From Comamonadaceae bacterium 2PF (GTDB lineage Bacteria; Pseudomonadota; Gammaproteobacteria; Burkholderiales; Burkholderiaceae_C): a DNA stretch of 64,000 nt. Below are positions 1 to 64,000 of this stretch, one piece after another. Made by a program: the position numbers and the translations under genes. Every line of letters begins with the position of its first letter. Positions within the stretch are counted from its first letter, which is position 1. The stretch spans positions 1 through 64,000 of the forward strand of contig SCMV01000003.1 in assembly GCA_005502875.1 (NCBI GenBank), given 5' to 3'. Below the pieces are notes generated by a model. The model searched no databases and was not told the DNA's origin. It worked only from the letters and a program-made list of their open reading frames with translations.

Positions 1-105
1 AGGGGGTGGGGGGCGGCCAGGCTCATGGGTGTCTCGGCATGGGATGAACGTTGCATCCGATGCTAGACAGAGCGGCCTGCCTTCAGGCGCCAATGCCTGA
101 CGTCG

Positions 106-134
106 GCCGCCAGTTTGCGATTGAAACTGGCGGC
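106..134 (-). other. Hairpin downstream of the PEP-CTERM gene
   Basis: GCCGCCAGTTT (106-116) and AAACTGGCGGC (124-134) form a perfect 11 bp stem with a 7-base loop, 30 bases past the stop of the minus-strand PEP-CTERM gene. No T-run follows on either strand, so it is at best a 3'-end structure rather than a standard intrinsic terminator. I see no gene in positions 1-163. Confidence 0.4.
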
Positions 135-163
135 GTGGGTGGCGCCCAGCCGGGCGCCAACGC

Positions 164-658
164 TCAGCGACCGATGCGGCGGCGAGCCAACAGGCCGATC
201 AGGGCCAGGCCGGACAGCGACAGCACGAGCGCGTCGGCTTCGGGCACGGGAGACAGGGACAGGGCTGCTGCGCCTGAGTTATAGGGCGACAACAGCACCG
301 TGCCGGTGATGCTGTAGGTGCCGGCCGACAGGGTCCATTCGCCGTGGCTGAAGTTCGGGTTCAGGTAGGCGCCATCGAAGTCGTTTTGAACGTCATCGCC
401 CAGCGTCGGCAGGCTGGTCACGCCCAGCGAGGTGCCGAAGTTGAAAACCTCGAACTGATCGCCCGACAGGTAGGCGTCGGTCACGCGCAGCACGGCCGAT
501 TCGGTCAGCGTGAACGTGTAGCCTTGATCAAAAGACGAGCCAACGCCTGCGAAGAAGAACTCGTTCCACTGGCCGTTGGCGGTGATGGCGGTGGCTTGGG
601 CGGCGGTGGATGCGAGGGCGGCGATGGCAAAGGCTGCGGCCGCGAAGGTGCGCTTCAT
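164..658 (-). CDS. PEP-CTERM sorting-domain exported protein
   Basis: A 164-residue exported protein of unknown function. Residues 1-24 are a Sec signal peptide (MKRTF, Ala-rich core, AQA cleavage). The C-terminus has the PEP-CTERM tripartite signal: VPEA, a hydrophobic helix (LVLSLSGLALIGLLA) and a basic RRRIGR end. The family is processed by an exosortase and delivered to the cell surface or exopolysaccharide. The core is rich in beta-forming and Gly/Asn/Asp residues, and I do not recognise its fold. An upstream in-frame start exists, but the ATG at 658 directly begins the signal peptide and has a GGGA purine stretch before it. It is not closely related to the five-gene PEP-CTERM array at 43-48 kb. 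Confidence 0.85.
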   Translation of the reverse strand: MKRTFAAAAFAIAALASTAAQATAITANGQWNEFFFAGVGSSFDQGYTFTLTESAVLRVTDAYLSGDQFEVFNFGTSLGVTSLPTLGDDVQNDFDGAYLNPNFSHGEWTLSAGTYSITGTVLLSPYNSGAAALSLSPVPEADALVLSLSGLALIGLLARRRIGR

Positions 659-848
659 GGGTGTCCCTGTTTGGATGAATGGATGAGCTTTGATTTTGCC
701 CAATCGCGCCGAGCGCGTCACCCCCGTGTTTGGGAGTGAGGCAGTCCTGACCCGCAGCTCAGCCCGCGTGTTTTTCCTTGCGCAGCTCGATGGCCGCGGC
801 CGGGTTGGCCCCGACGTGGCGTGCGGGCCCTGCGCTTACACTTTGTCA

Positions 849-1238
849 ATGCCTCGCCTTTGCGTGACGTCCCCTTGGCGCTTCATCCTGTTGACCGTGC
901 TGCTGGTTGCGGCGCTGGCGCCAGCTTGTCTGCGCGTGCTCTCGGTGGCCCACGCTGCACGCTGGATGGGGGCTTGCCTGCCCAGTCAGGGTGCGCAGGC
1001 CGGTTCGGTTCGCATCGGGTTGCAGGCCCACAAACAGGCGCCTGCGGTGCATCACGGCGGTGCCTGCGAGGCTTGTGGCGTTTGCCCAGGGCTGGGCGAT
1101 GTGCCTGGGGGTGCCGCCCATGGGGTCGTGCACGCATTGGCGCAGGTCCAACACCAGGTGCCCATGGGCGGCGCCTCGGTCGTTGCATCGGTGGCGGTGG
1201 GCGATGTCGCCCTCGCGCGCGGTCCGCCGCTGGCCTGA
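849..1238 (+). CDS. DUF2946 small protein, candidate copper-responsive upstream ORF
   Basis: A 129-residue protein with a hydrophobic N-terminal segment (about residues 11-29), a Cys-containing stretch WMGACLP at 39-45, a cysteine cluster CEACGVC at 73-79 and the closing ARGPPLA. This layout (N-terminal hydrophobic helix, mid-protein CxxC-type motif, Pro-Leu-Ala end) matches the DUF2946 family as I know it. From memory, a DUF2946 frame (CruR) ahead of the TonB receptor bfrG in Bordetella acts as a copper-sensing upstream ORF. Here too the next gene is a TonB receptor, 124 bases on. A role in metal sensing is inference; it could also be a small membrane-bound copper protein. The start at 849 is the first ATG that gives the hydrophobic N-terminus. 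Confidence 0.68.
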   Translation: MPRLCVTSPWRFILLTVLLVAALAPACLRVLSVAHAARWMGACLPSQGAQAGSVRIGLQAHKQAPAVHHGGACEACGVCPGLGDVPGGAAHGVVHALAQVQHQVPMGGASVVASVAVGDVALARGPPLA

Positions 1239-1291
1239 GCCTGCCAGCGCTCGCCAGCGCTCAACCGCCCTGTCAACCTGGCAGGGCAGGC
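1239..1291 (+). promoter_or_regulatory. Structured leader between the DUF2946 ORF and the TonB receptor
   Basis: Immediately after the DUF2946 stop, GCCTGCC (1239-1245) can pair with GGCAGGC (1285-1291). An alternative inner pairing is CCCTG (1268-1272) with CAGGG (1282-1286), which shares bases with the outer one. A 10-base direct repeat GCCAGCGCTC (about 1243-1262) lies inside. The overlapping pairings right after a stop codon fit a leader whose fold depends on translation of the upstream ORF. No cobalamin riboswitch motif is seen here. Confidence 0.4.
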
Positions 1292-1362
1292 CCCTCACAC
1301 GATCGTTCGGCCCCCGGCATGCGCCTGGTGTGGCCGGTCGGCCCCATCGCGCCCCACCTCCC

Positions 1363-3696
1363 ATGTCCCGATTCAACTGCTTTGCCCGCGTGCGTCACGC
1401 GGGTGCCTCGGCCAGCCCTGTCGGCCGGACCGTTTCTGCTTGCCCTGCCTCGACCCTGCCGCCTCCCGGGAGGCTCAGCGCTTGCCTGCTGCTTGGCTTG
1501 GTGCCAGCCCTGGGGCAGGCCGCGTCCGTGGCTTCGCCGCCTGAAGGGGCGGCTCCGGCGGTCGTGGTCAGCGCCAGCCGCTTCGACACCCGTGTGCAGG
1601 ACATGCCTTTGCACACCACCGTGCTCACGCGAGAGGACATCGAGCGCTCGCCGGCACAGACGCTCGATCAAGTGCTGCGGCAGGTGCCGGGTCTGCTGTT
1701 GCCAGGGGCGCCGGCCCATGTCACCGATCCCACGGGCCAGAACATCCGGTTCCGTGGCATGGACAAGAAGGTCCTCGTGCTCGTCGATGGGGTGCCGGTG
1801 CTGGACCCGTTCTACACCACGGTTCAGTGGTTCAAGCTGCCGCTGTCCAACGTCGAGCGCGTGGAGGTGGTGCGCGGCGGTGGCTCCAGCCTGTGGGGCA
1901 ACCTTGCGGTGGGCGGTGTGATCAACGTGGTCACGCGCAAGGCCACGCGCGACGAGGGCGAGGTCAGCGTCAGCCTGGGCTCTCGCCAGACCTGGCAGAC
2001 CGCGTGGCGGCAATCCTTCGTGGTCAACGAAGCCTTGAGCCTGAACGTGTCGGCCGATCGGTTTGCCACCGATGGCTACAACACGGTGCGCGAGGCGTAC
2101 CGCGGGGCGTACTGGCCAGGGCGAGGGGCCTCGTCCGCCGTGGCAGAGAACGTGCGCCTGGGAGTCGACTTGCAGCCATCGCGTGACCTGCGCGGCTTCC
2201 TGCGGCTCGGCTGGCATCGCCTCGATGAGCAGATCGGTGGCTACGAGTGGGGGCACAACGAACAGTCATCGCCCGACCTGCAGGCCGGCTTGCAGTGGCG
2301 TGTCGATCCCGACAGCCGATTGCAGGCCAGCCTGTGGGCCCAGCGCGTGCAGTTCGACAAGTTCAACGGCGCGGGCTGCTACCAGTCGGCCACCTACCGC
2401 TGCGGTGCGTCCATCACCAGCCCTGGCACCGGTGCCACCGCCGCCGAGCAAGCAGCCCCCGTCCTGCAGTACGCGAGCTCGTTCGACGACAACCGCTACC
2501 GGGAGTTCGGTGCCTCGGTCGTTCACACGCAGCGCCTGAAGTCGCTGGTGCGCGAGTGGCAATGGGGCGCAGATTTCCGTGCCATCTCGGGCGAGGATTT
2601 TCAGCAGTCGTACCGCACCCCGACGGCGGCCTTGCCTCAGGTTCTGCGCATCCAGCGCGCCAACGAAGGGGCCGGCAAGCAGGACTTCGCGGGGCTGTTC
2701 TCTCAGGTCCGGATGCGTCCGCTCGACACGCTGGAGCTCACCCTGGCCGGGCGCGTCGACCATTACCGCAGCCGCGATGGCCGGGCGCTTCAGACCAACT
2801 ACACCAACGTGGCCTCACCCGTGGTCAGCAGCGTCAGCGGCGGGCCCGTGCCCGACCTGAGCAAGACGGCGTTCAACCCCAGCTTGTCGTGGCGCCAGGA
2901 ACTCGGCACAGAGCACGCCTGGCGCGGCTCGGTCTACAAGGCCTTCCGTGCGCCGGGACTCAACAACATGTACCGCAGCTTCGGCAGCAGCAGCATCACC
3001 ATCGCCAACCCCTTGCTGGCCCCCGAAAACCTGGAGGGCAAAGAGGTCGGCTGGGACTGGCAGGATGGCGTGCGCAGCGTCGGCGTGACGCTGTTCCAGT
3101 CCGATGTGAAGGACGTGGTGGCCACCTATGGCATCACCCCGGGCGGCGCCATCCCGGCGGGCGTGCTCGCCATCTGCGGGGCGGGGTACACCGGCGTGGC
3201 CAACGCGGCCTGTCCGGGCACGGTGAGTTTCTACACCAACGGGCAGGACCAGCGCTCGCAGGGCCTGGAGCTCACCGGCAGCTGGCAGGCGTCTGAGTCC
3301 TGGTCCTTCAACGGTTTCGCCACCTGGACCCGTTCCTTCTACACCCGCACCACCACGGGCGACCCGACGCGCACCCAGCTCTCGCTGGTGCCCCGCGTGG
3401 TCGCGGGTGCCAGCGCGAGCTGGCGCATCGACGACGCCTGGCGCGTGGACGCCGACTTACGCTACAACGGCGGCATGCTCCTGAGCAACCTCACGTCCGC
3501 GTCGCGCTTGCGTCAGGGCGGCTACACCACGCTCAACCTCGGCGGCAGCTGGACGTGGCAGCCTGGCCGATCGGTCTACGCTTCGGTCGTCAACCTGAGC
3601 GACAAGGTCTACACCGATGGCAGCGCCAGCAACCCGCAAGGCGTCACGCGGGCGCTGCCGCGCACCTTCACCGTGGGCGTGAGGGCGGCCTTCTGA
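1363..3696 (+). CDS. TonB-dependent outer-membrane receptor, probably for copper
   Basis: A 777-residue TonB-dependent transporter. After an Ala-rich signal region (to about residue 45) comes a TonB-box-like AVVVSASRFD. The plug domain follows, with LDQVLRQVPGL, IRFRGMDKKVLVLVDGVPV and VERVEVVRGGGSSLWG...GGVINVVTRK. The rest is a 22-strand-type beta barrel ending in FTVGVRAAF with the terminal Phe typical of such barrels. The next gene starts inside its stop codon (TGATG). The substrate cannot be read from the sequence. Copper is inferred from the DUF2946 ORF upstream and from the Cys-rich and thioredoxin-like partners downstream; cobalamin is less likely because no B12 riboswitch is present. 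ATG 1363 is the nearest start giving a signal peptide. Confidence 0.88.
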   Translation: MSRFNCFARVRHAGASASPVGRTVSACPASTLPPPGRLSACLLLGLVPALGQAASVASPPEGAAPAVVVSASRFDTRVQDMPLHTTVLTREDIERSPAQTLDQVLRQVPGLLLPGAPAHVTDPTGQNIRFRGMDKKVLVLVDGVPVLDPFYTTVQWFKLPLSNVERVEVVRGGGSSLWGNLAVGGVINVVTRKATRDEGEVSVSLGSRQTWQTAWRQSFVVNEALSLNVSADRFATDGYNTVREAYRGAYWPGRGASSAVAENVRLGVDLQPSRDLRGFLRLGWHRLDEQIGGYEWGHNEQSSPDLQAGLQWRVDPDSRLQASLWAQRVQFDKFNGAGCYQSATYRCGASITSPGTGATAAEQAAPVLQYASSFDDNRYREFGASVVHTQRLKSLVREWQWGADFRAISGEDFQQSYRTPTAALPQVLRIQRANEGAGKQDFAGLFSQVRMRPLDTLELTLAGRVDHYRSRDGRALQTNYTNVASPVVSSVSGGPVPDLSKTAFNPSLSWRQELGTEHAWRGSVYKAFRAPGLNNMYRSFGSSSITIANPLLAPENLEGKEVGWDWQDGVRSVGVTLFQSDVKDVVATYGITPGGAIPAGVLAICGAGYTGVANAACPGTVSFYTNGQDQRSQGLELTGSWQASESWSFNGFATWTRSFYTRTTTGDPTRTQLSLVPRVVAGASASWRIDDAWRVDADLRYNGGMLLSNLTSASRLRQGGYTTLNLGGSWTWQPGRSVYASVVNLSDKVYTDGSASNPQGVTRALPRTFTVGVRAAF

Positions 3697-5090
3697 TGCG
3701 CGCGCACCTGCTGCATCACGGGTTTGCCGGCTGGCTCGGCAGGCTGGGCTGCGCCTGGCTGCTGGCGATCGGGGTGGGCGCTGCCCTGGCGCATGGGGCA
3801 CCGGAGCACGCCGGGCACGCTGCGGCGGCCAAAGGGTCGACGCCCGCGCCCGGTCCGCAACCCGCCTGCGAAGGGCCCCAGCTCGCGTGCGCCACCGCCG
3901 TGACCCCGCATGTCGACCTGAACGGTCGGCTGTGGTTGGCGTGGCAGGCGGCAGGGCAGGTGGTGGTGGGACAGCTCGACGAGCCCCAGGCCGAGCCGCG
4001 CACCTTGGCGGTGCTGGATCAGCCAGGGCGGCAACTCGATGCCGGGGCCGATGCGCGCCCGCAGATCGTGGTGGACGCGCGCGACCGCGTCGTCGTGGCT
4101 TGGTCGGTGTTCAAGGACCGGCGCTGGAACGCCGAGGTCCGCCTGTCGCGCTCAATCGATGGTGGGCGCACCTTCTCGCCGCCGGTGCTGCTCAGCGATG
4201 ACCCGCACAGCCAGCGCTTTCCCTTGCTGATGCGCGACGGACAGCGAGGTGTGCTCGCCGCCTGGCTCGACAAGCGTCCGGCAGACGTGGGTGCGTCGCG
4301 CGAGCCTGGTGACGTGGGCAAACCGACCGGAGCGGCCCCAGGCGCCCGGGTGGCGTTTGCGCGCTCTGCCGATGGGGGCCAGAGCTGGTCGGTCGTGGGT
4401 TTCGGTCCGGGGCGCAGTTGTGAATGCTGTCGCCTCGCGGGCGCAGTGGGTGACGACGGCGAAGCCGCTTTGCTGCACCGGGCGATCTTCCCTGGCAGCG
4501 AACGCGACCACGCCCTGTTGCGCCTGCCGCCCGACACCCCGGTGCCTGTGCTGCAACGCGTGGCCCAGGATCGCTGGGCGCTGGAAGGCTGCCCACACCA
4601 TGGTCCCGCTTTGGCCCGCGACGCGCAGGGCCGAACCTGGGCGGCCTGGTTCACGCAGGGGCAAGTCCGACAAGGCCTGTTCCTGGCCCAAAGCGCTCGC
4701 CCTGGCGCCCCGTTCTCTGAGCCCGTGGCCATTGGCGACGCAGCGCGCCAACCCGGCCGCCCGCAGTTGCTGGCGGACGCCGGCTCGCTGTGGCTGGCCT
4801 GGAAAACCTTCGATGGGCAGGCGGTCGAGGTGCGTTGGCGGCGCACCGACGATGGTGGTCGGACCTGGAGCCCCGATCAGGTCGCTGCGCGCACCGACGG
4901 CCCTTCTGATCACCCGCAGTTGCTGCGCTGGCGCGGCGCCACCTGGTTGGCCTGGATGACCCGAGATCGGGGCTGGCGCTTGCTGCGGCTGTCTGGTGCA
5001 CCTCAGCCGCAGGCACCTGCCTCCAGCAGCCCTGCAGAGGCTTTGCCACCGGCCTCAGGTGCCCCGGGTGTCACCGGGGGCGCGCGATGA
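3696..5090 (+). CDS. Exported Asp-box (sialidase-fold) protein with a CxCC motif
   Basis: A 464-residue exported protein with a signal peptide (about 1-34) and then a short His-rich stretch (HGAPEHAGHA). Three Asp-box repeats, SIDGGRTF (153-160), SADGGQSW (224-231) and TDDGGRTW (384-391), point to a six-bladed sialidase-type propeller. I see no complete sialidase active-site set, so glycosidase activity is not claimed. The distinctive element is RSCECCRL, with C242, C244 and C245, which looks like a metal or thiol-exchange site. It overlaps the receptor gene by one base and the TlpA-like gene by four, so the three are translationally coupled. A periplasmic copper-handling role is inference from this context. 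Confidence 0.75.
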   Translation: MRAHLLHHGFAGWLGRLGCAWLLAIGVGAALAHGAPEHAGHAAAAKGSTPAPGPQPACEGPQLACATAVTPHVDLNGRLWLAWQAAGQVVVGQLDEPQAEPRTLAVLDQPGRQLDAGADARPQIVVDARDRVVVAWSVFKDRRWNAEVRLSRSIDGGRTFSPPVLLSDDPHSQRFPLLMRDGQRGVLAAWLDKRPADVGASREPGDVGKPTGAAPGARVAFARSADGGQSWSVVGFGPGRSCECCRLAGAVGDDGEAALLHRAIFPGSERDHALLRLPPDTPVPVLQRVAQDRWALEGCPHHGPALARDAQGRTWAAWFTQGQVRQGLFLAQSARPGAPFSEPVAIGDAARQPGRPQLLADAGSLWLAWKTFDGQAVEVRWRRTDDGGRTWSPDQVAARTDGPSDHPQLLRWRGATWLAWMTRDRGWRLLRLSGAPQPQAPASSSPAEALPPASGAPGVTGGAR

Positions 5091-5623
5091 ACCGGCGCGA
5101 AGCCCTGTTTGCTTTGGGCGCCGTGGGGGCGCTGGGGGGAGGCGGCCTGTCTTCGCCCGCATCGTGGGCCGCTGGCGCGAAGCGGGCCAAGGCTGTCGCC
5201 ACCCCGGGTGCGCAAAAGCTGGACCTGGCGCAGGCGCGAGCGCTCCATGCCCGCTGGGCGGGGCGGCCGTTCGTGCTGCACGCCTGGGGCCTGCACTGCC
5301 CCGCCTGCGTGAAGGGTTTGCCGGGCTGGCGTGACACCCTCGCCACCACGCCTGAGCTGCCCTTGCTGCTGCTCCAGGTTGACGCGGTGCCCGACCCGGT
5401 GGTGGCCACGGTGGAGCGTTTGCAGCAGGTGGGTCTGGCCGCGCGCGAAAGCTGGACCGTGGTGGACGAACTCGACGAGTTCACCCGTCACGCCCTCGAT
5501 CCGCAGTGGCTGGGTGAAACCCCCTTCACGCTGCTGAGCGCTCCGGGCGGGCGCGTGGAACGCGTGCGCGGCCCGGTCTCTCGCGAGGAGGTGCTGGCCT
5601 GGTGGCGCCGCAGCCAGGGCTGA
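5087..5623 (+). CDS. TlpA/thioredoxin-like periplasmic protein
   Basis: A 178-residue thioredoxin-fold protein with an N-terminal export signal that carries a twin arginine (MNRREAL, then a Gly/Ala-rich core), so Sec or Tat export is possible. The active site is WGLHCPAC, with C71 and C74 as the redox pair, and the cis-Pro region is ETPFTLL. TlpA-like proteins reduce disulfides or keep metal-binding cysteines reduced in the periplasm. Its start overlaps the previous stop (ATGA), so it is probably made with the Asp-box protein, whose CxCC cysteines are a plausible client. Last gene of this operon; gatB converges on it 21 bases later. Confidence 0.8.
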   Translation: MNRREALFALGAVGALGGGGLSSPASWAAGAKRAKAVATPGAQKLDLAQARALHARWAGRPFVLHAWGLHCPACVKGLPGWRDTLATTPELPLLLLQVDAVPDPVVATVERLQQVGLAARESWTVVDELDEFTRHALDPQWLGETPFTLLSAPGGRVERVRGPVSREEVLAWWRRSQG

Positions 5624-5644
5624 GGCGCACACCTGGCCGGGGCG

Positions 5645-7123
5645 TCAGCCCGCGAGCTTCTTCTTGAGCAGCTCGTTGACCGTGGCCGGGTTGGCCTTGC
5701 CCTTTGTGGCTTTCATGGCCTGACCCACCAGCGCGTTGAAGGCCTTCTCCTTGCCGGCTCGGAACTCTTCGACCGACTTGGCGTTGGCCGCCAGGATGTC
5801 GTCGAGGATCTTTTCCAGCTCGCCGGTGTCGCTCATTTGCTTGAGGCTCTTGGCTTCGATCAGCGAATCGATGCGAGCGAGGTCTTCGCCTTGGCCTTCG
5901 CCGCCCCACAGCGCGTCGAAAACCTGCTTGGCGCCATTGTTCGAGATGGTGCCGTCACCGATGCGCGAGATCATCGCGGCCAGCAGCTCGGGCGTCACCG
6001 GCGATTGCTCGATGGTCTGCTCGGCGGCATTCAGGCGGCGAGAGACCTCGCCCATCAGCCAGTTCGACACCAGCTTGGGCTGCTTGCAGGCCTTCGCTGC
6101 GGCCTCGAAGAAGGCGCCGAAGGCCTTCGACTGCGTCATCATCGTCGCGTCGTAGGCAGGCAGGCCATAGTCGGCCACGAAGCGCTCGGCCATCGCACGC
6201 GGCAGCTCGGGCATCTCGGCGCGCACGCGCTCCACCCACTCCGGCGCGATCACCAGCGGCGGCAGGTCGGGGTCGGGGAAGTAGCGGTAGTCGTGCGCGT
6301 CTTCCTTGGTGCGCATGGCGCGCGTCTCGCCCGTGTCCGGGTTGAACAGCACCGTGGCCTGCTGGATCGCGTAGCCGTCCTCGATCTGGTCGATCTGCCA
6401 GTTGATCTCGTAGTCGGTGGCCTGGACGATGTGCTTGAAGCTGTTGAGGTTCTTGATCTCGCGGCGCGTGCCCAGCGGCGCGCCGGGCTTGCGCACCGAC
6501 ACGTTCACGTCGCAGCGGAACGAGCCTTCCTGCATGTTGCCGTCGCAGATGCCCAGCCACACCACCAGCGTGTGCAGCGCGCGCGCGTACTCGGCGGCCT
6601 CGGCGCTGCAGCGCAGGTCGGGCTCGGTCACGATCTCGATCAGCGGCGTGCCCGCGCGGTTGAGGTCGATGCCCGATGACTTCTCGCCGTTGAAGCCGAT
6701 GAAGTCGTCGTGCAGCGACTTGCCTGCGTCTTCTTCGAGGTGGGCGCGCACCAGGCGCACGGTGTGCGGCGTGTCGCCCACGAAGAAGCTGACCGAGCCG
6801 CCCTGCACGACGGGGATCTCGTACTGGCTGATCTGATAGCCCTTGGGCAGGTCGGGGTAGAAGTAGTTCTTGCGCGCGAAGATCGAGCGCGGCGCAATGG
6901 TCGAGCCCACCGACAGGCCGAAGGCGATGGCGCGTTCGACCGCGCCCTTGTTCATCACCGGCAGCGAGCCGGGCAGGGCCATGTCAACGGGGCAGGCCTG
7001 GGTGTTGGGCTCGGCGCCGAACTGGGTCGAGGCGCCCGAGAAGATCTTCGACTGCGTCGAGAGCTGGACGTGGGTTTCGATGCCGATGACGACCTCGTAA
7101 CCCCGAACGTGTTTGGAACTCAT
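5645..7123 (-). CDS. gatB: Aspartyl/glutamyl-tRNA(Asn/Gln) amidotransferase subunit B
   Basis: A 492-residue GatB that binds misacylated Glu-tRNA(Gln) or Asp-tRNA(Asn) and phosphorylates the acyl group before amidation by GatA. Family marks are [13 protein letters not shown] at the start, [31 protein letters not shown]-like sequence (here [17 protein letters not shown]), [17 protein letters not shown] and the C-terminal YqeY-like helical tail. The start at 7123 gives [11 protein letters not shown]; the open frame extends further upstream but into the gatA 3' region without family similarity. It is the last gene of gatC-gatA-gatB. Confidence 0.97.
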
Positions 7124-7154
7124 GGTGTGTGTCTCGTTGGGCTGCTGGCCTGGA

Positions 7155-8648
7155 TCAAGCCAGGGCCGTGGGCTTGCGCGCGTGCCAGTCGGTGGCCTGC
7201 TGGAAGGCGTGCGCGGTGTGCAGCAGCTGCGCCTCTTGCCAGTAGTTGCCCACCAGCTGCAGGCCCACGGGCAAGCCTTGTTCGCCAAAGCCGGCGGGCA
7301 CGCTCATGCCGGGCAGGCCGGCCAGCGAAGCGGGCAGCGTGAAGATGTCTGCCAGGTACTCCTGCACCGGGTCGGTCGACGAGCCGATGGGGCGCGCGAC
7401 CGTCGGCGAGACAGGGCCAGCGATCACGTCGCAATCCTTGAAAGCGGCCTGGAAGTCGTCGGCGATCATGCGGCGCAGCTTTTGCGCCTGCAGGTAGTAG
7501 GCGTCGTAGTAGCCGTGCGAGAGCACGTAGGCGCCGATCATGATGCGGCGCTTGACCTCGGGCCCGAACCCTTCGGCTCGGGTCTTGCGGTACATGTCGT
7601 TCAAGTCGCTGTACTTGGCTGCGCGGTGGCCGAACTTGACGCCGTCGAAGCGGCTGAGGTTGGACGAGGCTTCGGCCGGCGCGATGATGTAGTAGACCGG
7701 GATGGACAGCTCGGTGCGCGGCAGGCTGACGTCGACCAGCGTGGCGCCGAGTTGCTCGAGCTGCTGGAGCGCAGCGCGCGTGGCGGCCAGCACGTCGGCG
7801 CTCACGCCTTCGCCGAAGAACTCTTTGGGCACGCCCACGCGCAAGCCCAGCAGGGGCTTGTCAGCGGTGGCGCCGGGGCGCGGCGTGCTCAGCGCGGCCA
7901 CGAAGTCGGGCACGCTCTGCTGGGCGCTGGTGGCGTCGCGTTCGTCGAAGCCGCTCATGGCCTGCAGCAGCAGGGCGCAGTCTTCGGCGGTGCGGGCCAT
8001 GGGGCCGGCCTGGTCGAGCGACGATGCGAACGCGATCATGCCGTAGCGCGAGCAGCGGCCGTACGTCGGCTTGATGCCGGTGATGCCGGTCAGCGCAGCC
8101 GGTTGGCGGATCGAGCCGCCGGTGTCCGAGCCTGTGGCGCCGGCCACGAGGCGGCCCGAAACCGCCACGGCCGAGCCACCCGACGAGCCGCCTGCGATCT
8201 GCTCGAGCATCCAGGGGTTGCGGGCCACGCCGTAGGCCGAGTTCTCGGTGGCGCCGCCCATGGCGAACTCGTCGCAGTTGACCTTGCCCACGGTCACCGT
8301 GCCGGCGGCCTTGAGCTTGGCCACGATGGTGGCGTCGAACGGGCTTTGATAGCCCTTGAGCATCTTGGAGGCGGCCGTGGTGGGCAGGCCTTGCGTCACG
8401 AAGATGTCCTTGTGCGCGATGGGCACGCCGTCCAGCGGGCCCAGGGCCTGGCCAGCGGCGCGGCGAGCGTCGGCGGCGGCGGCTTGGGCCAGGGCGCCTT
8501 CGGCGTCCACGTGCAGGAAGGCGCCCAGGTTGGTGTGCGCGGCGATGCGCGCCAGCACGTGCTGGGTCAGGGCCACGGAGGTGGTCTGGCCAGCGGCCAG
8601 GGCCTGGCTCTGCTGGGCCAGGGTCAGGTCATGCAGTGCTGCGCTCAT
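7155..8648 (-). CDS. gatA: Aspartyl/glutamyl-tRNA(Asn/Gln) amidotransferase subunit A
   Basis: A 497-residue amidase-signature enzyme that frees ammonia from glutamine for transfer to the tRNA-bound acyl group. The Ser-cisSer-Lys triad is visible: K80 in IAHKDIF, S155 in GGSSGGS (153-159) and the nucleophile S179 in GSDTGGS (173-179). The length is normal. The start overlaps the gatC stop (ATGA at 8645-8648), showing translational coupling. Together with gatB and gatC it forms the transamidosome core, which implies the organism lacks direct charging for Gln or Asn, or both. Confidence 0.97.
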
Positions 8649-8944
8649 TCGATCACCTTGGGCACCAGGAACAGGCCTTCGTCGCGGGCCGGGGCGTTGG
8701 CCATGTTGGCCTCGCGCTGGTTGGTCTCGGTGACGGCGTCCTCGCGCAGGCGCAGGGTCACGTCTTCGATGGCCGACAGCGGGGTGTAGAGCGGCTCGAC
8801 CCCGGAGGTGTCGACGGCGCGCATCTTCTCGACGATGTCGAAGAACTCGTTCAGTTGGGTCAGCATCGCGGCCGCCTCGTCGTCGCGCAATTCGAGGCGC
8901 GCCAGTTGGGCGATGCGGCCGACGTCGTCAGAGGTCAGGGCCAT
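8645..8944 (-). CDS. gatC: Aspartyl/glutamyl-tRNA(Asn/Gln) amidotransferase subunit C
   Basis: A 99-residue GatC that wraps around GatA and stabilises the GatAB complex. Typical features are the [13 protein letters not shown] start, the [23 protein letters not shown] core and the [12 protein letters not shown] end. First gene of gatCAB. A good promoter (9005-9032) lies about 60 bases upstream on the same strand. Confidence 0.96.
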
Positions 8945-9004
8945 GGTGTGTTTCGGGGGCGTAAACAGGTCTGGCGCAGCCCGGAATGGGCCGGCCCTTC
9001 GGGT

Positions 9005-9032
9005 ATTATCCTAGGTTATCCACAAGTGTCAG
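9005..9032 (-). promoter_or_regulatory. Sigma-70-type promoter of gatCAB
   Basis: Read on the minus strand: -35 CTGACA (9027-9032), a 16-base spacer and -10 GATAAT (9005-9010). Each hexamer matches the consensus at five of six bases. Transcription would start near 8998, about 55 bases before gatC. The 270-base gap between gatC and mreB must also hold the mreB promoter on the plus strand; I see no convincing -10/-35 pair for it. Confidence 0.6.
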
Positions 9033-9160
9033 TGGCCAAGGCGGCCGTTCCCGGGTTGAAGGGGGCGTTTCGCAGGGGCGCCACGCACCGACCGATACCC
9101 GTCACCGAACACCACAAGGCCTGCGGGCCGGTGGGCTGGCATGAGGGCCGAGCCGCGTGA

Positions 9161-10258
<1,098 letters not shown>

Positions 10259-10285
10259 GCCCCCTTGGCGCAGTCGGTGGTTGCG

Positions 10286-10299
10286 TGCAGCATGCTGCA
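10286..10299. repeat. 14-base perfect palindrome between mreB and mreC
   Basis: TGCAGCATGCTGCA is a perfect palindrome inside the 81-base mreB-mreC gap, with no T-run after it. It could be an RNA hairpin that sets the mreB to mreC ratio by processing or attenuation, or a protein site. Function is inference. Confidence 0.4.
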
Positions 10300-10339
10300 T
10301 TGCCTTTCGCTGGCGCCCACACGAGGTTGAGCCGCCGAC

Positions 10340-11479
10340 ATGCCCCTGGCCACGCTGGACCGTTCGCCGCCGCCCTTCTTCAAGCAAGGGCCGTCGGCGT
10401 TCACGCGCCTGACGTTTTTTTCCGCCCTGGCTGTGCTGCTGATGGTGGCCGACGCCCGCTGGAAAATGACCCAGCCCTTGCGCGCTGCGGTGGCCACGGT
10501 GCTGCACCCGGTGCAGCAGGCTTTGCTGGCGCCCTCGCGGGCCTGGGACACCACCGCGCATTACTTCGCCGGCCTGGACGAGGCGCGCGCCATGCAGGCC
10601 CGGGCCGAACGCCAGATCACGGCCCAGGCCGAGCGCGTGATGCGCGTCGACGACCTGCTTCGTGAAAACGCCCGTTTGCGGGCGCTGCTGGAGCTGCGTC
10701 CGCGCCTGGATGTGCCCAGCACCTCGGCGGAAATCCTCTACGCCACGCAAGACCCGTACACCCGCAAGGTCGTCATCGACCGCGGCGGGGCACACGCTGT
10801 GGGGCTGGGCTCGCCCGTGATCGACCCGGCCGGTGTCATCGGCCAGGTCACGCGGGTCTACCCGCTGACGTCCGAGGTCACCTTGGTGACCGATCAGGAT
10901 GCGGCCGTGCCGGTCGTCAACGTGCGCACCGAGCAGCGTGGCGTGGCCTATGGCCTGCCGCAGTCGCGCGGCATGGAGCTGCGCTTCATGGCCGGCAACG
11001 CCGACGTGCAGGTGGGCGATCGCCTCGAAACCTCGGGCCTGGACGGTGTCTACCCGCCCGGCTTGCCTGTGGCCCAGGTGGCCCGCATCGACCGGCGAGC
11101 CGATTCGGCCTTCGCTCGCATCGTGCTGACCCCGCTGGCCAACCCCGAAAGCAGCCGCCATGTGTTGCTGCTGCAGACCACAGGCCATGGGCTGGAAGGC
11201 GCGGCGCACGTCCTGGAGCCGGGCGCGCCTGCGGCCGCTGCCGACCCGATCCACGGGGCTTCCGCCGCCAACGTGGCCGCCGCATCGGCTGCTGCCGCAG
11301 CGGCCCGTGCACACGCTCGGGTGGCCGGTCACGCGGCTTCGCATCCAGCGTCGGCCGCTCAAGCGGCGGCCCCATCTGCTTCCCCATCGGCCGTCGGGCG
11401 TGGTGCGTCCCACCCGGCCGCAAGCCATGTCGCCGCCAGCGGCGTGGCCCCTGCCAGCAAGCCAGGAGGCCGACCATGA
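10340..11479 (+). CDS. mreC: Rod shape-determining protein MreC
   Basis: A 379-residue bitopic protein. A short cytoplasmic N-terminus and one membrane segment (about 25-40) are followed by a coiled-coil stretch (QARAERQITAQAERVMRVDDLLRENARLRALLEL) and the periplasmic beta-rich MreC domain (VVIDRGGAHAVGLGSPVID, VGDRLETSGLDGVYPPGLPVAQV). MreC scaffolds the elongasome and activates PBP2. About 100 residues at the C-terminus are an Ala/Pro/His-rich low-complexity tail (from about 280), longer than in E. coli and probably disordered. The mreD start overlaps its stop (ATGA). Confidence 0.96.
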   Translation: MPLATLDRSPPPFFKQGPSAFTRLTFFSALAVLLMVADARWKMTQPLRAAVATVLHPVQQALLAPSRAWDTTAHYFAGLDEARAMQARAERQITAQAERVMRVDDLLRENARLRALLELRPRLDVPSTSAEILYATQDPYTRKVVIDRGGAHAVGLGSPVIDPAGVIGQVTRVYPLTSEVTLVTDQDAAVPVVNVRTEQRGVAYGLPQSRGMELRFMAGNADVQVGDRLETSGLDGVYPPGLPVAQVARIDRRADSAFARIVLTPLANPESSRHVLLLQTTGHGLEGAAHVLEPGAPAAAADPIHGASAANVAAASAAAAAARAHARVAGHAASHPASAAQAAAPSASPSAVGRGASHPAASHVAASGVAPASKPGGRP

Positions 11480-11991
11480 TGCCCCGTGGCAACGAGCTGT
11501 TGCTGCCGGTCAACCCGGTCTTCATCTGGTTCTCGCTGCTGCTGGCGCTGGGCTTGAACCTGCTGCCCTGGGGGCGTTGGCCGGGTGTGCCCGATTTCCT
11601 CGCGGTGGCCCTGGTGTTCTGGAACGTGCACCAGCCGCGCCGCGTGGGCGTGGGCGTGGCCTTCTTCTTCGGGCTTTGCATCGACGTGCACCAGGGCGCC
11701 CTGCTCGGGCAGCATGCCCTGGCCTACACGCTGCTGAGCTTTTTTGCCATCACGGTGCACCGCCGCCTGCTGTGGTTCACGGTGGGTTCACAGGCGTTGC
11801 AGATCCTGCCGCTGTTCGCTTCTGCGCACGTGGTGGCGCTGCTGGTGCGCATGCTGGCCGGCGGTGGTTTTCCGGGTTGGGGCCTGGTGCTGGCGCCGGT
11901 CTTCGAGTCGATGATGTGGCCGCTGGTCACCATGGTCATGCTGGCGCCGCAGCGTCGCCCGCCCGACCGCGACAAGAACCGGCCGCTGTGA
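11476..11991 (+). CDS. mreD: Rod shape-determining membrane protein MreD
   Basis: A 171-residue integral inner-membrane protein with about five hydrophobic segments, including FIWFSLLLALGLNLLPWG and FFFGLCIDVHQGALLGQHALAY. The family motif around GLCIDVHQG...GQHAL is clear. It works with MreC and RodA-PBP2 in lateral wall growth. Coupled to mreC by a 4-base overlap. The charged C-terminus (RRPPDRDKNRPL) is probably cytoplasmic. Confidence 0.95.
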   Translation: MMPRGNELLLPVNPVFIWFSLLLALGLNLLPWGRWPGVPDFLAVALVFWNVHQPRRVGVGVAFFFGLCIDVHQGALLGQHALAYTLLSFFAITVHRRLLWFTVGSQALQILPLFASAHVVALLVRMLAGGGFPGWGLVLAPVFESMMWPLVTMVMLAPQRRPPDRDKNRPL

Positions 11992-12001
11992 AGCGCAGCC
12001 C

Positions 12002-14119
12002 ATGACCGAGCTCAAGAACCTCGAACAGGAGCTGGGCCGCTTTCGCGCCCGCTTGTGGGCCGCGGCCGGCTTCGTGCTGTTCTGCTTCGGCCTGCTGGCT
12101 TTTCGCCTGGTGGTGTTGCAGGTCGTGCGCCACGACGACCTGGCCAACCGGGCCGAGGCCAACCGCGTGGCGGTCGTGCCCATCGTGCCCAACCGAGGCC
12201 TGATCGTCGACCGCAACGGCGTGGTCCTGGCCAACAACTACTCGGCCTACACGCTCGAGATCACGCCGTCCAAGGTCGATGACGTCGAGGCCACGATCAA
12301 CGCCCTGGCCGAGATCGTCGACATCCAGCCTCGTGACCGCCGCCGCTTCAAGCGCCTGCGCGAAGAGTCCAAGAGCTTCGAGTCGATCCCCATCCGCACC
12401 AAGCTCAGCGACGAAGAGGTTGCGCGCTTCATCGCCCAGCGCTATCGCTTCACCGGGGTCGACATCCAGGCGCGACTGTTCCGCCATTACCCGTATGGCG
12501 AGCTGGCCAGCCACGTGCTGGGCTACATCGGCCGCATCAACCAGCGCGAAGCGCAGGCCATGGACGACTGGCCTGAAGAAGAGCAGGCCAACTACCGGGG
12601 CACCGAGTACATCGGCAAGCTGGGCATCGAGCAAAGCTACGAGCGCGAGCTGCACGGCATCACCGGTTTCGAAGAGGTGGAGACCAGCGCAGGGGGCCGG
12701 GCCGTGCGCCGCTTGCGCTCGAACCCCGCCACGCCGGGCAACACGGTGCACCTGTCGATCGACATCCGCCTGCAGGGCCTGATCGAGCGGCTGTTTGGCG
12801 ACCGCCGTGGCGCCCTGGTCGCCATCGACCCGCGCAATGGCGAGGTGCTGGCGTTTGTCTCCAAGCCGACGTTCGATCCCAACCTGTTCGTCGACGGCAT
12901 CGACAGCGAGAACTGGAAGGAGCTCAACGAGAGCGCCGACAAGCCCTTGCTCAACCGGGCGCTGCGGGGCACCTACCCGCCGGGCTCGACCTACAAGCCC
13001 TTCATGGCCCTGGCTGCGCTCAACGCGGGCAAGCGCCGCCCTGAAACCATCATCATGGACAACGGCGTGTTCGTCTTCGGGGGCCATCGCTTTCGCAGCC
13101 CGGAGAACGAACGCGGCGGCGCGATGAACATGCGCCGCGCCATCGTCGAGTCCAGCAACGTCTACTTCTACACCCTGGCCAACGAGATGGGCGTGGACCT
13201 GATCCACGACCAAATGTCGCAGCTGGGTTTCGGGCGGCTGACGGGCATCGACCTCAAGGGCGAGGTCACGGGCATCCTGCCGTCCACGGACTGGAAGCGC
13301 AAGGCCTATCGCCGCCCGGAGCAGCGCAAGTGGTATGCGGGCGAGACCATCTCGCTGGGCATCGGCCAGGGCTACAACACCTTCACCATGCTGCAGGTGG
13401 CCACGGCCCTGTCCACCGTGGTCAGCGACGGGCAGCGCTTCCAGCCGCGCGTGGTGCGCGAGATCGAAAACGTGGTCACGCGCGAGCGCATGATCCCGGC
13501 GCGCGAGGCCATCGATGCGCTGCCGCTCAAGCCTGAGCACACCGCCCTCATCCGTGAGGCGATGTTCGGTGTGACGCAAGAGGGCACGGGCACGCGCGTG
13601 TTCGCAGGGGCCGGCTACCTCAGTGGGGGCAAGACGGGCACCGCCCAGGCCGTGGGCCTGCGCCAGAACGAGAAGTACGTCGCTTCGCGCATGGACGAGT
13701 ACAAGCGCGACCATTCGCTCTACGAAGCCTTCGCCCCGGTGGACAACCCGCGCGTGGCCTTGGCGGTGATCGTCGAGAACGCGGGCTTTGGTGCCATGGC
13801 CGCTGCGCCCATCGCCAGGCGCGTGCTCGACTACCTGCTGCTGGGCATCTACCCCAGTGAAGAAGACATCGCGCTGGTGCAGCAAAGCCGCGCCTCCGCC
13901 CCCGTGGGCGTGGCGCGCAAGGCCTCCGAGGTGCCGCTGCCCAAGGGCACCGATGCCTTCGGCGCCGATGTGAGCGCGCCGACCGCGGTGAGCGCGCCGG
14001 CTGTCGCGACCGCAGCGGCCTCAGCCACGACAACCAACGCGCCGCCCTCACCGCCCTCGGCGGCGGCCTTGGCTGCACCAGCCGCATCGACCGCCTCCAG
14101 CCCGGGGGGCTCGCCATGA
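12002..14119 (+). CDS. mrdA: Penicillin-binding protein 2 (peptidoglycan D,D-transpeptidase)
   Basis: A 705-residue class B PBP that cross-links peptidoglycan during cell elongation. It has one N-terminal membrane anchor (about 21-43), a dimerisation/pedestal domain with NRGLIVDRNGVVLANN, and the transpeptidase domain. Catalytic motifs are S329-T-Y-K332 with nucleophile S329, SSN 384-386 and KTGT 544-547. The last 70 or so residues form an Ala/Ser/Pro-rich tail, as in other Burkholderiales. It begins 10 bases after mreD and overlaps mrdB by four bases. Confidence 0.97.
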   Translation: MTELKNLEQELGRFRARLWAAAGFVLFCFGLLAFRLVVLQVVRHDDLANRAEANRVAVVPIVPNRGLIVDRNGVVLANNYSAYTLEITPSKVDDVEATINALAEIVDIQPRDRRRFKRLREESKSFESIPIRTKLSDEEVARFIAQRYRFTGVDIQARLFRHYPYGELASHVLGYIGRINQREAQAMDDWPEEEQANYRGTEYIGKLGIEQSYERELHGITGFEEVETSAGGRAVRRLRSNPATPGNTVHLSIDIRLQGLIERLFGDRRGALVAIDPRNGEVLAFVSKPTFDPNLFVDGIDSENWKELNESADKPLLNRALRGTYPPGSTYKPFMALAALNAGKRRPETIIMDNGVFVFGGHRFRSPENERGGAMNMRRAIVESSNVYFYTLANEMGVDLIHDQMSQLGFGRLTGIDLKGEVTGILPSTDWKRKAYRRPEQRKWYAGETISLGIGQGYNTFTMLQVATALSTVVSDGQRFQPRVVREIENVVTRERMIPAREAIDALPLKPEHTALIREAMFGVTQEGTGTRVFAGAGYLSGGKTGTAQAVGLRQNEKYVASRMDEYKRDHSLYEAFAPVDNPRVALAVIVENAGFGAMAAAPIARRVLDYLLLGIYPSEEDIALVQQSRASAPVGVARKASEVPLPKGTDAFGADVSAPTAVSAPAVATAAASATTTNAPPSPPSAAALAAPAASTASSPGGSP

Positions 14120-15270
14120 ACATCGCTTTCGAGAAGCCTTCGCTGCTGCAGCGCATCAAGCCCATCTTCCAGGGCTTTGACCTGCCGCTGGTGTGCATCA
14201 TCCTGTACATGTGCCTGCTGGGCCTGGCCAACATGTACTCGGTCGGCTTCGACCACGGCACGCGCTTTGCCGACCACGCTCGCAACATGCTGCTAGGCGC
14301 CGGGGTGCTGTTCCTGGTGGCACAGGTGCCGCCGCAGCGCCTGATGGCCATCGCGGTGCCGCTCTACACCGTCGGCGTGGTGCTGCTGGTTGCCACGGCC
14401 ATCTTCGGCATCACCAAAAAGGGCGCGACGCGCTGGCTCAACATCGGCATCGTCATCCAGCCCTCCGAGATCGCCAAGATCGCCGCCCCGCTGATGCTGG
14501 CCTGGTGGTTCCAGCGCCGGGAGGGGCAGTTGCGCACGCCCGACTTTCTGGTGGCGGGCGGGCTGTTGCTGCTGCCTTTTGCGCTGGTGCTCAAGCAGCC
14601 CGACCTGGGCACCTCGATGTTGGTGCTCACCTCGGGGCTGTACGTCATCTTCTTTGCGGGCCTGAGTTGGAAGCTCATCGTGCCGACCCTGGTGGCCGGG
14701 CTGGTGGGCGTGAGCCTGATCGTGGGCTTTCAGGACGACCTGTGTCAGCCCGGTGTGAAGTGGGTGGGCCTGCACGATTACCAGAAGAACCGCGTCTGCA
14801 CGCTGCTGGACCCGACCTCGGACCCCTTGGGCAAGGGCTTTCACATCATCCAGGGGATGATCGCCATCGGCTCGGGCGGGGTGGCCGGCAAGGGCTTCAT
14901 GCAGGGCACGCAGACGCACCTGGAGTTCATCCCCGAGCGCACCACCGACTTTGCCTTCGCTTCTTATTCCGAGGAGCACGGCCTGTTCGGCAACGCCTTG
15001 CTGATGATCGGTTTCCTGGCCCTGATCTACCGGGGGCTGTACATCGCTTCGCAGGCGCCCACGCTGTTCTCGCGCCTGCTGGCGGGCAGCCTGTCGCTGA
15101 GCTTTTTCACCTATGCCTTCGTCAACATGGGCATGGTCAGCGGCATCTTGCCGGTGGTGGGCGTGCCGCTGCCGTTCATCAGCTATGGCGGCACAGCCAT
15201 GGTCACGCTCGGCCTGGCGCTGGGCCTGCTGATGTCGATCGCCAAAAGCCGTGGGTTGATGCAGCGTTGA
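14116..15270 (+). CDS. mrdB: Rod shape-determining peptidoglycan glycosyltransferase RodA
   Basis: A 384-residue SEDS-family polymerase with about ten membrane segments that extends glycan strands using lipid II with PBP2. Marks are GATRWLNIG...QPSEIAKIA, KQPDLGTSML, the periplasmic loop with KGFHIIQGMIAIGSGG, FIPERTTDFAFASYSEEHG and the closing GVPLPFISYGGTAM. The start is coupled to the mrdA stop. Last gene of the elongasome operon. Confidence 0.97.
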   Translation: MNIAFEKPSLLQRIKPIFQGFDLPLVCIILYMCLLGLANMYSVGFDHGTRFADHARNMLLGAGVLFLVAQVPPQRLMAIAVPLYTVGVVLLVATAIFGITKKGATRWLNIGIVIQPSEIAKIAAPLMLAWWFQRREGQLRTPDFLVAGGLLLLPFALVLKQPDLGTSMLVLTSGLYVIFFAGLSWKLIVPTLVAGLVGVSLIVGFQDDLCQPGVKWVGLHDYQKNRVCTLLDPTSDPLGKGFHIIQGMIAIGSGGVAGKGFMQGTQTHLEFIPERTTDFAFASYSEEHGLFGNALLMIGFLALIYRGLYIASQAPTLFSRLLAGSLSLSFFTYAFVNMGMVSGILPVVGVPLPFISYGGTAMVTLGLALGLLMSIAKSRGLMQR

Positions 15271-15373
15271 CGTCGCGTGTGGCGACTGGCGTGGTGCCCC
15301 TGGCGCGTTGTTGTCTTGTGCGGGCTGATCCGTCGCAAGCCGTTGGCCCTCGCGCCGCGCTAGGATGCGCGAC

Positions 15374-16045
15374 ATGAACCGCGCTGCTTTTGCTTCCTCT
15401 TCCGCCATCCGGCACGATGCGATGGACCGCGTCATCCTGAGCATCGACAACGCCTTGCGCACCTCGTTGGGCTCGCACGTGGCGGCTCGGCCCTGTCCGC
15501 GCCCGGATGAGCGCGGCGAGCCCCCGGCCTTGACGGCCGAAGAAAAGCGACTGTCTGCCGCGCTGATGCGCGTCAACCACGTGGGCGAGGTGTGCGCGCA
15601 GGCGCTCTACGCCTCGCAGGCCTGGGGCACCAACGACCCGGTGCTCAAGGCCCAGTTTGAAGCTGCGGCGGCCGAAGAAACCGACCACCTGGCCTGGACG
15701 GAGCAGCGCCTCAAGGAGCTGGGCGGGCGCACCAGCCTGCTCAACCCGCTGTGGTACGCCGGCGCGTTCGCCATCGGGCTGGTGGCGGCCAAGGTGGGCG
15801 ATCGCCACAGCCTGGGCTTCGTCGTCGAGACCGAGCGCCAGGTCGAAGCCCACCTCAACAGCCACATGGACAAGTTGCCCGCTGCCGACGCGGCCTCGCG
15901 GGCCATCGTGGCCCAGATGCGCGACGACGAGGTGGCTCACGCCGATGCGGCCGAGAAGGCCGGTGGTGTGCCGCTGCCGGCGCCCGTGCGCGGCCTGATG
16001 AAGCTGGCGGCCAGGGTCATGACGACCACGGCCCACCGGATCTGA
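15374..16045 (+). CDS. coq7: 2-polyprenyl-3-methyl-6-methoxy-1,4-benzoquinone monooxygenase (Coq7)
   Basis: A 223-residue ferritin-like di-iron hydroxylase for the C6 hydroxylation in ubiquinone synthesis. Iron ligands fit [39 protein letters not shown] and [14 protein letters not shown] chose ATG 15374 because AGGA at 15362-15365 is 8 bases before it; ATG 15365 lies within that purine run. It stands alone between the rod operon and a convergent osmC-like gene. Coq7 enzymes replace UbiF in many betaproteobacteria. Confidence 0.93.
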
Positions 16046-16063
16046 GCGAAGCCCGGGCGCCGC

Positions 16064-16486
16064 TCAGGCGGCGACCACCTCGAAGCTGGTGGTGATTTCG
16101 GCGGTCTTGCCGATCATGATCGAGGCCGAGCAGTACTTCTCGTGCGACATCTGGATGGCGCGCGCCACGGCGGTGTCCGTCAGGTTCACGCCGGTGACGA
16201 CGAAGTGCATGTTCACTTTCGTGAAGACCTTGGGATCGACCTCGGCGCGGTCGGCCGTGATCTTGACCTGGCAGCCGCGCACATCGTGGCGGCCGCGCTT
16301 GAGGATCAGCACCACGTCGTAGGCCGTGCAACCACCGGTGCCGGCCAGCACGGTTTCCATGGGGCGGGGCGCCAGGTTGCGGCCACCGCCTTCCGGGGCG
16401 CCGTCCATGTTGATGATGTGGCCGCTGCCGGTTTCAGCCATGAAGGCCATGCCGGAGGCAGGCTGCCAGTTGATGGTGCATTCCAT
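16064..16486 (-). CDS. OsmC/Ohr-family thiol peroxidase-like protein
   Basis: A 140-residue OsmC-family protein. The two conserved cysteines are C53 in GTGGCTAYDV and C119 in HEKYCSASIM, with E44 (PMETVL) as the usual partner. OsmC and Ohr enzymes reduce organic hydroperoxides. The short form with APRPMETVLAGTGGCT and the strand TITTSFEV-like end is nearer the YhfA/OsmC-like branch than Ohr, so the substrate is uncertain. It converges with coq7, leaving 18 bases between stops. Confidence 0.9.
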   Translation of the reverse strand: MECTINWQPASGMAFMAETGSGHIINMDGAPEGGGRNLAPRPMETVLAGTGGCTAYDVVLILKRGRHDVRGCQVKITADRAEVDPKVFTKVNMHFVVTGVNLTDTAVARAIQMSHEKYCSASIMIGKTAEITTSFEVVAA

Positions 16487-16620
16487 GAGGGTTCCTTGGG
16501 ACGGTTGCAGCGGTGGGGCGCTGTCGCCCCTGCGCGAGCCGCAGATTGTCCCCGATCCCGGCGGGGGCGGTTTTACCTAGGGGTTAGCCCTGGAAAACGG
16601 GGTGAAGAAACGACTTTCTG

Positions 16621-16649
16621 TTGCATGTTTTGCAGCCGCACGATACAAA
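16621..16649 (+). promoter_or_regulatory. Candidate promoter of an intergenic small RNA
   Basis: TTGCAT (16621-16626), a 17-base spacer and TACAAA (16644-16649) form a modest sigma-70-like pair on the plus strand inside the 345-base gap between two minus-strand genes (osmC-like and rep). Neither neighbour is read in this direction. Confidence 0.35.
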
Positions 16650-16655
16650 TCGTTT

Positions 16656-16781
16656 CAGACCTGTGGAACTTTCGCATCAGGGCGGTGTCTCACAGGGGCT
16701 TGTTTCGTTTTTCTCTCCACTCACCTCGTTCAGGGTGACATTTCAGAACCCGAGGCCGCTTGCGGCGCTCGGGTTTTTTTT
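16656..16781 (+). ncRNA. Candidate intergenic small RNA, about 125 nt
   Basis: The stretch from a candidate promoter (16621-16649) to a strong rho-independent terminator (16747-16781) has no credible ORF and lies between two genes on the opposite strand. The terminator only works on the plus strand, so some plus-strand transcript should end here, and no plus-strand gene lies nearby except coq7, which stops 700 bases earlier. The body is less GC-rich than its surroundings and has a pyrimidine-rich stretch (CGTTTTTCTCTCC) just before the terminator, like a target-pairing region of Hfq-type sRNAs. I do not recognise a known RNA family; it lacks the 6S RNA layout. Start position is an estimate. 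Confidence 0.4.
16747..16781 (+). terminator. Strong rho-independent terminator, plus strand
   Basis: AACCCGAG (16747-16754) pairs with CTCGGGTT (16768-16775), and GCCGC/GCGGC extend the stem inward with one bulged base and a TT loop. The 3' side runs into eight T (16774-16781). The minus strand has no T-run on its downstream side, so the signal is directional. Confidence 0.85.
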
Positions 16782-16831
16782 GCCTGGCGGTTGTCGAGTG
16801 GGCCGTTCGAAGCCAACCCTTCTCGGTCGAC

Positions 16832-18889
16832 TCAATCCCCGCCAGGCGGCGGCGCGTTGCGCGCTTTCGCCGCCATCTCTTCGCGCAGCCGTCGCAGCTT
16901 CTCGCGCGGGTCTTCCTTCGGCCCGCCTTCGCCGAGTTTCATCTCGGCCACGAAGCGGCTGGGTGTGGCCTGCACGTAGTCGCGGCCCTTCTTGCGGCGT
17001 TTGAGCACGCTCACGCTCAGGCTCAGGCGCGCGCGCGTGATGCCCACGTACATCAGCCGGCGTTCTTCTTCCACCTGCTGCGGCGTCATCTCTTGTTCGT
17101 CGCGGCAAAAGGGCAGCAGGCCCTCGTTGGTGCCGGCCAGCACCACGTGCGGCCACTCCAGGCCCTTGGAGGCGTGCAGGGTCGACAGCACCACGGCGTT
17201 CTGGTCGGTCTCGCGCTCGGCCAGCGAGGTGATCAGCGCGATCGTCTGCGCCACCTCGATCACGCTGCGGCGCTCGCTCTCGGTGGTCATGCCGCCATCG
17301 GCCTCGATGTCGCCACCACAGCGCTTGGCCACCCAGTCGATGAAGTCGAGCACGTTGGTCCAGCGGGCCTGTGCGACCTTCTCGTTTTCTTCGTTGTCGT
17401 AGAGGTGCTGCTCGTAGCCGATGTCCTTCAGCCACTCGAGCAGCAGTTCCTTGGCGCCTTCCCCACCGTAGGTCTGGCGGGCCTTGTATTCGAAGTCGTT
17501 GATGTAGCGGCCGAACTCGTGCAGGCCGTCGAGCGCGCGCTGGCTCAGCACGGTGCTCAATGAGTCGGAGAACAAAGCCTCGAACAAGCTCACCTTCCAC
17601 TTGCCCGAGAACTCGCCCAGGGCGGCCAGCGTCTGGTGGCCGATGCCGCGCTTCGGGGTCGTCACCGCGCGCAGGAATGCCGGGTCGTCGTCGTTGTTGA
17701 GCAAGAGGCGCAGCCAGGCGCACAGGTCCTTGATCTCGGCGCGGTCGAAGAAGCTCTGGCCGCCCGAGACCTTGTAGGGGATGTTGGCGCGGCGCAGCGC
17801 CTGCTCGATGGGGCGGGCCTGGTGGTTGGCGCGGTAGAGGATGGCGAACTGGTTCCAGTCGGCCGGCTGCGTGTTGCTGAGCATGCCGCCGCGGATGGCC
17901 TGGATGCGGGCCACGGCGCGTTCGGCCTCGTGTTCTTCGTTGTCGCACTCGACCACCTTCACTGGCTCGCCTTCGCCCAGGTCCGACCACAGCGTCTTGG
18001 GGAAGAGCTTGGGGTTGAGCTGGATGACGTTGTTGGCCGCGCGCAGGATGGCGCTGGTGGAGCGGTAGTTCTGCTCCAGCGGGATGACCTTGAGGTTGGG
18101 GTAGTCCTGCGGCAGGCGCTTGAGGTTGTCGAGCGTGGCGCCGCGCCAGCCGTAGATGGACTGGTCGTCGTCGCCCACGGCGGTGAAGATGCCCTCGGGG
18201 CCCACCAGCAGCTTGAGCAGCTCGTACTGCGTGGCGTTGGTGTCCTGGTACTCGTCAACGAGCACGTGGCGCAGCTGGCGCTGCCACTTCTGTGCCACAT
18301 GGGGGTGCTGAGACAGCAGCTTGAGCGGCAGGCCGATGAGGTCGTCGAAGTCCACGGCCTGGTAGGCCAGCAGGCGCTCTTCGTAGAGCTTCATGACCTT
18401 GGCCGCGAGGATCTCGTCGTCGCTGCCTGCGTCGGACAGCGCATGCCCGCTGCTGACGCCCATGTTCTTCCAAAGGCTGATCTGCCACTGCCAGCTGCGC
18501 GCCAGTTTGGCGTCGGTGGTGGCGCCCGCATCGCGCAGGATGCTGAGCACGTCGTCGCTGTCGAGGATGGAGAACTTGGGCTTGAGGCCGAGCGCTTCGC
18601 CGTCCTCGCGCAGCAGGCGCACGCCCAGCGAGTGGAAGGTGCACACCAGCAGCTTGCCCGCGGCCTTGGGGCCGATGAGGGCCTTGACCCGCTCGCGCAT
18701 TTCGGCGGCGGCCTTGTTGGTGAAGGTGATGGCGCCGATCTGCGACGGGGCCAGGTCGGCGCCGTCGCCGGGTTGCAGCAGGCGAGCGATCTTGTGCGTG
18801 ATCACGCGCGTCTTGCCCGAGCCGGCGCCGGCCAGCACGAGGCAGGGGGAGTCGAGGTGCTGGACCGCGGCCATCTGGGCCGGGTTCAT
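16832..18889 (-). CDS. rep: ATP-dependent DNA helicase Rep (UvrD/Rep superfamily 1A)
   Basis: A 685-residue 3'-5' helicase. Motifs in order: Walker A GAGSGKT (21-27), TFTNKAAAEMRERV, LVDEYQDTN, VGDDDQSIYGWRG, QNYRST, TLHASKGLEW and YVGITRAR near the C-terminus. The N-terminal NPAQMAAVQHL and the SGGQSFFDRAEIKDL region resemble E. coli Rep more than UvrD. Rep restarts replication forks and clears bound proteins. ATG 18889 begins MNPAQ as in Rep; the frame also opens at GTG 18907. No Shine-Dalgarno is obvious for either. Confidence 0.92.
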   Translation of the reverse strand: MNPAQMAAVQHLDSPCLVLAGAGSGKTRVITHKIARLLQPGDGADLAPSQIGAITFTNKAAAEMRERVKALIGPKAAGKLLVCTFHSLGVRLLREDGEALGLKPKFSILDSDDVLSILRDAGATTDAKLARSWQWQISLWKNMGVSSGHALSDAGSDDEILAAKVMKLYEERLLAYQAVDFDDLIGLPLKLLSQHPHVAQKWQRQLRHVLVDEYQDTNATQYELLKLLVGPEGIFTAVGDDDQSIYGWRGATLDNLKRLPQDYPNLKVIPLEQNYRSTSAILRAANNVIQLNPKLFPKTLWSDLGEGEPVKVVECDNEEHEAERAVARIQAIRGGMLSNTQPADWNQFAILYRANHQARPIEQALRRANIPYKVSGGQSFFDRAEIKDLCAWLRLLLNNDDDPAFLRAVTTPKRGIGHQTLAALGEFSGKWKVSLFEALFSDSLSTVLSQRALDGLHEFGRYINDFEYKARQTYGGEGAKELLLEWLKDIGYEQHLYDNEENEKVAQARWTNVLDFIDWVAKRCGGDIEADGGMTTESERRSVIEVAQTIALITSLAERETDQNAVVLSTLHASKGLEWPHVVLAGTNEGLLPFCRDEQEMTPQQVEEERRLMYVGITRARLSLSVSVLKRRKKGRDYVQATPSRFVAEMKLGEGGPKEDPREKLRRLREEMAAKARNAPPPGGD

Positions 18890-18955
18890 GGTGGGCGCGG
18901 CGCTCACGTCGGTGGGGGCAAAGGCGTGGTGGGCGGCAGAGCGAGCATCACCAAG

Positions 18956-20212
18956 TCAAAGGCCCGCGACGAACTCGCCCAGCACCTCGGTGAAGGCCTG
19001 GGGTTGCTCGACGGCGCTCAGGTGGGCGCAGCCTTGCAGCGTCACCAGCTGGGCATTGGGGATGGCGCGGGTCAGGGCGATGGCGGTGTCAGGCGGCAGG
19101 CTTTCATCGAGGCTGCCCGAGATGACCAGCGAGGGCACGCGAACCTTGTGCAGCTTGCCGCTGAAGTCGGCCTCGCAGATGGCGGCGGCGCAGGCGGTGT
19201 AGCCCTCGGGGTCGGTGGCTTCGAGCAGGCGCTGGTGGCGCGCGACGGTGGCCGCCTGGTTGGCGCGGAAGGCCTCGCTGAAGAATCGGTGCATGGTGCC
19301 GGTCGAGATGGCTTGCAGGCCGTGTGCGTCGATGGTGGCGATGCGCTGGGCGATGGCTTCTCGGCCGGCAGGGGTGTAGCCCACGGTCGTGTTGGCGAGC
19401 ACCAGGCCCTTGACCTTGTCGGGGTGGCGAAGCGCCAGTTCCTGACCGATGAGGCCACCCATCGACAGGCCGACCCACACCACCGGCTCGCCTGCGAGCT
19501 CGTCGATCAGGCGCGCAGCGTCGGCGGCGAGTTCGGTCAGCGTCAGCGGCTCGGACGGGATCTGCGAGCGGCCATGGCCGCGCGTGTCGGGGCAGATGAC
19601 GCGGCAGGTGCGGGCCAGCTCGTTGGCGACCTGGTCCCACATCGAGCCGTCCTGGCCAAGCGCGTGGCTGAGCACCACGGTGTGCGTGTACTCGCCGCTG
19701 CGGGGCTCGCGGACGGTGGCGTGCAGCTTGGGGCGCGTTTGCGTGAACACCGAGCGGCCCACGCCCGGGTGCCAGGCGTCGTCGGCCGGGCGTGCAGGCG
19801 GTTCGATGCCGAGCTCGCGCATGATGCCCAGGGCCTTGGCGAAACCCGTGTTGGCGGCGGGCACGCCGGCGTAGATGGCGATCTGGATGAGGGCTTCGCG
19901 CACCTCGTCGACGCTCAGGGTGTGGGCGTTGCCGGGCGTCAGCGAGCCGCGCATGTGGATCTCGAACTCGTCCCAGCGGCCCAGCGAGGCGGTCACCGCC
20001 ATCACGATGATGCGGCGGGTCTTCCAGTCCAGGCCGGGGCGGCCCCAAACACCGTGCCAGGCGTAGTCGGTGATGAAGTGCTGGAACTCGGCGTTGAAGG
20101 CGTTGGCCTTGGCCACCGACTTGTCGACCCAGGCGTCTCCCAGGGCTGCACGGCGGTTGCGCATGCCGCGCTCGAAAGCGTGGTCGAAGTCGGTGCTGGG
20201 CTTGGTGGACAT
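18956..20212 (-). CDS. Fused 4-carboxymuconolactone decarboxylase / 3-oxoadipate enol-lactonase (PcaC-PcaD order)
   Basis: A 418-residue fusion of two consecutive steps of the protocatechuate branch of the beta-ketoadipate pathway. Residues 1-140 are a carboxymuconolactone decarboxylase domain (TDYAWHGVWGRPGLDWKTR, then DEFEIHMRG with the E-x-H pair). Residues 160-418 are an alpha/beta hydrolase with GLSMGG (nucleophile S250), D369 in SGSLDES and H397 in GCAHLSAVEQP. The known PcaL fusions of actinobacteria, from memory, have the reverse order (PcaD first). No other pca gene is nearby. ATG 20212 starts MSTKPS. Divergent from rlpA with a 54-base gap. Confidence 0.88.
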   Translation of the reverse strand: MSTKPSTDFDHAFERGMRNRRAALGDAWVDKSVAKANAFNAEFQHFITDYAWHGVWGRPGLDWKTRRIIVMAVTASLGRWDEFEIHMRGSLTPGNAHTLSVDEVREALIQIAIYAGVPAANTGFAKALGIMRELGIEPPARPADDAWHPGVGRSVFTQTRPKLHATVREPRSGEYTHTVVLSHALGQDGSMWDQVANELARTCRVICPDTRGHGRSQIPSEPLTLTELAADAARLIDELAGEPVVWVGLSMGGLIGQELALRHPDKVKGLVLANTTVGYTPAGREAIAQRIATIDAHGLQAISTGTMHRFFSEAFRANQAATVARHQRLLEATDPEGYTACAAAICEADFSGKLHKVRVPSLVISGSLDESLPPDTAIALTRAIPNAQLVTLQGCAHLSAVEQPQAFTEVLGEFVAGL

Positions 20213-20266
20213 GGCGAGGTCACGGTCGGTTTCAGGAAGGGGCACATTGTGCCGCGAGGATCGGTT

Positions 20267-21361
20267 ATGGTGCGGACCATGCAAACCGCAGGCCCGCGCC
20301 CCATCGCCTCGATGGCATCCACGCCTGCCTCTGCCCGACGCCCTCGCGTCGGCTGGGGGCTGGGGTGGGCGCTTGCCTGCGTGGTGCTGGCCGTGTGGTT
20401 GTCGGGGTGCGCGTCGGGGCCGAAGCCTCCTGCGTCCTCGCCGGGGTCATCGCCGCAGCGCGATGGCCCGCCCTTGAGCGTGCCGCCCAACCTGGCCGAT
20501 TTGCCGGACGTGGTGCCCCAGGTCGAGCCCATTCGCCAGGGCGGGCCGAACAAACCTTATGTGGTCCTCGGGCAGTCTTACGAGCCCCTGCTGGGCGATG
20601 TCGAGTGGAGCGAGAAGGGCGGTGCCTCCTGGTACGGCAACAAGTTCCACGGCCGGCGCACCGCCAGCGGCGAGCTCTACAGCATGTACGGGCTGACGGC
20701 GGCGCACAAGACGCTGCCGATCCCCAGTTACGTGCGGGTGCGCAACGTGCGCAATGGCAAGGAAGTGATCGTGCGGGTCAACGACCGTGGGCCTTTCGTT
20801 TCAGGGCGGGTGATCGACCTGAGCTACGCGGCGGCCATCAAGCTCGACATCGCGGCCGCAGGGGTGGGGCAGGTCGAGATCGCGCGACTGACTTTTGACG
20901 AGATCCGCAGCGGTGCGTGGCAGCGCGGCACGGTGCTCGACCCCGAGCCCACCCACCAGGCAACCAGGTCGCTTCAGCCTGAGCGCCCCATGTTGGCTTC
21001 CCCTGATGGCGCGCTGCCCACCGATGACCCGCTGCTGGGCGGTGCCGCTCCGCCGATGGCGACACCTGCCCCTGCGGCGAGCGCATCGACGAAGGTGTCC
21101 ACGGCCCGTGCGCACACCCCTGCAGCCCGAGGCTTCTGGGTGCAGCTGGCGGCGCTGAGCCGGCGCGACGGCGTCGACAAGCTGCAGCAACGCATCGCCG
21201 ACCAGCTCACGGGCCTGCTGCCCTTGCTGGCCGTCTTCCACGAGGCCCCTCACTACAAGTTGCAGGCGGGGCCGTTCGCCTCGAAACAGGAGGCCCAGCA
21301 AGCCGCCCGGCAGGTGCGCGAGGCGCTGCAGCTGCAACCCATGGTGATCGAGCGTCGCTGA
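20267..21361 (+). CDS. rlpA: Septal ring lytic transglycosylase RlpA (lipoprotein, DPBB + SPOR)
   Basis: A 364-residue lipoprotein: LSGC lipobox, a Pro/Ser-rich linker, the double-psi beta-barrel domain (GGASWYGNKFHGRRTASGE, MYGLTAAHKTLP, VNDRGPFVSGRVIDLS) and a C-terminal SPOR domain (FWVQLAALSRRDGVDKLQQ ... LQAGPFASKQEAQQAARQV) separated by about 90 low-complexity residues. RlpA cleaves denuded peptidoglycan glycan at the septum. ATG 20267 has AGGA at 20257-20260. An open frame runs far upstream through pcaCD and rep, but that is a high-GC shadow. Confidence 0.95.
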   Translation: MVRTMQTAGPRPIASMASTPASARRPRVGWGLGWALACVVLAVWLSGCASGPKPPASSPGSSPQRDGPPLSVPPNLADLPDVVPQVEPIRQGGPNKPYVVLGQSYEPLLGDVEWSEKGGASWYGNKFHGRRTASGELYSMYGLTAAHKTLPIPSYVRVRNVRNGKEVIVRVNDRGPFVSGRVIDLSYAAAIKLDIAAAGVGQVEIARLTFDEIRSGAWQRGTVLDPEPTHQATRSLQPERPMLASPDGALPTDDPLLGGAAPPMATPAPAASASTKVSTARAHTPAARGFWVQLAALSRRDGVDKLQQRIADQLTGLLPLLAVFHEAPHYKLQAGPFASKQEAQQAARQVREALQLQPMVIERR

Positions 21362-21389
21362 CCCCCTCCCTGTTTCGATCCTGATCCCG

Positions 21390-22244
21390 ATGCCGTACCT
21401 GGGTTTGTTGTTCAACGCCTTCGTCTGGGGGCTGTCCTGGTGGCCTTTGCGCCGCTTGCAGGACATGGGTTTGCATCCCTTGTGGGCGACCCTGCTGTTT
21501 TTTGCCTTGGGCGTGATCGCCATCGGCCTGACCCGGCGCGATGCCTGGCGCGTGGTGCTGCGCTCACCCGGGCTGTGGATGCTGGCGCTGGCCACCGGGC
21601 TCACCAACGCGGCCTTCAACTGGGGCGTGGCCACCGGTGAGGTGGTGCGCGTGGTGCTGCTGTTCTACCTGATGCCCCTGTGGGCGGTTGGCCTGGCTTG
21701 GTGGCTGCTTGGCGAGCGCGTGACGGCCAGGGCGGCTTTGCGCGTGTTGCTGGCGCTCGGTGGTGCATTGTTGGTGCTGCGCCCCGCCGATGGCGGTTGG
21801 CCGCGATTCAACGGCCTGGCCGACTGGTTGGGCCTGGCGGGTGGTTTTGGCTTTGCTTTGATCAACGTGATGTTGCGCCGAGCCGCCGATCACAGCTCTG
21901 CCGAGCGCGCGCTGGCCATGTTCTCGGGGGGCGTCTGCCTGCCCGGTGTGCTGGGGCTGGTTTTGTCGGCCCAGGGGGTGGTGCCAGGCTGGCCTGCCTT
22001 CTCGTGGGATTGGGCTTTGCTGGCCGCCGGCATGGGCGTGGCCTTCTTTGCTTCCAACCTGGCGATGCAGTACGGGGCGTCGAAGATCCCGGTTCACATC
22101 ACCTCGGTGGTGATGCTGTCGGAGATCGTCTTCGCGGCGGGCTCTGCCGTGTGGTTCGGCGGCGAGGCGCTCAGGCCTGCGGTGCTGATGGGCGGCGGGC
22201 TCATCCTCGTGGCCGTGCTGCTGGCCACGCGGGACGGGGCCTAG
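21390..22244 (+). CDS. EamA-family (DMT superfamily) transporter
   Basis: A 284-residue inner-membrane protein with two repeats of about five membrane segments each, typical of EamA/DMT metabolite exporters: LLFNAFVWGLSWWPLRRL opens repeat 1, GLADWLGLAGGFGFALINV opens repeat 2 and a conserved SEIVFAAGSAVWFGGE sits near the end. The substrate is unknown; relatives export amino acids or purines or take up cofactors. 28 bases after rlpA on the same strand; convergent with hemE. Confidence 0.88.
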   Translation: MPYLGLLFNAFVWGLSWWPLRRLQDMGLHPLWATLLFFALGVIAIGLTRRDAWRVVLRSPGLWMLALATGLTNAAFNWGVATGEVVRVVLLFYLMPLWAVGLAWWLLGERVTARAALRVLLALGGALLVLRPADGGWPRFNGLADWLGLAGGFGFALINVMLRRAADHSSAERALAMFSGGVCLPGVLGLVLSAQGVVPGWPAFSWDWALLAAGMGVAFFASNLAMQYGASKIPVHITSVVMLSEIVFAAGSAVWFGGEALRPAVLMGGGLILVAVLLATRDGA

Positions 22245-22330
22245 CCAAGGCCAGGCGAGGGCCCAGCAGGGCGCCCCAGCGGGCGGTCAGGCGCTCTCAC
22301 CGCATCGCTCGGGCCGCCTGGCCCCTTGCT

Positions 22331-23434
22331 TCAGCCGCGCAGCTTGCGGCTGTGCTCGTGCACCGTGTCCACCAGCACCTTGACGTTGTCGGGCGGGGTG
22401 AACTGGCTGATGCCGTGGCCGAGGTTGAAGACGTGGCCGCTGCCAGCGGTCGGCTTGCCGAAGCTGTCGAGCACCTTGATGGCCTCGGCGCGCACCTGAT
22501 CGGGCGAAGCGAACAGCACGTTGGGGTCGAGGTTGCCTTGCAGGGCCACGCGGTCGCCGGTGATCTGGCGGGCGCGGCCCAGGTTCATGGTCCAGTCCAA
22601 GCCGACCACGTCGCAGCCGCTGTCCGCGATCTCATCGAGCCAGATGCCGCCGCCCTTGGTGAAGACGATGTGCGGGATGCGGAAACCGTCGTGCTCCTTC
22701 TTGAGCTGCGAGAGCACGCGCTTCGTGTAGGCCAGGCTGAATGCCTGGAAGGCGCCATCGGCCAGCACGCCGCCCCACGAGTCGAAAATCATCGCGGCTT
22801 GTGCGCCCGCTTCGATCTGGGTGTTGAGGTACAGCGCCACGGCGTCGGCGTTGACCTCGAGAATGCGGTGCATCAGGTCGGGGCGCTGGTACATCAGCGT
22901 CTTGACGGCGCGGTAGTCGTCCGAGCCGCCGCCTTCGACCATGTAGCAGGCCAGCGTCCAGGGGCTGCCGCTGAAGCCGATCAGCGGCACCTTGCCCACG
23001 CCGTTGTTGTCGGCCAGCTCGCGGCGGATGGTGCGCACCGCGTCGAACACGTAGCGCAGCTTGTCCATGTCGGGCACGGCGAGCTCGGCCACGGCGGCCT
23101 CGTCGCGCACGACCTTGGCGAACTTCGGGCCTTCTCCGGCGGCAAAGCTCAGGCCCAGGCCCATGGCGTCTGGCACGGTGAGGATGTCGCTGAACAAGAT
23201 GGCCGCATCGAGGTCGTAGCGGCGCAGCGGCTGCATCGTCACCTCGCAGGCCAGCTCCGGGTTGGTGGCCAGGCCCATGAAGCTGCCGGCCACGTCGCGC
23301 GTGGCGCGGTACTCGGGCAGGTAGCGGCCGGCCTGGCGCATCAGCCACACGGGCGTGGCGTCGGTGGGCAGGCGCAGGCAGGCGCGCAGGAAGCGGTCGT
23401 TGGCCAGCGGGGGCAGGGTGAAAGCAGCACTCAT
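22331..23434 (-). CDS. hemE: Uroporphyrinogen decarboxylase
   Basis: A 367-residue enzyme that decarboxylates the four acetate side chains of uroporphyrinogen III to give coproporphyrinogen III in haem synthesis. Signatures are [16 protein letters not shown] near the N-terminus, [16 protein letters not shown] and the second family signature in the mid-region, IFDSWGG, and LGHGI near the C-terminus. ATG 23434 (MSAAFTLPP) is chosen; an ATG nine bases earlier is possible. A monocistronic gene flanked by opposite-strand genes. Confidence 0.97.
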
Positions 23435-23536
23435 GGGGCGCATTTTAGGCGGCGGCCCCTGCGCGGCCTTGCGCCTGCTCATTCAGGGGGTGGATCCGCA
23501 CAAGCCATGAGTCGAATTTCCGCTTGAACTGGCAGC

Positions 23537-24928
23537 ATGCAACGCATGGCAGTCATCACCGGCGACATCGTCCCCCTCAACCGATCCGAACACGGCTACG
23601 CGGCCATCGAAGGCCTGGCCGGCACCATGGTGCAGGCCTACCTGCTGCGTTTCAGTCAGCCGGTGCCCGAAGAGCGCATGCGCAGCACCCTGCGCCAGCT
23701 GGTCACGGCTTATCCCAAGCTGCGCGCGGCGCTGGAGCCGGGCCTGCACCGCTACCACTTCCGCATCCTGCCGGAGGGGCCGCTGATCGATCAGCTGTTC
23801 GAGCTGGCCTACCAGGTCGACCCCCACCTGAACCCCGATGACCCGCGAGCGCTGGAGGCCTGGCACCGCGAGCGCATGCACGAAGTGCTGCCGCTGGAGC
23901 GCGGCCTGGGGCTGCGCGCCCGCTTCGTGCCCCACCCCGAGCGACCGGTGCTGTGTTTCGGCGTGCCCCACATCCTGGGCGACGGCATGACCATGCTGCA
24001 GCTGGTCAAGCAGATCCTGCGCGGCCTCAACGGCCAGCCGCTCGAGCCCATGGCGCTGGAGGCGCCGTCGATGATCGGCTCCATCGCGCCCCTGGACTGG
24101 CGGCAGTGGCCACGCCAGGTGCTGCGCTCGCGCCAGCACAAGCTCGAAGAAGCCCGCCGCCTGGCCAGCCTGAACATCCAGCAGTGGCCCACGCAGCTGG
24201 GCACGCATTTCTCGACCACGGGCCTGCGTCACCACGAGGTGCCCACGCCGGTGGCCGACCTGCGTCGCACCGCGCGCGAGCTGGGCGTGTCGCTCAACAC
24301 CTTCCTGATCGCCGCGCTGGCCCAGACTTTCCTGGATCAGGCGCCGAACGACCCGAAGGCCGCTGCCGTCATCCGCATCTCGGTGAACCTGCGCAAGTAC
24401 TACCCCGAGTCGGCCGGGCACGGGCACCTCTGGGGCAACCACGTGGGCGCCTTCCTGGTCATCGAGCAGGACGCCCGCAAGCCCCTGCGCGAGCGCGTCA
24501 AGTCCATCGACGCCAGCATCAAGGAGGGCCAGGACCGCTACGCCCGCCGCGAGATGTGCTGGACCTACCTGCTCGAAGAGGCGCTGCCCTGGCTGGGCCG
24601 CACGCTGATCGGGCACATCGGGGTGCAGCTCAAGCGCCAGGGCAAGTTCCCCAAGATCAGCTGCCACGCCACCAGCCTGGGCGACGCCAACCACGTCAAC
24701 CTGCCCGATGCGGCGGTGCGCGTGGTGCAGCTCACCCCCACGGTCAACAGCATCTCGCCGTTGCCTGCCTTGGTGGAGATGAATGGCCGTCTGACGATGC
24801 CTACCAGCTGGCAGTTGGGCGAGACGCCCGTGGCGGCGGTCGATGACTTCCATCGGCGCTTCGATGCCACGCTGGCGCGCATGGTGGCTGAGGTGGCGCC
24901 ACAGGCCACGCAGGACGCCGCGGCCTGA
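23537..24928 (+). CDS. Stand-alone condensation-fold acyltransferase (unknown substrate)
   Basis: A 463-residue protein with the layout of the CoA-dependent acyltransferase / condensation superfamily. The N-terminal half has FGVPHILGDGMTM, in which H145 and D149 fit the HxxxDG catalytic motif, the first His of HHxxxDG being Pro. The C-terminal half has a helical ELGVSLNTFLIAALAQTF stretch and a VNLRKYYP...WGNHVGAFLV segment like the second domain of PapA5 and WS/DGAT-type enzymes. No carrier protein or adenylation domain is nearby, so it is not part of an NRPS here. Possible roles are lipid or alcohol acylation. I cannot name the substrate. Confidence 0.65.
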   Translation: MQRMAVITGDIVPLNRSEHGYAAIEGLAGTMVQAYLLRFSQPVPEERMRSTLRQLVTAYPKLRAALEPGLHRYHFRILPEGPLIDQLFELAYQVDPHLNPDDPRALEAWHRERMHEVLPLERGLGLRARFVPHPERPVLCFGVPHILGDGMTMLQLVKQILRGLNGQPLEPMALEAPSMIGSIAPLDWRQWPRQVLRSRQHKLEEARRLASLNIQQWPTQLGTHFSTTGLRHHEVPTPVADLRRTARELGVSLNTFLIAALAQTFLDQAPNDPKAAAVIRISVNLRKYYPESAGHGHLWGNHVGAFLVIEQDARKPLRERVKSIDASIKEGQDRYARREMCWTYLLEEALPWLGRTLIGHIGVQLKRQGKFPKISCHATSLGDANHVNLPDAAVRVVQLTPTVNSISPLPALVEMNGRLTMPTSWQLGETPVAAVDDFHRRFDATLARMVAEVAPQATQDAAA

Positions 24929-24936
24929 TCCCTGGC

Positions 24937-24953
24937 GACCGGCCTGGCCGGTC
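24937..24953. repeat. 17-base near-perfect palindrome
   Basis: GACCGGCC T GGCCGGTC (24937-24953) lies directly after the acyltransferase stop and before upp. No T-run follows. It may be a 3'-end hairpin or a regulator site for upp. Confidence 0.35.
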
Positions 24954-25074
24954 AGGCCGGCACGCCTCCTGCTTTGCATGGAGGCGCCTTGCCGGCACAC
25001 TGGTGCCTGCGGCTGGCGCCCCCGAGCGACCCGCCTCGGCCCCCTGATGCCCCTTGACGACCGCCCGATTTCAC

Positions 25075-25704
<630 letters not shown>

Positions 25705-25773
25705 GGCGGTCGTGCCCGGCATGATGGCGGGCTTCGGTCGCAGCGGTGCGGCGCAGGTGCGCGCCGGGTTGGC

Positions 25774-26256
25774 TCAGGCGCCGCGCCCAGCGGCCAAGTC
25801 GGCGAGTTTCTGGCTTTGCATCAGGCCGGTCACGCTGAGCTGACGCAGGCGGTCGTGCAGGCCGTTCCAGTCGGACGATCGGCCCGATTGCAGGGCCTGC
25901 CAGCGCCCATGCACGTCGCGCAGGATGCTGTCCGCAGACGATTCGCCGCCCAGGTCAGACGAGCTGTCTGCCAGCTTGCGGATTTGCGCCAGTCGGGCGT
26001 CCACTCGCTCGGCCAGCAGGGGCACGGGCTCCTCCTGCCAAGCATCCAGATCAGACTTCAAATCGCCCGCGGCCTCCACCAGGGGCAGCCAGGTGCCGTG
26101 CAATTCGGCTTCGGCGCGCACCTGGCGCTGCTCGTGCCAGGAGGCAAAGCCCCCGGCGAGCATCAGCAGGCCGCAGGCCGTGCCCAGAACGAAGGCGCGC
26201 CAGTGGATCGGGGTGGTGTGTGCGAGGGGGGTGATGGTGGTGGCGGGCGAAGCCAT
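25774..26256 (-). CDS. Small membrane-anchored protein resembling an MCP sensory domain without a signalling domain
   Basis: A 160-residue protein of unknown function. One membrane segment (about 20-40, WRAFVLGTACGLLMLAGGF) is followed by about 115 mostly helical residues. The stretch HGTWLPLVEAAGDLKSDLDAW recalls [21 protein letters not shown] in the ligand-binding helix of the MCP upstream, so it may be a shortened four-helix-bundle sensory module. No HAMP or signalling region follows. Same strand as the MCP, 117 bases downstream, so possibly co-transcribed. The likeness is by eye and weak. Confidence 0.55.
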   Translation of the reverse strand: MASPATTITPLAHTTPIHWRAFVLGTACGLLMLAGGFASWHEQRQVRAEAELHGTWLPLVEAAGDLKSDLDAWQEEPVPLLAERVDARLAQIRKLADSSSDLGGESSADSILRDVHGRWQALQSGRSSDWNGLHDRLRQLSVTGLMQSQKLADLAAGRGA

Positions 26257-26373
26257 GGCATGGGGGCCCCGCTTTCACGGGAACAGGTTGAGTTCCCATG
26301 AAATTCGGCGCCATCGGCGCCGACTTGATTGCCCCGCCCCAGTTGCTGGGTGGGCGCGTGAAAGGCTTCACGT

Positions 26374-27954
26374 TCAGCCTGAAACCTTGAACACCGAGAC
26401 GGCCTTGACCAGTTGATGGGCTTGGTGACGCAGGCTTTCGGCGGCCGCAGCGCTTTGCTCGACCAACGCGGCGTTCTGCTGCGTGGTCTGATCCAGTTGC
26501 GAGATGGCGTCACCGACCTGGCGCACGCCGGAGTTCTGCTCCTCGCTGGCCGAGCTGATTTCGTTGACGATCTGCGTGACGCGTTGGATCGACTGCACCA
26601 CTTGTTCGATGGTGGAACCCGCCTGATCGACCTGATTGGAGCCGGCCTGTATTTGTTCCACGCTTGCACCGATCAGCGTTTTGATCTCTTTTGCCGCCGT
26701 GGCCGAGCGTTGCGCCAAGGTGCGCACTTCGTTGGCCACCACCGCAAAGCCTCGTCCCTGCTCGCCAGCGCGCGCCGCTTCGACCGCGGCATTGAGTGCC
26801 AGGATGTTGGTCTGGAATGCGATGCCGTCGATGACCCCGGTGATGTCGCCGATGCGACGAGAGCTGTCATTGATCCCGCGCATGGTGGCGATGACCTGTT
26901 GCACCGCCTCACCGCCTCTGGAGGCCACTTGGCTGGCCTCGCGGGCAAGTTCGTTCGCGTGACGGGCATTCTCAGCGTTCTGGTTGACCGTCGCGCCGAG
27001 TTGGTCCATCGACGCTGCGGTCTGCTGCAGCGCGCTGGCTTGCTGCTCTGTGCGCCCTGACAAGTCGTTGTTGCCTTGAGCGATTTCCACGCTGGCGGTG
27101 GACACCGACTCGGAGCCTTCTCGCACCGAAGAGACCACCGCAGCCAGGCTTTCCTGCATCTGGGCGATGCACGCCATCACGCTGTGCTGATCGCCGGGGC
27201 GCAACACGGGGCGATGGGTCAAGTCGCCGTCGGCCACGCCGCGCAGCAGGCTCGCCACGTTGTGCGGCTCACCGCCAAGATCCCGCATCAGGCTGCGGGA
27301 CATGGCCCACGCCATCAAGCCACTGAGCAGCAGCGAAAGTGTCACGCCAAAGAGCACCCACTTCTGAGACATGGCGTAAGTGGCTGAGGCGTCATCCGCC
27401 GCGTGCTCGCCTTGTTGGAAGTTGTGAGCCGACAGCTTGTCGAGCGCGCTCAAGGTGTCGTCAAAGTTCGATTTGCCTGCGCCCTCGCTGATGTCCTTGC
27501 CATCGGCTTGCTGACCCTTTCGGTCCAGCGCAATCACCCTCGCCGAGGTCTCCACGTAGCTTTTCCATCGTTGATCAAGCGTGGTGCTCAGGGCACCTTG
27601 CTCCTCGCCGGCGATCAGTTGTGTGTGCGCCTCGAGGGAGCGCTCTACGGCAGCGCGAGCCGCCTTGAACTTGTCCTCGTACTCCTCCATGTAGCCCTCA
27701 TCGCTGGCCAGTGTGTGGCGGACCTCGAAATCGCGAGCCTCGAGCATGGCGACACGCGCTCGGGCCAGGTGATCGACCGCAGGCAGCCATCGCTGGGCCA
27801 GTTGCTCGGCGTCACCGTTCATGTGGGACATGGCCCACAGGGAGGATGCGCCGACCGCCAGGGTCAGCGCGAGCGTCACGCCGAACGACAGGGCCAACTT
27901 CAACCCAGTTGACAGGCTGTTGAGTCGACGGGCGACCCAATTGAGAGGGCTCAT
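26374..27954 (-). CDS. Methyl-accepting chemotaxis protein
   Basis: A 526-residue transducer: TM1 (about 18-42), a periplasmic helical-bundle-type domain of about 155 residues, TM2 (about 198-218), a HAMP-like linker and the cytoplasmic hairpin. The signalling tip is [20 protein letters not shown]...[26 protein letters not shown]. It ends [10 protein letters not shown] with no NWETF-type CheR tether. It follows a secreted Cache protein by 33 bases and precedes a small membrane protein, a likely chemosensory operon. The ligand is unknown. The chemotaxis core genes are not in the window. Confidence 0.93.
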
Positions 27955-27987
27955 GAGCAGCTCCTGCGGGCTTGGCGCCCGCTTTGA

Positions 27988-28476
27988 TCACTTCTTGAAA
28001 CCCACGTAGGTCACGCCAATGACGGCGCCGCCAGCGTCCTTCACGGGGTTGTAGCAAGTGTTGTAGGCGGTGCCCAGCACATCGACCTCGCCGCAAAAGG
28101 ACTGTCCTTTGCTCACCGAATCGTAGGCCTTGTTGCGAGCCAATTGCGTGCCGACGCCCCGTTTTCCCTCAGGCGTGAGCACGTTGGTGCTCACGCGCAC
28201 GAATTCATCGCCGCTTTTGACGAACACCGTTGCCGTGGCGCCGGAGGCCTTCTTGATCTCATCGACCACGTCGTAATTGCCGTTGATGCGACGCTTGCCG
28301 AAGAAGATGGCAGGCACCTCCTTGTCGGCGACGGTCGCCGTGCCCTCGACCTTGGGGGCACCCAGCTTGTTCAAGCGGGCATCCAGGTCGGCGATGGTCG
28401 CCTTGGGATCGTTGGCCAGGGCGTGCACCGACGCAAAGGCGAGGGAGCAGGCAAGCAGTGTGGGGACGAAGCGCAT
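27988..28476 (-). CDS. Secreted stand-alone Cache-domain protein
   Basis: A 162-residue exported protein: signal peptide (1-22, ending ASVHALA), a short helix (IADLDARLNKLGAPKVEG) and then a single Cache-type fold. The order is IFFGKRRINGNYDVVDEI, ATVFVKSGDEFVRVSTNV, GKRGVGTQLARNKAYDSV, FCGEVDVLGTAYNTCYNPVKDAGGAVIGVTYVGFKK. Cache_3-Cache_2 sensory domains carry the same order, normally inside receptors. Cysteines in SFCGEV and NTCYNP could form a disulfide. Without TM2 it is free in the periplasm and may bind a ligand and dock on the MCP downstream. ATG 28476 has GGAG about 8 bases before it. Confidence 0.75.
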   Translation of the reverse strand: MRFVPTLLACSLAFASVHALANDPKATIADLDARLNKLGAPKVEGTATVADKEVPAIFFGKRRINGNYDVVDEIKKASGATATVFVKSGDEFVRVSTNVLTPEGKRGVGTQLARNKAYDSVSKGQSFCGEVDVLGTAYNTCYNPVKDAGGAVIGVTYVGFKK

Positions 28477-28569
28477 GGTCGGATCTCCAGTCGAGCGTGA
28501 AGCACGCAACAATGGGAGTTTCGGACGATGTGGAAAGGCCTTGAGGCATGCCTCCCAGCAACGAGCACC

Positions 28570-28595
28570 CGAAGCGTGACAGCCATCACGCTTCG
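28570..28595. other. Perfect 10 bp hairpin between the exporter operon and the Cache gene
   Basis: CGAAGCGTGA (28570-28579) pairs with TCACGCTTCG (28586-28595) over a 6-base loop. A second pair, TGAAGCG ... CGCTTCA, follows within 35 bases. No T-run is present on either strand. It probably marks the 3' end of the exporter operon transcript (rho-dependent or RNase-protected), or is part of the Cache gene promoter region. Confidence 0.45.
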
Positions 28596-28654
28596 AGGCT
28601 GAAGCGGCTCTTCGGGATTCGCTTCAAACGGACGACAACGGTTTTCCCTGCGCC

Positions 28655-29788
28655 TCAGTTCAGGGTGCGCCGGTAGCTCTTGACCGCCAACAGCCCGAAC
28701 ACCAGCCCGGCCAGCATGATCGGCCACAGGTGCGGCCACATGTCGATCAGCGTGAACTCCTTGAGGAACACGCCCCGCGAGCCGCGCACGAAGTAGGTCA
28801 GCGGCAGCCCTTGGGAGATCACCTGCGCCCACTGCGGCATGCCGCTGTAGGGGAACATGAAGCCCGACAGCAGGATGGACGGCAGGAAGTAGAAGAACGA
28901 CAGCTGCATGGCCTGCATCTGCGACATGGCCGCCGTCGAGATCAGGATGCCGACTGACAGCGTGGTGATGCCGTAGGCCAGCAACAGCGCGATCAGTGCC
29001 AGCGGGTCGCCCGTGAGCGGCAACTTGAACAGCAGGAAAGCGATCGCCAGGATGATCGACACCTGCACCACCCCCACCAGGAAGGTCGGGATGATCTTGC
29101 CGATGATCATCTCCCAGGGCTCGGTCGGCGTGACCAGCAGGAACTCCATCGAGCCCTGCTCTTTTTCCTTGGTGATGGACATGGCCGTCATCACCAGCAG
29201 CGACACGTTCAGGATCATGCCCACCAGGCCGGGGATGATGAAGAAGGTCTGCTCGCCCTGTGGGTTGAAGCGGCGCTGCACGCGCACCTCCAGCTTGGGC
29301 TCGCCGGTGAACGTCGCCTCGATGCCGTCCTTGCGGAACAGGTGAGCGGCGGTTTGCCGCGCCACCTCGCCGGTCGAGGTGATGGCGCCGTTGAGCGAGA
29401 CCGGGTCGGTGGCGTCGGCCTCGACCAGGATCTGCGCAGGCAGCCCACGCATCAGGTTGCGCGTGAAGTCCGGAGGGATCTCGACCACGACCGAGGTCTG
29501 CGCCTTGCGCAGCATCTCGCTGGCCTGGTCGGACGTCAGCTGTCGCTGGTCGATCTCGAGGTAGACCGACTGCTGCAGCGCGGCCTTGTACAGCCGCGAG
29601 AACTCGCTCTTGTCGTGGTCGACCACGATGGTCGGGATGTGCCGTGGATCGGGGTTGATCGCGTAGCCGAAGACGATGACGTAGCCGATGGTGACCGACA
29701 GCAGCGACACGAAGGTCATGCGGTCGCGCACCATGTGGATCAGCTCCTTGGTGGCGATGGCGGCGATGCGGTTGAAAGCCTGTAGCAC
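28655..29788 (-). CDS. ABC-2 type exporter permease (YhhJ/YbhR-like)
   Basis: A 377-residue permease: TM1 (about 26-45), a large periplasmic domain (about 50-175) and five C-terminal membrane segments including VGMILNVSLLVMTAMSITKEKEQGSMEFLLVTPTEPWE-type sequence. This is the ABC2_membrane_3 architecture used with an HlyD-like adaptor. The start is GTG 29788, supported by GGAG with a 6-base spacer; no ATG is well placed. Ten bases after the ATPase stop. Last gene of the six-gene operon; presumed to export the product of the GH3/GNAT enzymes. Confidence 0.9.
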   Translation of the reverse strand: MLQAFNRIAAIATKELIHMVRDRMTFVSLLSVTIGYVIVFGYAINPDPRHIPTIVVDHDKSEFSRLYKAALQQSVYLEIDQRQLTSDQASEMLRKAQTSVVVEIPPDFTRNLMRGLPAQILVEADATDPVSLNGAITSTGEVARQTAAHLFRKDGIEATFTGEPKLEVRVQRRFNPQGEQTFFIIPGLVGMILNVSLLVMTAMSITKEKEQGSMEFLLVTPTEPWEMIIGKIIPTFLVGVVQVSIILAIAFLLFKLPLTGDPLALIALLLAYGITTLSVGILISTAAMSQMQAMQLSFFYFLPSILLSGFMFPYSGMPQWAQVISQGLPLTYFVRGSRGVFLKEFTLIDMWPHLWPIMLAGLVFGLLAVKSYRRTLN

Positions 29789-29798
29789 CTGGGGCTCC

Positions 29799-30737
29799 TC
29801 AGAACTGCGTGATGGAACCCTGCTGCTGCAAGGTCAGGTAGAAAAAGACGTCTTCCAGGCCCACGTCGATGTCGACGGGCGTGCCCGCGTGCAGGCCGTG
29901 CTGCGCCAGGTCGTGCACCCAGGAGCCCACGTCTTCGTGCGAGCGGGCCACCACGCGGATGCTGTTGCCCTGCTGCGAGAGCCGCACGATGCGCGGGTCG
30001 TGCGCCAGGTGAGGGTGGCGGAAGACCTCTTGAAGCGGCACCTGCGCGGCCACCAGGGGCGCGTCGGCCAGCACCCGCTCGGGCGCGTCGTCCACCAGCA
30101 GTCGGCCATACAGCACGTAAGCGATGCGGTTCGAGCGCATGGCCTCGTCCATGTAGTGCGTGCTCACCAGCACCGACACGCCGGTCGAGGCGATATCCTG
30201 CAGGATGTCCCAGAAGGCTTCGCGCGCCTTCGGGTCCACGCCGGCGGTGGGCTCGTCGAGCAGCAGGATGCGCGGGCGGTGCGCCATCGCGCAGGCCAGC
30301 GCCAGGCGCTGCTTCCAGCCGCCCGACATGGTGCCCACGCGCTGCTTGTCTCGGCCCTCGTTGTCGAAGGCGAACTGCTTGACCAGCTCGGTGACCCGCC
30401 CGGCCACGTCCTTGATGCCGTAGAGCTTGCAGACGAACTGCAGGTTCTCGCGCACCGTCAGGTCGCGATATAGGCTGAAGTGCTGGGTCATGTAGCCCAG
30501 CAAAGGCTTGATCTTGGGCGCCTGCGTGGCGATGTCGAAGCCCAGGCAGGTGCCGCGCCCGGAGGTCAGCGGCACCAGGCCGCACATCATGCGGATGGCG
30601 GTGGTCTTGCCCGAGCCGTTGGGGCCGAGGAAGCCGTAGAGCTGGCCTTCCTCGATGGTCATGTTGAGCTGGTCGACGACCGTCTTGTCACCAAAGGTCT
30701 TGGTGAGGTCGCGCACCTCGATGATGGACTGGGCCAC
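29799..30737 (-). CDS. ABC exporter ATP-binding protein
   Basis: A 312-residue ATPase: Walker A GPNGSGKT (38-45), Q-loop near QHFSLYRDLTVRENL, signature MSGGWKQRLALACA, Walker B with RILLLDEPTAGVDP, and the switch His in VLVSTHYMDEA. The C-terminal extension of about 80 residues is typical of ATPases paired with ABC-2 permeases. I set the start at GTG 30737 (VAQSIIEVRDL) because AAGGA lies 6 bases before it and family similarity begins there; the frame stays open upstream into the HlyD gene without likeness. Confidence 0.93.
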   Translation of the reverse strand: MAQSIIEVRDLTKTFGDKTVVDQLNMTIEEGQLYGFLGPNGSGKTTAIRMMCGLVPLTSGRGTCLGFDIATQAPKIKPLLGYMTQHFSLYRDLTVRENLQFVCKLYGIKDVAGRVTELVKQFAFDNEGRDKQRVGTMSGGWKQRLALACAMAHRPRILLLDEPTAGVDPKAREAFWDILQDIASTGVSVLVSTHYMDEAMRSNRIAYVLYGRLLVDDAPERVLADAPLVAAQVPLQEVFRHPHLAHDPRIVRLSQQGNSIRVVARSHEDVGSWVHDLAQHGLHAGTPVDIDVGLEDVFFYLTLQQQGSITQF

Positions 30738-30757
30738 GTCGCGTCCTTCGCTTGCGT

Positions 30758-31765
30758 TCAGGAGGCTTTCGCGGCCACGCCGGCCACCTTCACGCCCACG
30801 GGGGTGCCGGGGGGCGCGGTGCAGCCGGCCGGGGTTTCCAGTCGCGCTTCGGTCAGGAAGCTCAGGCGGTCGCGCAGCTCCTGGCTGAACATCATCGGCT
30901 GGGTGTACTCGGGGCGGGCGCTCACGCGCGTGACGCGGGCCGTTGCAGGCTTGTCGCAACCCGAGATCTCGACGGCGACCTGATTGCCCGGCAGGAACTT
31001 CGGGCGCAGGTCGTTGGGCACGAAAAAGCGCACGCGCAGCGAGCCGGTGTGCAGGATGGTCATCGTGGTGCTGCCGGCGGTGGCGAACTCGCCCTGGCGC
31101 ACGTACAGCTCCTGGATCACGCCGGCCACCGGGGCCGTCACCTGCTTTTGCTGCAGCAGCCATTCGACCTGGGCGACGCCGGCCTCGGCCGCCACTGTCT
31201 GGGCTTGCGCTGCGGCCTGCTCGTCGGTGCGCGCGCCTTCCTTGGCCACGCGCAGCGCCGCGCGCGCGTCTTCGACCTGGGCCTCGGCCAGCTGCACGTT
31301 GGTGCGGTCGTTGTCCACCTGCGTCTCGCTCACGAAATTCTTCTTGAGCAGCGACTCGCTCTTTTTCAGGTTGCTTTCGGCTTGAGCCAGCTGCGTCTTG
31401 GCGTAACGCAGTTTGGCGCGCAGGCTCTCGAGTTCGGCCTGGCGGGCGCCCTTGCTCAGGTTCTTGCTTTGCGCCTCGGCCTGTTGCTTGCGGGCCTGGG
31501 CTTCTGCCAGGCGGGCCTGCTCCTGCTGTGACTCCAGCGTGTAGAGCATGTCGCCTGGTTTGACAACCTGGCCTTCTTTGACGCCGAGCTGGGCCATGGT
31601 GCCCGAGACAGGCGAGGCCACGGAGGTGGTGTCCGCCTCGATGTAGCCAGGCAGTTGCAGCTCGGTCTGGCCGTCGAAGCAGCCGCTCAAACCCAAGGCG
31701 AGCAGCGAAACCGCCAGCACGCTGGGGCGCAGGTGGCGTTGGATGGGGGTCGACGGCAACTTCAT
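30758..31765 (-). CDS. HlyD/YbhG-family periplasmic adaptor, lipoprotein
   Basis: A 335-residue membrane fusion protein. The lipobox LSGC puts C29 at the mature N-terminus. Then come a half biotinyl-lipoyl motif (SPVSGTMAQLGVKEGQVVKPGDML), a long alpha-helical hairpin rich in Ala, Gln, Lys and Glu (about 75-190), the second lipoyl half (VTAPVAGVIQELYVRQGEF) and a beta-barrel domain. It bridges the ABC permease to an outer-membrane channel; no TolC-like gene is in the window. Twenty bases before the ATPase. Confidence 0.92.
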   Translation of the reverse strand: MKLPSTPIQRHLRPSVLAVSLLALGLSGCFDGQTELQLPGYIEADTTSVASPVSGTMAQLGVKEGQVVKPGDMLYTLESQQEQARLAEAQARKQQAEAQSKNLSKGARQAELESLRAKLRYAKTQLAQAESNLKKSESLLKKNFVSETQVDNDRTNVQLAEAQVEDARAALRVAKEGARTDEQAAAQAQTVAAEAGVAQVEWLLQQKQVTAPVAGVIQELYVRQGEFATAGSTTMTILHTGSLRVRFFVPNDLRPKFLPGNQVAVEISGCDKPATARVTRVSARPEYTQPMMFSQELRDRLSFLTEARLETPAGCTAPPGTPVGVKVAGVAAKAS

Positions 31766-31804
31766 GTCGAAACTTTCATGTCACTCAGGTTCACAGCCGG
31801 GGCC

Positions 31805-32902
31805 TCACAGGCGGCCCAGCTCCACGTACAGGGGGCGGTTGTCGATGCCGGGGCGCGGATCGTCACCATAGCTCAGCCAGAAGTGGCTGGAGATCAACTT
31901 TTGACGCTTGTAGCCACGCGGCACATCGACCAGCGGATCGCCGTGTGTCACGGCGGTGGCCAGGGCGTCGTACTTCTGGCCTTCGTGCGCCATCACCCAG
32001 TCGATCAGGGCCTGGTAGGTGGCGCCATCGTCACCGGCGATCAGCACGTTGTAGAGCGTCAGGTAGTTCAGCACGCCACCCACGGGCGGCAGCTTGAAGC
32101 CGCCGGCCAGGCTCACGTACAGGTTGTAGATCGGGCGCAGCACCTTGATGGCGGGCTTGAAGCCCATGATGCGCGTTTGCTTGTAGGCCTTCTGGTTCCA
32201 GCCGGCCAGCATGCCGATGATCTCGCCTCCCCTGAGCGCCAGCACGTAGTCGCTGACCTTCAGGCCTGCGTAGTACGGATCGCCCTTGGCCATCTTCTCG
32301 AAGTCGTAGAGCGGGTAGCCATTGCGGCGCGGCGCTTCGCGGTCGAAGAAGGCCTGCATGGCGCTCAGGTCGGCGTTGGTGGCCGCGCGCAGCGTCACGC
32401 CGGCCGGCACGCGTGGCTGGACCTTGCGCACGAAGATGAAGCTGGTCTCGATCGTGTGGCTCACCCAGTAGCGAAACAGCACGTCGTCCTTGACGCGCGA
32501 CGCGGCTTCCAGCGGCGCCGTGTTGTCCTTCATCACGATGCCGTGCATCAGGTCATCGGTGTTGCGGAACTTCTTTTGCTCGGCGAACAGGGCCGAGGCG
32601 ATGCCGCGGCGGCGGTAGAACGGGTCCACGCGCGTGTCACCCGAGTAGTACAGGCGGCGCTTCTTGCCGCTGATGTACATGTCGTGGCCCGAGATGACCG
32701 TCAGGCCCGCGAGCACATCGGGGCGCTCGTCGTCGTCGGCCACGGTCATGATGAACTCGTCGCCGACCACGCGCGAGCCGATGAAGAAGTCCGGCTGGCG
32801 CTGAAAGCACATCTCGGCCGGGCCGGGCATGGTGATCTTCGAGACCAGGTCGTGGATCTTGGGGTTGTCGGCTTCGGTGCCGAGGCGGATGGTGATGGCC
32901 AT
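31805..32902 (-). CDS. GNAT-family N-acyltransferase of the GH3 cluster
   Basis: A 365-residue protein with an N-terminal GNAT domain: SGDTRVDPFYRRRGIASALF (about 87-106) carries the acyl-CoA-binding R/Q-x-x-G-x-A element (RRRGIA, 97-102). A second, degenerate GNAT-like half spans about 165-300. Acyl-group donor and acceptor are unknown. It lies between the GH3 enzyme (27 bases upstream) and the HlyD adaptor (39 bases downstream). It shares the SGDT-x-x-x-P-x-Y segment with the first gene of the operon, suggesting that the two are distant relatives. Confidence 0.78.
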   Translation of the reverse strand: MAITIRLGTEADNPKIHDLVSKITMPGPAEMCFQRQPDFFIGSRVVGDEFIMTVADDDERPDVLAGLTVISGHDMYISGKKRRLYYSGDTRVDPFYRRRGIASALFAEQKKFRNTDDLMHGIVMKDNTAPLEAASRVKDDVLFRYWVSHTIETSFIFVRKVQPRVPAGVTLRAATNADLSAMQAFFDREAPRRNGYPLYDFEKMAKGDPYYAGLKVSDYVLALRGGEIIGMLAGWNQKAYKQTRIMGFKPAIKVLRPIYNLYVSLAGGFKLPPVGGVLNYLTLYNVLIAGDDGATYQALIDWVMAHEGQKYDALATAVTHGDPLVDVPRGYKRQKLISSHFWLSYGDDPRPGIDNRPLYVELGRL

Positions 32903-32929
32903 GGTGCTGCTTGTTTTCTTGAAGGGTCT

Positions 32930-34555
32930 TCAGGCGTCCAGCGATTCACGCAGCATCGCGGGCACCGATCCGCGCCAGTGGCGCAGGGGTTCGATCTTGA
33001 TGTTGCCTTCGATCATGCCGCGTTCGCGGCACTGGTCCATGTAGATCTGGCGCATGTGTGGCAGGGCCACGCAGGCTGCGTGCTGAAGCTGGCCCAACTC
33101 GCGCGCCAGCTTGTAGTGGAAATTGGCCTGCAGGGCTTTTTCAACCTGCGCTGCCAGGTCACTTTGCAGGGCCTGACGCGGCGCGCGCTCGTCGCATTCC
33201 ACGAGCAGCACATAGCCGGGGGTGCGACCACGCGCTTCGTCCAGCGCCAGCAGGGTCACCGGCAATGCGCCCGACAACGACAAGCCATCCTGCACGGCCT
33301 GTGCCGTGGTGGCGCTGGTCTTCTCGCCGACCAGGTCGACGCCATCGTTGCGGCCCAGGAAGGTCAGGCAGGGCACCTGGCCCAGGCTGCCTTCGACGCG
33401 CAGCACATCGCTCATCTGGTAGCGCGCGAAGCCGCTGCCGGTGGTCATCACGGGGATGACCTCCTGGCCTTCGCGCAGCTGCCAGGCGGCCAGCGTCTGG
33501 CCATCGTTGGCGTCAACGAACTCGTAGAAATGGCTCAGGTAGGACAGCGGGTAGCGCCCCTGGAAGGGAAAGGTCACCACGCCTTCGGTGGCCCACAGGC
33601 CCTTGCCCTGGAAGTTGGCGTGCGGCAGGAAGCCGTGCAGCTTGCGCGCCCAAGGCGTGGCCGCGGCCGTGTCCCAGGCGCTGACCACGGCCAGGCTGGG
33701 CCACAGTGCCTTGAAGAAGGCCGGGTCCATGCGGCCGTCCCAGCTGCGCAACAGGCTGGCGGTGCGCTGTGAACGCGGGCACGGCACGCCGGCCATCGAC
33801 GCGGTGCGGCGGCCCCAGTTGCCTTGCGCCAGCACCTGCGACAGCTCTTCGCGCCAGTGCGACATCTGCTCGAGCAAGCCCAGACCGAAGGTCGGGCTCC
33901 ACACCGAGATGAAGCCCAGCGCGTCGTCGGCTGCGAGGTAGGCGATGGTGGCAAACAACGAGTCGTCCGACGACTGCGCCAGCGCGATCTCTTGCGGCGC
34001 CGCTTGCGTCAGGTACGCGAGCAGGCGCTTGCCGAACGACAGCATCTTCATGTCGTCGTTGATGTCGCCGGCGGTCTGGCTGCGCATCTCGGTCGGGATC
34101 CACGACAGCGACCAGTAATGCGTGCCGCGCCCCTGCTGCGGAAACTGCCGATACAGGTCGCCCACCCAGGCCGTGATGACCTGGTCGAGCTCGTCGAGGA
34201 ACATCTTCGTGTACGGGACCCACTTGACCGCAGAGGTCGAACCGCTGGTCGGCTGGTAGCGCATCACCGGCGAGTCGATCAGCAGCGACTGCTTGCGCGC
34301 GCGTTGCTGAGCGATCACCTCGGCGTGATCCTGGTAGGTGCTCAGCGGCAGCTGGCGCGAGAACTCTTCCCACGACCAGTCCGCGCGTATGCCACGGCGC
34401 TGCCCCTCAGGCGAGCGGGCCACAGCGGACAACCAACGACTCAACCTGGCGCGCTGGACCGATTCCAGTTCACCGAGGTGCCGTTCGAAACGCTGGCGCC
34501 CCGGGGCGACCAGCAGGCGGAGGAGGTGGTGTCCGAGGGTGGTGCCGGCCCCCAT
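32930..34555 (-). CDS. GH3-family acyl-adenylating / acyl-amide synthetase
   Basis: A 541-residue member of the GH3 branch of the adenylate-forming superfamily, whose plant members join amino acids to jasmonate or auxin. The three ATP/AMP motifs are recognisable: TSGSTSAVK (103-111), ATEG (322-325) in place of the Y-x-x-SE motif, and FARYQMSDV (376-384) for the YRxGDV motif; GRNDGVDLVGEK follows at 401-412. Bacterial members are poorly characterised. Its ATG overlaps the stop of the preceding acyltransferase gene (TGATG), so the two are made together. The acid substrate and the amine are not known. Confidence 0.85.
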   Translation of the reverse strand: MGAGTTLGHHLLRLLVAPGRQRFERHLGELESVQRARLSRWLSAVARSPEGQRRGIRADWSWEEFSRQLPLSTYQDHAEVIAQQRARKQSLLIDSPVMRYQPTSGSTSAVKWVPYTKMFLDELDQVITAWVGDLYRQFPQQGRGTHYWSLSWIPTEMRSQTAGDINDDMKMLSFGKRLLAYLTQAAPQEIALAQSSDDSLFATIAYLAADDALGFISVWSPTFGLGLLEQMSHWREELSQVLAQGNWGRRTASMAGVPCPRSQRTASLLRSWDGRMDPAFFKALWPSLAVVSAWDTAAATPWARKLHGFLPHANFQGKGLWATEGVVTFPFQGRYPLSYLSHFYEFVDANDGQTLAAWQLREGQEVIPVMTTGSGFARYQMSDVLRVEGSLGQVPCLTFLGRNDGVDLVGEKTSATTAQAVQDGLSLSGALPVTLLALDEARGRTPGYVLLVECDERAPRQALQSDLAAQVEKALQANFHYKLARELGQLQHAACVALPHMRQIYMDQCRERGMIEGNIKIEPLRHWRGSVPAMLRESLDA

Positions 34556-35436
34556 CAGGAGGCCTTGGAACGCTCGAGAGCGTCCTGGGCATCGGCATCA
34601 TCCCAAGCAGCCGATTGACGGCGACTGGTCGTGGGCTTGACGTCCAGCTCCTGACCCGGGCGGCTGTGCGTGCCCAGGATGTGCTTCTTGACCCACTTCC
34701 AGGGCACGTCCACGATGGAGCGGAACAGGCTCTCGTAATCGCAAGCGGCCAGGCAGGGCACCTCGTGGCCCTGACGCCAGCCCGGATTGACCTTCTCGAA
34801 GAAGGCGATGTGCTTGTTGGCGGCCTTGAGTTCGGGCGTGATGCCAGCCACGTCGCCTTTGAGGCGCACGTAGTCGTTGCCGAAGTCCAGCACCATGTTT
34901 TCGCGGTCGAAGGCTTCGGGGAACAGGGCGTCGCAATACGCTTCGGTGATGCGGCGATAGCGCTCGTCCATGCCAGGGCGATTGCCGCCGACCTTGGGGT
35001 AGTAGTTGTAGAAGTTGTTCGTCATCAACAGGTACGTCTTGTAGCCCTTGGAGATGAGGAACCAGTAGAACGGCACGAAGGGGCGCTTGATGCGCTCGAT
35101 GACCAGGCGGCGGTAGAAGGTGTTGGCCAGCGCGTTGTTGCCCCAGTACGCCGGCTCGATGATGGTGTCGCCGCTGAAGATGCCGCGCAGGCGCTTGCCA
35201 TCGACCTTGATGTCGAAGAAGGTCTGGGTGGAAAAGCCCACCACCTTGTCGTCGGCCTTGCGGGTGACCAGGATCACGCCGGACTTCTTGCTCAGGTCGT
35301 TGAGGAAGATGTCGAGCGAGGTGTTCTCGTAAAACGACGAATACAGCTCGTACATCTGCTTGATGTGCGTGACCGTGATCGCCTGGATCGGGCGAAAGAA
35401 GGTGCTGACTTTTTCTTTCCTGGCCGTGGTGGACAT
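34555..35436 (-). CDS. GNAT-like protein, first gene of the GH3/ABC-exporter operon
   Basis: A 293-residue protein that I cannot assign to a named family. Residues 50-115 resemble a GNAT core (SGVILVTRKADDKVVGFS strands, then GIFSGDTIIEPAYWGNNALA, 86-104, in the place of the acyl-CoA loop, but with WGNNA instead of R-x-x-G-x-A). The middle is aromatic-rich (PFVPFYWFLISKGYKTYLL, NNFYNYYP). The C-terminal 45 residues are charged and probably disordered. It starts the operon, has GGAG 7 bases before the ATG and overlaps the GH3 gene by one base. A transfer or N-acyl synthase role is inference. Confidence 0.65.
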   Translation of the reverse strand: MSTTARKEKVSTFFRPIQAITVTHIKQMYELYSSFYENTSLDIFLNDLSKKSGVILVTRKADDKVVGFSTQTFFDIKVDGKRLRGIFSGDTIIEPAYWGNNALANTFYRRLVIERIKRPFVPFYWFLISKGYKTYLLMTNNFYNYYPKVGGNRPGMDERYRRITEAYCDALFPEAFDRENMVLDFGNDYVRLKGDVAGITPELKAANKHIAFFEKVNPGWRQGHEVPCLAACDYESLFRSIVDVPWKWVKKHILGTHSRPGQELDVKPTTSRRQSAAWDDADAQDALERSKAS

Positions 35437-35517
35437 GCTGAGGCTCCATCGAAGCGCGTGGCTTCTGCGATCGAGCGCCGGGCCGGTGGGCTGGGCGTCG
35501 ACTTTGACTGCTGTTTT

Positions 35518-35533
35518 GTAACGCGTTCGTTAC
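35518..35533. promoter_or_regulatory. Operator-like inverted repeat upstream of the GH3/exporter operon
   Basis: GTAACG-CGTT-CGTTAC (35518-35533) is a perfect 6+6 inverted repeat, 82 bases before the ATG at 35436. The heptamer ACGCGTT also occurs twice in direct orientation (35521-35527, 35532-35538). Such spacing suits a TetR- or MarR-type regulator, common for exporter operons. No regulator gene is adjacent, and I found no confident -10/-35 pair for the minus strand. Confidence 0.5.
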
Positions 35534-35806
35534 GCGTTGACGTTGAAGTCAGGATGCGCCGCACCCCTTTGAGCGCACACCGGGCTTGCCCTCGGTGAAC
35601 ACTTATATGAGGGGTGTGTAATGCCTTCGATTAGTAAGAAGGGGTAGGGGGGTGTCCTCAGGGTTTTGGAGTGGAGGGGGCAAAAGGCGTGCGTTTCGGG
35701 GTGTGCGGGCGACTCGCTGTTTGAAATGCGCGATCGGCGCCCGTTCGGTGGCCGGGCTCGGCGGCCCGTGAACCCCCCGTTTGCGCCGAACTGCACAAGG
35801 GGGGCT

Positions 35807-35834
35807 TGGTCTGTCTCTCAGTCCTGCGTATAAT
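35807..35834 (+). promoter_or_regulatory. Promoter of the ATP synthase operon
   Basis: -35 TTGGTC (35807-35812), a 16-base spacer and a perfect -10 TATAAT (35829-35834). Transcription would start near 35841, about 35 bases before atpI. Confidence 0.75.
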
Positions 35835-35876
35835 CTTTAGGTTTTGCCGACGCCGTGGTGGCGTTTGAATCCGGTG

Positions 35877-36416
35877 ATGTCAATGAGTGGTTCCCACACG
35901 CAGCCGTCTGGTGGCTCAGCACAGAGCGCCAAGCAGGCAGAGGCGAGGGGTGCTTCATTCGAAGACAGCGATCTGGACGAGGACGCCCTGCCGCCGGTCA
36001 GCCCGCTGACGCGAGAAGAGGCGCAAGCCCTGCTCGCCCGGCAGCCCTCCTTCTCTGTCTGGCAGGCCTTGGCCTCGCAAGCGGTGGTCGGGTTGCTGGT
36101 CGCGCTGACCTGGGGGGCGCTGGCCGCAAGTCAGGCTGCTTTGCTGTCCGCGCTGTATGGCGCGGTGGTGGTGGTCGTGCCGAATGCGCTGATGGCGCGC
36201 GGCGTCTTCGGTCGGCGAGCGGGGCGCAGTGTCGGGGGGCTTCTCGTGTGGGAGATCCTCAAGCTGTGTCTGTCCGGGGCCTTGCTGGTCCTGGCGCCGG
36301 TGGTGCTGAGCCCGATCGACTGGGCGGCGCTGCTGGTCACCATGGTGTTGTGCTTGAAATCAATTGCCGTGGCGCTGTTCATCCAACAGCGTCGCACCAA
36401 GAATAGAAACGTTTGA
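35877..36416 (+). CDS. atpI: ATP synthase subunit I
   Basis: A 179-residue membrane protein at the head of the atp operon; AtpI assists assembly of the c-ring. A hydrophilic N-terminus of about 55 residues (Ser/Gln/Asp/Glu-rich) precedes four membrane segments: VWQALASQAVVGLLVALTWG, a second around ALLSALYGAVVVVVPNAL, then VGGLLVWEILKLCLSGALLV and WAALLVTMVLCLKSIAVALF. The start is uncertain: ATG 35877 and ATG 35883 are in frame and neither has a strong ribosome site. Confidence 0.85.
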   Translation: MSMSGSHTQPSGGSAQSAKQAEARGASFEDSDLDEDALPPVSPLTREEAQALLARQPSFSVWQALASQAVVGLLVALTWGALAASQAALLSALYGAVVVVVPNALMARGVFGRRAGRSVGGLLVWEILKLCLSGALLVLAPVVLSPIDWAALLVTMVLCLKSIAVALFIQQRRTKNRNV

Positions 36417-36428
36417 CGAGAGTCGCCC

Positions 36429-37638
<1,210 letters not shown>

Positions 37639-37687
37639 TCGGTCTTTCTCGACTGAACATCCCCTTTAACCGAGAAAGGTCCGAGCC

Positions 37688-38158
37688 GTGAATCTGAACG
37701 CAACGCTGTTCGCGCAGATCGTGGTCTTCGGGATCCTCTGGTGGTTCACGATGAAGTTCGTGTGGCCGCCGATCACGAAGGCGCTCGACGAGCGCGCAAG
37801 CAAGATCGCCGATGGTCTGGCTGCCGCCGACAAGGCCAAGCTGGAACTGGCGAACGCCAACAAGAGCGTCCAGGCTCAGCTCGCCCAATCCCGCGACGAA
37901 ATCGCTCAACGACTGGCCGACGCTGAAAAGCGCGCTGCCGTGATCGTTGAAGAGGCCAAGAAGCGCGCTTCTGACGAAGCCGCCAAGATCGTTGCTGATG
38001 CCAAGGCAGAAGCCGATCAACTGGCCACCCAGGCCCGTGAGACCCTGCGCGAGCAGGTCGCCGGTCTGGCCGTCAAGGGTGCCGAGCAGATCCTTCGCCG
38101 CGAGGTCTCTGCCCAGGTCCATGCCGACCTGCTGAGCCGCCTGAAGTCGGAGCTGTGA
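37688..38158 (+). CDS. atpF: ATP synthase Fo subunit b
   Basis: A 156-residue peripheral-stalk subunit: one N-terminal membrane helix ([23 protein letters not shown]) and a long charged coiled coil (about 30-156) rich in Ala, Lys and Glu. It links subunit a to delta and alpha. The start at 37688 gives [10 protein letters not shown], as in relatives. Confidence 0.96.
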
Positions 38159-38160
38159 TC

Positions 38161-38694
38161 ATGGCCGAGCTTGCCACCATCGCCCGTCCTTACGCCGAAG
38201 CGCTGTTCAAGGCCACTCCCCAGGCTGAGCAATCCGCCTGGGTGGCGCAAGTCGCTGCCCTGGGGCAAGTCGCTCGCGACGCCCAGGTGCAAGGCCTTGC
38301 CGACAACCCCCGTGCCACCCAAGACCAGGTCTATGGCGTGATCACGGAGGCTGCCAAGGTGGCTCTTGCGCCGGTCGTGGCCAATTTCCTGCGTACCGTT
38401 CTGGAAAACGGTCGTCTGGCGGCCCTGCCGCTGATGGCCGAGCAGTTCCAAGCCCTCGTGCAAGCCCGTCAGGGTGTGTCCGAAGCCCGCATCACCAGCG
38501 CCTTCGCGGTGTCCGACGAACAAGTCGCCGACATCCTGGTGCCGCTGGAAAAGCGCTTCGGCCGCAAACTGACAGCCACGGTCGACATCGACCCTGAGCT
38601 GATCGGTGGCGTGCGAGTGGTGGTCGGCGACGAGGTGCTCGACACCTCCGTCAAGGCCCGCCTGGAACGCATGAAGTCGGCCCTCCTGGCTTGA
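38161..38694 (+). CDS. atpH: ATP synthase F1 subunit delta
   Basis: A 177-residue stator subunit: an N-terminal helical bundle (ELATIARPYAEALFK) and a C-terminal domain with ARITSAFAVSDEQVADIL-like sequence and GGVRVVVGDEVLDTSVKARLERM. ATG 38161 follows the atpF stop by two bases. Confidence 0.96.
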   Translation: MAELATIARPYAEALFKATPQAEQSAWVAQVAALGQVARDAQVQGLADNPRATQDQVYGVITEAAKVALAPVVANFLRTVLENGRLAALPLMAEQFQALVQARQGVSEARITSAFAVSDEQVADILVPLEKRFGRKLTATVDIDPELIGGVRVVVGDEVLDTSVKARLERMKSALLA

Positions 38695-38810
38695 ATCGGA
38701 GCCCGGCCTCAACCTAGAACAGTCGCCCTACCCCCGGTGGCCGCGTGCCACCGGATGTTGTCAACGAGGTTTGCCTTCGAGCAGCCCTTGACCAGACTGG
38801 GAGCAAAGCA

Positions 38811-40364
38811 ATGCAACTGAATCCCGCAGAAATTTCCGAACTGATCAAGAGCCGCATCGAGGGTCTCGGCGCGGCTGCCGACATTCGCAACCAAGGCACC
38901 GTGATTTCCGTGACCGACGGCATCGTCCGCGTCCACGGCCTGTCCGATGCCATGCAAGGCGAAATGTTGGAGTTCCCCGCGGACGCCTCCGGCGTTCCCA
39001 CCTACGGTCTGGCCCTGAACCTGGAGCGTGACTCCGTCGGTGCCGTGATCCTGGGTGCTTACGAGCACATCTCCGAAGGCGACATCGTCAAGACGACCGG
39101 TCGCATCCTGGAAGTGCCCGTGGGCCCCGAGCTGGTTGGCCGCGTGGTCAACGCCCTGGGTCAGCCCATCGACGGCAAGGGCCCGATCAACGCCAAGCTG
39201 TCTTCTCCCATCGAGAAGATCGCCCCTGGCGTGATCGCCCGTGAATCCGTCTCGCAGCCCCTGCAGACCGGCATCAAGTCCATCGACTCGATGGTGCCCG
39301 TCGGCCGTGGCCAGCGCGAGCTGATCATCGGTGACCGCCAGACCGGCAAGACCGCTGTCGCCATCGACGCGATCATCAACCAGAAGGGCCAGGGCGTCAC
39401 CTGCATCTACGTCGCCATCGGTCAGAAGGCTTCGTCGATCAAGAACGTCGTGCGCGCTCTGGAACAAGCCGGCGCCATGGAATACACCATCGTCGTTGCC
39501 GCCTCGGCCTCTGACTCGGCTGCCATGCAGTTCGTGTCGGCCTACTCCGGCTGCGCCATGGGTGAGTACTTCCGCGACCGCGGCCAAGACGCCCTGATCG
39601 TGTACGACGACCTGTCCAAGCAGGCCGTTGCCTACCGTCAGGTCTCGCTGCTGCTGCGCCGTCCTCCCGGCCGCGAAGCCTTCCCTGGCGACGTGTTCTA
39701 CATCCACTCGCGCCTGCTCGAACGTGCAGCCCGCGTGAACGCCGACTACGTCGAAGCCTTCACCAAGGGTGAAGTCAAGGGCAAGACCGGCTCGCTCACC
39801 GCGCTGCCGATCATCGAAACCCAAGCCGGTGACGTGTCCGCTTTCGTTCCGACCAACGTGATCTCGATCACCGACGGTCAGATCTTCCTGGAAACCAACC
39901 TGTTCAACGCTGGCATCCGCCCCGCCATCAACGCCGGTATCTCGGTGTCGCGCGTCGGTGGTGCAGCCCAGACCAAGGTGATCAAGGGCCTGTCCGGCGG
40001 CATCCGTACCGACCTGGCGCAGTACCGTGAACTGGCTGCCTTCGCGCAGTTCGCCTCGGACCTGGACGCTGCCACCCGCAAGCAGCTCGACCGCGGTGCC
40101 CGCGTGACCGAGCTGCTCAAGCAGGCTCAGTACCAGCCGCTGTCGATCTCCCTGATGGGCGCGACCCTGTTCGCCGTCAACAAGGGCTACATGGACGACG
40201 TCGAAGTCAAGAAGATCCTGGCCTTTGAAGCTGGTCTGCACCAGTTCCTCAAGACCAGCCACAGCGCGCTGCTGGCCAAGATCGAACAGACCAAGGCCCT
40301 GGACAAGGACGCTGAAGCTGAACTGCAATCGGCCGTCGTCGCGTTCAAGAAGACCTTCGCCTAA
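38811..40364 (+). CDS. atpA: ATP synthase F1 subunit alpha
   Basis: A 517-residue non-catalytic nucleotide-binding subunit. Walker A is GDRQTGKT (174-181); further marks are [15 protein letters not shown] at the start, [21 protein letters not shown] and [14 protein letters not shown] 38811 has GGAG 7 bases before it; an in-frame upstream ORF start adds non-conserved residues. Confidence 0.98.
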
Positions 40365-40375
40365 AGGAGCGCACC

Positions 40376-41242
40376 ATGGCCGTAGGCAAGGAAATTCGCA
40401 ACAAGATCAAGAGCGTCGAGAACACCAAGAAGATCACCAAGGCCATGGAAATGGTCGCGGCTTCGAAGATGCGCAAGGCGCAAGATCGCATGCTTGCGGC
40501 TCGTCCCTACGCTGACAAGGTGCGCAACATCACGGCGAACCTGGCAAAGGCCAACCCCGAGTACGTCCACCCCTTCATGCTGCCCTCGCCGGGCGGCAAG
40601 AAGGTGGGCTTCATCGTGGTCAGCACGGACAAGGGTCTGTGCGGTGGCTTGAACACGAACGTGCTGCGCGCCGTGACCAACCAGCTCAAGGAGCTGGAAG
40701 GCCAGGGCGTCAAGGCCGACGTGGTCTCCATCGGCAACAAGGCCACGGGCTTTTTCAACCGCATTGGCGCCAACGTGGTTGCCAGCGTGGTCGGCATGGG
40801 CGACACGCCCCACCTGGAAAAGCTCATCGGCCCCGTCAAGGTGCTGCTCGACGCCTACACGGCAGGCGAGCTCAGCGCTGTCTACCTGTGCTTCACGCGC
40901 TTCATCAACACGATGAAGCAGGAGCCCCTGGTCGAGCAGCTGCTGCCCTTGAAGGCCAGTGAATTCGCCGGCGAAACGACTCATGCTTGGGAATACATCT
41001 ATGAGCCGGACGCCAAGGTGGTCATCGACGACCTGATGGTGCGTTACGTCGAAGCGCTGGTTTACCAGGCTGTGGCAGAGAACATGGCTTCGGAGCAGTC
41101 GGCTCGCATGGTGGCCATGAAGGCCGCCACCGACAACGCCGGCAACGTGATCAAGGAACTGAAGCTGGTCTACAACAAGACCCGTCAGGCCGCCATCACG
41201 ACCGAACTGTCCGAGATCGTCGCCGGTGCGGCAGCGGTCTGA
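40376..41242 (+). CDS. atpG: ATP synthase F1 subunit gamma
   Basis: A 288-residue rotor subunit. The N-terminal helix [33 protein letters not shown] and the C-terminal helix [16 protein letters not shown] form the central coiled coil; [11 protein letters not shown] is the Rossmann-side signature. An AAAGGAG ribosome site precedes the ATG. Confidence 0.97.
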
Positions 41243-41261
41243 TCCGAAGATTTTGAATTGA

Positions 41262-42689
<1,428 letters not shown>

Positions 42690-42751
42690 GCGGCACGCGC
42701 GGCGGCCGGCCGATGCCGGTCGCTGTGTGGTCGCTCTGACGAAAGAGCACC

Positions 42752-43168
42752 ATGTCCACCATCCACGTCGACGTGGTTTCTGCGGAAGAGTCGATCTTCT
42801 CCGGTGAAGCCACCCTGGTGTCCCTGCCAGGCGAAGTGGGCGAGCTCGGCATCCTGCCGCGCCACACCCCGCTGATCACCCGCATCAAGCCGGGCGCCGT
42901 GCGCATCCAGCGCGCCGACAACAACGAAGAAGAATTCGTCTTCGTTGCGGGCGGCATCCTGGAAGTGCAGCCGCACTGCGTGACCGTTCTGGCCGACACC
43001 GCCATCCGCGGCAAGGACCTGGACGAAGCCAAGGCCAACGAGGCCAAGCGCCTGGCCGAAGAAGCCGTTCAGAACGCCAAGGGCGATCTGGACCTGGCCA
43101 AGGCCCAGAACGAGCTGATGGAGCTGGTGGCCCAACTGGCCGCCATCCGCCGCCTGCGCAAGAAGTGA
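42752..43168 (+). CDS. atpC: ATP synthase F1 subunit epsilon
   Basis: A 138-residue rotor subunit: an N-terminal beta sandwich ([31 protein letters not shown]) and a two-helix C-terminal domain ([18 protein letters not shown]) that can inhibit hydrolysis. Last gene of the operon, followed by a strong terminator. Confidence 0.97.
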
Positions 43169-43201
43169 TCGCGGCCCGCCGCTGAATCGCTCCCATACAG
43201 A

Positions 43202-43235
43202 AAACCCGCTGCTTGCGCAGCGGGTTTTTTCTTTT
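43202..43235 (+). terminator. Rho-independent terminator of the atp operon
   Basis: AAACCCGCTGC (43202-43212) and GCAGCGGGTTT (43217-43227) form a perfect 11 bp stem with loop TTGC, then T-rich sequence (TTTTTTCTTTT). It lies 33 bases after atpC and separates the operon from the PEP-CTERM array. Confidence 0.9.
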
Positions 43236-43313
43236 GGGGTGCAGGTGCAGCTGCATGCTGGGGTTTGCCCGACCACGAATTCAGGTGGAGTTGGATCTCC
43301 CGTCAGCGCGAAA

Positions 43314-43343
43314 TTGACCGGGGCGACAAAAGTTCTCTTAAAT
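43314..43343 (+). promoter_or_regulatory. Candidate promoter of the first array gene
   Basis: -35 TTGACC (43314-43319) and -10 TTAAAT (43338-43343), spacer 18. The -10 lies about 75 bases before the ATG at 43417. Similar A/T-rich elements (TTTTAGA, CCTAAAG, CCATAAG) sit 73-82 bases before array genes 2, 3 and 4. Confidence 0.5.
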
Positions 43344-43416
43344 TGATTGAGCCTGCTTCGGCGCGTCACCGCGCGCCCTGGTCGGCTCACACCAAATCAA
43401 TTCACCGGAGGGATCC

Positions 43417-44280
43417 ATGTCTCGCGCCACGCACCTGTTCGCAACCACTGTGTTCGCTTTCCTGGCGAACGCTGCCAACGCCGCACCCGAACAACTCGTC
43501 ATCGAGCGCGGCATGGACCGCACCGTTTACGCCGCTGGCTTGGGCTGGAGCGACCTGGCGGGTGCTGCCACCTACGAGGCTTCTGCCAACGTCGTCACAG
43601 CGGTGAACGTGATCTCGGTGGTGGGCAGTCCATATCCTGCGAGTTTGCAGGCGGTTTCCCCTGCGGTGCTGGAGGCTCCCATTGCGATCAGCGCCTCTGG
43701 CAGGGGCCGGTACGCGAGCCTGGCATCCGTCGCACCATTGACCCAGTTGAGCGTCGTGCAGGAGGGCGATCAGCTGACGGTGCAGAGCCTGCAATCAGCA
43801 GGTGGCTTTCAGGTCACGACCACCAAGAACGGTGCCACGAATGGCTCGGGCTCGTTGAGCATCAGCGACCTCAAGGTCGATCTGCAGACGAAAACCATCT
43901 ATGCAGACATCGTCGGCGCCAATGGCGTGGGGGTGCTGAACGACCACGCACTGTGGACCTATGACAGTGTTGCCGGCCCCGTCACGTTCAAGCCGGGTTT
44001 TGACAAGCCTTTCGACGCGACCCTTTCGCCACCAGCGCTCACGTTTTCCGGCCTTTTCCTGGCCAAAGCTTCAGACATCGACGACATCTTTGTCCCGGCC
44101 CTCAATCTCAACAACATCGGGCGAGTGACGTTCACGACTGCGAACAATCGCAGTGCCACCAACCCTCTCGGCTTTGGCTCGATCACCATCAGCGCCGTGC
44201 CGGAACCGGGTGCGTGGGCCTCGATGGTTGCAGGCATGGCCGCTCTGTTGGTGTTGGGCCGACGTGGCGCCAAGCGCTGA
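43417..44280 (+). CDS. PEP-CTERM exported protein, tandem array copy 1
   Basis: A 287-residue protein: signal peptide (1-22), family core and PEP-CTERM tail (VPEPGAWASMVAGMAALLVLGRR). Core marks shared by the array are SGSLSISDLKVDLQTKTIYAD, NGVGVLNDHALWTYD and a SGLFLAKASDIDDIFVPALN block ending in TNPLGFGSITIS. The core looks like a beta-strand protein. Function unknown; I do not match it to a named family. Ribosome site GGAGGG precedes the ATG. The exosortase that would process it is outside the window. Confidence 0.85.
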   Translation: MSRATHLFATTVFAFLANAANAAPEQLVIERGMDRTVYAAGLGWSDLAGAATYEASANVVTAVNVISVVGSPYPASLQAVSPAVLEAPIAISASGRGRYASLASVAPLTQLSVVQEGDQLTVQSLQSAGGFQVTTTKNGATNGSGSLSISDLKVDLQTKTIYADIVGANGVGVLNDHALWTYDSVAGPVTFKPGFDKPFDATLSPPALTFSGLFLAKASDIDDIFVPALNLNNIGRVTFTTANNRSATNPLGFGSITISAVPEPGAWASMVAGMAALLVLGRRGAKR

Positions 44281-44489
44281 AGTCCTGGTCGACAGGGGTG
44301 GGCAAGGGTTGCCCCGCCCCCTGAAGTGAGGTGCGCACAGGGTAACGCGCCCGGATGTTGGCGTTTTGCGGGAAGCCCCCATGGCGACCCCTTTGCCTCC
44401 TGAGCCGCTCCCTTTTAGAGTAGTGCCGATTGGTCACCCCCGAAAAAGCGCTCGCCTCGAGCGCCCCATGCACCGCAGAGGAGACACCC

Positions 44490-45341
44490 ATGACATTCAA
44501 CAAGAACCTGATTGCCGCCACCGCTTTGATGGCATTGGCGGGCGTTGCCCAAGCCGTTACCGAGACGGGCACACTCGCCAAAGGCGAGACGATGATCAGC
44601 AATGGCTACGAGTTCAGCGAGTTGTCCGGCAGCGGCACCTTGAGCTTCTCCAAGCTGCTCGTCACCGCCCTGAACCTGGCCTCGGTCGGCATGCAGGCGG
44701 TGCCCGACGCGGTGCTGCAGATCTCGACTTCCACCAACTCGTCGGGTGCCGTCAAGTACGTCACGGCCTCTGCAGCCGCGCCGGTCACGGCCTTGACCAG
44801 CAGCTTCGATGGCGTCACCGCGTCCATCATCGGCGTGGGCACCCACGGTGGCTCGCTCCAGACCACGGTCAAGAACAACGCCACCAACGGTGCGGGCTCG
44901 CTGAGCATCAGCGACCTGCGCGTTGACCTCGCCACCAAGACCATCTACGCCGACATCGACGGCGGCAACGGCGTTGGTTTCAAGGATGACTACGCCCTGT
45001 GGACCTACGAAACGCTCACCGGCCCCACGGTCTTTGACGTTTCGGATGTGGGGCAAATCCCCGTGACCAAGTCGTCGACCAACACGCTGTCTGGCCTGTT
45101 CCTGGTCAACGCCTCCGACATCGACAACATCTTCGTCAAGGCTTTGAACCTCAACAACACGGGTCGCTCCGGCATCAACGCGGTGAACAACCGCACCGCC
45201 ACCAACACCGCTGGTTTTGGTTCGATCACCTCCTCGATCGCCGTGACCGTTGTGGCCGTCCCGGAGCCCAGCACCTACGCCTTGATGGGCGTTGGCCTGG
45301 TGGGCTTGGCGTTGTTCGGCCGCCGCCGCGCTGCTCGCTGA
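44490..45341 (+). CDS. PEP-CTERM exported protein, tandem array copy 2
   Basis: A 283-residue array protein: signal peptide (1-22, GVAQA cleavage), shared core and a canonical tail (VPEPSTYALMGVGLVGLALFGRRR). Very close to copy 3 in two blocks (SGTLSFSKLLVTALNLASVG, and DIDNIFVKALNLNNTGRSG) but different in the middle (SSFDGVTASIIGVGTHGG). ATG 44490 has GAGGAG about 7 bases before it. A terminator follows 50 bases after the stop, so copies 1-2 may form a unit separate from copy 3. Confidence 0.86.
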   Translation: MTFNKNLIAATALMALAGVAQAVTETGTLAKGETMISNGYEFSELSGSGTLSFSKLLVTALNLASVGMQAVPDAVLQISTSTNSSGAVKYVTASAAAPVTALTSSFDGVTASIIGVGTHGGSLQTTVKNNATNGAGSLSISDLRVDLATKTIYADIDGGNGVGFKDDYALWTYETLTGPTVFDVSDVGQIPVTKSSTNTLSGLFLVNASDIDNIFVKALNLNNTGRSGINAVNNRTATNTAGFGSITSSIAVTVVAVPEPSTYALMGVGLVGLALFGRRRAAR

Positions 45342-45391
45342 TTTCGTCGATCGGATTGGCGTGCGGCCTGGCCGCTTGACGCCGACCATGG

Positions 45392-45424
45392 GCCGCTCAC
45401 ATCCGTGAGCGGCTTTTTCTTTTT
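45392..45424 (+). terminator. Rho-independent terminator after array copy 2
   Basis: GCCGCTCAC (45392-45400) and GTGAGCGGC (45405-45413) with loop ATCC, followed by TTTTTCTTTT. Confidence 0.88.
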
Positions 45425-45558
45425 GCCCCACGCGAACAGGGGGCGGGATAGGCCTGCTTCTTAAGACGTGAAGGTTTTCCTAAAGTGAGCAAGCCAGTCA
45501 GGGGCATGCGAGCTTGTCCCTGATCGGTCACAACCAACTCAACCCAGTGGAGAACCCC

Positions 45559-46404
45559 ATGAAACTCAACCGAAGCCTGATCGCTGCCAGCGCCCTCGTC
45601 ATGTTCGCAGGCGCGGCTCAAGCTACAGAAAGCGGCATCCTGACGACGGACTCAGCATTGCTGCTCAATGGGTACGTTTTCGAAAGCCTGGAGGGCAGCG
45701 GCACCCTGAGCTTTTCCAAGCTGCTCGTCACGGCCTTGAACCTCGCATCGGTTGGCATGCAGGCCGTGCCCGACGCCACGCTGCAAATCTCGACCTCGAC
45801 AAACGCTTCGGGTGCCGTCAAGTACGTCAGCGCGAGCGCTGCGGCGCCAGTCACCGCACTGACCCTCTCTGGCGAAGGCAACACGGTGACGGTGCAACGC
45901 GTGGCCACCCAGGGCGGCTCTTTGCAGACCACGGTCAAGAACGCGGCCACCAACGGCAGCGGCTCGCTGAGCATCAGTGACCTGCAGGTCGACCTCACCA
46001 CCAAGACCATTTATGCCGACATCGTGGGGGCCAATGGCGTGGGCACCTTGAACGACTACGCCCTCTGGACGTACGACACCATCTCCGGGCCCACCACCTT
46101 CGAGCTCGATCCTGCTGCCGGCCCGTGGGGGGTTGCGCTGTCGGCCTCCAACACCCTCTCCGGGCTGTTCCTGGTCAAGGCCACAGACATCGACAACATC
46201 TTCGTCAAGGCCTTGAACCTGAACAACACCGGGCGCTCCGGCATCAACGCCGTGAACAACCGCACCGCCACCAACACCGCCGGTTTTGGGTCCATCACCT
46301 CGGTGATCGCCGTCAGCTCGGTGCCGGAGCCCAGCACCTATGCTTTGATGGGCGTTGGCCTGGTGGGGCTGGCGCTGTTCGGCCGTCGTCGCCAAGCGAG
46401 CTGA
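45559..46404 (+). CDS. PEP-CTERM exported protein, tandem array copy 3
   Basis: A 281-residue array protein: signal peptide (1-22), shared core and the tail VPEPSTYALMGVGLVGLALFGRRR, the same as copy 2. The high likeness to copy 2 at both ends indicates a recent duplication or gene conversion, while the middle (LSGEGNTVTVQRVATQGG) and the stretch before SGLFLV differ. ATG 45559 has GGAG 8 bases before it. It has its own leader with a CCTAAAG element 78 bases upstream. Confidence 0.86.
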   Translation: MKLNRSLIAASALVMFAGAAQATESGILTTDSALLLNGYVFESLEGSGTLSFSKLLVTALNLASVGMQAVPDATLQISTSTNASGAVKYVSASAAAPVTALTLSGEGNTVTVQRVATQGGSLQTTVKNAATNGSGSLSISDLQVDLTTKTIYADIVGANGVGTLNDYALWTYDTISGPTTFELDPAAGPWGVALSASNTLSGLFLVKATDIDNIFVKALNLNNTGRSGINAVNNRTATNTAGFGSITSVIAVSSVPEPSTYALMGVGLVGLALFGRRRQAS

Positions 46405-46424
46405 TCGCCTGGCCCGCTCGCGTG

Positions 46425-46446
46425 AGGGGGCTAGCCCCCTTGTTTG
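46425..46446 (+). terminator. Weak hairpin terminator after array copy 3
   Basis: AGGGGG (46425-46430), loop CTAG, CCCCCT (46435-46440), then TGTTTG. The T-run is interrupted, so termination may be partial. Confidence 0.45.
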
Positions 46447-46572
46447 CGGTGTGGCGCGTCATCCGCCCACATGGGCGCACTCGACGTGCCATAAGCTCAA
46501 GCTTGGTCGCGTGTCATCCGCGATCAGCGCGACCGCCATGGTCGCTGTTCCATTCATCCAAGGGAGAACTCG

Positions 46573-47415
46573 ATGCCATGCCACAAAGGCCTGATTGCGG
46601 CCGCAACCTTCACCATGTTCGCCGGTGCCGCGCAAGCCGCGCCCGAAGTCATCACGCTGGACAAAGGTCAATACCTGGCCAGCAACGGCATTGGCTTGAC
46701 CGACCTGTCGGGCACCGCGACCTGGGACTTCTCCAAGAACCTGGTCACCGTCATGAACGTGATCAAGTCGGGGTTGCAGGCTGTGCCTGACGCCTCGCTG
46801 CAGGTGTCGACAGCCACTTACGGCACTGGCACTGTCAGGTATCTCAGCGTCAACGCTGCGGCCCCCGTCACAGCCCTGACCGGCGGCTTCGATGGTTCAA
46901 GCTTCACGCTGCAAGGCGTGCAAACCTCTGGCGGCCATCAGCAGGTCACCATCAAGAACGGCGCCACCCGCGGCGCGGGCTCCTTGAGCATCAGCGATCT
47001 GAAGATCAACCTGACCACCAAGACCATCCACGCCGACATCGTGGGTGACCATGGCGTCGGTTTCCTGGACGACCACGCGCTGTGGAAGTACGACACCGTC
47101 TCAGGCCCCACCACGATCGATCTCGGCTTCACGGGCGAGCCCACGGCTTTGTCGTTCACCAACACCTTCTCTGGCTTGTTCCTGGTCAACGAGATGGACA
47201 TCGACAACATCCTGGTCAAGGCGCTGAACTTGAACAACGTGGGTCGTGCGGCGTTCTTGTCCGTGAACAGGCGCTCCAGCACCAACACAGCCGGCTTTGG
47301 CTCGATCAGCCTGACAACGTCGGTCACGGCGGTGCCGGAGCCCAGCACCTTTGCCTTGATGGGCGTGGGGCTGGTTGGCCTGACGTTGTTGGGGCGCCGG
47401 CGTCCCGGACGTTGA
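46573..47415 (+). CDS. PEP-CTERM exported protein, tandem array copy 4
   Basis: A 280-residue array protein: signal peptide (1-22, GAAQAAP), shared core (GAGSLSISDLKINLTTKTIHAD, SGLFLVNEMDIDNILVKALN) and tail VPEPSTFALMGVGLVGLTLLGRRR. Ribosome site AGGGAGA precedes the ATG. It lacks a clear terminator; copy 5 follows 81 bases later and may be co-transcribed. Confidence 0.86.
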   Translation: MPCHKGLIAAATFTMFAGAAQAAPEVITLDKGQYLASNGIGLTDLSGTATWDFSKNLVTVMNVIKSGLQAVPDASLQVSTATYGTGTVRYLSVNAAAPVTALTGGFDGSSFTLQGVQTSGGHQQVTIKNGATRGAGSLSISDLKINLTTKTIHADIVGDHGVGFLDDHALWKYDTVSGPTTIDLGFTGEPTALSFTNTFSGLFLVNEMDIDNILVKALNLNNVGRAAFLSVNRRSSTNTAGFGSISLTTSVTAVPEPSTFALMGVGLVGLTLLGRRRPGR

Positions 47416-47496
47416 CTCGCTGCTGAACCGACCGGCGGGTGCGCAGCGGCGTGGGCCGAGGTTCAAATGCCAAAACCAACTCAAAAAAGGGAAGTC

Positions 47497-48423
47497 ATGA
47501 AACACCAACAAGCATGGGTGGTTGCCGCTGCGGCTTTGTTGCTCACCTGTGAAGCGCATGCCGCTGTGTACCCACCTGGCGAGTACGCCACACTTGAAGT
47601 GGGGGCGCAGCTGGCGCTCAATGGCCTGGAGTATTCGGACCTGAGTGGAGCCGGCAGGCTGGAGTTTTCAGCGCAGTGGTTGCGGGCATTGAACGGGGCG
47701 TCTGTCGGCCTGCAGGCCTTGCCACAAGCGTCGTTGCAAACGTCGGCTTCGTCCGACGCAGCAGCCGGCCTCGGCTACCAAAGCGCAACCGTTTCCGTGC
47801 CGATTGAATCTTGGTTCGCGAATTACCGAGTGGTGTCCTGGCCTTTCGGGACCGATGAGACAGCGTTGGGCACGACCTTCAGCGGTGGCTTCATGTTGAG
47901 CTCCGCGGGAAGCGGAGCAACCGGGGGCTCGGGCGAGTTGCGCATCAGTGACTTCCGCGTGGACCACTTCAGTCGAGTCATCCATGCCGACATCGAAGGC
48001 GCCAACGGCGTCGGCTTCCTCAACGACCATCCCTTGTGGACGTACGAAAGCGTGATCGGTGACACCCAGCGCGAGTGGCCGGGTCTGGATCGCCTCGATG
48101 GCTCGCAGTTCCGTCAATGGGACCTCAGCCTCTCCGGTCTCTTTTTGGTCAACCAGGCGGATGTCGGCAACATTTTTGCCAAGGCGCTCAACCTGAACGA
48201 TGGCCAGCGTCTGGCCCTCCAGGCGCTGAACGACCCCAACACCAACGGCTTTGGCTCGCTGACCTACTCCGCCGAGATGGTCGTCACGGTGATTCCGGAG
48301 CCCGGCACGTGGGCCTTGATGGGGGCAGGGTTGGCGTGCCTGGCCGCGCTGCGCCGTCGGCCGTTTCATCCGCGCGCCCTGACCTGGGCGCGCACCTCCA
48401 CCCCCTCGAACGCAGGCCGCTGA
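47497..48423 (+). CDS. PEP-CTERM exported protein, divergent array copy 5 with extended C-terminus
   Basis: A 308-residue array protein, the most divergent copy: signal peptide (1-22), an insertion around residues 95-130 (SWFANYRVVSWPFGTDETALG), the shared core (SGELRISDFRVD, NGVGFLNDHPLWTYES, LSGLFLVNQADVGNIFAKALN) and IPEPGTWALMGAGLACLAALRRR. About 20 residues (PFHPRALTWARTSTPSNAGR) follow the basic cluster, which normally ends these proteins, so sorting could be altered or the stop lost. ATG 47497 is preceded by AAGGGAAG; the in-frame ATG at 47467 is less likely. Confidence 0.82.
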   Translation: MKHQQAWVVAAAALLLTCEAHAAVYPPGEYATLEVGAQLALNGLEYSDLSGAGRLEFSAQWLRALNGASVGLQALPQASLQTSASSDAAAGLGYQSATVSVPIESWFANYRVVSWPFGTDETALGTTFSGGFMLSSAGSGATGGSGELRISDFRVDHFSRVIHADIEGANGVGFLNDHPLWTYESVIGDTQREWPGLDRLDGSQFRQWDLSLSGLFLVNQADVGNIFAKALNLNDGQRLALQALNDPNTNGFGSLTYSAEMVVTVIPEPGTWALMGAGLACLAALRRRPFHPRALTWARTSTPSNAGR

Positions 48424-48542
48424 CGCCTGCACCGTGGCGGGACCGATCAAAGCAGGCATCATCCCACCATGTGCAAAGCGATGCCTGTGCGTCGCCCGCA
48501 CGCACACCAACGAGCGCCGAGGCGGCGCAGGGGAGGGTCGGC

Positions 48543-49862
48543 ATGCGCGTCGCCGAGGACACCACATCCACGCCAGCACCGGCTGTGCCTGGACGGCACG
48601 GCGCCGACCGCGATCGCGCCCGCGCGCTGGCCGCGCGCTTGAAGCTCACCATCGACGGCGACCCCGAGCCTTCGGCGCAAGACTGGCAAGCCCTGGGCCA
48701 GGCCCTCAACCGAGGCGACCCGCTGGCCGATGCCGTCATCGCCTGGATGCGCGAGGTCGGGCGCCCCACGGCTTGGCCCTTGATGGAGCGCGGCCTGAGC
48801 GGCGGCCCTGCTGCCGTGCCCGAACACGCTGCGCCCCTGCGGGCCTTCCTGGCGCAAGGCTGGCAGCTGCCGACCTGGGTCAACTGGGCTCGTGTCAAGC
48901 GCGGCGCCCAGGTCATGCAGGGAACTGGCGAGCACGGCCTGATGGTGCTGCGCGACGCGGGCCTGATGGCGGGCTACCAGGCCGGCGCCATCAACCAGAC
49001 GCTGCTCAAGACCGGTGCGCTCGAGCGCGGCGCCCACAAGCGCATCGCCGAGACCACCACCTGGTGGCTGGCCTGCACCGAGGACGATGGCCTTCAACCC
49101 GGCCAGCCTGGCCACCGCATGACCCTGCACGTGCGGCTCATGCACGCCCTGGTGCGCGACCAGCTCTCGCGCTCGCCCGAGTGGGACGCCGATTGGCTGG
49201 GCCTGCCCATCAACCAGGTGGACATGCAGGCCACCTACCTGGCCTTCAGCGCCGTGCACCTGCTGGGCTTGCGCCTGACGGGCATGCTGTTCGCGCAGGA
49301 AGACGCCGACGCCGTCATGCACCTTTGGCGGGTCATGGGCTGGCTGGTGGGGGTTGAAGACAGCCTCATGTGCGACGACGAGGCCACCGGCCGCGTGCTC
49401 ATGTACCGCAACCTCGTGACCCAGGCGCCGCCCGACGAGAGCAGCACCTTGCTGGGCCGAGCCCTGATGAACGAGCCACTTCAGCGCAACTACCCTTTTG
49501 CAGGCGCCGTGCGCGGGCGCGTCGATCGCGAGCGGCACCTCAGCCTCGTGAGCTGGTTCCTTGGCCCGGAAGGTCTGCACAACCTGGGGCTGCCGAAGCG
49601 CAAGCCTTGGTACCCGCTGATGCTGATGGCGCCAACCGTCGTGGGCAGCGTGGCCTTGCGCACCCTGCCCTGGATGGAGGGGCCCTGGCGCGCGATCGCC
49701 AGGCGCCAGCAGCTGGCTTATCAGCAGGACCTGGTCGGACGCGAGCCCCAGGCGCCCTGGAGCCCCAAGGCGGGCACACCAGGTGCGGCAGGGGCTGCGC
49801 ATTCGCATGGCGAGGGCATGCGCGACCAGGGTGGGCATCCGCCCGGCCAGCGCAACGGCTAG
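48543..49862 (+). CDS. MpaB / latex-clearing-protein-like haem oxygenase (DUF2236)
   Basis: A 439-residue protein of the DUF2236 superfamily, which includes the rubber dioxygenase Lcp and fungal MpaB. HVRLMHALVR (196-205) places H201 as the likely axial haem ligand, with R167 and T171 in HKRIAETTTWW upstream. From memory, Lcp of Streptomyces K30 uses R164, T168 and H198; the spacings (4 and 34 residues) are identical. Unlike Lcp, it has no signal peptide, so a cytoplasmic role is likely and the substrate is unknown. ATG 48543 has GGGAGGG upstream. Confidence 0.78.
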   Translation: MRVAEDTTSTPAPAVPGRHGADRDRARALAARLKLTIDGDPEPSAQDWQALGQALNRGDPLADAVIAWMREVGRPTAWPLMERGLSGGPAAVPEHAAPLRAFLAQGWQLPTWVNWARVKRGAQVMQGTGEHGLMVLRDAGLMAGYQAGAINQTLLKTGALERGAHKRIAETTTWWLACTEDDGLQPGQPGHRMTLHVRLMHALVRDQLSRSPEWDADWLGLPINQVDMQATYLAFSAVHLLGLRLTGMLFAQEDADAVMHLWRVMGWLVGVEDSLMCDDEATGRVLMYRNLVTQAPPDESSTLLGRALMNEPLQRNYPFAGAVRGRVDRERHLSLVSWFLGPEGLHNLGLPKRKPWYPLMLMAPTVVGSVALRTLPWMEGPWRAIARRQQLAYQQDLVGREPQAPWSPKAGTPGAAGAAHSHGEGMRDQGGHPPGQRNG

Positions 49863-49925
49863 ACTCCCAGGCTCAGCCTGCGCGACCCGCCCCTTGTGGT
49901 CGCCACCGCCATTCGGAACCTGCCC

Positions 49926-51581
49926 ATGCCCACCGCGCGAGCCGCCAAGAAATCCCCCGCAGCCAAGCCTGTCGCCGCGAAGCCGGCCGCCAAGGCTGCC
50001 AAGTCGAAGACCCAGGCGGTGAAGGCCGCAGCAGGCAAGGCTGGCAAGCCCAAGCCGCTGACGATCCAGGACTACCTGCAAAAGACCCTCACCAGCCGCG
50101 TCTACGACGTGGCCATCGAGAGCCCGCTGGACGAGGCCCGCAGCCTGTCCCGTCGCCTCGGTCACCACGTGTTCTTCAAGCGCGAAGACAAGCAACCGGT
50201 CTTCAGCTTCAAGCTGCGCGGCGCCTACAACAAGATGGCCCAGCTCAGCCGTGCTCAGCTCGAGCGCGGGGTGATCTGCGCCTCGGCCGGCAACCACGCT
50301 CAAGGCGTGGCCATGGGCGCGCGGCGCCTGGGCTGCCAGGCCACCATCGTCATGCCGGTGACCACGCCGCAGGTCAAGATCGACGCGGTTCGGCACTTCG
50401 GTGGCGACAACGTGCAGATCGTGCTGCACGGCGAGAGTTACTCCGACGCGGCGCTGCACGCCAAGGAACTCGAGCGCAAGCGCGGTCTGACCTTCGTGCA
50501 CCCCTTTGACGACCCCGATGTGATCGCGGGCCAGGGCACCGTGGCCATGGAGATCCTGCGCCAGCACGCCGGCCCGATCGATGCCGTGTTTGTGGCCATC
50601 GGCGGTGGTGGGCTGATCAGCGGCGTGGCCGCCTACATCAAGGCCGTGCGCCCCGAGATCAAGGTCATCGGGGTGCAGATGAACGACTCCGACGCCATGC
50701 TGCGCTCGGTCAAGGCCAAGGGCCGCGTCACGCTCAGCGACGTCGGCCTGTTCTCCGACGGCACGGCGGTCAAGCTGGTGGGCGAGGAAACCTTGCGCCT
50801 GACCTCGCTGCTGGTCGACGACATCGTCACCGTCAACACCGATGCGGTCTGTGCGGCCATCAAGGACATCTACCAGGACACGCGCTCCATCGTTGAGCCT
50901 GCCGGCGCCCTGGGCGTGGCCGCGCTCAAGCAGTACGCCGAGCGACACGGCGGCCAGGGCAAGACCTACGTCGCCATCAATTGCGGCGCCAACATGAACT
51001 TCGACCGGCTGCGTTTCGTGGCCGAGCGGGCCGACGTGGGCGAAGAGCGCGAGGCGCTGCTGGCCGTCAGCATCCCCGAGGAGCGCGGCTCCTTCAAGCG
51101 CTTTTGCGAGACCATCGGCCCGCGCAGCGTCACCGAGTTCAACTACCGCATCTCCGACGAGAAAGAGGCGCACGTGTTCGTGGGCCTGAGCACGAAGGAG
51201 AAAGGCGAATCCAAGCAGATCGCCAAAGCCTTCAAGGCGCAGGGCTTTCGCACGGTGGACCTCACGCACGATGAGCTGGCCAAGACCCACATCCGACACA
51301 TGGTGGGCGGGCGTTCGGCGCTGGCCGAGGGCGAGCGGCTCTTCAGCTTCATCTTCCCGGAGCGCCCGGGCGCGCTGATGACCTTCCTGAGCAGCCTGCC
51401 GCCGGGCTGGAACATCAGCCTGTTCCACTACCGCAACCAGGGTGCCGATTACGGGCGCATCCTGATCGGGCTGCAGGTGCCCAAGGACGAGGTGCCGCGC
51501 ATCCCCAAGGTGCTCGACAAGCTGGGCTACGTTTATGTCGACGAAACCCGCAACCCGGTCTACCGGCTGTTCCTGCGCTGA
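49926..51581 (+). CDS. ilvA: Threonine ammonia-lyase, biosynthetic, with Lys/Ala-rich N-terminal tail
   Basis: A 551-residue PLP enzyme making 2-oxobutanoate from threonine for isoleucine synthesis. The catalytic lysine is K96 in SFKLRGA; SAGNHAQGVA and GGGGLISG bind the cofactor phosphate. Two ACT-like regulatory repeats lie at about 370-551 (EERGSFKRFCETIG, FIFPERPGALMTFL), so isoleucine feedback is expected. Residues 5-44 are an unusual Ala/Lys/Pro tail (AAKKSPAAKPVAAKPAAKAA) before family likeness begins at LTIQDYL. A GTG at 50019 would shorten the tail, but the ATG at 49926 is the better start. Followed by a strong terminator. Confidence 0.93.
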   Translation: MPTARAAKKSPAAKPVAAKPAAKAAKSKTQAVKAAAGKAGKPKPLTIQDYLQKTLTSRVYDVAIESPLDEARSLSRRLGHHVFFKREDKQPVFSFKLRGAYNKMAQLSRAQLERGVICASAGNHAQGVAMGARRLGCQATIVMPVTTPQVKIDAVRHFGGDNVQIVLHGESYSDAALHAKELERKRGLTFVHPFDDPDVIAGQGTVAMEILRQHAGPIDAVFVAIGGGGLISGVAAYIKAVRPEIKVIGVQMNDSDAMLRSVKAKGRVTLSDVGLFSDGTAVKLVGEETLRLTSLLVDDIVTVNTDAVCAAIKDIYQDTRSIVEPAGALGVAALKQYAERHGGQGKTYVAINCGANMNFDRLRFVAERADVGEEREALLAVSIPEERGSFKRFCETIGPRSVTEFNYRISDEKEAHVFVGLSTKEKGESKQIAKAFKAQGFRTVDLTHDELAKTHIRHMVGGRSALAEGERLFSFIFPERPGALMTFLSSLPPGWNISLFHYRNQGADYGRILIGLQVPKDEVPRIPKVLDKLGYVYVDETRNPVYRLFLR

Positions 51582-51627
51582 GCCGGTGGCTGCGCACACC
51601 GTGCCGCCGTTGTGCATCACCAAATGA

Positions 51628-51665
51628 AACAGGCCGCTCCGATTGTGAGCGGCCTGTTGGTTTTT
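51628..51665 (+). terminator. Rho-independent terminator after ilvA
   Basis: AACAGGCCGCT (51628-51638) and AGCGGCCTGTT (51648-51658) form a perfect 11 bp stem, loop of 9, then GG and TTTTT. It also separates ilvA from the convergent gspC. Confidence 0.85.
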
Positions 51666-51694
51666 GGGGCGGACGTTGGGGTGTCCGGGGTGAC

Positions 51695-52294
51695 TCAGTC
51701 GGGGCTGCGCACCTGACCGCCACCGTCCATGCCCTCGGGCATGGCAGGAGGCTGACCTCGGCGCTCGCCCATGCCGCCTTGTGCGCCAGGCGGCATGCCT
51801 TGCCCGGGTGGCGGGGTCTGCGTGACGCCGCTGGGCGCCGGCAGGGTGCCGGTGGCCGCAGGGGGCAGGCCGGGCAGGTCGATGGTCAGGAAGTTCGCGC
51901 CGTCTTGCGGGCCGATGCGGGCGCTGCGCTGGCTGAGGTCTTGCAGCACCATCTCGCCGTCGACCAGGCCACCCACGCGGATCGCCTTGGGCGGCTTGCC
52001 GTCGATGGACAACAGGGCCACGCCGGCGCTTTGACCCGGAGCGGGCGCCATCACACCGATGACCTTGATGCGGCTGGCCAGGGCCGAGGCGGCGCTGGGG
52101 TTGGCCTGCGGGCCTTCGGTGCGCACCGGGCCGGTCAGCAGGCGCTGGATGTCGCCGCGCACGCCGGTCTCCAGCGTCACCGCTGCGGCGTTGTGGGGGA
52201 CGCCCACGGGCGGCGCGAGCCAGCGCAGGCCCCAATAGGCGAGGCTGGCGGCGACGGCGGCCCAGATCAGGAGTGCAGCGATGCGTGATGCCAT
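51695..52294 (-). CDS. gspC: Type II secretion system protein GspC (short, no PDZ domain)
   Basis: A 199-residue inner-membrane protein: one membrane segment (ALLIWAAVAASLAYWGLRWL), a linker and the homology region (SRIKVIGVMAPAPGQSAGVALLSIDGKPPKAIRVGG, about 75-125) that contacts the secretin GspD. The C-terminal 60 residues are Pro/Gly/Met-rich instead of a PDZ or coiled-coil domain, as in some Burkholderia and Xanthomonas systems. It is divergent from gspG, with 180 bases between. ATG 52294 (MASRIAALL) fits; the ORF opens slightly upstream. Confidence 0.85.
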   Translation of the reverse strand: MASRIAALLIWAAVAASLAYWGLRWLAPPVGVPHNAAAVTLETGVRGDIQRLLTGPVRTEGPQANPSAASALASRIKVIGVMAPAPGQSAGVALLSIDGKPPKAIRVGGLVDGEMVLQDLSQRSARIGPQDGANFLTIDLPGLPPAATGTLPAPSGVTQTPPPGQGMPPGAQGGMGERRGQPPAMPEGMDGGGQVRSPD

Positions 52295-52474
52295 GGTGGG
52301 CGCATTATGATGGCTGAGTCGGGCATCGTGCACCGTGAACAGGTGGTCCTTCCTCGGGTTGTTCCCGCATCAAGGGTGCCGAAGCCTCGGGCATGCTGGC
52401 GCCCTTGGTCGAAGCCGCGCCCGTCGTGACGCGAGGCCACCCCTGACCCTTGAAGACAAAACCGGAAGACGAAG

Positions 52475-52957
52475 ATGTTTGAGCGCACCTCACGACCCCT
52501 TGACCCCACGCCCGGCGCCCTTGGCTGGGCCCGCTCGGCCGCCCGCACCGCTCAGCGCGGCTTCACCCTGATCGAGCTGATGGTGGTGCTGGTCATCATC
52601 GGCCTGCTGGCCGCCCTGATCGTGCCCAACGTGCTCGACCGCGCCGACGACGCCCGCGTGACCGCAGCCCGCACCGACATCAGCAACCTGATGCAGTCGC
52701 TCAAGCTTTACAAGCTCGACAACCAACGCTTCCCCACGGGCGAGCAGGGTCTGCAGGCCCTCGTGGCCAAGCCCAGCGCCGGCCCGATCCCCAACAACTG
52801 GAAGCCTTACCTCGAGAAGCTGCCCAGTGACCCGTGGGGCAACCCGTACCAATACGTCAACCCCGGCGTGAAGGGGCAGGTCGATGTCTTCAGCTTCGGC
52901 GCCGATGGTCAAAGCGGTGGCGAAGGCCGGGATGCCGACATCGGTTCCTGGCAGTGA
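52475..52957 (+). CDS. gspG: Type II secretion major pseudopilin GspG
   Basis: A 160-residue major pseudopilin. The prepilin site is RGFTLIELMVV, with G29/F30 cleavage and E34 at +5, then the long helix and the C-terminal conserved part (LPSDPWGNPYQYVNPG, DVFSFGADGQSGGEG) with the calcium-site acidic residues. The leader of 29 residues is longer than usual. First gene of gspGHIJKLMNDEF; its start lies within the 180-base divergent gap from gspC, which must hold the promoters. Confidence 0.96.
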   Translation: MFERTSRPLDPTPGALGWARSAARTAQRGFTLIELMVVLVIIGLLAALIVPNVLDRADDARVTAARTDISNLMQSLKLYKLDNQRFPTGEQGLQALVAKPSAGPIPNNWKPYLEKLPSDPWGNPYQYVNPGVKGQVDVFSFGADGQSGGEGRDADIGSWQ

Positions 52958-53489
52958 TTCGCCGTCAGCAGGCTTGACGGCCCACCCGACAGGCCGCTGG
53001 GTCAGGCGCGCGCGCCGATCGGTGTCGCGCGGCTTCACCCTGCTTGAGCTGATGGTGGTGGTGGCCATGATCGCCATCACCGTCTCGATCGTGAGCTTCG
53101 CCGTGCCCGATCCCTCCAGCACCCGGCTCGAGCGCGAGGCTGCGCGCCTGGTCGCCATCCTGGAGTCCGCTCGCATGCAGGCGCGCTCGGGCGCCCTGAC
53201 CGTGTTGTGGGTGCCGCAGACCAAGGGCGACGAGGCCGACTACCAGTTCATCGGCCTGCCGCCGGTGCTGATGCCGCCGTTGCGCTGGCTGACCCCCGAG
53301 GTGCGCGCCGAGGTCGTGGGCGGTCGCAGCATCGTGCTCGGGCCCGAGCCGGTCATCGGCGCGCAAAGCCTGGTGCTGCGCCTCGAAGACCGCCAGCTCG
53401 TCATCGGCACCGATGGCCTGGGTGCTTTCCAGGTCATCCAGCCCACGGGCGAAGAGGCCGCCCAGGCTCAGCAGGCGGTGATGCGATGA
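52932..53489 (+). CDS. gspH: Type II secretion minor pseudopilin GspH
   Basis: A 185-residue minor pseudopilin. Cleavage at RGFTLLELMVV, then the helical stem and a GspH beta domain (RLEREAARLVAILESARMQARSG, PLRWLTPEVRAEVVGG, IVLGPEPVIG). The start is uncertain: ATG 52932 overlaps the end of gspG by 26 bases and gives a 34-residue leader; in-frame ATGs at 52884 and 52905 also exist. Coupled to gspI (ATGA). Confidence 0.9.
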   Translation: MPTSVPGSDSPSAGLTAHPTGRWVRRARRSVSRGFTLLELMVVVAMIAITVSIVSFAVPDPSSTRLEREAARLVAILESARMQARSGALTVLWVPQTKGDEADYQFIGLPPVLMPPLRWLTPEVRAEVVGGRSIVLGPEPVIGAQSLVLRLEDRQLVIGTDGLGAFQVIQPTGEEAAQAQQAVMR

Positions 53490-53845
53490 GGCGCGTTCGC
53501 GGCATGACCCTGATCGAGGTGCTGGTGGCGCTGGCCATCGTGGCCGTCACCCTGACGGCGGGCATCAAGGCTGCGGGCGGACTGACGCTCAATGCCCAGC
53601 GCATGGCCGACCTCACCCGCGCCCAGTGGTGCGCCGAGAACCAGCTCACCAGCCTGCGCCTGAGCCGAACCTACCCGCCTGTGGGCGACAGCGATTTCAC
53701 GTGCAACCAGCTGGGGCGCCAGTTGCCTGGCCGCATGGTGGTTCGCCCCACGCCCAACATCAACTTCCGCCGGGTCGATGCCGAGGTCCGTGACGAGGCC
53801 GATCAGCCCATCGTCAAGCTCTCGACCGTGGTCTCGAGGTTCTGA
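53486..53845 (+). CDS. gspI: Type II secretion minor pseudopilin GspI
   Basis: A 119-residue minor pseudopilin with the short leader MRRVRG and cleavage before MTLIEVLVALAIVAVT. The central CAENQLTSLRLSRTYPPVGD and the VSRF end match GspI. It forms the pilus tip with GspJ and GspK. Overlaps gspH by four bases. Confidence 0.95.
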   Translation: MRRVRGMTLIEVLVALAIVAVTLTAGIKAAGGLTLNAQRMADLTRAQWCAENQLTSLRLSRTYPPVGDSDFTCNQLGRQLPGRMVVRPTPNINFRRVDAEVRDEADQPIVKLSTVVSRF

Positions 53846-53860
53846 GTGAGGCATGACACC

Positions 53861-54568
53861 ATGAACCCCACTCGCCCCATCACCCGGATGAAGACCGTGC
53901 CCCCCTGTGGGGCTCGGCGCGCGGCGGGCTTCACGCTCATCGAGGTGATGGTGTCGCTGTTCATCCTGGCGGTTTTGGCCGGGGCCGCATGGAAGGGCGT
54001 GGACGCCATCAGCACCGCCCGCCAGGTGGCCGACGACAACCTTCAGACCACGCTGCGATTGCAGTCGGTCATGACCCAGCTGGACGCCGACATGGCCCAG
54101 GTTTACGACACCCAGGTGGTCAAGGGCTTTCAATTCGACGGCGCCAACCTTCGCTTCACCCGGCGCGCATCCGGGGGCGTTCAGGTGGTGGTGTGGAGCC
54201 TGCGCGAGCGCAAGCTGCTGCGCTGGACCAGCCCCGAGACCACCCGCGTCGGTGACCTGCAGGACCACTGGCGGCGGGCCTCGCAGCTGCAGGGGCGCGA
54301 GCCTGGCACGCTGGTGGCGCTCAGTGGGGTGGATCAGTGGCAGGTCTACTGCTTTCGCAGTGGTGCGCTGAGCAACTGCCAGTCCTCGGGCAACGTGGTG
54401 TCCAGCTCGGGCTCGTCCGCGTCGGGTGAGGGCTCTGCGGCGGCGGCAGCAGCCAGCATCGTGCGCGAGCAGCTCCCGCAGGCCATTCGGTCGCAGCTCA
54501 CCCTGGGCGATGGCGCAGGCGTCGCCGGCATGCTTTCACGCGACATCATCCTGTCGCCCCAGCCATGA
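53861..54568 (+). CDS. gspJ: Type II secretion minor pseudopilin GspJ
   Basis: A 235-residue minor pseudopilin. Cleavage at AAGFTLIEVMVSLFILAVLA; the C-terminal domain has VVWSLRERKLLRW and WQVYCFRSG. A Ser/Gly/Ala-rich insertion (about 188-205) is unusual. ATG 53861 is chosen with GAGG 9 bases upstream; GTG 53846 is also open. Overlaps gspK by four bases. Confidence 0.93.
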   Translation: MNPTRPITRMKTVPPCGARRAAGFTLIEVMVSLFILAVLAGAAWKGVDAISTARQVADDNLQTTLRLQSVMTQLDADMAQVYDTQVVKGFQFDGANLRFTRRASGGVQVVVWSLRERKLLRWTSPETTRVGDLQDHWRRASQLQGREPGTLVALSGVDQWQVYCFRSGALSNCQSSGNVVSSSGSSASGEGSAAAAAASIVREQLPQAIRSQLTLGDGAGVAGMLSRDIILSPQP

Positions 54569-55680
54569 CGCACCGCACTTTGTTCACCGCCAAACCTGGT
54601 GCCGGGCCTGCCGCCGAATTCGTGGCCTGGCGGACTGCCCCCTGCGTGAAGTCGGGCGCCCGCCGAGGTCATGCGCAGCGCCAGCGCGGCGCAGCCTTGC
54701 TCATGGCCATGGTCATCGTGACCCTGGTGGCCACGTTCGCCGCGTCGATGGTCTGGCAGCAGTGGCGGGCCGTGCAGGTCGAAGGTGCTGAGCGCGTGCG
54801 CGCACAAGCCACCTGGGTGCTGGTTGGCGCGCTGGACTGGGCTCGCCTGATCCTGCGAGAGGACGGGCGAAACGGTGGTGCCGACCACCTGGGTGAGCCT
54901 TGGGCCATCCCCCTGGCCGAAGCCCGCCTGTCCACCTTCCTGGCTGTCGATGGCGACAACACCGCTGTGGACGCCGATGCCCCGGAGGCTTTCCTGTCGG
55001 GGCGTGTGGATGACGCGGCCGCGCGCTACAACCTGCGCAACCTGGTCAACTCGGATGGCGACCTGGTGCCCGAGGAACTGCTGGTGCTCAAGCGGATCTG
55101 CGAGAACGCCGGGCAGTCGCCTGCGCTGGCCGACGGGCTGGCCCAGGCTGTGCGGCAGGCCTCGCTGGCGATCATGGCCCTGCAGTCCGAAGACCCGCAA
55201 GTCATGTCCAAACTGGGGGGCCAAGACGGCATGCGCAAAGCGCCGATCATGCCCCTGTCAGGTGACCAACTGATGTGGCTGGGCCTGGATGCCGGCACCC
55301 TGGAGCGCCTGCGCCCCTACCTGACCATCCTGCCCGAGGCGACCCAGGTCAACGTGAACACCGCGCCCAAGGAGGTCATCGCCGCCGTCATCGACGGGGT
55401 GGACCTGGCGCGCGCCGCCCGCATCGTGCAGACTCGCCAGCGCAACCCGCTCAAGACCACCGAAGAGCTGCGCGCCGTGCTGGGCGCGGGCAACTGGAAT
55501 TTCAGCCGCATCGCGGTCAAGAGCGACTACTTCGAGATCCGCGGGCGCCTGCGGCTCGACGACAACGTCATCGAACAGCGCCACCTGGTCAACCGCCCCT
55601 CGCCCAACGACGTGGTCGTGAAATACCAGGGCCGTTTCTCGGGCGTCGAGCCTGGCGCCAATCCGTCCCCCAACCCCTGA
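54565..55680 (+). CDS. gspK: Type II secretion minor pseudopilin GspK
   Basis: A 371-residue tip pseudopilin. The prepilin site is RGAALLMAMVIV with G42/A43 and no Glu at +5, as usual for GspK. It has DDAAARYNLRNLV and the helix-hairpin-helix-like QVNVNTAPKEVIAAVIDGVD. The 42-residue leader is long; GTG at 54646 would give about 15, but the ATGA overlap with gspJ favours the ATG. Confidence 0.94.
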   Translation: MTHRTLFTAKPGAGPAAEFVAWRTAPCVKSGARRGHAQRQRGAALLMAMVIVTLVATFAASMVWQQWRAVQVEGAERVRAQATWVLVGALDWARLILREDGRNGGADHLGEPWAIPLAEARLSTFLAVDGDNTAVDADAPEAFLSGRVDDAAARYNLRNLVNSDGDLVPEELLVLKRICENAGQSPALADGLAQAVRQASLAIMALQSEDPQVMSKLGGQDGMRKAPIMPLSGDQLMWLGLDAGTLERLRPYLTILPEATQVNVNTAPKEVIAAVIDGVDLARAARIVQTRQRNPLKTTEELRAVLGAGNWNFSRIAVKSDYFEIRGRLRLDDNVIEQRHLVNRPSPNDVVVKYQGRFSGVEPGANPSPNP

Positions 55681-55808
55681 AGGCCTTGTGGTGTGCTGAC
55701 CAAGCGGGTATCAATCCTTAAATGGGCGCTATTTCGGCGCTCCTACAATGGCCCGGCGCCTAAGCTAGGGCGTTCCATCAGCGAACCCAGACTTTTCAAC
55801 GTCCCGGC

Positions 55809-57071
55809 ATGAGCATCCTCATCATCCAACTGCCGACCCGCAGCCGCCAGGTGATCGACCCGGCGGCGGCCGAGGCCGCGCCTGCCAGCTCGGGGCCCAA
55901 GGAATACAGCTACGTGCTCAGCGCCGACGGCCTGTCGGTCTCGCGCCAGGGGCGTTGTGTGGCCGCGATGTTGCCGCGTGCCGACAGCGTCATCGCCGTG
56001 ATGCCGCCGACCGACCTGAGCTGGCACCGCGTCACCGTGCCCAAGGCCCCGGCCGCCCGCATGCGCGCCGCCCTGGCCGGCATGCTCGAAGAAGCCCTGC
56101 TCGATGACCCGGAAGAGCTGCACCTGGCGCTGGCCCCACAGGCCAAGGCTGGCCAGCCCGCCTGGGTGGCCGCTTGCGACCACACCTGGCTGACCAGCCA
56201 GCTCATGGCCCTGGAAAAAGCCAAGCTGCGCATCGACCGCGTGGTGCCCGCCGTGGCGCCCGACGAGCCGGCCACGGCCTATTTCCACGAGGCCCACGCC
56301 AACCCGGTTGACGACAACGATTCCGTGGCTGCTGTGCTGCTGACCTGGTCCACCGCAGATGGCGTGTCGACCTGGCCGGTGGCAGGCAGCCTGGCTCGCA
56401 GCTTGCTGCCGGAGCCTTTGCCCGTGCAGGCGCGCTTTTTTGCCACGCCGCCGGTGGCCTCGCCGGCCGAGCGCTGGCTGGGCCGTGCTGTCACGGTGCA
56501 GACCCAGGGCGAGCACCTGCTGATGGCAGCCCGCTCGCTGTGGAACCTGCTGCAGTTCGAGCTCACGCCCAGCAGCAAGGGCCTGCACGCCCTGACCGAC
56601 CAGTGGCGCCGCGTCATGAGCCCCCAGTGGCGGCCGGCCCGCGTGGGCCTGGCGGCCCTGGTGGCGGTGCAACTGCTGGGGCTCAACCTGTGGGCCTGGC
56701 AGCAAAAGTTGCAGGTGCAGGACAAGCGCAACGAGCTCGCCCGCATCCTCAAGCAGGCTCACCCCCAGGTGGGCTCGGTGCTGGACGCCCCGGTGCAGAT
56801 GCAGCGCGAAACCGAGGCCTTGCGCGCCGCCGCAGGCCAGGCGGGCGACAACGACCTCGAGGCCCTGATGGGCGCCGTGGCCACGGCCTGGCCGCCCGAG
56901 CGGCCCACCGCATCCCTTCAATACGACGGCACATCCCTGACCCTGAGTCCTCCGGTGGGCTGGGGCCCGGACGAGCTCACCCAGTTCCGTGCGCGCCTGG
57001 GCGCCGCCGGTGTCGAAGTCGAACCCTTGGGCGACGGCCGCATGAGCGTGCGCCGTGCCTCCCGAGTCTGA
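55809..57071 (+). CDS. gspL: Type II secretion system protein GspL
   Basis: A 420-residue bitopic protein. The N-terminal cytoplasmic actin-like (ASKHA) domain (to about 255) binds GspE. A membrane segment follows (about 278-296, VGLAALVAVQLLGLNLWAW), then a coiled stretch and a ferredoxin-like periplasmic domain that pairs with GspM. The 128-base gap from gspK ends in AT-richer sequence (TATCAATCCTTAAATGGGC) that may hold an internal promoter. Confidence 0.92.
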   Translation: MSILIIQLPTRSRQVIDPAAAEAAPASSGPKEYSYVLSADGLSVSRQGRCVAAMLPRADSVIAVMPPTDLSWHRVTVPKAPAARMRAALAGMLEEALLDDPEELHLALAPQAKAGQPAWVAACDHTWLTSQLMALEKAKLRIDRVVPAVAPDEPATAYFHEAHANPVDDNDSVAAVLLTWSTADGVSTWPVAGSLARSLLPEPLPVQARFFATPPVASPAERWLGRAVTVQTQGEHLLMAARSLWNLLQFELTPSSKGLHALTDQWRRVMSPQWRPARVGLAALVAVQLLGLNLWAWQQKLQVQDKRNELARILKQAHPQVGSVLDAPVQMQRETEALRAAAGQAGDNDLEALMGAVATAWPPERPTASLQYDGTSLTLSPPVGWGPDELTQFRARLGAAGVEVEPLGDGRMSVRRASRV

Positions 57072-57090
57072 AAGGCGAGGGCACCCACCC

Positions 57091-57606
57091 ATGACCCAAA
57101 CCTCTCAACCCTTGCAGGCCTTGCGCGACGCCTGGCAGGCCAAATGGTCGGCCTTGGCCCCGCGTGAGCGCCGCATGGCCTCCATCGCGGGCTGGCTGCT
57201 GCTGCTCGCGGTGGTGGTGCTGGTCGGCATCCGGCCGGCCTGGCGCACGCTGTCGACCACGCCTGCACAACTCAAGGAAGTCGACGCCCAACTGGACCAG
57301 ATGCGCCGCCTGGCCGACGAGGTGCAACTGCTGCGTCAACGCCCACCCGTGCCGCCCGCCCAGGCCGAGGCCGCATTGCGCTCCGCCTCCGACCGCCTGG
57401 GGCCTGCTGCCACGCTGAGCGTGCAGGGCGACCGCGCCACCCTCAGCCTGCGGGAAGTGCCCGGCGAGAGCCTGGCCTCCTGGCTCGACGAAGTCCGCAC
57501 CGCTGCGCGCGCCAGGCCCCTGGAGGCCAACCTGCAGCAGGCCCAGGCCGGGCGTTACAACGGCAGCATCGTGCTGAGCCTGTCCACGGCTCAAGCGCCG
57601 CGCTGA
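57091..57606 (+). CDS. gspM: Type II secretion system protein GspM
   Basis: A 171-residue bitopic protein with one membrane segment (IAGWLLLLAVVVLVGI, about 45-60), a coiled stretch (AQLKEVDAQLDQMRRLADEV) and a small ferredoxin-like domain. Partner of GspL. ATG 57091 is used; the open frame also begins at a GTG inside gspL. Confidence 0.9.
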   Translation: MTQTSQPLQALRDAWQAKWSALAPRERRMASIAGWLLLLAVVVLVGIRPAWRTLSTTPAQLKEVDAQLDQMRRLADEVQLLRQRPPVPPAQAEAALRSASDRLGPAATLSVQGDRATLSLREVPGESLASWLDEVRTAARARPLEANLQQAQAGRYNGSIVLSLSTAQAPR

Positions 57607-57618
57607 AAGGGCACGAAC

Positions 57619-58539
57619 ATGGCTGGCCTGCCCCTGCTCAACCGACGCCCCGGCTGGATGAAAGGCGCGACCGCGCTGACCACCCGCTGGCTGGAGTCCA
57701 CCCTCGAGGTCGCCCGCTGGGAGAACATGCGCCGGGCCGGGCGCCGCTGGGGCTGGTGGGGCGCGGGCCTGGGTGCCATGCTGGGCCTGATCGCCTATGC
57801 CCCCGCGCCCTGGTTGGCCAAGGCCGTGGTGTCGGCCTCGGATGGGCGCCTGCTGCTCGCCGACGCCAAGGGCACCATCTGGCGCGGAGATGCCGTGGCC
57901 GTGCTCACGGGCGGGCCCGGCAGCCGCGATGCGCGGGCCTTGCCTGGGCGCCTGAACTGGTCGATGCGACTGGGGCTGCAAGGCGTCTCCCTGGTCCTGC
58001 AACAAGACTGCTGCATCCAGACGCCGCTGGTGCTGCTGGTGCAGCCGGCCTGGTCGGGCGCCACGGTGCGCGTGGCCACGCAAGCCCAGCCTGGGCTGCC
58101 TGTTCAAACCGCTGGCGAGATCGGCCACTGGCCGGCCGCCTGGCTCGGTGGCCTCGGCACGCCCTGGAACACCTTGCAACTCAGTGGCGTGCTGCGCGTG
58201 AGCACCCGTGACCTCAGCTTTTCCTGGACCCAAGGCCGCTTGCGCGTGCAGGGGCAGGCCGAGGTCGCGCTCGACAACGTTGCCTCGCGCATCACCACGC
58301 TGGACCGCCTGGGCTCGTACCGGCTGGACGTGGTCGGTGACGCCGAAGGACAGGTTCAACTCAACCTGGGCACCCTCGATGGGGCCCTCAGCCTGACGGG
58401 CAACGGTGGTGTCACGCCTTCTGGCGTGCGCTTCCGTGGCGAAGCCCGTGCCAGCGAAGCCAGCCAAGGCGCGCTGGACAACCTCCTGAACATCATCGGG
58501 CGTCGCCAAGGCGAGCGCTCCGTCATTTCGATCGGATAA
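57619..58539 (+). CDS. gspN: Type II secretion system protein GspN
   Basis: A 306-residue protein with one membrane segment (about 48-70) and a periplasmic beta-rich domain typical of GspN/T2SSN (SDGRLLLADAKGTIWRGDA; QGRLRVQGQAEV; GDAEGQVQLNLGTLDGALSLTGNG). Present only in some T2SS, including Burkholderiales, and not essential in many; role unclear. Cys pair DCCIQTP mid-protein. Confidence 0.9.
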   Translation: MAGLPLLNRRPGWMKGATALTTRWLESTLEVARWENMRRAGRRWGWWGAGLGAMLGLIAYAPAPWLAKAVVSASDGRLLLADAKGTIWRGDAVAVLTGGPGSRDARALPGRLNWSMRLGLQGVSLVLQQDCCIQTPLVLLVQPAWSGATVRVATQAQPGLPVQTAGEIGHWPAAWLGGLGTPWNTLQLSGVLRVSTRDLSFSWTQGRLRVQGQAEVALDNVASRITTLDRLGSYRLDVVGDAEGQVQLNLGTLDGALSLTGNGGVTPSGVRFRGEARASEASQGALDNLLNIIGRRQGERSVISIG

Positions 58540-58542
58540 GGC

Positions 58543-60831
58543 ATGAAGACCCATCCCCTGCTCACGCGCTCCCGCGCCACCGCCCTGGTCACGGCCCTTG
58601 CCCTGGCTTTCGGCCCAGGTGGCCTGCTGCCAGGCTTCACGGTGGGCGCGGTCTCAGCGGCCCCCGTCAAAAAAGGCGGTGCCACGGTCACGCTGAACTT
58701 CGTCAACGCCGAGATCGAAGGCGTGGCGCGCGCCATGGCCGTCATCGTCGACAAGCAGATCATGGTCGACCCCCGCGTCAAGGGCGCGATCACGCTCTAC
58801 AGCGATCAACCCCTGACGCCGCGCGAGGCCTACCTGAACTTCCTGGCCGCGCTGCGTGGTCAGGGCTTCAGCGTGGTCGAGGTGGGCAACATGCTCAAGA
58901 TCGTGCCCGAGGCCGAAGCCAAGCTGCAGACGGGCACCGTCGAGGTCGGCACCGTCAAGCGAGCGGGTGACCAGGTGCTGACCCAGATCTTCCGCCTGCA
59001 ATTCGAGTCGGCGGCCAACATGGTGGGCGTGCTGCGCCCGCTCATCAGCCCCAACAACACCATCAACGCCAACCCGGGCAGCAACACCCTGGTGGTGACC
59101 GACTACGCCGACAACCTGCAGCGCATCAGCCAGATGATCGCGGCGATGGACGTGCCCTCGACCACGGACATGGAGGCGATCCCGCTGCAGCACGCCATCG
59201 CGGTGGACATCGCGCCCATGGTGCAAAAGCTGATCGATGGCGGTGGCACGGCGGGTGCGCCCGGCGGCGCGGCCGCTGGTGGCGCGGTGGTGATGGCCGA
59301 TGCCCGCACCAACACGCTGATGGTGCGCGCGCAAAACGCAGCCCGCCTGAGCCTGGTGCGCAGCGTCATCCAGCGCCTGGACCGACCGGGCACGGCTGGC
59401 GTCGGTGGCAGCGGCATCCACGTGGTCTACCTGCGCAACGCCGACGCGGTCAAGCTGGCGCAGGTGCTGCGTGCGGCGTTCGCGTCCGCGGGTGGTGGCT
59501 CGTCTTCAGGCGGCGGCGCCTCGGGCGGCACGCCCACCAGCACGCCCTCCACGCCGACCGCCCAGACCGGCTTGAACACCTCGTCGGGCAGCAGCTCATC
59601 GGGCGGCGCCTCGTCGCAGGCCACGGCCCCGGTGGGTGCCTCGATGCAGCCCTCGACGGGTGGCTTCATCCAGGCCGACCCGAGCTCCAACTCGCTGATC
59701 ATCACGGCCAGCGACGCGCTGTACAAGCAGCTGCGCGCCGTGATCGAGCAGCTCGACGGTCGTCGCGCTCAGATCTACATCGAGGCCATGATCGTCGAGG
59801 TCAGCGAGCAAAAGCTCGCCGAGGTCGGTTTTCAGTGGGCTGCCGGTTCGGGCAACTCCACCCGGGTCGTCGGCGGCACCAGCCTGTCGCAAGGCGGCGT
59901 GCCTGGCCTCTTCAGCCTGATCGCCGACCCCGAGACCGTTGGCGCCGCCGCCACCGGATTGAACGTGGGCATCGCGCGCAGGCTCGCCAGCGGCAAGTAC
60001 AGCCTCGGCGCACTGGCCACCTTCCTGGAGACCAACGCCGACGGCAACGTGCTGTCCAAGCCGAACATGATCGCGCTGGACAACGAAGAAGCCAAGATTG
60101 TCGTGGGCCAGAACGTGCCCTTCGTCACTGGCTCCTACACGAACAACAACTCCAGCTCTGGCTCGGTCAACCCCTTCACCACCGTTGAGCGCAAGGACGT
60201 GGGCCTGACGCTGCGTGTGCGCCCGCAGGTGGGCGAGGGCGGCACGGTGCGCATGACGGTGTTCCAGGAGAACTCGTCGGTGGACGCTTCCAGCCGCACC
60301 AATGCGCAGGGCCTGACCACCAACAAGAGCTCGATCGAGACCACCGTCGTGATCGACAACGGCACGACCCTGGTGCTGGGTGGTTTGCTCAAGGACGAGT
60401 TCAGCAGCGGCACGTCCAAGGTGCCTGGCCTGGGTGACATCCCCTACCTGGGCGAGCTCTTCAAGAGCCGATCGCGATCGCGCAACAAGACCAACCTGAT
60501 GGTCTTCTTGCGTCCGGTGGTCATGCGCGACCAGGATGCCGCCAACTCGGTCACCCTGGATCGCTATGACTTCATGCGGCAAAAGCAAGTCGCTACCCAG
60601 CCAGAATCCAGCGGGGTGCTCGGCTCGGTGAACGCCGCGCCGCTGATGGAACCCCTCAAGCTCAGCAACGAAATGGCACCGCCCTCGGTGCGCCAGCCCC
60701 TGGACGACCCGAACGCCGCCGAGCCGAACCTGGTGCTGCCGCGCGTGCAACCGGTGCCGACGCCCGCGGCGGCGCCCGCTGCCCCGGTGCCAGCCGCTCC
60801 TGCTGCACCCGCCACCTCGGCCCCGCGCTGA
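58543..60831 (+). CDS. gspD: Type II secretion outer-membrane secretin GspD
   Basis: A 762-residue secretin: signal peptide (about 1-39), N0 (TVTLNFVNAEIEGVARAMA), N1-N3 domains and the C-domain (PNMIALDNEEAKIVVGQNVPF, LTLRVRPQVGEGGTVRM, TTVVIDNGTTLVLGGLLKDE, VPGLGDIPYLGELFKSR). N3 carries a Ser/Gly/Thr-rich insertion (about 318-370). The tail is Pro/Ala-rich with no evident pilotin S-domain sequence. It sits late in the operon, between gspN and gspE, unlike the D-E-F-first order of many systems. Confidence 0.97.
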   Translation: MKTHPLLTRSRATALVTALALAFGPGGLLPGFTVGAVSAAPVKKGGATVTLNFVNAEIEGVARAMAVIVDKQIMVDPRVKGAITLYSDQPLTPREAYLNFLAALRGQGFSVVEVGNMLKIVPEAEAKLQTGTVEVGTVKRAGDQVLTQIFRLQFESAANMVGVLRPLISPNNTINANPGSNTLVVTDYADNLQRISQMIAAMDVPSTTDMEAIPLQHAIAVDIAPMVQKLIDGGGTAGAPGGAAAGGAVVMADARTNTLMVRAQNAARLSLVRSVIQRLDRPGTAGVGGSGIHVVYLRNADAVKLAQVLRAAFASAGGGSSSGGGASGGTPTSTPSTPTAQTGLNTSSGSSSSGGASSQATAPVGASMQPSTGGFIQADPSSNSLIITASDALYKQLRAVIEQLDGRRAQIYIEAMIVEVSEQKLAEVGFQWAAGSGNSTRVVGGTSLSQGGVPGLFSLIADPETVGAAATGLNVGIARRLASGKYSLGALATFLETNADGNVLSKPNMIALDNEEAKIVVGQNVPFVTGSYTNNNSSSGSVNPFTTVERKDVGLTLRVRPQVGEGGTVRMTVFQENSSVDASSRTNAQGLTTNKSSIETTVVIDNGTTLVLGGLLKDEFSSGTSKVPGLGDIPYLGELFKSRSRSRNKTNLMVFLRPVVMRDQDAANSVTLDRYDFMRQKQVATQPESSGVLGSVNAAPLMEPLKLSNEMAPPSVRQPLDDPNAAEPNLVLPRVQPVPTPAAAPAAPVPAAPAAPATSAPR

Positions 60832-60851
60832 CCTTTCGGAGCCGCACGACC

Positions 60852-62276
60852 ATGGGCGCCCGCCACCCCCTTCCCTACGCCTTCGCGCGAGCCCACGGCC
60901 TGTTGCTCGAAGCCGATGCCGAGCGATCGACCCTGTGGGCCAGCGTCGGCGTTTCGCCGGCCGCGCTGTCGGAGGTGATGCGCAAGTACGCCATCGACGT
61001 GATCGAGCAGGAGCCCGCCGAGACGCTGTCGCAGCGCATCGCCGCCGCCTATGCCGCCGGTGAAGGCAGCGCCGCCGCCGTGGTGGGCGAGGTCGAAAGC
61101 GCGGTCGACCTCTCGCGCATGCTGCAGGACCTGCCTGCGGTCGAAGACCTGCTGGAGTCGAGCAACGACGCGCCCATCATCCGCATGCTCAACGCGCTGC
61201 TCACGCAGGCCGCGAAAGACGGCGCCTCCGACATCCACATCGAGCCTTACGAGCGCTCTTCGTCGGTGCGCTTTCGCGTCGACGGCACACTGCGCGAGGT
61301 GGTGCAGCCCAACAAGGCCCTGCACGCCGCGCTGATCTCGCGCCTGAAGATCATGGCCGAGCTCGACATTTCTGAAAAGCGCCTGCCGCAAGACGGCCGC
61401 ATCAGCCTGCGCATCGGTGGCCGCGCGGTGGACGTTCGCGTCTCGACCCTGCCATCGGCCCATGGCGAGCGCGCCGTGCTGCGGATCCTGGACAAGGGCG
61501 ACGCCAACAAGTTCACCCTCGAGTCGCTGGGCATGAGCGGTGATTCGCTCGACCGCTTCAAGCGCCTGCTGCGCCAGCCGCACGGCATCGTGCTGGTCAC
61601 CGGCCCCACGGGCTCGGGCAAGACAACGACGCTGTACGCAGGCCTGAGCACGGTCGACGCCGCCACCACCAACGTGCTGACGGTGGAAGACCCGGTCGAA
61701 TACGAGCTGCCCGGCATCGGCCAGACTCAGGTCAACGCCAAGATCGACCTGACCTTCGCCAAGGCCCTGCGCGCCATCCTGCGCCAGGACCCGGACGTCA
61801 TCATGATCGGTGAAATCCGCGACTTCGAAACCGCGCAGATCGCCGTGCAGGCTTCGCTGACCGGTCACTTGGTGCTGGCCACGCTGCACACGAACGACGC
61901 GCCCAGCGCCGTCACCCGCCTGACGGACATGGGCATCGAGCCCTTCCTGCTGTCGTCCTCGCTGCTGGGCGTGCTCGGCCAGCGCCTGGTGCGCAAGCTG
62001 TGCGTGCACTGCAAGCGCCAGGACGACCAGGGCAAGTGGCACCCCGTGGGCTGCCCCGAATGCGGCATGAGCGGCTACAAGGGTCGAACCGGCGTGTACG
62101 AGCTCATGGTGGCCGACGACGAGATCCGCGGCCTCATCCACGAGCAGGCGGCCGAGTCCAAGCTGTTCGAGGTGGCCCAGCTCAGCGGCATGAAGACCAT
62201 GCGCGAAGACGGCGACCGCCTGGTGGCCGAAGGCGTGACCTCGCTCGAAGAGGTCTTGCGCGTCACGCGGGAATGA
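60852..62276 (+). CDS. gspE: Type II secretion ATPase GspE
   Basis: A 474-residue hexameric ATPase. N1E domain to about 100, then DGASDIHIEPYE, Walker A GPTGSGKT (251-258), the Asp box in MIGEIRD and the His box THTNDAP-like segment (ATLHTNDAPSAV). The zinc-binding module has C384, C387, C401 and C404. The C-terminus is normal. Twenty bases after gspD. Confidence 0.97.
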   Translation: MGARHPLPYAFARAHGLLLEADAERSTLWASVGVSPAALSEVMRKYAIDVIEQEPAETLSQRIAAAYAAGEGSAAAVVGEVESAVDLSRMLQDLPAVEDLLESSNDAPIIRMLNALLTQAAKDGASDIHIEPYERSSSVRFRVDGTLREVVQPNKALHAALISRLKIMAELDISEKRLPQDGRISLRIGGRAVDVRVSTLPSAHGERAVLRILDKGDANKFTLESLGMSGDSLDRFKRLLRQPHGIVLVTGPTGSGKTTTLYAGLSTVDAATTNVLTVEDPVEYELPGIGQTQVNAKIDLTFAKALRAILRQDPDVIMIGEIRDFETAQIAVQASLTGHLVLATLHTNDAPSAVTRLTDMGIEPFLLSSSLLGVLGQRLVRKLCVHCKRQDDQGKWHPVGCPECGMSGYKGRTGVYELMVADDEIRGLIHEQAAESKLFEVAQLSGMKTMREDGDRLVAEGVTSLEEVLRVTRE

Positions 62277-62319
62277 CCGCCCGCACGACGGCCCTGACCC
62301 GAGCACCTGAGTAAACGCC

Positions 62320-63540
62320 ATGCCCGCCTTCCGCTTTGAAGCCCTGGACGCCACCGGCAAGACCGTCAACGGACTGGTCGATGCCGACAACCCCAAGGCC
62401 GCGCGCGCTCAGCTGCGCACCCAGCACATGGTGCCGCTCAAGGTTTCGCCGGTGCAGGTGGCCGAGAGCGAGCAGAGCACGTCGACCAAGTTGTTCGCGC
62501 GGCGGGTGTTCAACTCTTCCGAGCTGGCCGTGTGGACGCGTCAGCTCTCGGGCCTGGTGGTGGCCGGCCTGCCGCTCGAGCGCGCGCTGACCGCCCTGGC
62601 CGACGAAGCCGAAGACCCGCGCCAGCGCGAGCTGGTGGCGCACTTGCGTGCCGAGGTCAACGCCGGCTCACCCTTTGCCCGGGCGCTGCTCGGTTCTCCC
62701 CGAGAGTTCGACGAGGTCTATTGCGGCGTGGTGGCCGCGGGCGAGCAAAGCGGCCAGCTCGGCGGCGTGCTCGACAAGCTCGCCAACGACCTCGAAGAGC
62801 AGCAGGCGCTCAAGTCCAAGCTGATCGGGGCCACGCTGTACCCGGCCATCGTGTCGCTGTTCGCGGTGGTCATCGTGGTGGCGCTGCTGGTGTTCGTGGT
62901 GCCGCAGGTGGCGCAGGTGTTCTCCAGCAGCAAGCGGGCGCTGCCCTTCCTCACGCAGTTCATGCTGGGCCTGAGCGCCTTCATGCGCAACTGGGGCTGG
63001 CTGATGATGCTGGGCATCGTGGGCGGGGGCTCCGGTTTGCTGGTGGCGCTGCGCGACGAAGCCTTCCGCCAGAAGTTCGATGCCTTCTGGCTGGAGCTGC
63101 CCATCATCGGGCGCCTCTCCCGGGGCTACAACGCCGCGCGTTTTGCCGGCACGCTGGCCATGCTGGCCGGCTCGGGCGTGCCCATCCTCAAAGCGCTGCA
63201 GGCGGCGGCTGAGACGCTGTCGAACCGCGCCATGCGCGCCGACGCCATGGACGCGCTGGTGCAGGTGCGCGAAGGCGCGCCGCTGGCCTCGGCCATCGCG
63301 GCCAAGAAGCGCTTTCCAGGGCTGTTGTCGATGTTCGCCCGCCTGGGCGAGCAGACCGGCCAGCTGCCGCTGATGCTGCAGCGCGCCGCCGTGCAGCTCT
63401 CGGGTGAGGTGCAGCGGCGAGCGCTGGCGATTGCCACCGTGCTGGAGCCTTTGCTCATCGTCGTGATGGGCCTGGTCGTCATGCTCATCGTGATGTCGGT
63501 GATGCTGCCGATCATGCAGATGAACACCTGGGTGAAGTGA
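62320..63540 (+). CDS. gspF: Type II secretion inner-membrane platform protein GspF
   Basis: A 406-residue protein with two repeated cytoplasmic helical domains and three membrane segments (LYPAIVSLFAVVIVVALLVFVVPQV; WGWLMMLGIVGGGSGLLVAL; the C-terminal LLIVVMGLVVMLIVMSVMLPIM). It starts FRFEALDATGKTVNGLVDA, typical of GspF, and binds GspE. Last gsp gene in the window. Confidence 0.97.
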   Translation: MPAFRFEALDATGKTVNGLVDADNPKAARAQLRTQHMVPLKVSPVQVAESEQSTSTKLFARRVFNSSELAVWTRQLSGLVVAGLPLERALTALADEAEDPRQRELVAHLRAEVNAGSPFARALLGSPREFDEVYCGVVAAGEQSGQLGGVLDKLANDLEEQQALKSKLIGATLYPAIVSLFAVVIVVALLVFVVPQVAQVFSSSKRALPFLTQFMLGLSAFMRNWGWLMMLGIVGGGSGLLVALRDEAFRQKFDAFWLELPIIGRLSRGYNAARFAGTLAMLAGSGVPILKALQAAAETLSNRAMRADAMDALVQVREGAPLASAIAAKKRFPGLLSMFARLGEQTGQLPLMLQRAAVQLSGEVQRRALAIATVLEPLLIVVMGLVVMLIVMSVMLPIMQMNTWVK

Positions 63541-63618
63541 GTCCTGCAGGGGCGCGTGCGCCACGATGTGGAACGTGACGCAAAACCTCTCCCCCGCAGC
63601 TGGGTGTGTTCGGCCTGG

Positions 63619-63652
63619 CGCGATTCATCCATTTGTATCAGTTTGAATCGCG
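63619..63652. promoter_or_regulatory. Inverted repeat upstream of the response regulator
   Basis: CGCGATTCA (63619-63627) and TGAATCGCG (63644-63652) are perfect 9-base arms with a 16-base spacer, ending 14 bases before the ATG. The spacer contains TTTGTATCAG. Arm centres are 25 bases apart, which suits a dimer or tetramer regulator such as the LuxR-type regulator itself. It is too widely looped for a terminator. Confidence 0.5.
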
Positions 63653-63665
63653 TACGATCGAAGCC

Positions 63666-64000
63666 ATGAAGTTGCTGCTGATCGACGACCACCCCCTGTT
63701 CCGCGATGGGCTGAGCCTGCTCATCCAGCATCGCCTTGACCTGGCCGACCACGGCGGCGCCGAGGTGCTCGAGGCCGGCAGCTTGCGTGAAGCCCTGGCG
63801 ACGCTGGCGACGCACCCCGATGTGGACCTGGTGCTGCTCGACCTGGGCCTGGCCGATCGCCAGGGCCTGGGCACGCTCGCCGAGTGGCGTGAGCTGGCGC
63901 CCCAGTTGCCGGTGGTGGTGCTGTCTGCCGACGACCGTCCAGGCACCATCGTGGCGGCCATCGACCAAGGGGCGTCTGGCTTCATCCCCAAGACGGTTGA
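63666..64000 (+). CDS. Response regulator, receiver domain (partial, truncated by the window end)
   Basis: The first 111 residues of a response regulator. The receiver has the acidic pair D7-D8 (LLLIDDHPLF), the phosphoacceptor D59 (LVLLDLGL), S/T near VVVLSADD and K109 (FIPKTV). DDHPLFRDGL is typical of the NarL/LuxR group, so a HTH_LuxR output domain is expected beyond 64000. No kinase is visible. It follows gspF by 125 bases, so a link to T2SS control is only positional. Confidence 0.85.
   Translation, partial: MKLLLIDDHPLFRDGLSLLIQHRLDLADHGGAEVLEAGSLREALATLATHPDVDLVLLDLGLADRQGLGTLAEWRELAPQLPVVVLSADDRPGTIVAAIDQGASGFIPKTV

Follow-up and report, generated by a model that had tools for sequence, protein, structure and literature searches.

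What do an amide synthetase-like enzyme, two acyltransferase-like proteins and an export pump accomplish together when their genes are packed into a single run? This is the question raised by six minus-strand genes that span positions 35436-28655 of the 64,000-nt stretch of DNA analyzed here (the window), and which a preliminary description had read as a unit for acyl-amide synthesis and export. The explanation that we favor, and to which we attach about an even chance of being right, is that the six gene products build a small acylated amide and secrete it, through ATP-driven amide ligation, acyl transfers and export of the product. Our observations are of gene content, folds, co-conservation, agreement among the trees of three genes and linkage to exporters, from which we infer the reaction, the order of its steps, the substrates, the product and its export. 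Much of the earlier reading has held, namely the GH3 enzyme, the two GNAT folds, the co-conserved core and the exporters of the window's branch, whereas the notion of a fixed six-gene set has not. Its authors recognized no described pathway, and indeed no identical described cluster occurs among the literature and database matches listed, nor is there a description of the GNAT1-GH3-GNAT2 triad among the literature matches listed.

Gene inventory of the locus

The positions and spacings first reported for the six packed genes agree exactly with the gene coordinates (Table 1), GNAT1 and GH3 overlapping by 1 base and the later gaps measuring 27, 39, 20 and 10 bases. The GH3 of the window is 98% identical to that of A. 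parvum, and the host belongs to the genus Aquabacterium. No RNA element reached the Rfam gathering score between positions 28000 and 37000, and a scan for promoters at the operon found no promoter-like site; terminator-like sites in the scan numbered 2, against a shuffle mean of 5.7. A role in defense was considered and rejected, since PADLOC matched none of the three core proteins.

Table 1. Coordinates of the operon genes and of a nearby candidate gene in the window
Feature	Position	Strand	Length	Remarks
GNAT1	35436-34555	-	293 aa	Operon gene 1; atypical GNAT fold (model)
GH3	34555-32930	-	541 aa	Acyl-acid amido synthetase-like enzyme
GNAT2	32902-31805	-	365 aa	Tandem (two-domain) GNAT protein (model)
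HlyD	31765-30758	-	335 aa	Periplasmic adaptor, probable lipoprotein
ABC ATPase	30737-29799	-	312 aa	Exporter; GTG start; Walker A GPNGSGKT
ABC-2 permease	29788-28655	-	377 aa	GTG start; PF12698 E 5.4e-46
Condensation/PapA-superfamily acyltransferase-like protein	23537-24928	+		Convergent to operon; candidate extra part

The GH3 enzyme

Judged by its sequence, the enzyme is a genuine GH3-family member of the amide-synthetase type, and the family membership claimed for it as an adenylate-forming enzyme is borne out both by Pfam matches over the cut-offs (PF03321, E 3.1e-32; PF23571; PF23572) and by a profile search against solved structures that retrieved plant GH3s only (E 9.8e-29 to 1.2e-19). 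Motif-like segments are found at TSGSTS (from position 103), WATEG (321), GFARYQMSD (375) and, late in the protein, GNIKIEP (517); around motifs I and III the GH3 profile aligns with the plant structures, the window copies being divergent, and motif II (WATEG) was matched by eye only, against the motif description in the available excerpt of PMC12493201. The plant acyl-acid amido synthetases (JAR1, GH3.5, GH3.6, GH3.12, GH3.15 and others) are thus relatives detectable by profile, from which the window enzyme differs in its divergent motifs, its bacterial operon and the lack of a plant-hormone context.

Bacterial GH3s had been called little known, a statement that needs amending in view of OlsH from Singulisphaera acidiphila, an already characterized bacterial GH3 amide synthetase that, according to the same excerpt, yields N-acyl-ornithine from fatty acids (PMC12493201); it is the only one with a characterized role among the literature matches listed. 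As far as that excerpt goes, OlsH resembles the window GH3 in being a bacterial GH3 encoded in a small operon with recognizable nucleotide-binding motif positions, a likeness of description rather than of aligned sequences, but its partners are OlsI (an alpha/beta-hydrolase) and OlsG, while those of the window GH3 are two GNATs and an exporter (PMC12493201). By analogy, ATP-dependent amide formation would be the expected chemistry: the GH3 would turn a carboxylic acid and ATP into an acyl-adenylate, which would then be joined to an amine. Viral spread of GH3 genes was entertained and discarded, 33 viral-contig stretches fitting the GH3 pattern and 0 being confirmed.

Two GNAT-fold partners

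Structure models and Foldseek bear out the claim of two GNAT-like proteins and support GNAT-fold assignments for both partners, GNAT1 being atypical and GNAT2 tandem. GNAT1 matches no GNAT family in Pfam or NCBIfam, its only Pfam match being to TLD (E 0.025, below the cut-off); its model (pLDDT 78.6) finds AAC(2')-Ia as the best Foldseek match (E 3e-5), and the best 50 of 75 rows at E <=0.001 all belong to enzymes with a GNAT fold (E 3e-5 to 7e-4), with TM scores of 0.24-0.62 by target but only 0.23-0.36 by query. SGDT, WG and KG..T are invariant across the 7 rows of the GNAT1 alignment, in which identity falls to 26%. The canonical acyl-CoA loop of GNATs reads Q/RxxGxG/A; that of GNAT1 appears, by eye, to be non-canonical, and the invariant WG lies at that place. 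For GNAT2 there are weak GNAT matches in Pfam (PF00583, E 1.4e-4, 22.5 bits against a cut-off of 20.7), and its model, of moderate quality (pLDDT 68.3), has the tandem GNAT 7q3a as its best Foldseek match (E 2.2e-11), with MshD, Eis2 and N-myristoyltransferase also among the 50 rows listed. GNAT2 shares the two-GNAT-domain layout of MAB_4324, MshD, Eis2 and N-myristoyltransferase, from which it differs in its partners and in sequence (8-14% identity in the rows listed).

The SGDTxxxPxY block that was said to be shared by the pair does occur in both window GNATs, but it is not a private signature of theirs, because in the alignments of distant relatives only GNAT1 keeps SGDT invariant, and three GNAT2s lack it. 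Within the reading that we favor, GNAT1 and the two-domain GNAT2 would transfer acyl groups onto the partners of the conjugate, before or after ligation.

Co-conservation of the core genes

Poor co-conservation across genomes had been named as the result that would speak against the operon as first described; GNAT1, GH3 and GNAT2 proved strongly co-conserved, whereas the ABC exporter is variable. Of 27 related loci, 25 contain all three core genes and the remaining 2 are cut by contig ends, and GH3 occurs in 39 of 42 genomes of the genus, including all 31 good ones (in one of these 31 as a 33% relative only). A GNAT1-profile search that did not require GH3, run on samples of the order (n=398) and the phylum (n=397), found GNAT1 in 15 genomes outside the genus (9/398 and 6/397, respectively), and GH3 lies within 10 kb of it in 14 of these 15 (13 of 14 flanks, plus G786 by coordinates), although the profile may lean towards GH3-linked members since 3 of its 7 rows had come via GH3. 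GNAT2 is present in 7 of the 13 distant GNAT1-GH3 flanks and was undetected in the other 6. Among the 397 phylum genomes, with the window's own excluded and weak matches included, 11 have GH3, 6 have GNAT1 and 5 have both (Fisher p 3e-8), so that the clustering of GNAT1 with GH3 is not due to chance. In 17 of 23 loci the closest in-frame start of GH3 falls -17 to +13 bases from the stop of GNAT1; the two genes are on opposite strands in L069, L070 and L072 and apart from each other in L063, L071 and L075.

The presence of GH3 does not imply that of GNAT1, given that among the 11 GH3-bearing phylum genomes (window's own excluded) 6 have no GNAT1, which is also missing from 2 of the 5 GH3-positive family genomes outside the genus. 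Conversely, no GH3 was found in the 20 kb around a GNAT1 paralogue in the window's own genome (L066) or around a weaker GNAT1 in Azospirillum (L065), nor with a weak GNAT1 match bearing an internal stop (L080, genome G932). In a plasmid collection, 12 records carry GNAT1, and GH3 is present in 3 of the 4 flanks examined (H1, H3, H4 and H5). Left out were L041, a locus around a below-cut-off GH3 match that was dropped after none of 11 query proteins matched, and L001-L009, short copies of loci taken at full length.

The gene trees agree as well: tree distances correlate between GNAT1 and GH3 (Spearman 0.77, 23 loci) and between GNAT2 and GH3 (Spearman 0.62, 17 loci), although these correlations partly reflect shared species history and the pairs are not independent. 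The window's branch (four Aquabacterium-type rows, L062 from A. baumannii, L076 and L077) was recovered in 3 of 3 quick trees, built with 23 GNAT1 loci and leaving out L065, L066, L080 and most Aquabacterium rows. L037, a GH3 found via Pfam and lacking GNAT1, falls outside the triad GH3s.

The exporter

An adaptor, an ATPase and an ABC-2 permease form one gene run in the window, and all three, as first described, are clear by Pfam, the lipoprotein nature of the adaptor being probable. HlyD matches PF13437 (E 1.8e-17) and TIGR01730, the latter over its cut-off, and contains LSGC, which we take to be a lipobox-like motif; the ATPase matches PF00005 (E 4.2e-30). By E-value, the best NCBIfam models are secretion protein HlyD for the adaptor (NF002939, E 1.6e-40) and RbbA for the permease and the ATPase (E 4.3e-69 for the latter), all below their curated cut-offs. 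The set thus resembles HlyD + ABC-2 exporters of the RbbA or YbhGFSR type, from which it differs in having one permease gene and, in the genus, an ATPase ortholog mostly on the GH3 contig.

As a six-gene unit the operon stands only in part: an exporter adjoins the triad in the window's branch, but it is not a fixed component; of the 42 genus genomes, 16 have an ortholog of the ABC ATPase (at least 71% identity). Fourteen of the 27 related loci lack the exporter (26 of the 27 scorable), so the triad core does not need it; all 14 carry a condensation-fold homologue beyond GNAT2, immediately next to it in 13 and separated from it by two further genes in L017. Such figures lend something to the view that the exporter is an unrelated neighbor and that only the triad, perhaps with the condensation-fold protein, cooperates on a product that stays inside the cell; we nevertheless regard this as distinctly improbable, because 15 of the 16 genus genomes that have the pump ATPase carry it on the same contig as GH3, the same-strand gaps in the window are small, and pumps of two other families are found next to the triad in three sister lineages. 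In the window's branch, pumps of three families (ABC, MFS and RND), each with a HlyD-type adaptor, are found beside the triad: HlyD-MFS with an outer-membrane efflux protein in L062, HlyD-MFS in L076, and an adaptor with RND in L077. A possible link between the A. baumannii locus L062 and the published EmrAB-like pumps AmfAB and AmfCD was considered; L062 has an outer-membrane gene in its set, whereas the operons of those pumps have none according to the available excerpt of PMC10812440. On the secretion hypothesis, a dedicated HlyD-ABC-2 pump would export the product in about two fifths of the genus, this strain included, and the HlyD-MFS or RND pumps beside the triads would do so in the sister lineages.

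A pump may also serve removal. The GH3 could convert a toxic or signaling acid (e.g., auxin or an aromatic acid) into an inactive amide, with the GNATs acylating related amines and the pump removing the products, in the manner of plant auxin conjugation or detoxification. Pumps of the ABC, MFS and RND classes often export drugs, the solved GH3 relatives are plant hormone- or benzoate-conjugating enzymes, and the best fold match of the GNAT1 model is an aminoglycoside acetyltransferase; yet the six genes include no catabolic or regulatory gene, a nearly genus-wide core would be unusual for a detoxification island, and the oxygenases and radical-SAM enzymes that surround distant GNAT1-GH3 sets suggest building over removal. 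We consider this alternative quite unlikely.

The putative condensation-fold neighbor

The protein encoded convergently to the operon matches PF00668 (E 2e-4, 20.6 bits against a cut-off of 30.6) and PF16911 (E 0.012, 15.5 bits against 30), reaching neither cut-off, and contains HILGDG, which we take to be an HxxxDG-like motif. In 29 of the 39 GH3-positive genus genomes, a condensation-fold gene is no more than 10 kb from GH3. The PapA-like gene in L077 was not accepted as orthologous to the window protein, the BLASTP match (E 0.001) covering 30 residues only. If the operon makes a secreted acylated amide, this nearby enzyme may attach a further chain in Aquabacterium.

The same neighbor admits an aminolipid pathway, in which the GH3, like OlsH, would produce an N-acyl amino acid, a second fatty chain attached by a GNAT or the condensation-fold enzyme would give an ornithine-lipid-like membrane lipid, and the ABC pump would deliver it to the outer membrane. 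The precedent of OlsH, whose product in the excerpt of PMC12493201 is N-acyl-ornithine, the frequent proximity of a condensation-fold acyltransferase to the triad, and the nearly genus-wide occurrence of the core, conceivable for a membrane lipid gene, all speak for it. We think it unlikely all the same. Whereas in planctomycetes an OlsI-type alpha/beta-hydrolase gene lies in the OlsH operon, as the excerpt of PMC12493201 describes, no OlsI-like alpha/beta-hydrolase Pfam match occurs among the six operon proteins; a separate OlsB-like gene elsewhere in the genome (best NCBIfam model, L-ornithine N-acyltransferase, at E 3e-54 and 184 bits, where the cut-off is 350) lowers the case for ornithine lipids; and relatives of the core lie beside radical-SAM, Rieske and AurF-like enzymes, in what looks like specialized metabolism. 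A literature search on Aquabacterium ornithine lipids found no paper.

Wider gene contexts

Because the core is conserved, the exporter variable and the neighbors different elsewhere, the window operon appears to represent a small branch, marked by its exporter, within a broader family of what look like biosynthetic clusters. We tentatively propose, at somewhat less than an even chance, that a widespread but undescribed family of NRPS-independent amide clusters in Pseudomonadota is built around the triad, whose three enzymes would put together the acylated amide scaffold, with B12-radical-SAM, Rieske, desaturase or AurF-like tailoring according to lineage and an untailored Aquabacterium-Acinetobacter branch in which export pumps have been swapped. 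The recurrence of related gene sets suggests a family of bacterial small molecules that has been little explored, for which the GNAT1-GH3 marker, recurring with varied tailoring and export genes, offers a search handle; cluster finders keyed to NRPS or PKS would probably miss such clusters. With its six genes, the Aquabacterium version is a compact set for expression and testing.

Besides HlyD-MFS and RND pumps, the other neighbors of GNAT1-GH3 comprise B12-radical-SAM, Rieske, desaturase and AurF-like genes. The Citrobacter cluster, borne on plasmid NZ_CP134684, joins GNAT1-GH3 homologues to B12-radical-SAM genes; a 2,928-base segment of it found no DNA match in E. coli genomes. Further GNAT1-GH3 clusters carry Rieske and desaturase genes, and they share with the Citrobacter cluster and the window homologous GNAT1 and GH3, often with GNAT2, but possess extra tailoring enzymes in comparison with the window.

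The GNAT1-GH3-GNAT2 triad is a real, well-conserved and probably biosynthetic core, and the exporter encoded behind it (HlyD adaptor, ABC ATPase and ABC-2 permease) is an optional yet tightly linked module.

Organization of the operon and identity of its proteins

The six minus-strand genes lie exactly where the preliminary description had placed them (Table); GNAT1 and GH3 overlap by 1 base, and the later intergenic gaps measure 27, 39, 20 and 10 bases. The genome measures 4.18 Mb; the GH3 encoded in the window shares 98% identity with its counterpart in Aquabacterium parvum B6. Divergent from the operon are ATP synthase genes, namely the ATP synthase I chain (35874-36413) and others recognized by eye.

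Table. Genes of the operon in the window
Gene	Position	Strand	Remark
GNAT1	35436-34555	minus	
GH3	34555-32930	minus	
GNAT2	32902-31805	minus	
HlyD	31765-30758	minus	
ABC ATPase	30737-29799	minus	GTG start
ABC-2 permease	29788-28655	minus	

All three GH3 Pfam domains of the window's GH3 score above the cut-off, and against solved structures its profile retrieves plant GH3s only (E 9.8e-29 to 1.2e-19). For GNAT1, Pfam and NCBIfam searches return no GNAT family and its profile has no PDB match up to E 5; its predicted model (pLDDT 78.6) matches GNAT folds for part of the chain, with AAC(2')-Ia as the best (E 3e-5) and, across the 50 matches listed, TM scores by query of 0.23-0.36. GNAT2 matches GNAT Pfam families weakly, and its predicted model, poorer than that of GNAT1 (pLDDT 68.3), resembles tandem GNATs, best 7q3a (E 2.2e-11), with MshD, Eis2 and N-myristoyltransferase also among the matches listed. 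The SGDTxxxPxY block that the two proteins had been said to share is indeed present in both, but across aligned relatives SGDT is invariant in GNAT1 only and is missing from the GNAT2 of three loci (L038, L039, L040). The HlyD adaptor carries a lipobox-like LSGC and the ATPase a Walker A motif, GPNGSGKT.

Immediately 3' of the operon, 26374-28512 (-) encodes a methyl-accepting chemotaxis protein and a small single-Cache protein. On the far side, 3' of the ATP synthase genes, five secreted-type genes stand in a row (43417-48423, +); Pfam recognizes a PEP-CTERM motif in four of them (E 2e-7 to 1.2e-6), and NCBIfam PEP-CTERM models match the first one weakly.

Conservation within Aquabacterium

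Among 27 GH3-related loci, mostly titled Aquabacterium and one Leptothrix, the order GNAT1, GH3, GNAT2 is kept in 25, the remaining two being truncated by contig ends. HlyD follows in 12, of which 10 carry the complete three-gene exporter and two are truncated by contig ends; no exporter genes were found in 14, and one locus cannot be judged. In all 14 exporter-less loci a homologue of the condensation/PapA-like gene (window 23537-24928, +) lies past GNAT2 on the opposite strand, directly so in 13; in the other, L017, homologues of the small Cache protein and chemotaxis genes intervene. No such homologue was found in the exporter-bearing loci L023, L029 and L033.

At the genome level, GH3 occurs in 39/42 genus genomes and in 31/31 of those with at least 90% completeness and at most 5% contamination, a count that includes one genome with a 33% relative only (G1075) and one with a fragment at a contig end (G1061). 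An ABC ATPase ortholog (at least 71%) is present in 16/42 genomes and shares the GH3 contig in 15 of them, the 16th copy standing at a contig end. In 29 of the 39 GH3-positive genomes the condensation-like gene is no more than 10 kb away from GH3; more distantly related copies are also common.

Linkage of GNAT1 and GH3 outside the genus

GH3 (PF03321) is rare at family rank (9/299 genomes, 8 above cut-off) and at phylum rank (12/398, 11 above cut-off), the window's own genome included in both. A GNAT1 profile search in which GH3 presence was not a criterion matched 10/399 order and 7/398 phylum genomes, with the window's genome again counted in both; of the seven rows in the profile, three had originally been found via GH3, so the profile may lean towards GH3-linked members. 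Of 15 matches outside the genus, flanks were taken for 14, and 13 contain GH3 inside 20 kb, seven of these with GNAT2 as well; the sole GH3-less flank, L080, belongs to a weak GNAT1 match with an internal stop. In the 15th (G786), GH3 is adjacent by coordinates. Leaving aside the window's genome, the phylum sample holds GNAT1 in 6 genomes, GH3 in 11 and both in 5 (Fisher p 3e-8), and therefore GNAT1 nearly implies GH3; the converse is weaker, as 6/11 GH3 genomes are without GNAT1.

The GNAT1 stop lies -17 to +13 bases from the nearest in-frame GH3 start in 17/23 loci, four of them Aquabacterium-type, and in the remaining six the genes are apart or on opposite strands. Two GNAT1 relatives have no GH3 inside their 20 kb: one from Azospirillum (L065) and a paralogue in the window's own genome (L066 10119-10901), whose surroundings appear housekeeping-like by eye.

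Quick trees of GH3, GNAT1 and GNAT2 all recover the window's branch. One branch of the GH3 tree (SH-aLRT 99) splits 23 GH3s with GNAT1 nearby from 6 without, in a quick tree sampled partly through GNAT1. Tree distances of GNAT1 and GH3 correlate at 0.77 (23 loci); across 17 loci the values are 0.62 (GNAT2-GH3) and 0.64 (GNAT1-GNAT2). These correlations in part reflect shared species history.

Genes accompanying the core

Neighbouring genes were surveyed by clustering the ORFs of 27 loci and searching selected representatives against Pfam. A Rieske-type cluster spans 12 loci (two representatives Pfam-confirmed), and B12-radical-SAM proteins occur in four (one confirmed). One of these four loci is on a 159-kb Citrobacter portucalensis plasmid from a gull (L064 9977-19842), where the order is GNAT1-GH3-rSAM-rSAM-GNAT2-rSAM-rSAM-PAP2. 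This locus carries four or more radical-SAM genes, and a search of E. coli genomes with a 2,928-base piece of it gave no match at the DNA level. Elsewhere we find an Asp/Asn beta-hydroxylase with a fatty-acid desaturase (L038), a desaturase (L040), and an AurF-like protein (below cut-off) with an SDR and an amidohydrolase (L070). Some of these enzyme-accompanied GNAT1-GH3 sets lack GNAT2; the window's operon, without a tailoring enzyme, would represent a simple form within the family. Directly 3' of GNAT2 in L074 (13403-16144) is the gene for an FG-GAP/ASPIC-UnbV repeat protein that includes an RnfD-like stretch; ORF clustering also places this protein in L067.

Exporters are the triad's company in the window's own branch. 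The Acinetobacter baumannii locus L062 has HlyD-MFS upstream of the set, an outer-membrane efflux protein within it, and a LuxR-type regulator and an amidase farther upstream; downstream of the triad, L076 has HlyD-MFS, and L077 a PapA-like gene, an adaptor and an AcrB-type RND pump. The A. baumannii records of L062 (NZ_CP064203.1, 3.97 Mb) and NZ_CP104448.1, both about 4 Mb and plasmids per PLSDB, are probably chromosomes.

Proposed mode of action and relation to known work

The analysis shows the domains, the folds, the gene linkage and the association with exporters; the reaction, the order of steps, the substrates, the product and its export are inferred. Most likely, GH3 would activate an acid with ATP and join it to an amine, both GNATs would carry out acyl transfers around this ligation, and the product would leave via whichever pump each lineage recruited.

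Among the matches listed in the open-access literature there is no published description of the triad, which does not prove that none exists. "Aquabacterium", "GNAT" and "ABC transporter" are all absent from the main text of PMC12493201, which describes OlsH, a GH3 making N-acyl-ornithine, and its alpha/beta-hydrolase partner OlsI. Unlike that pathway, the window's operon has no OlsI-type gene; as to the ornithine-lipid route, a separate OlsB-like gene is present elsewhere in the window's genome.
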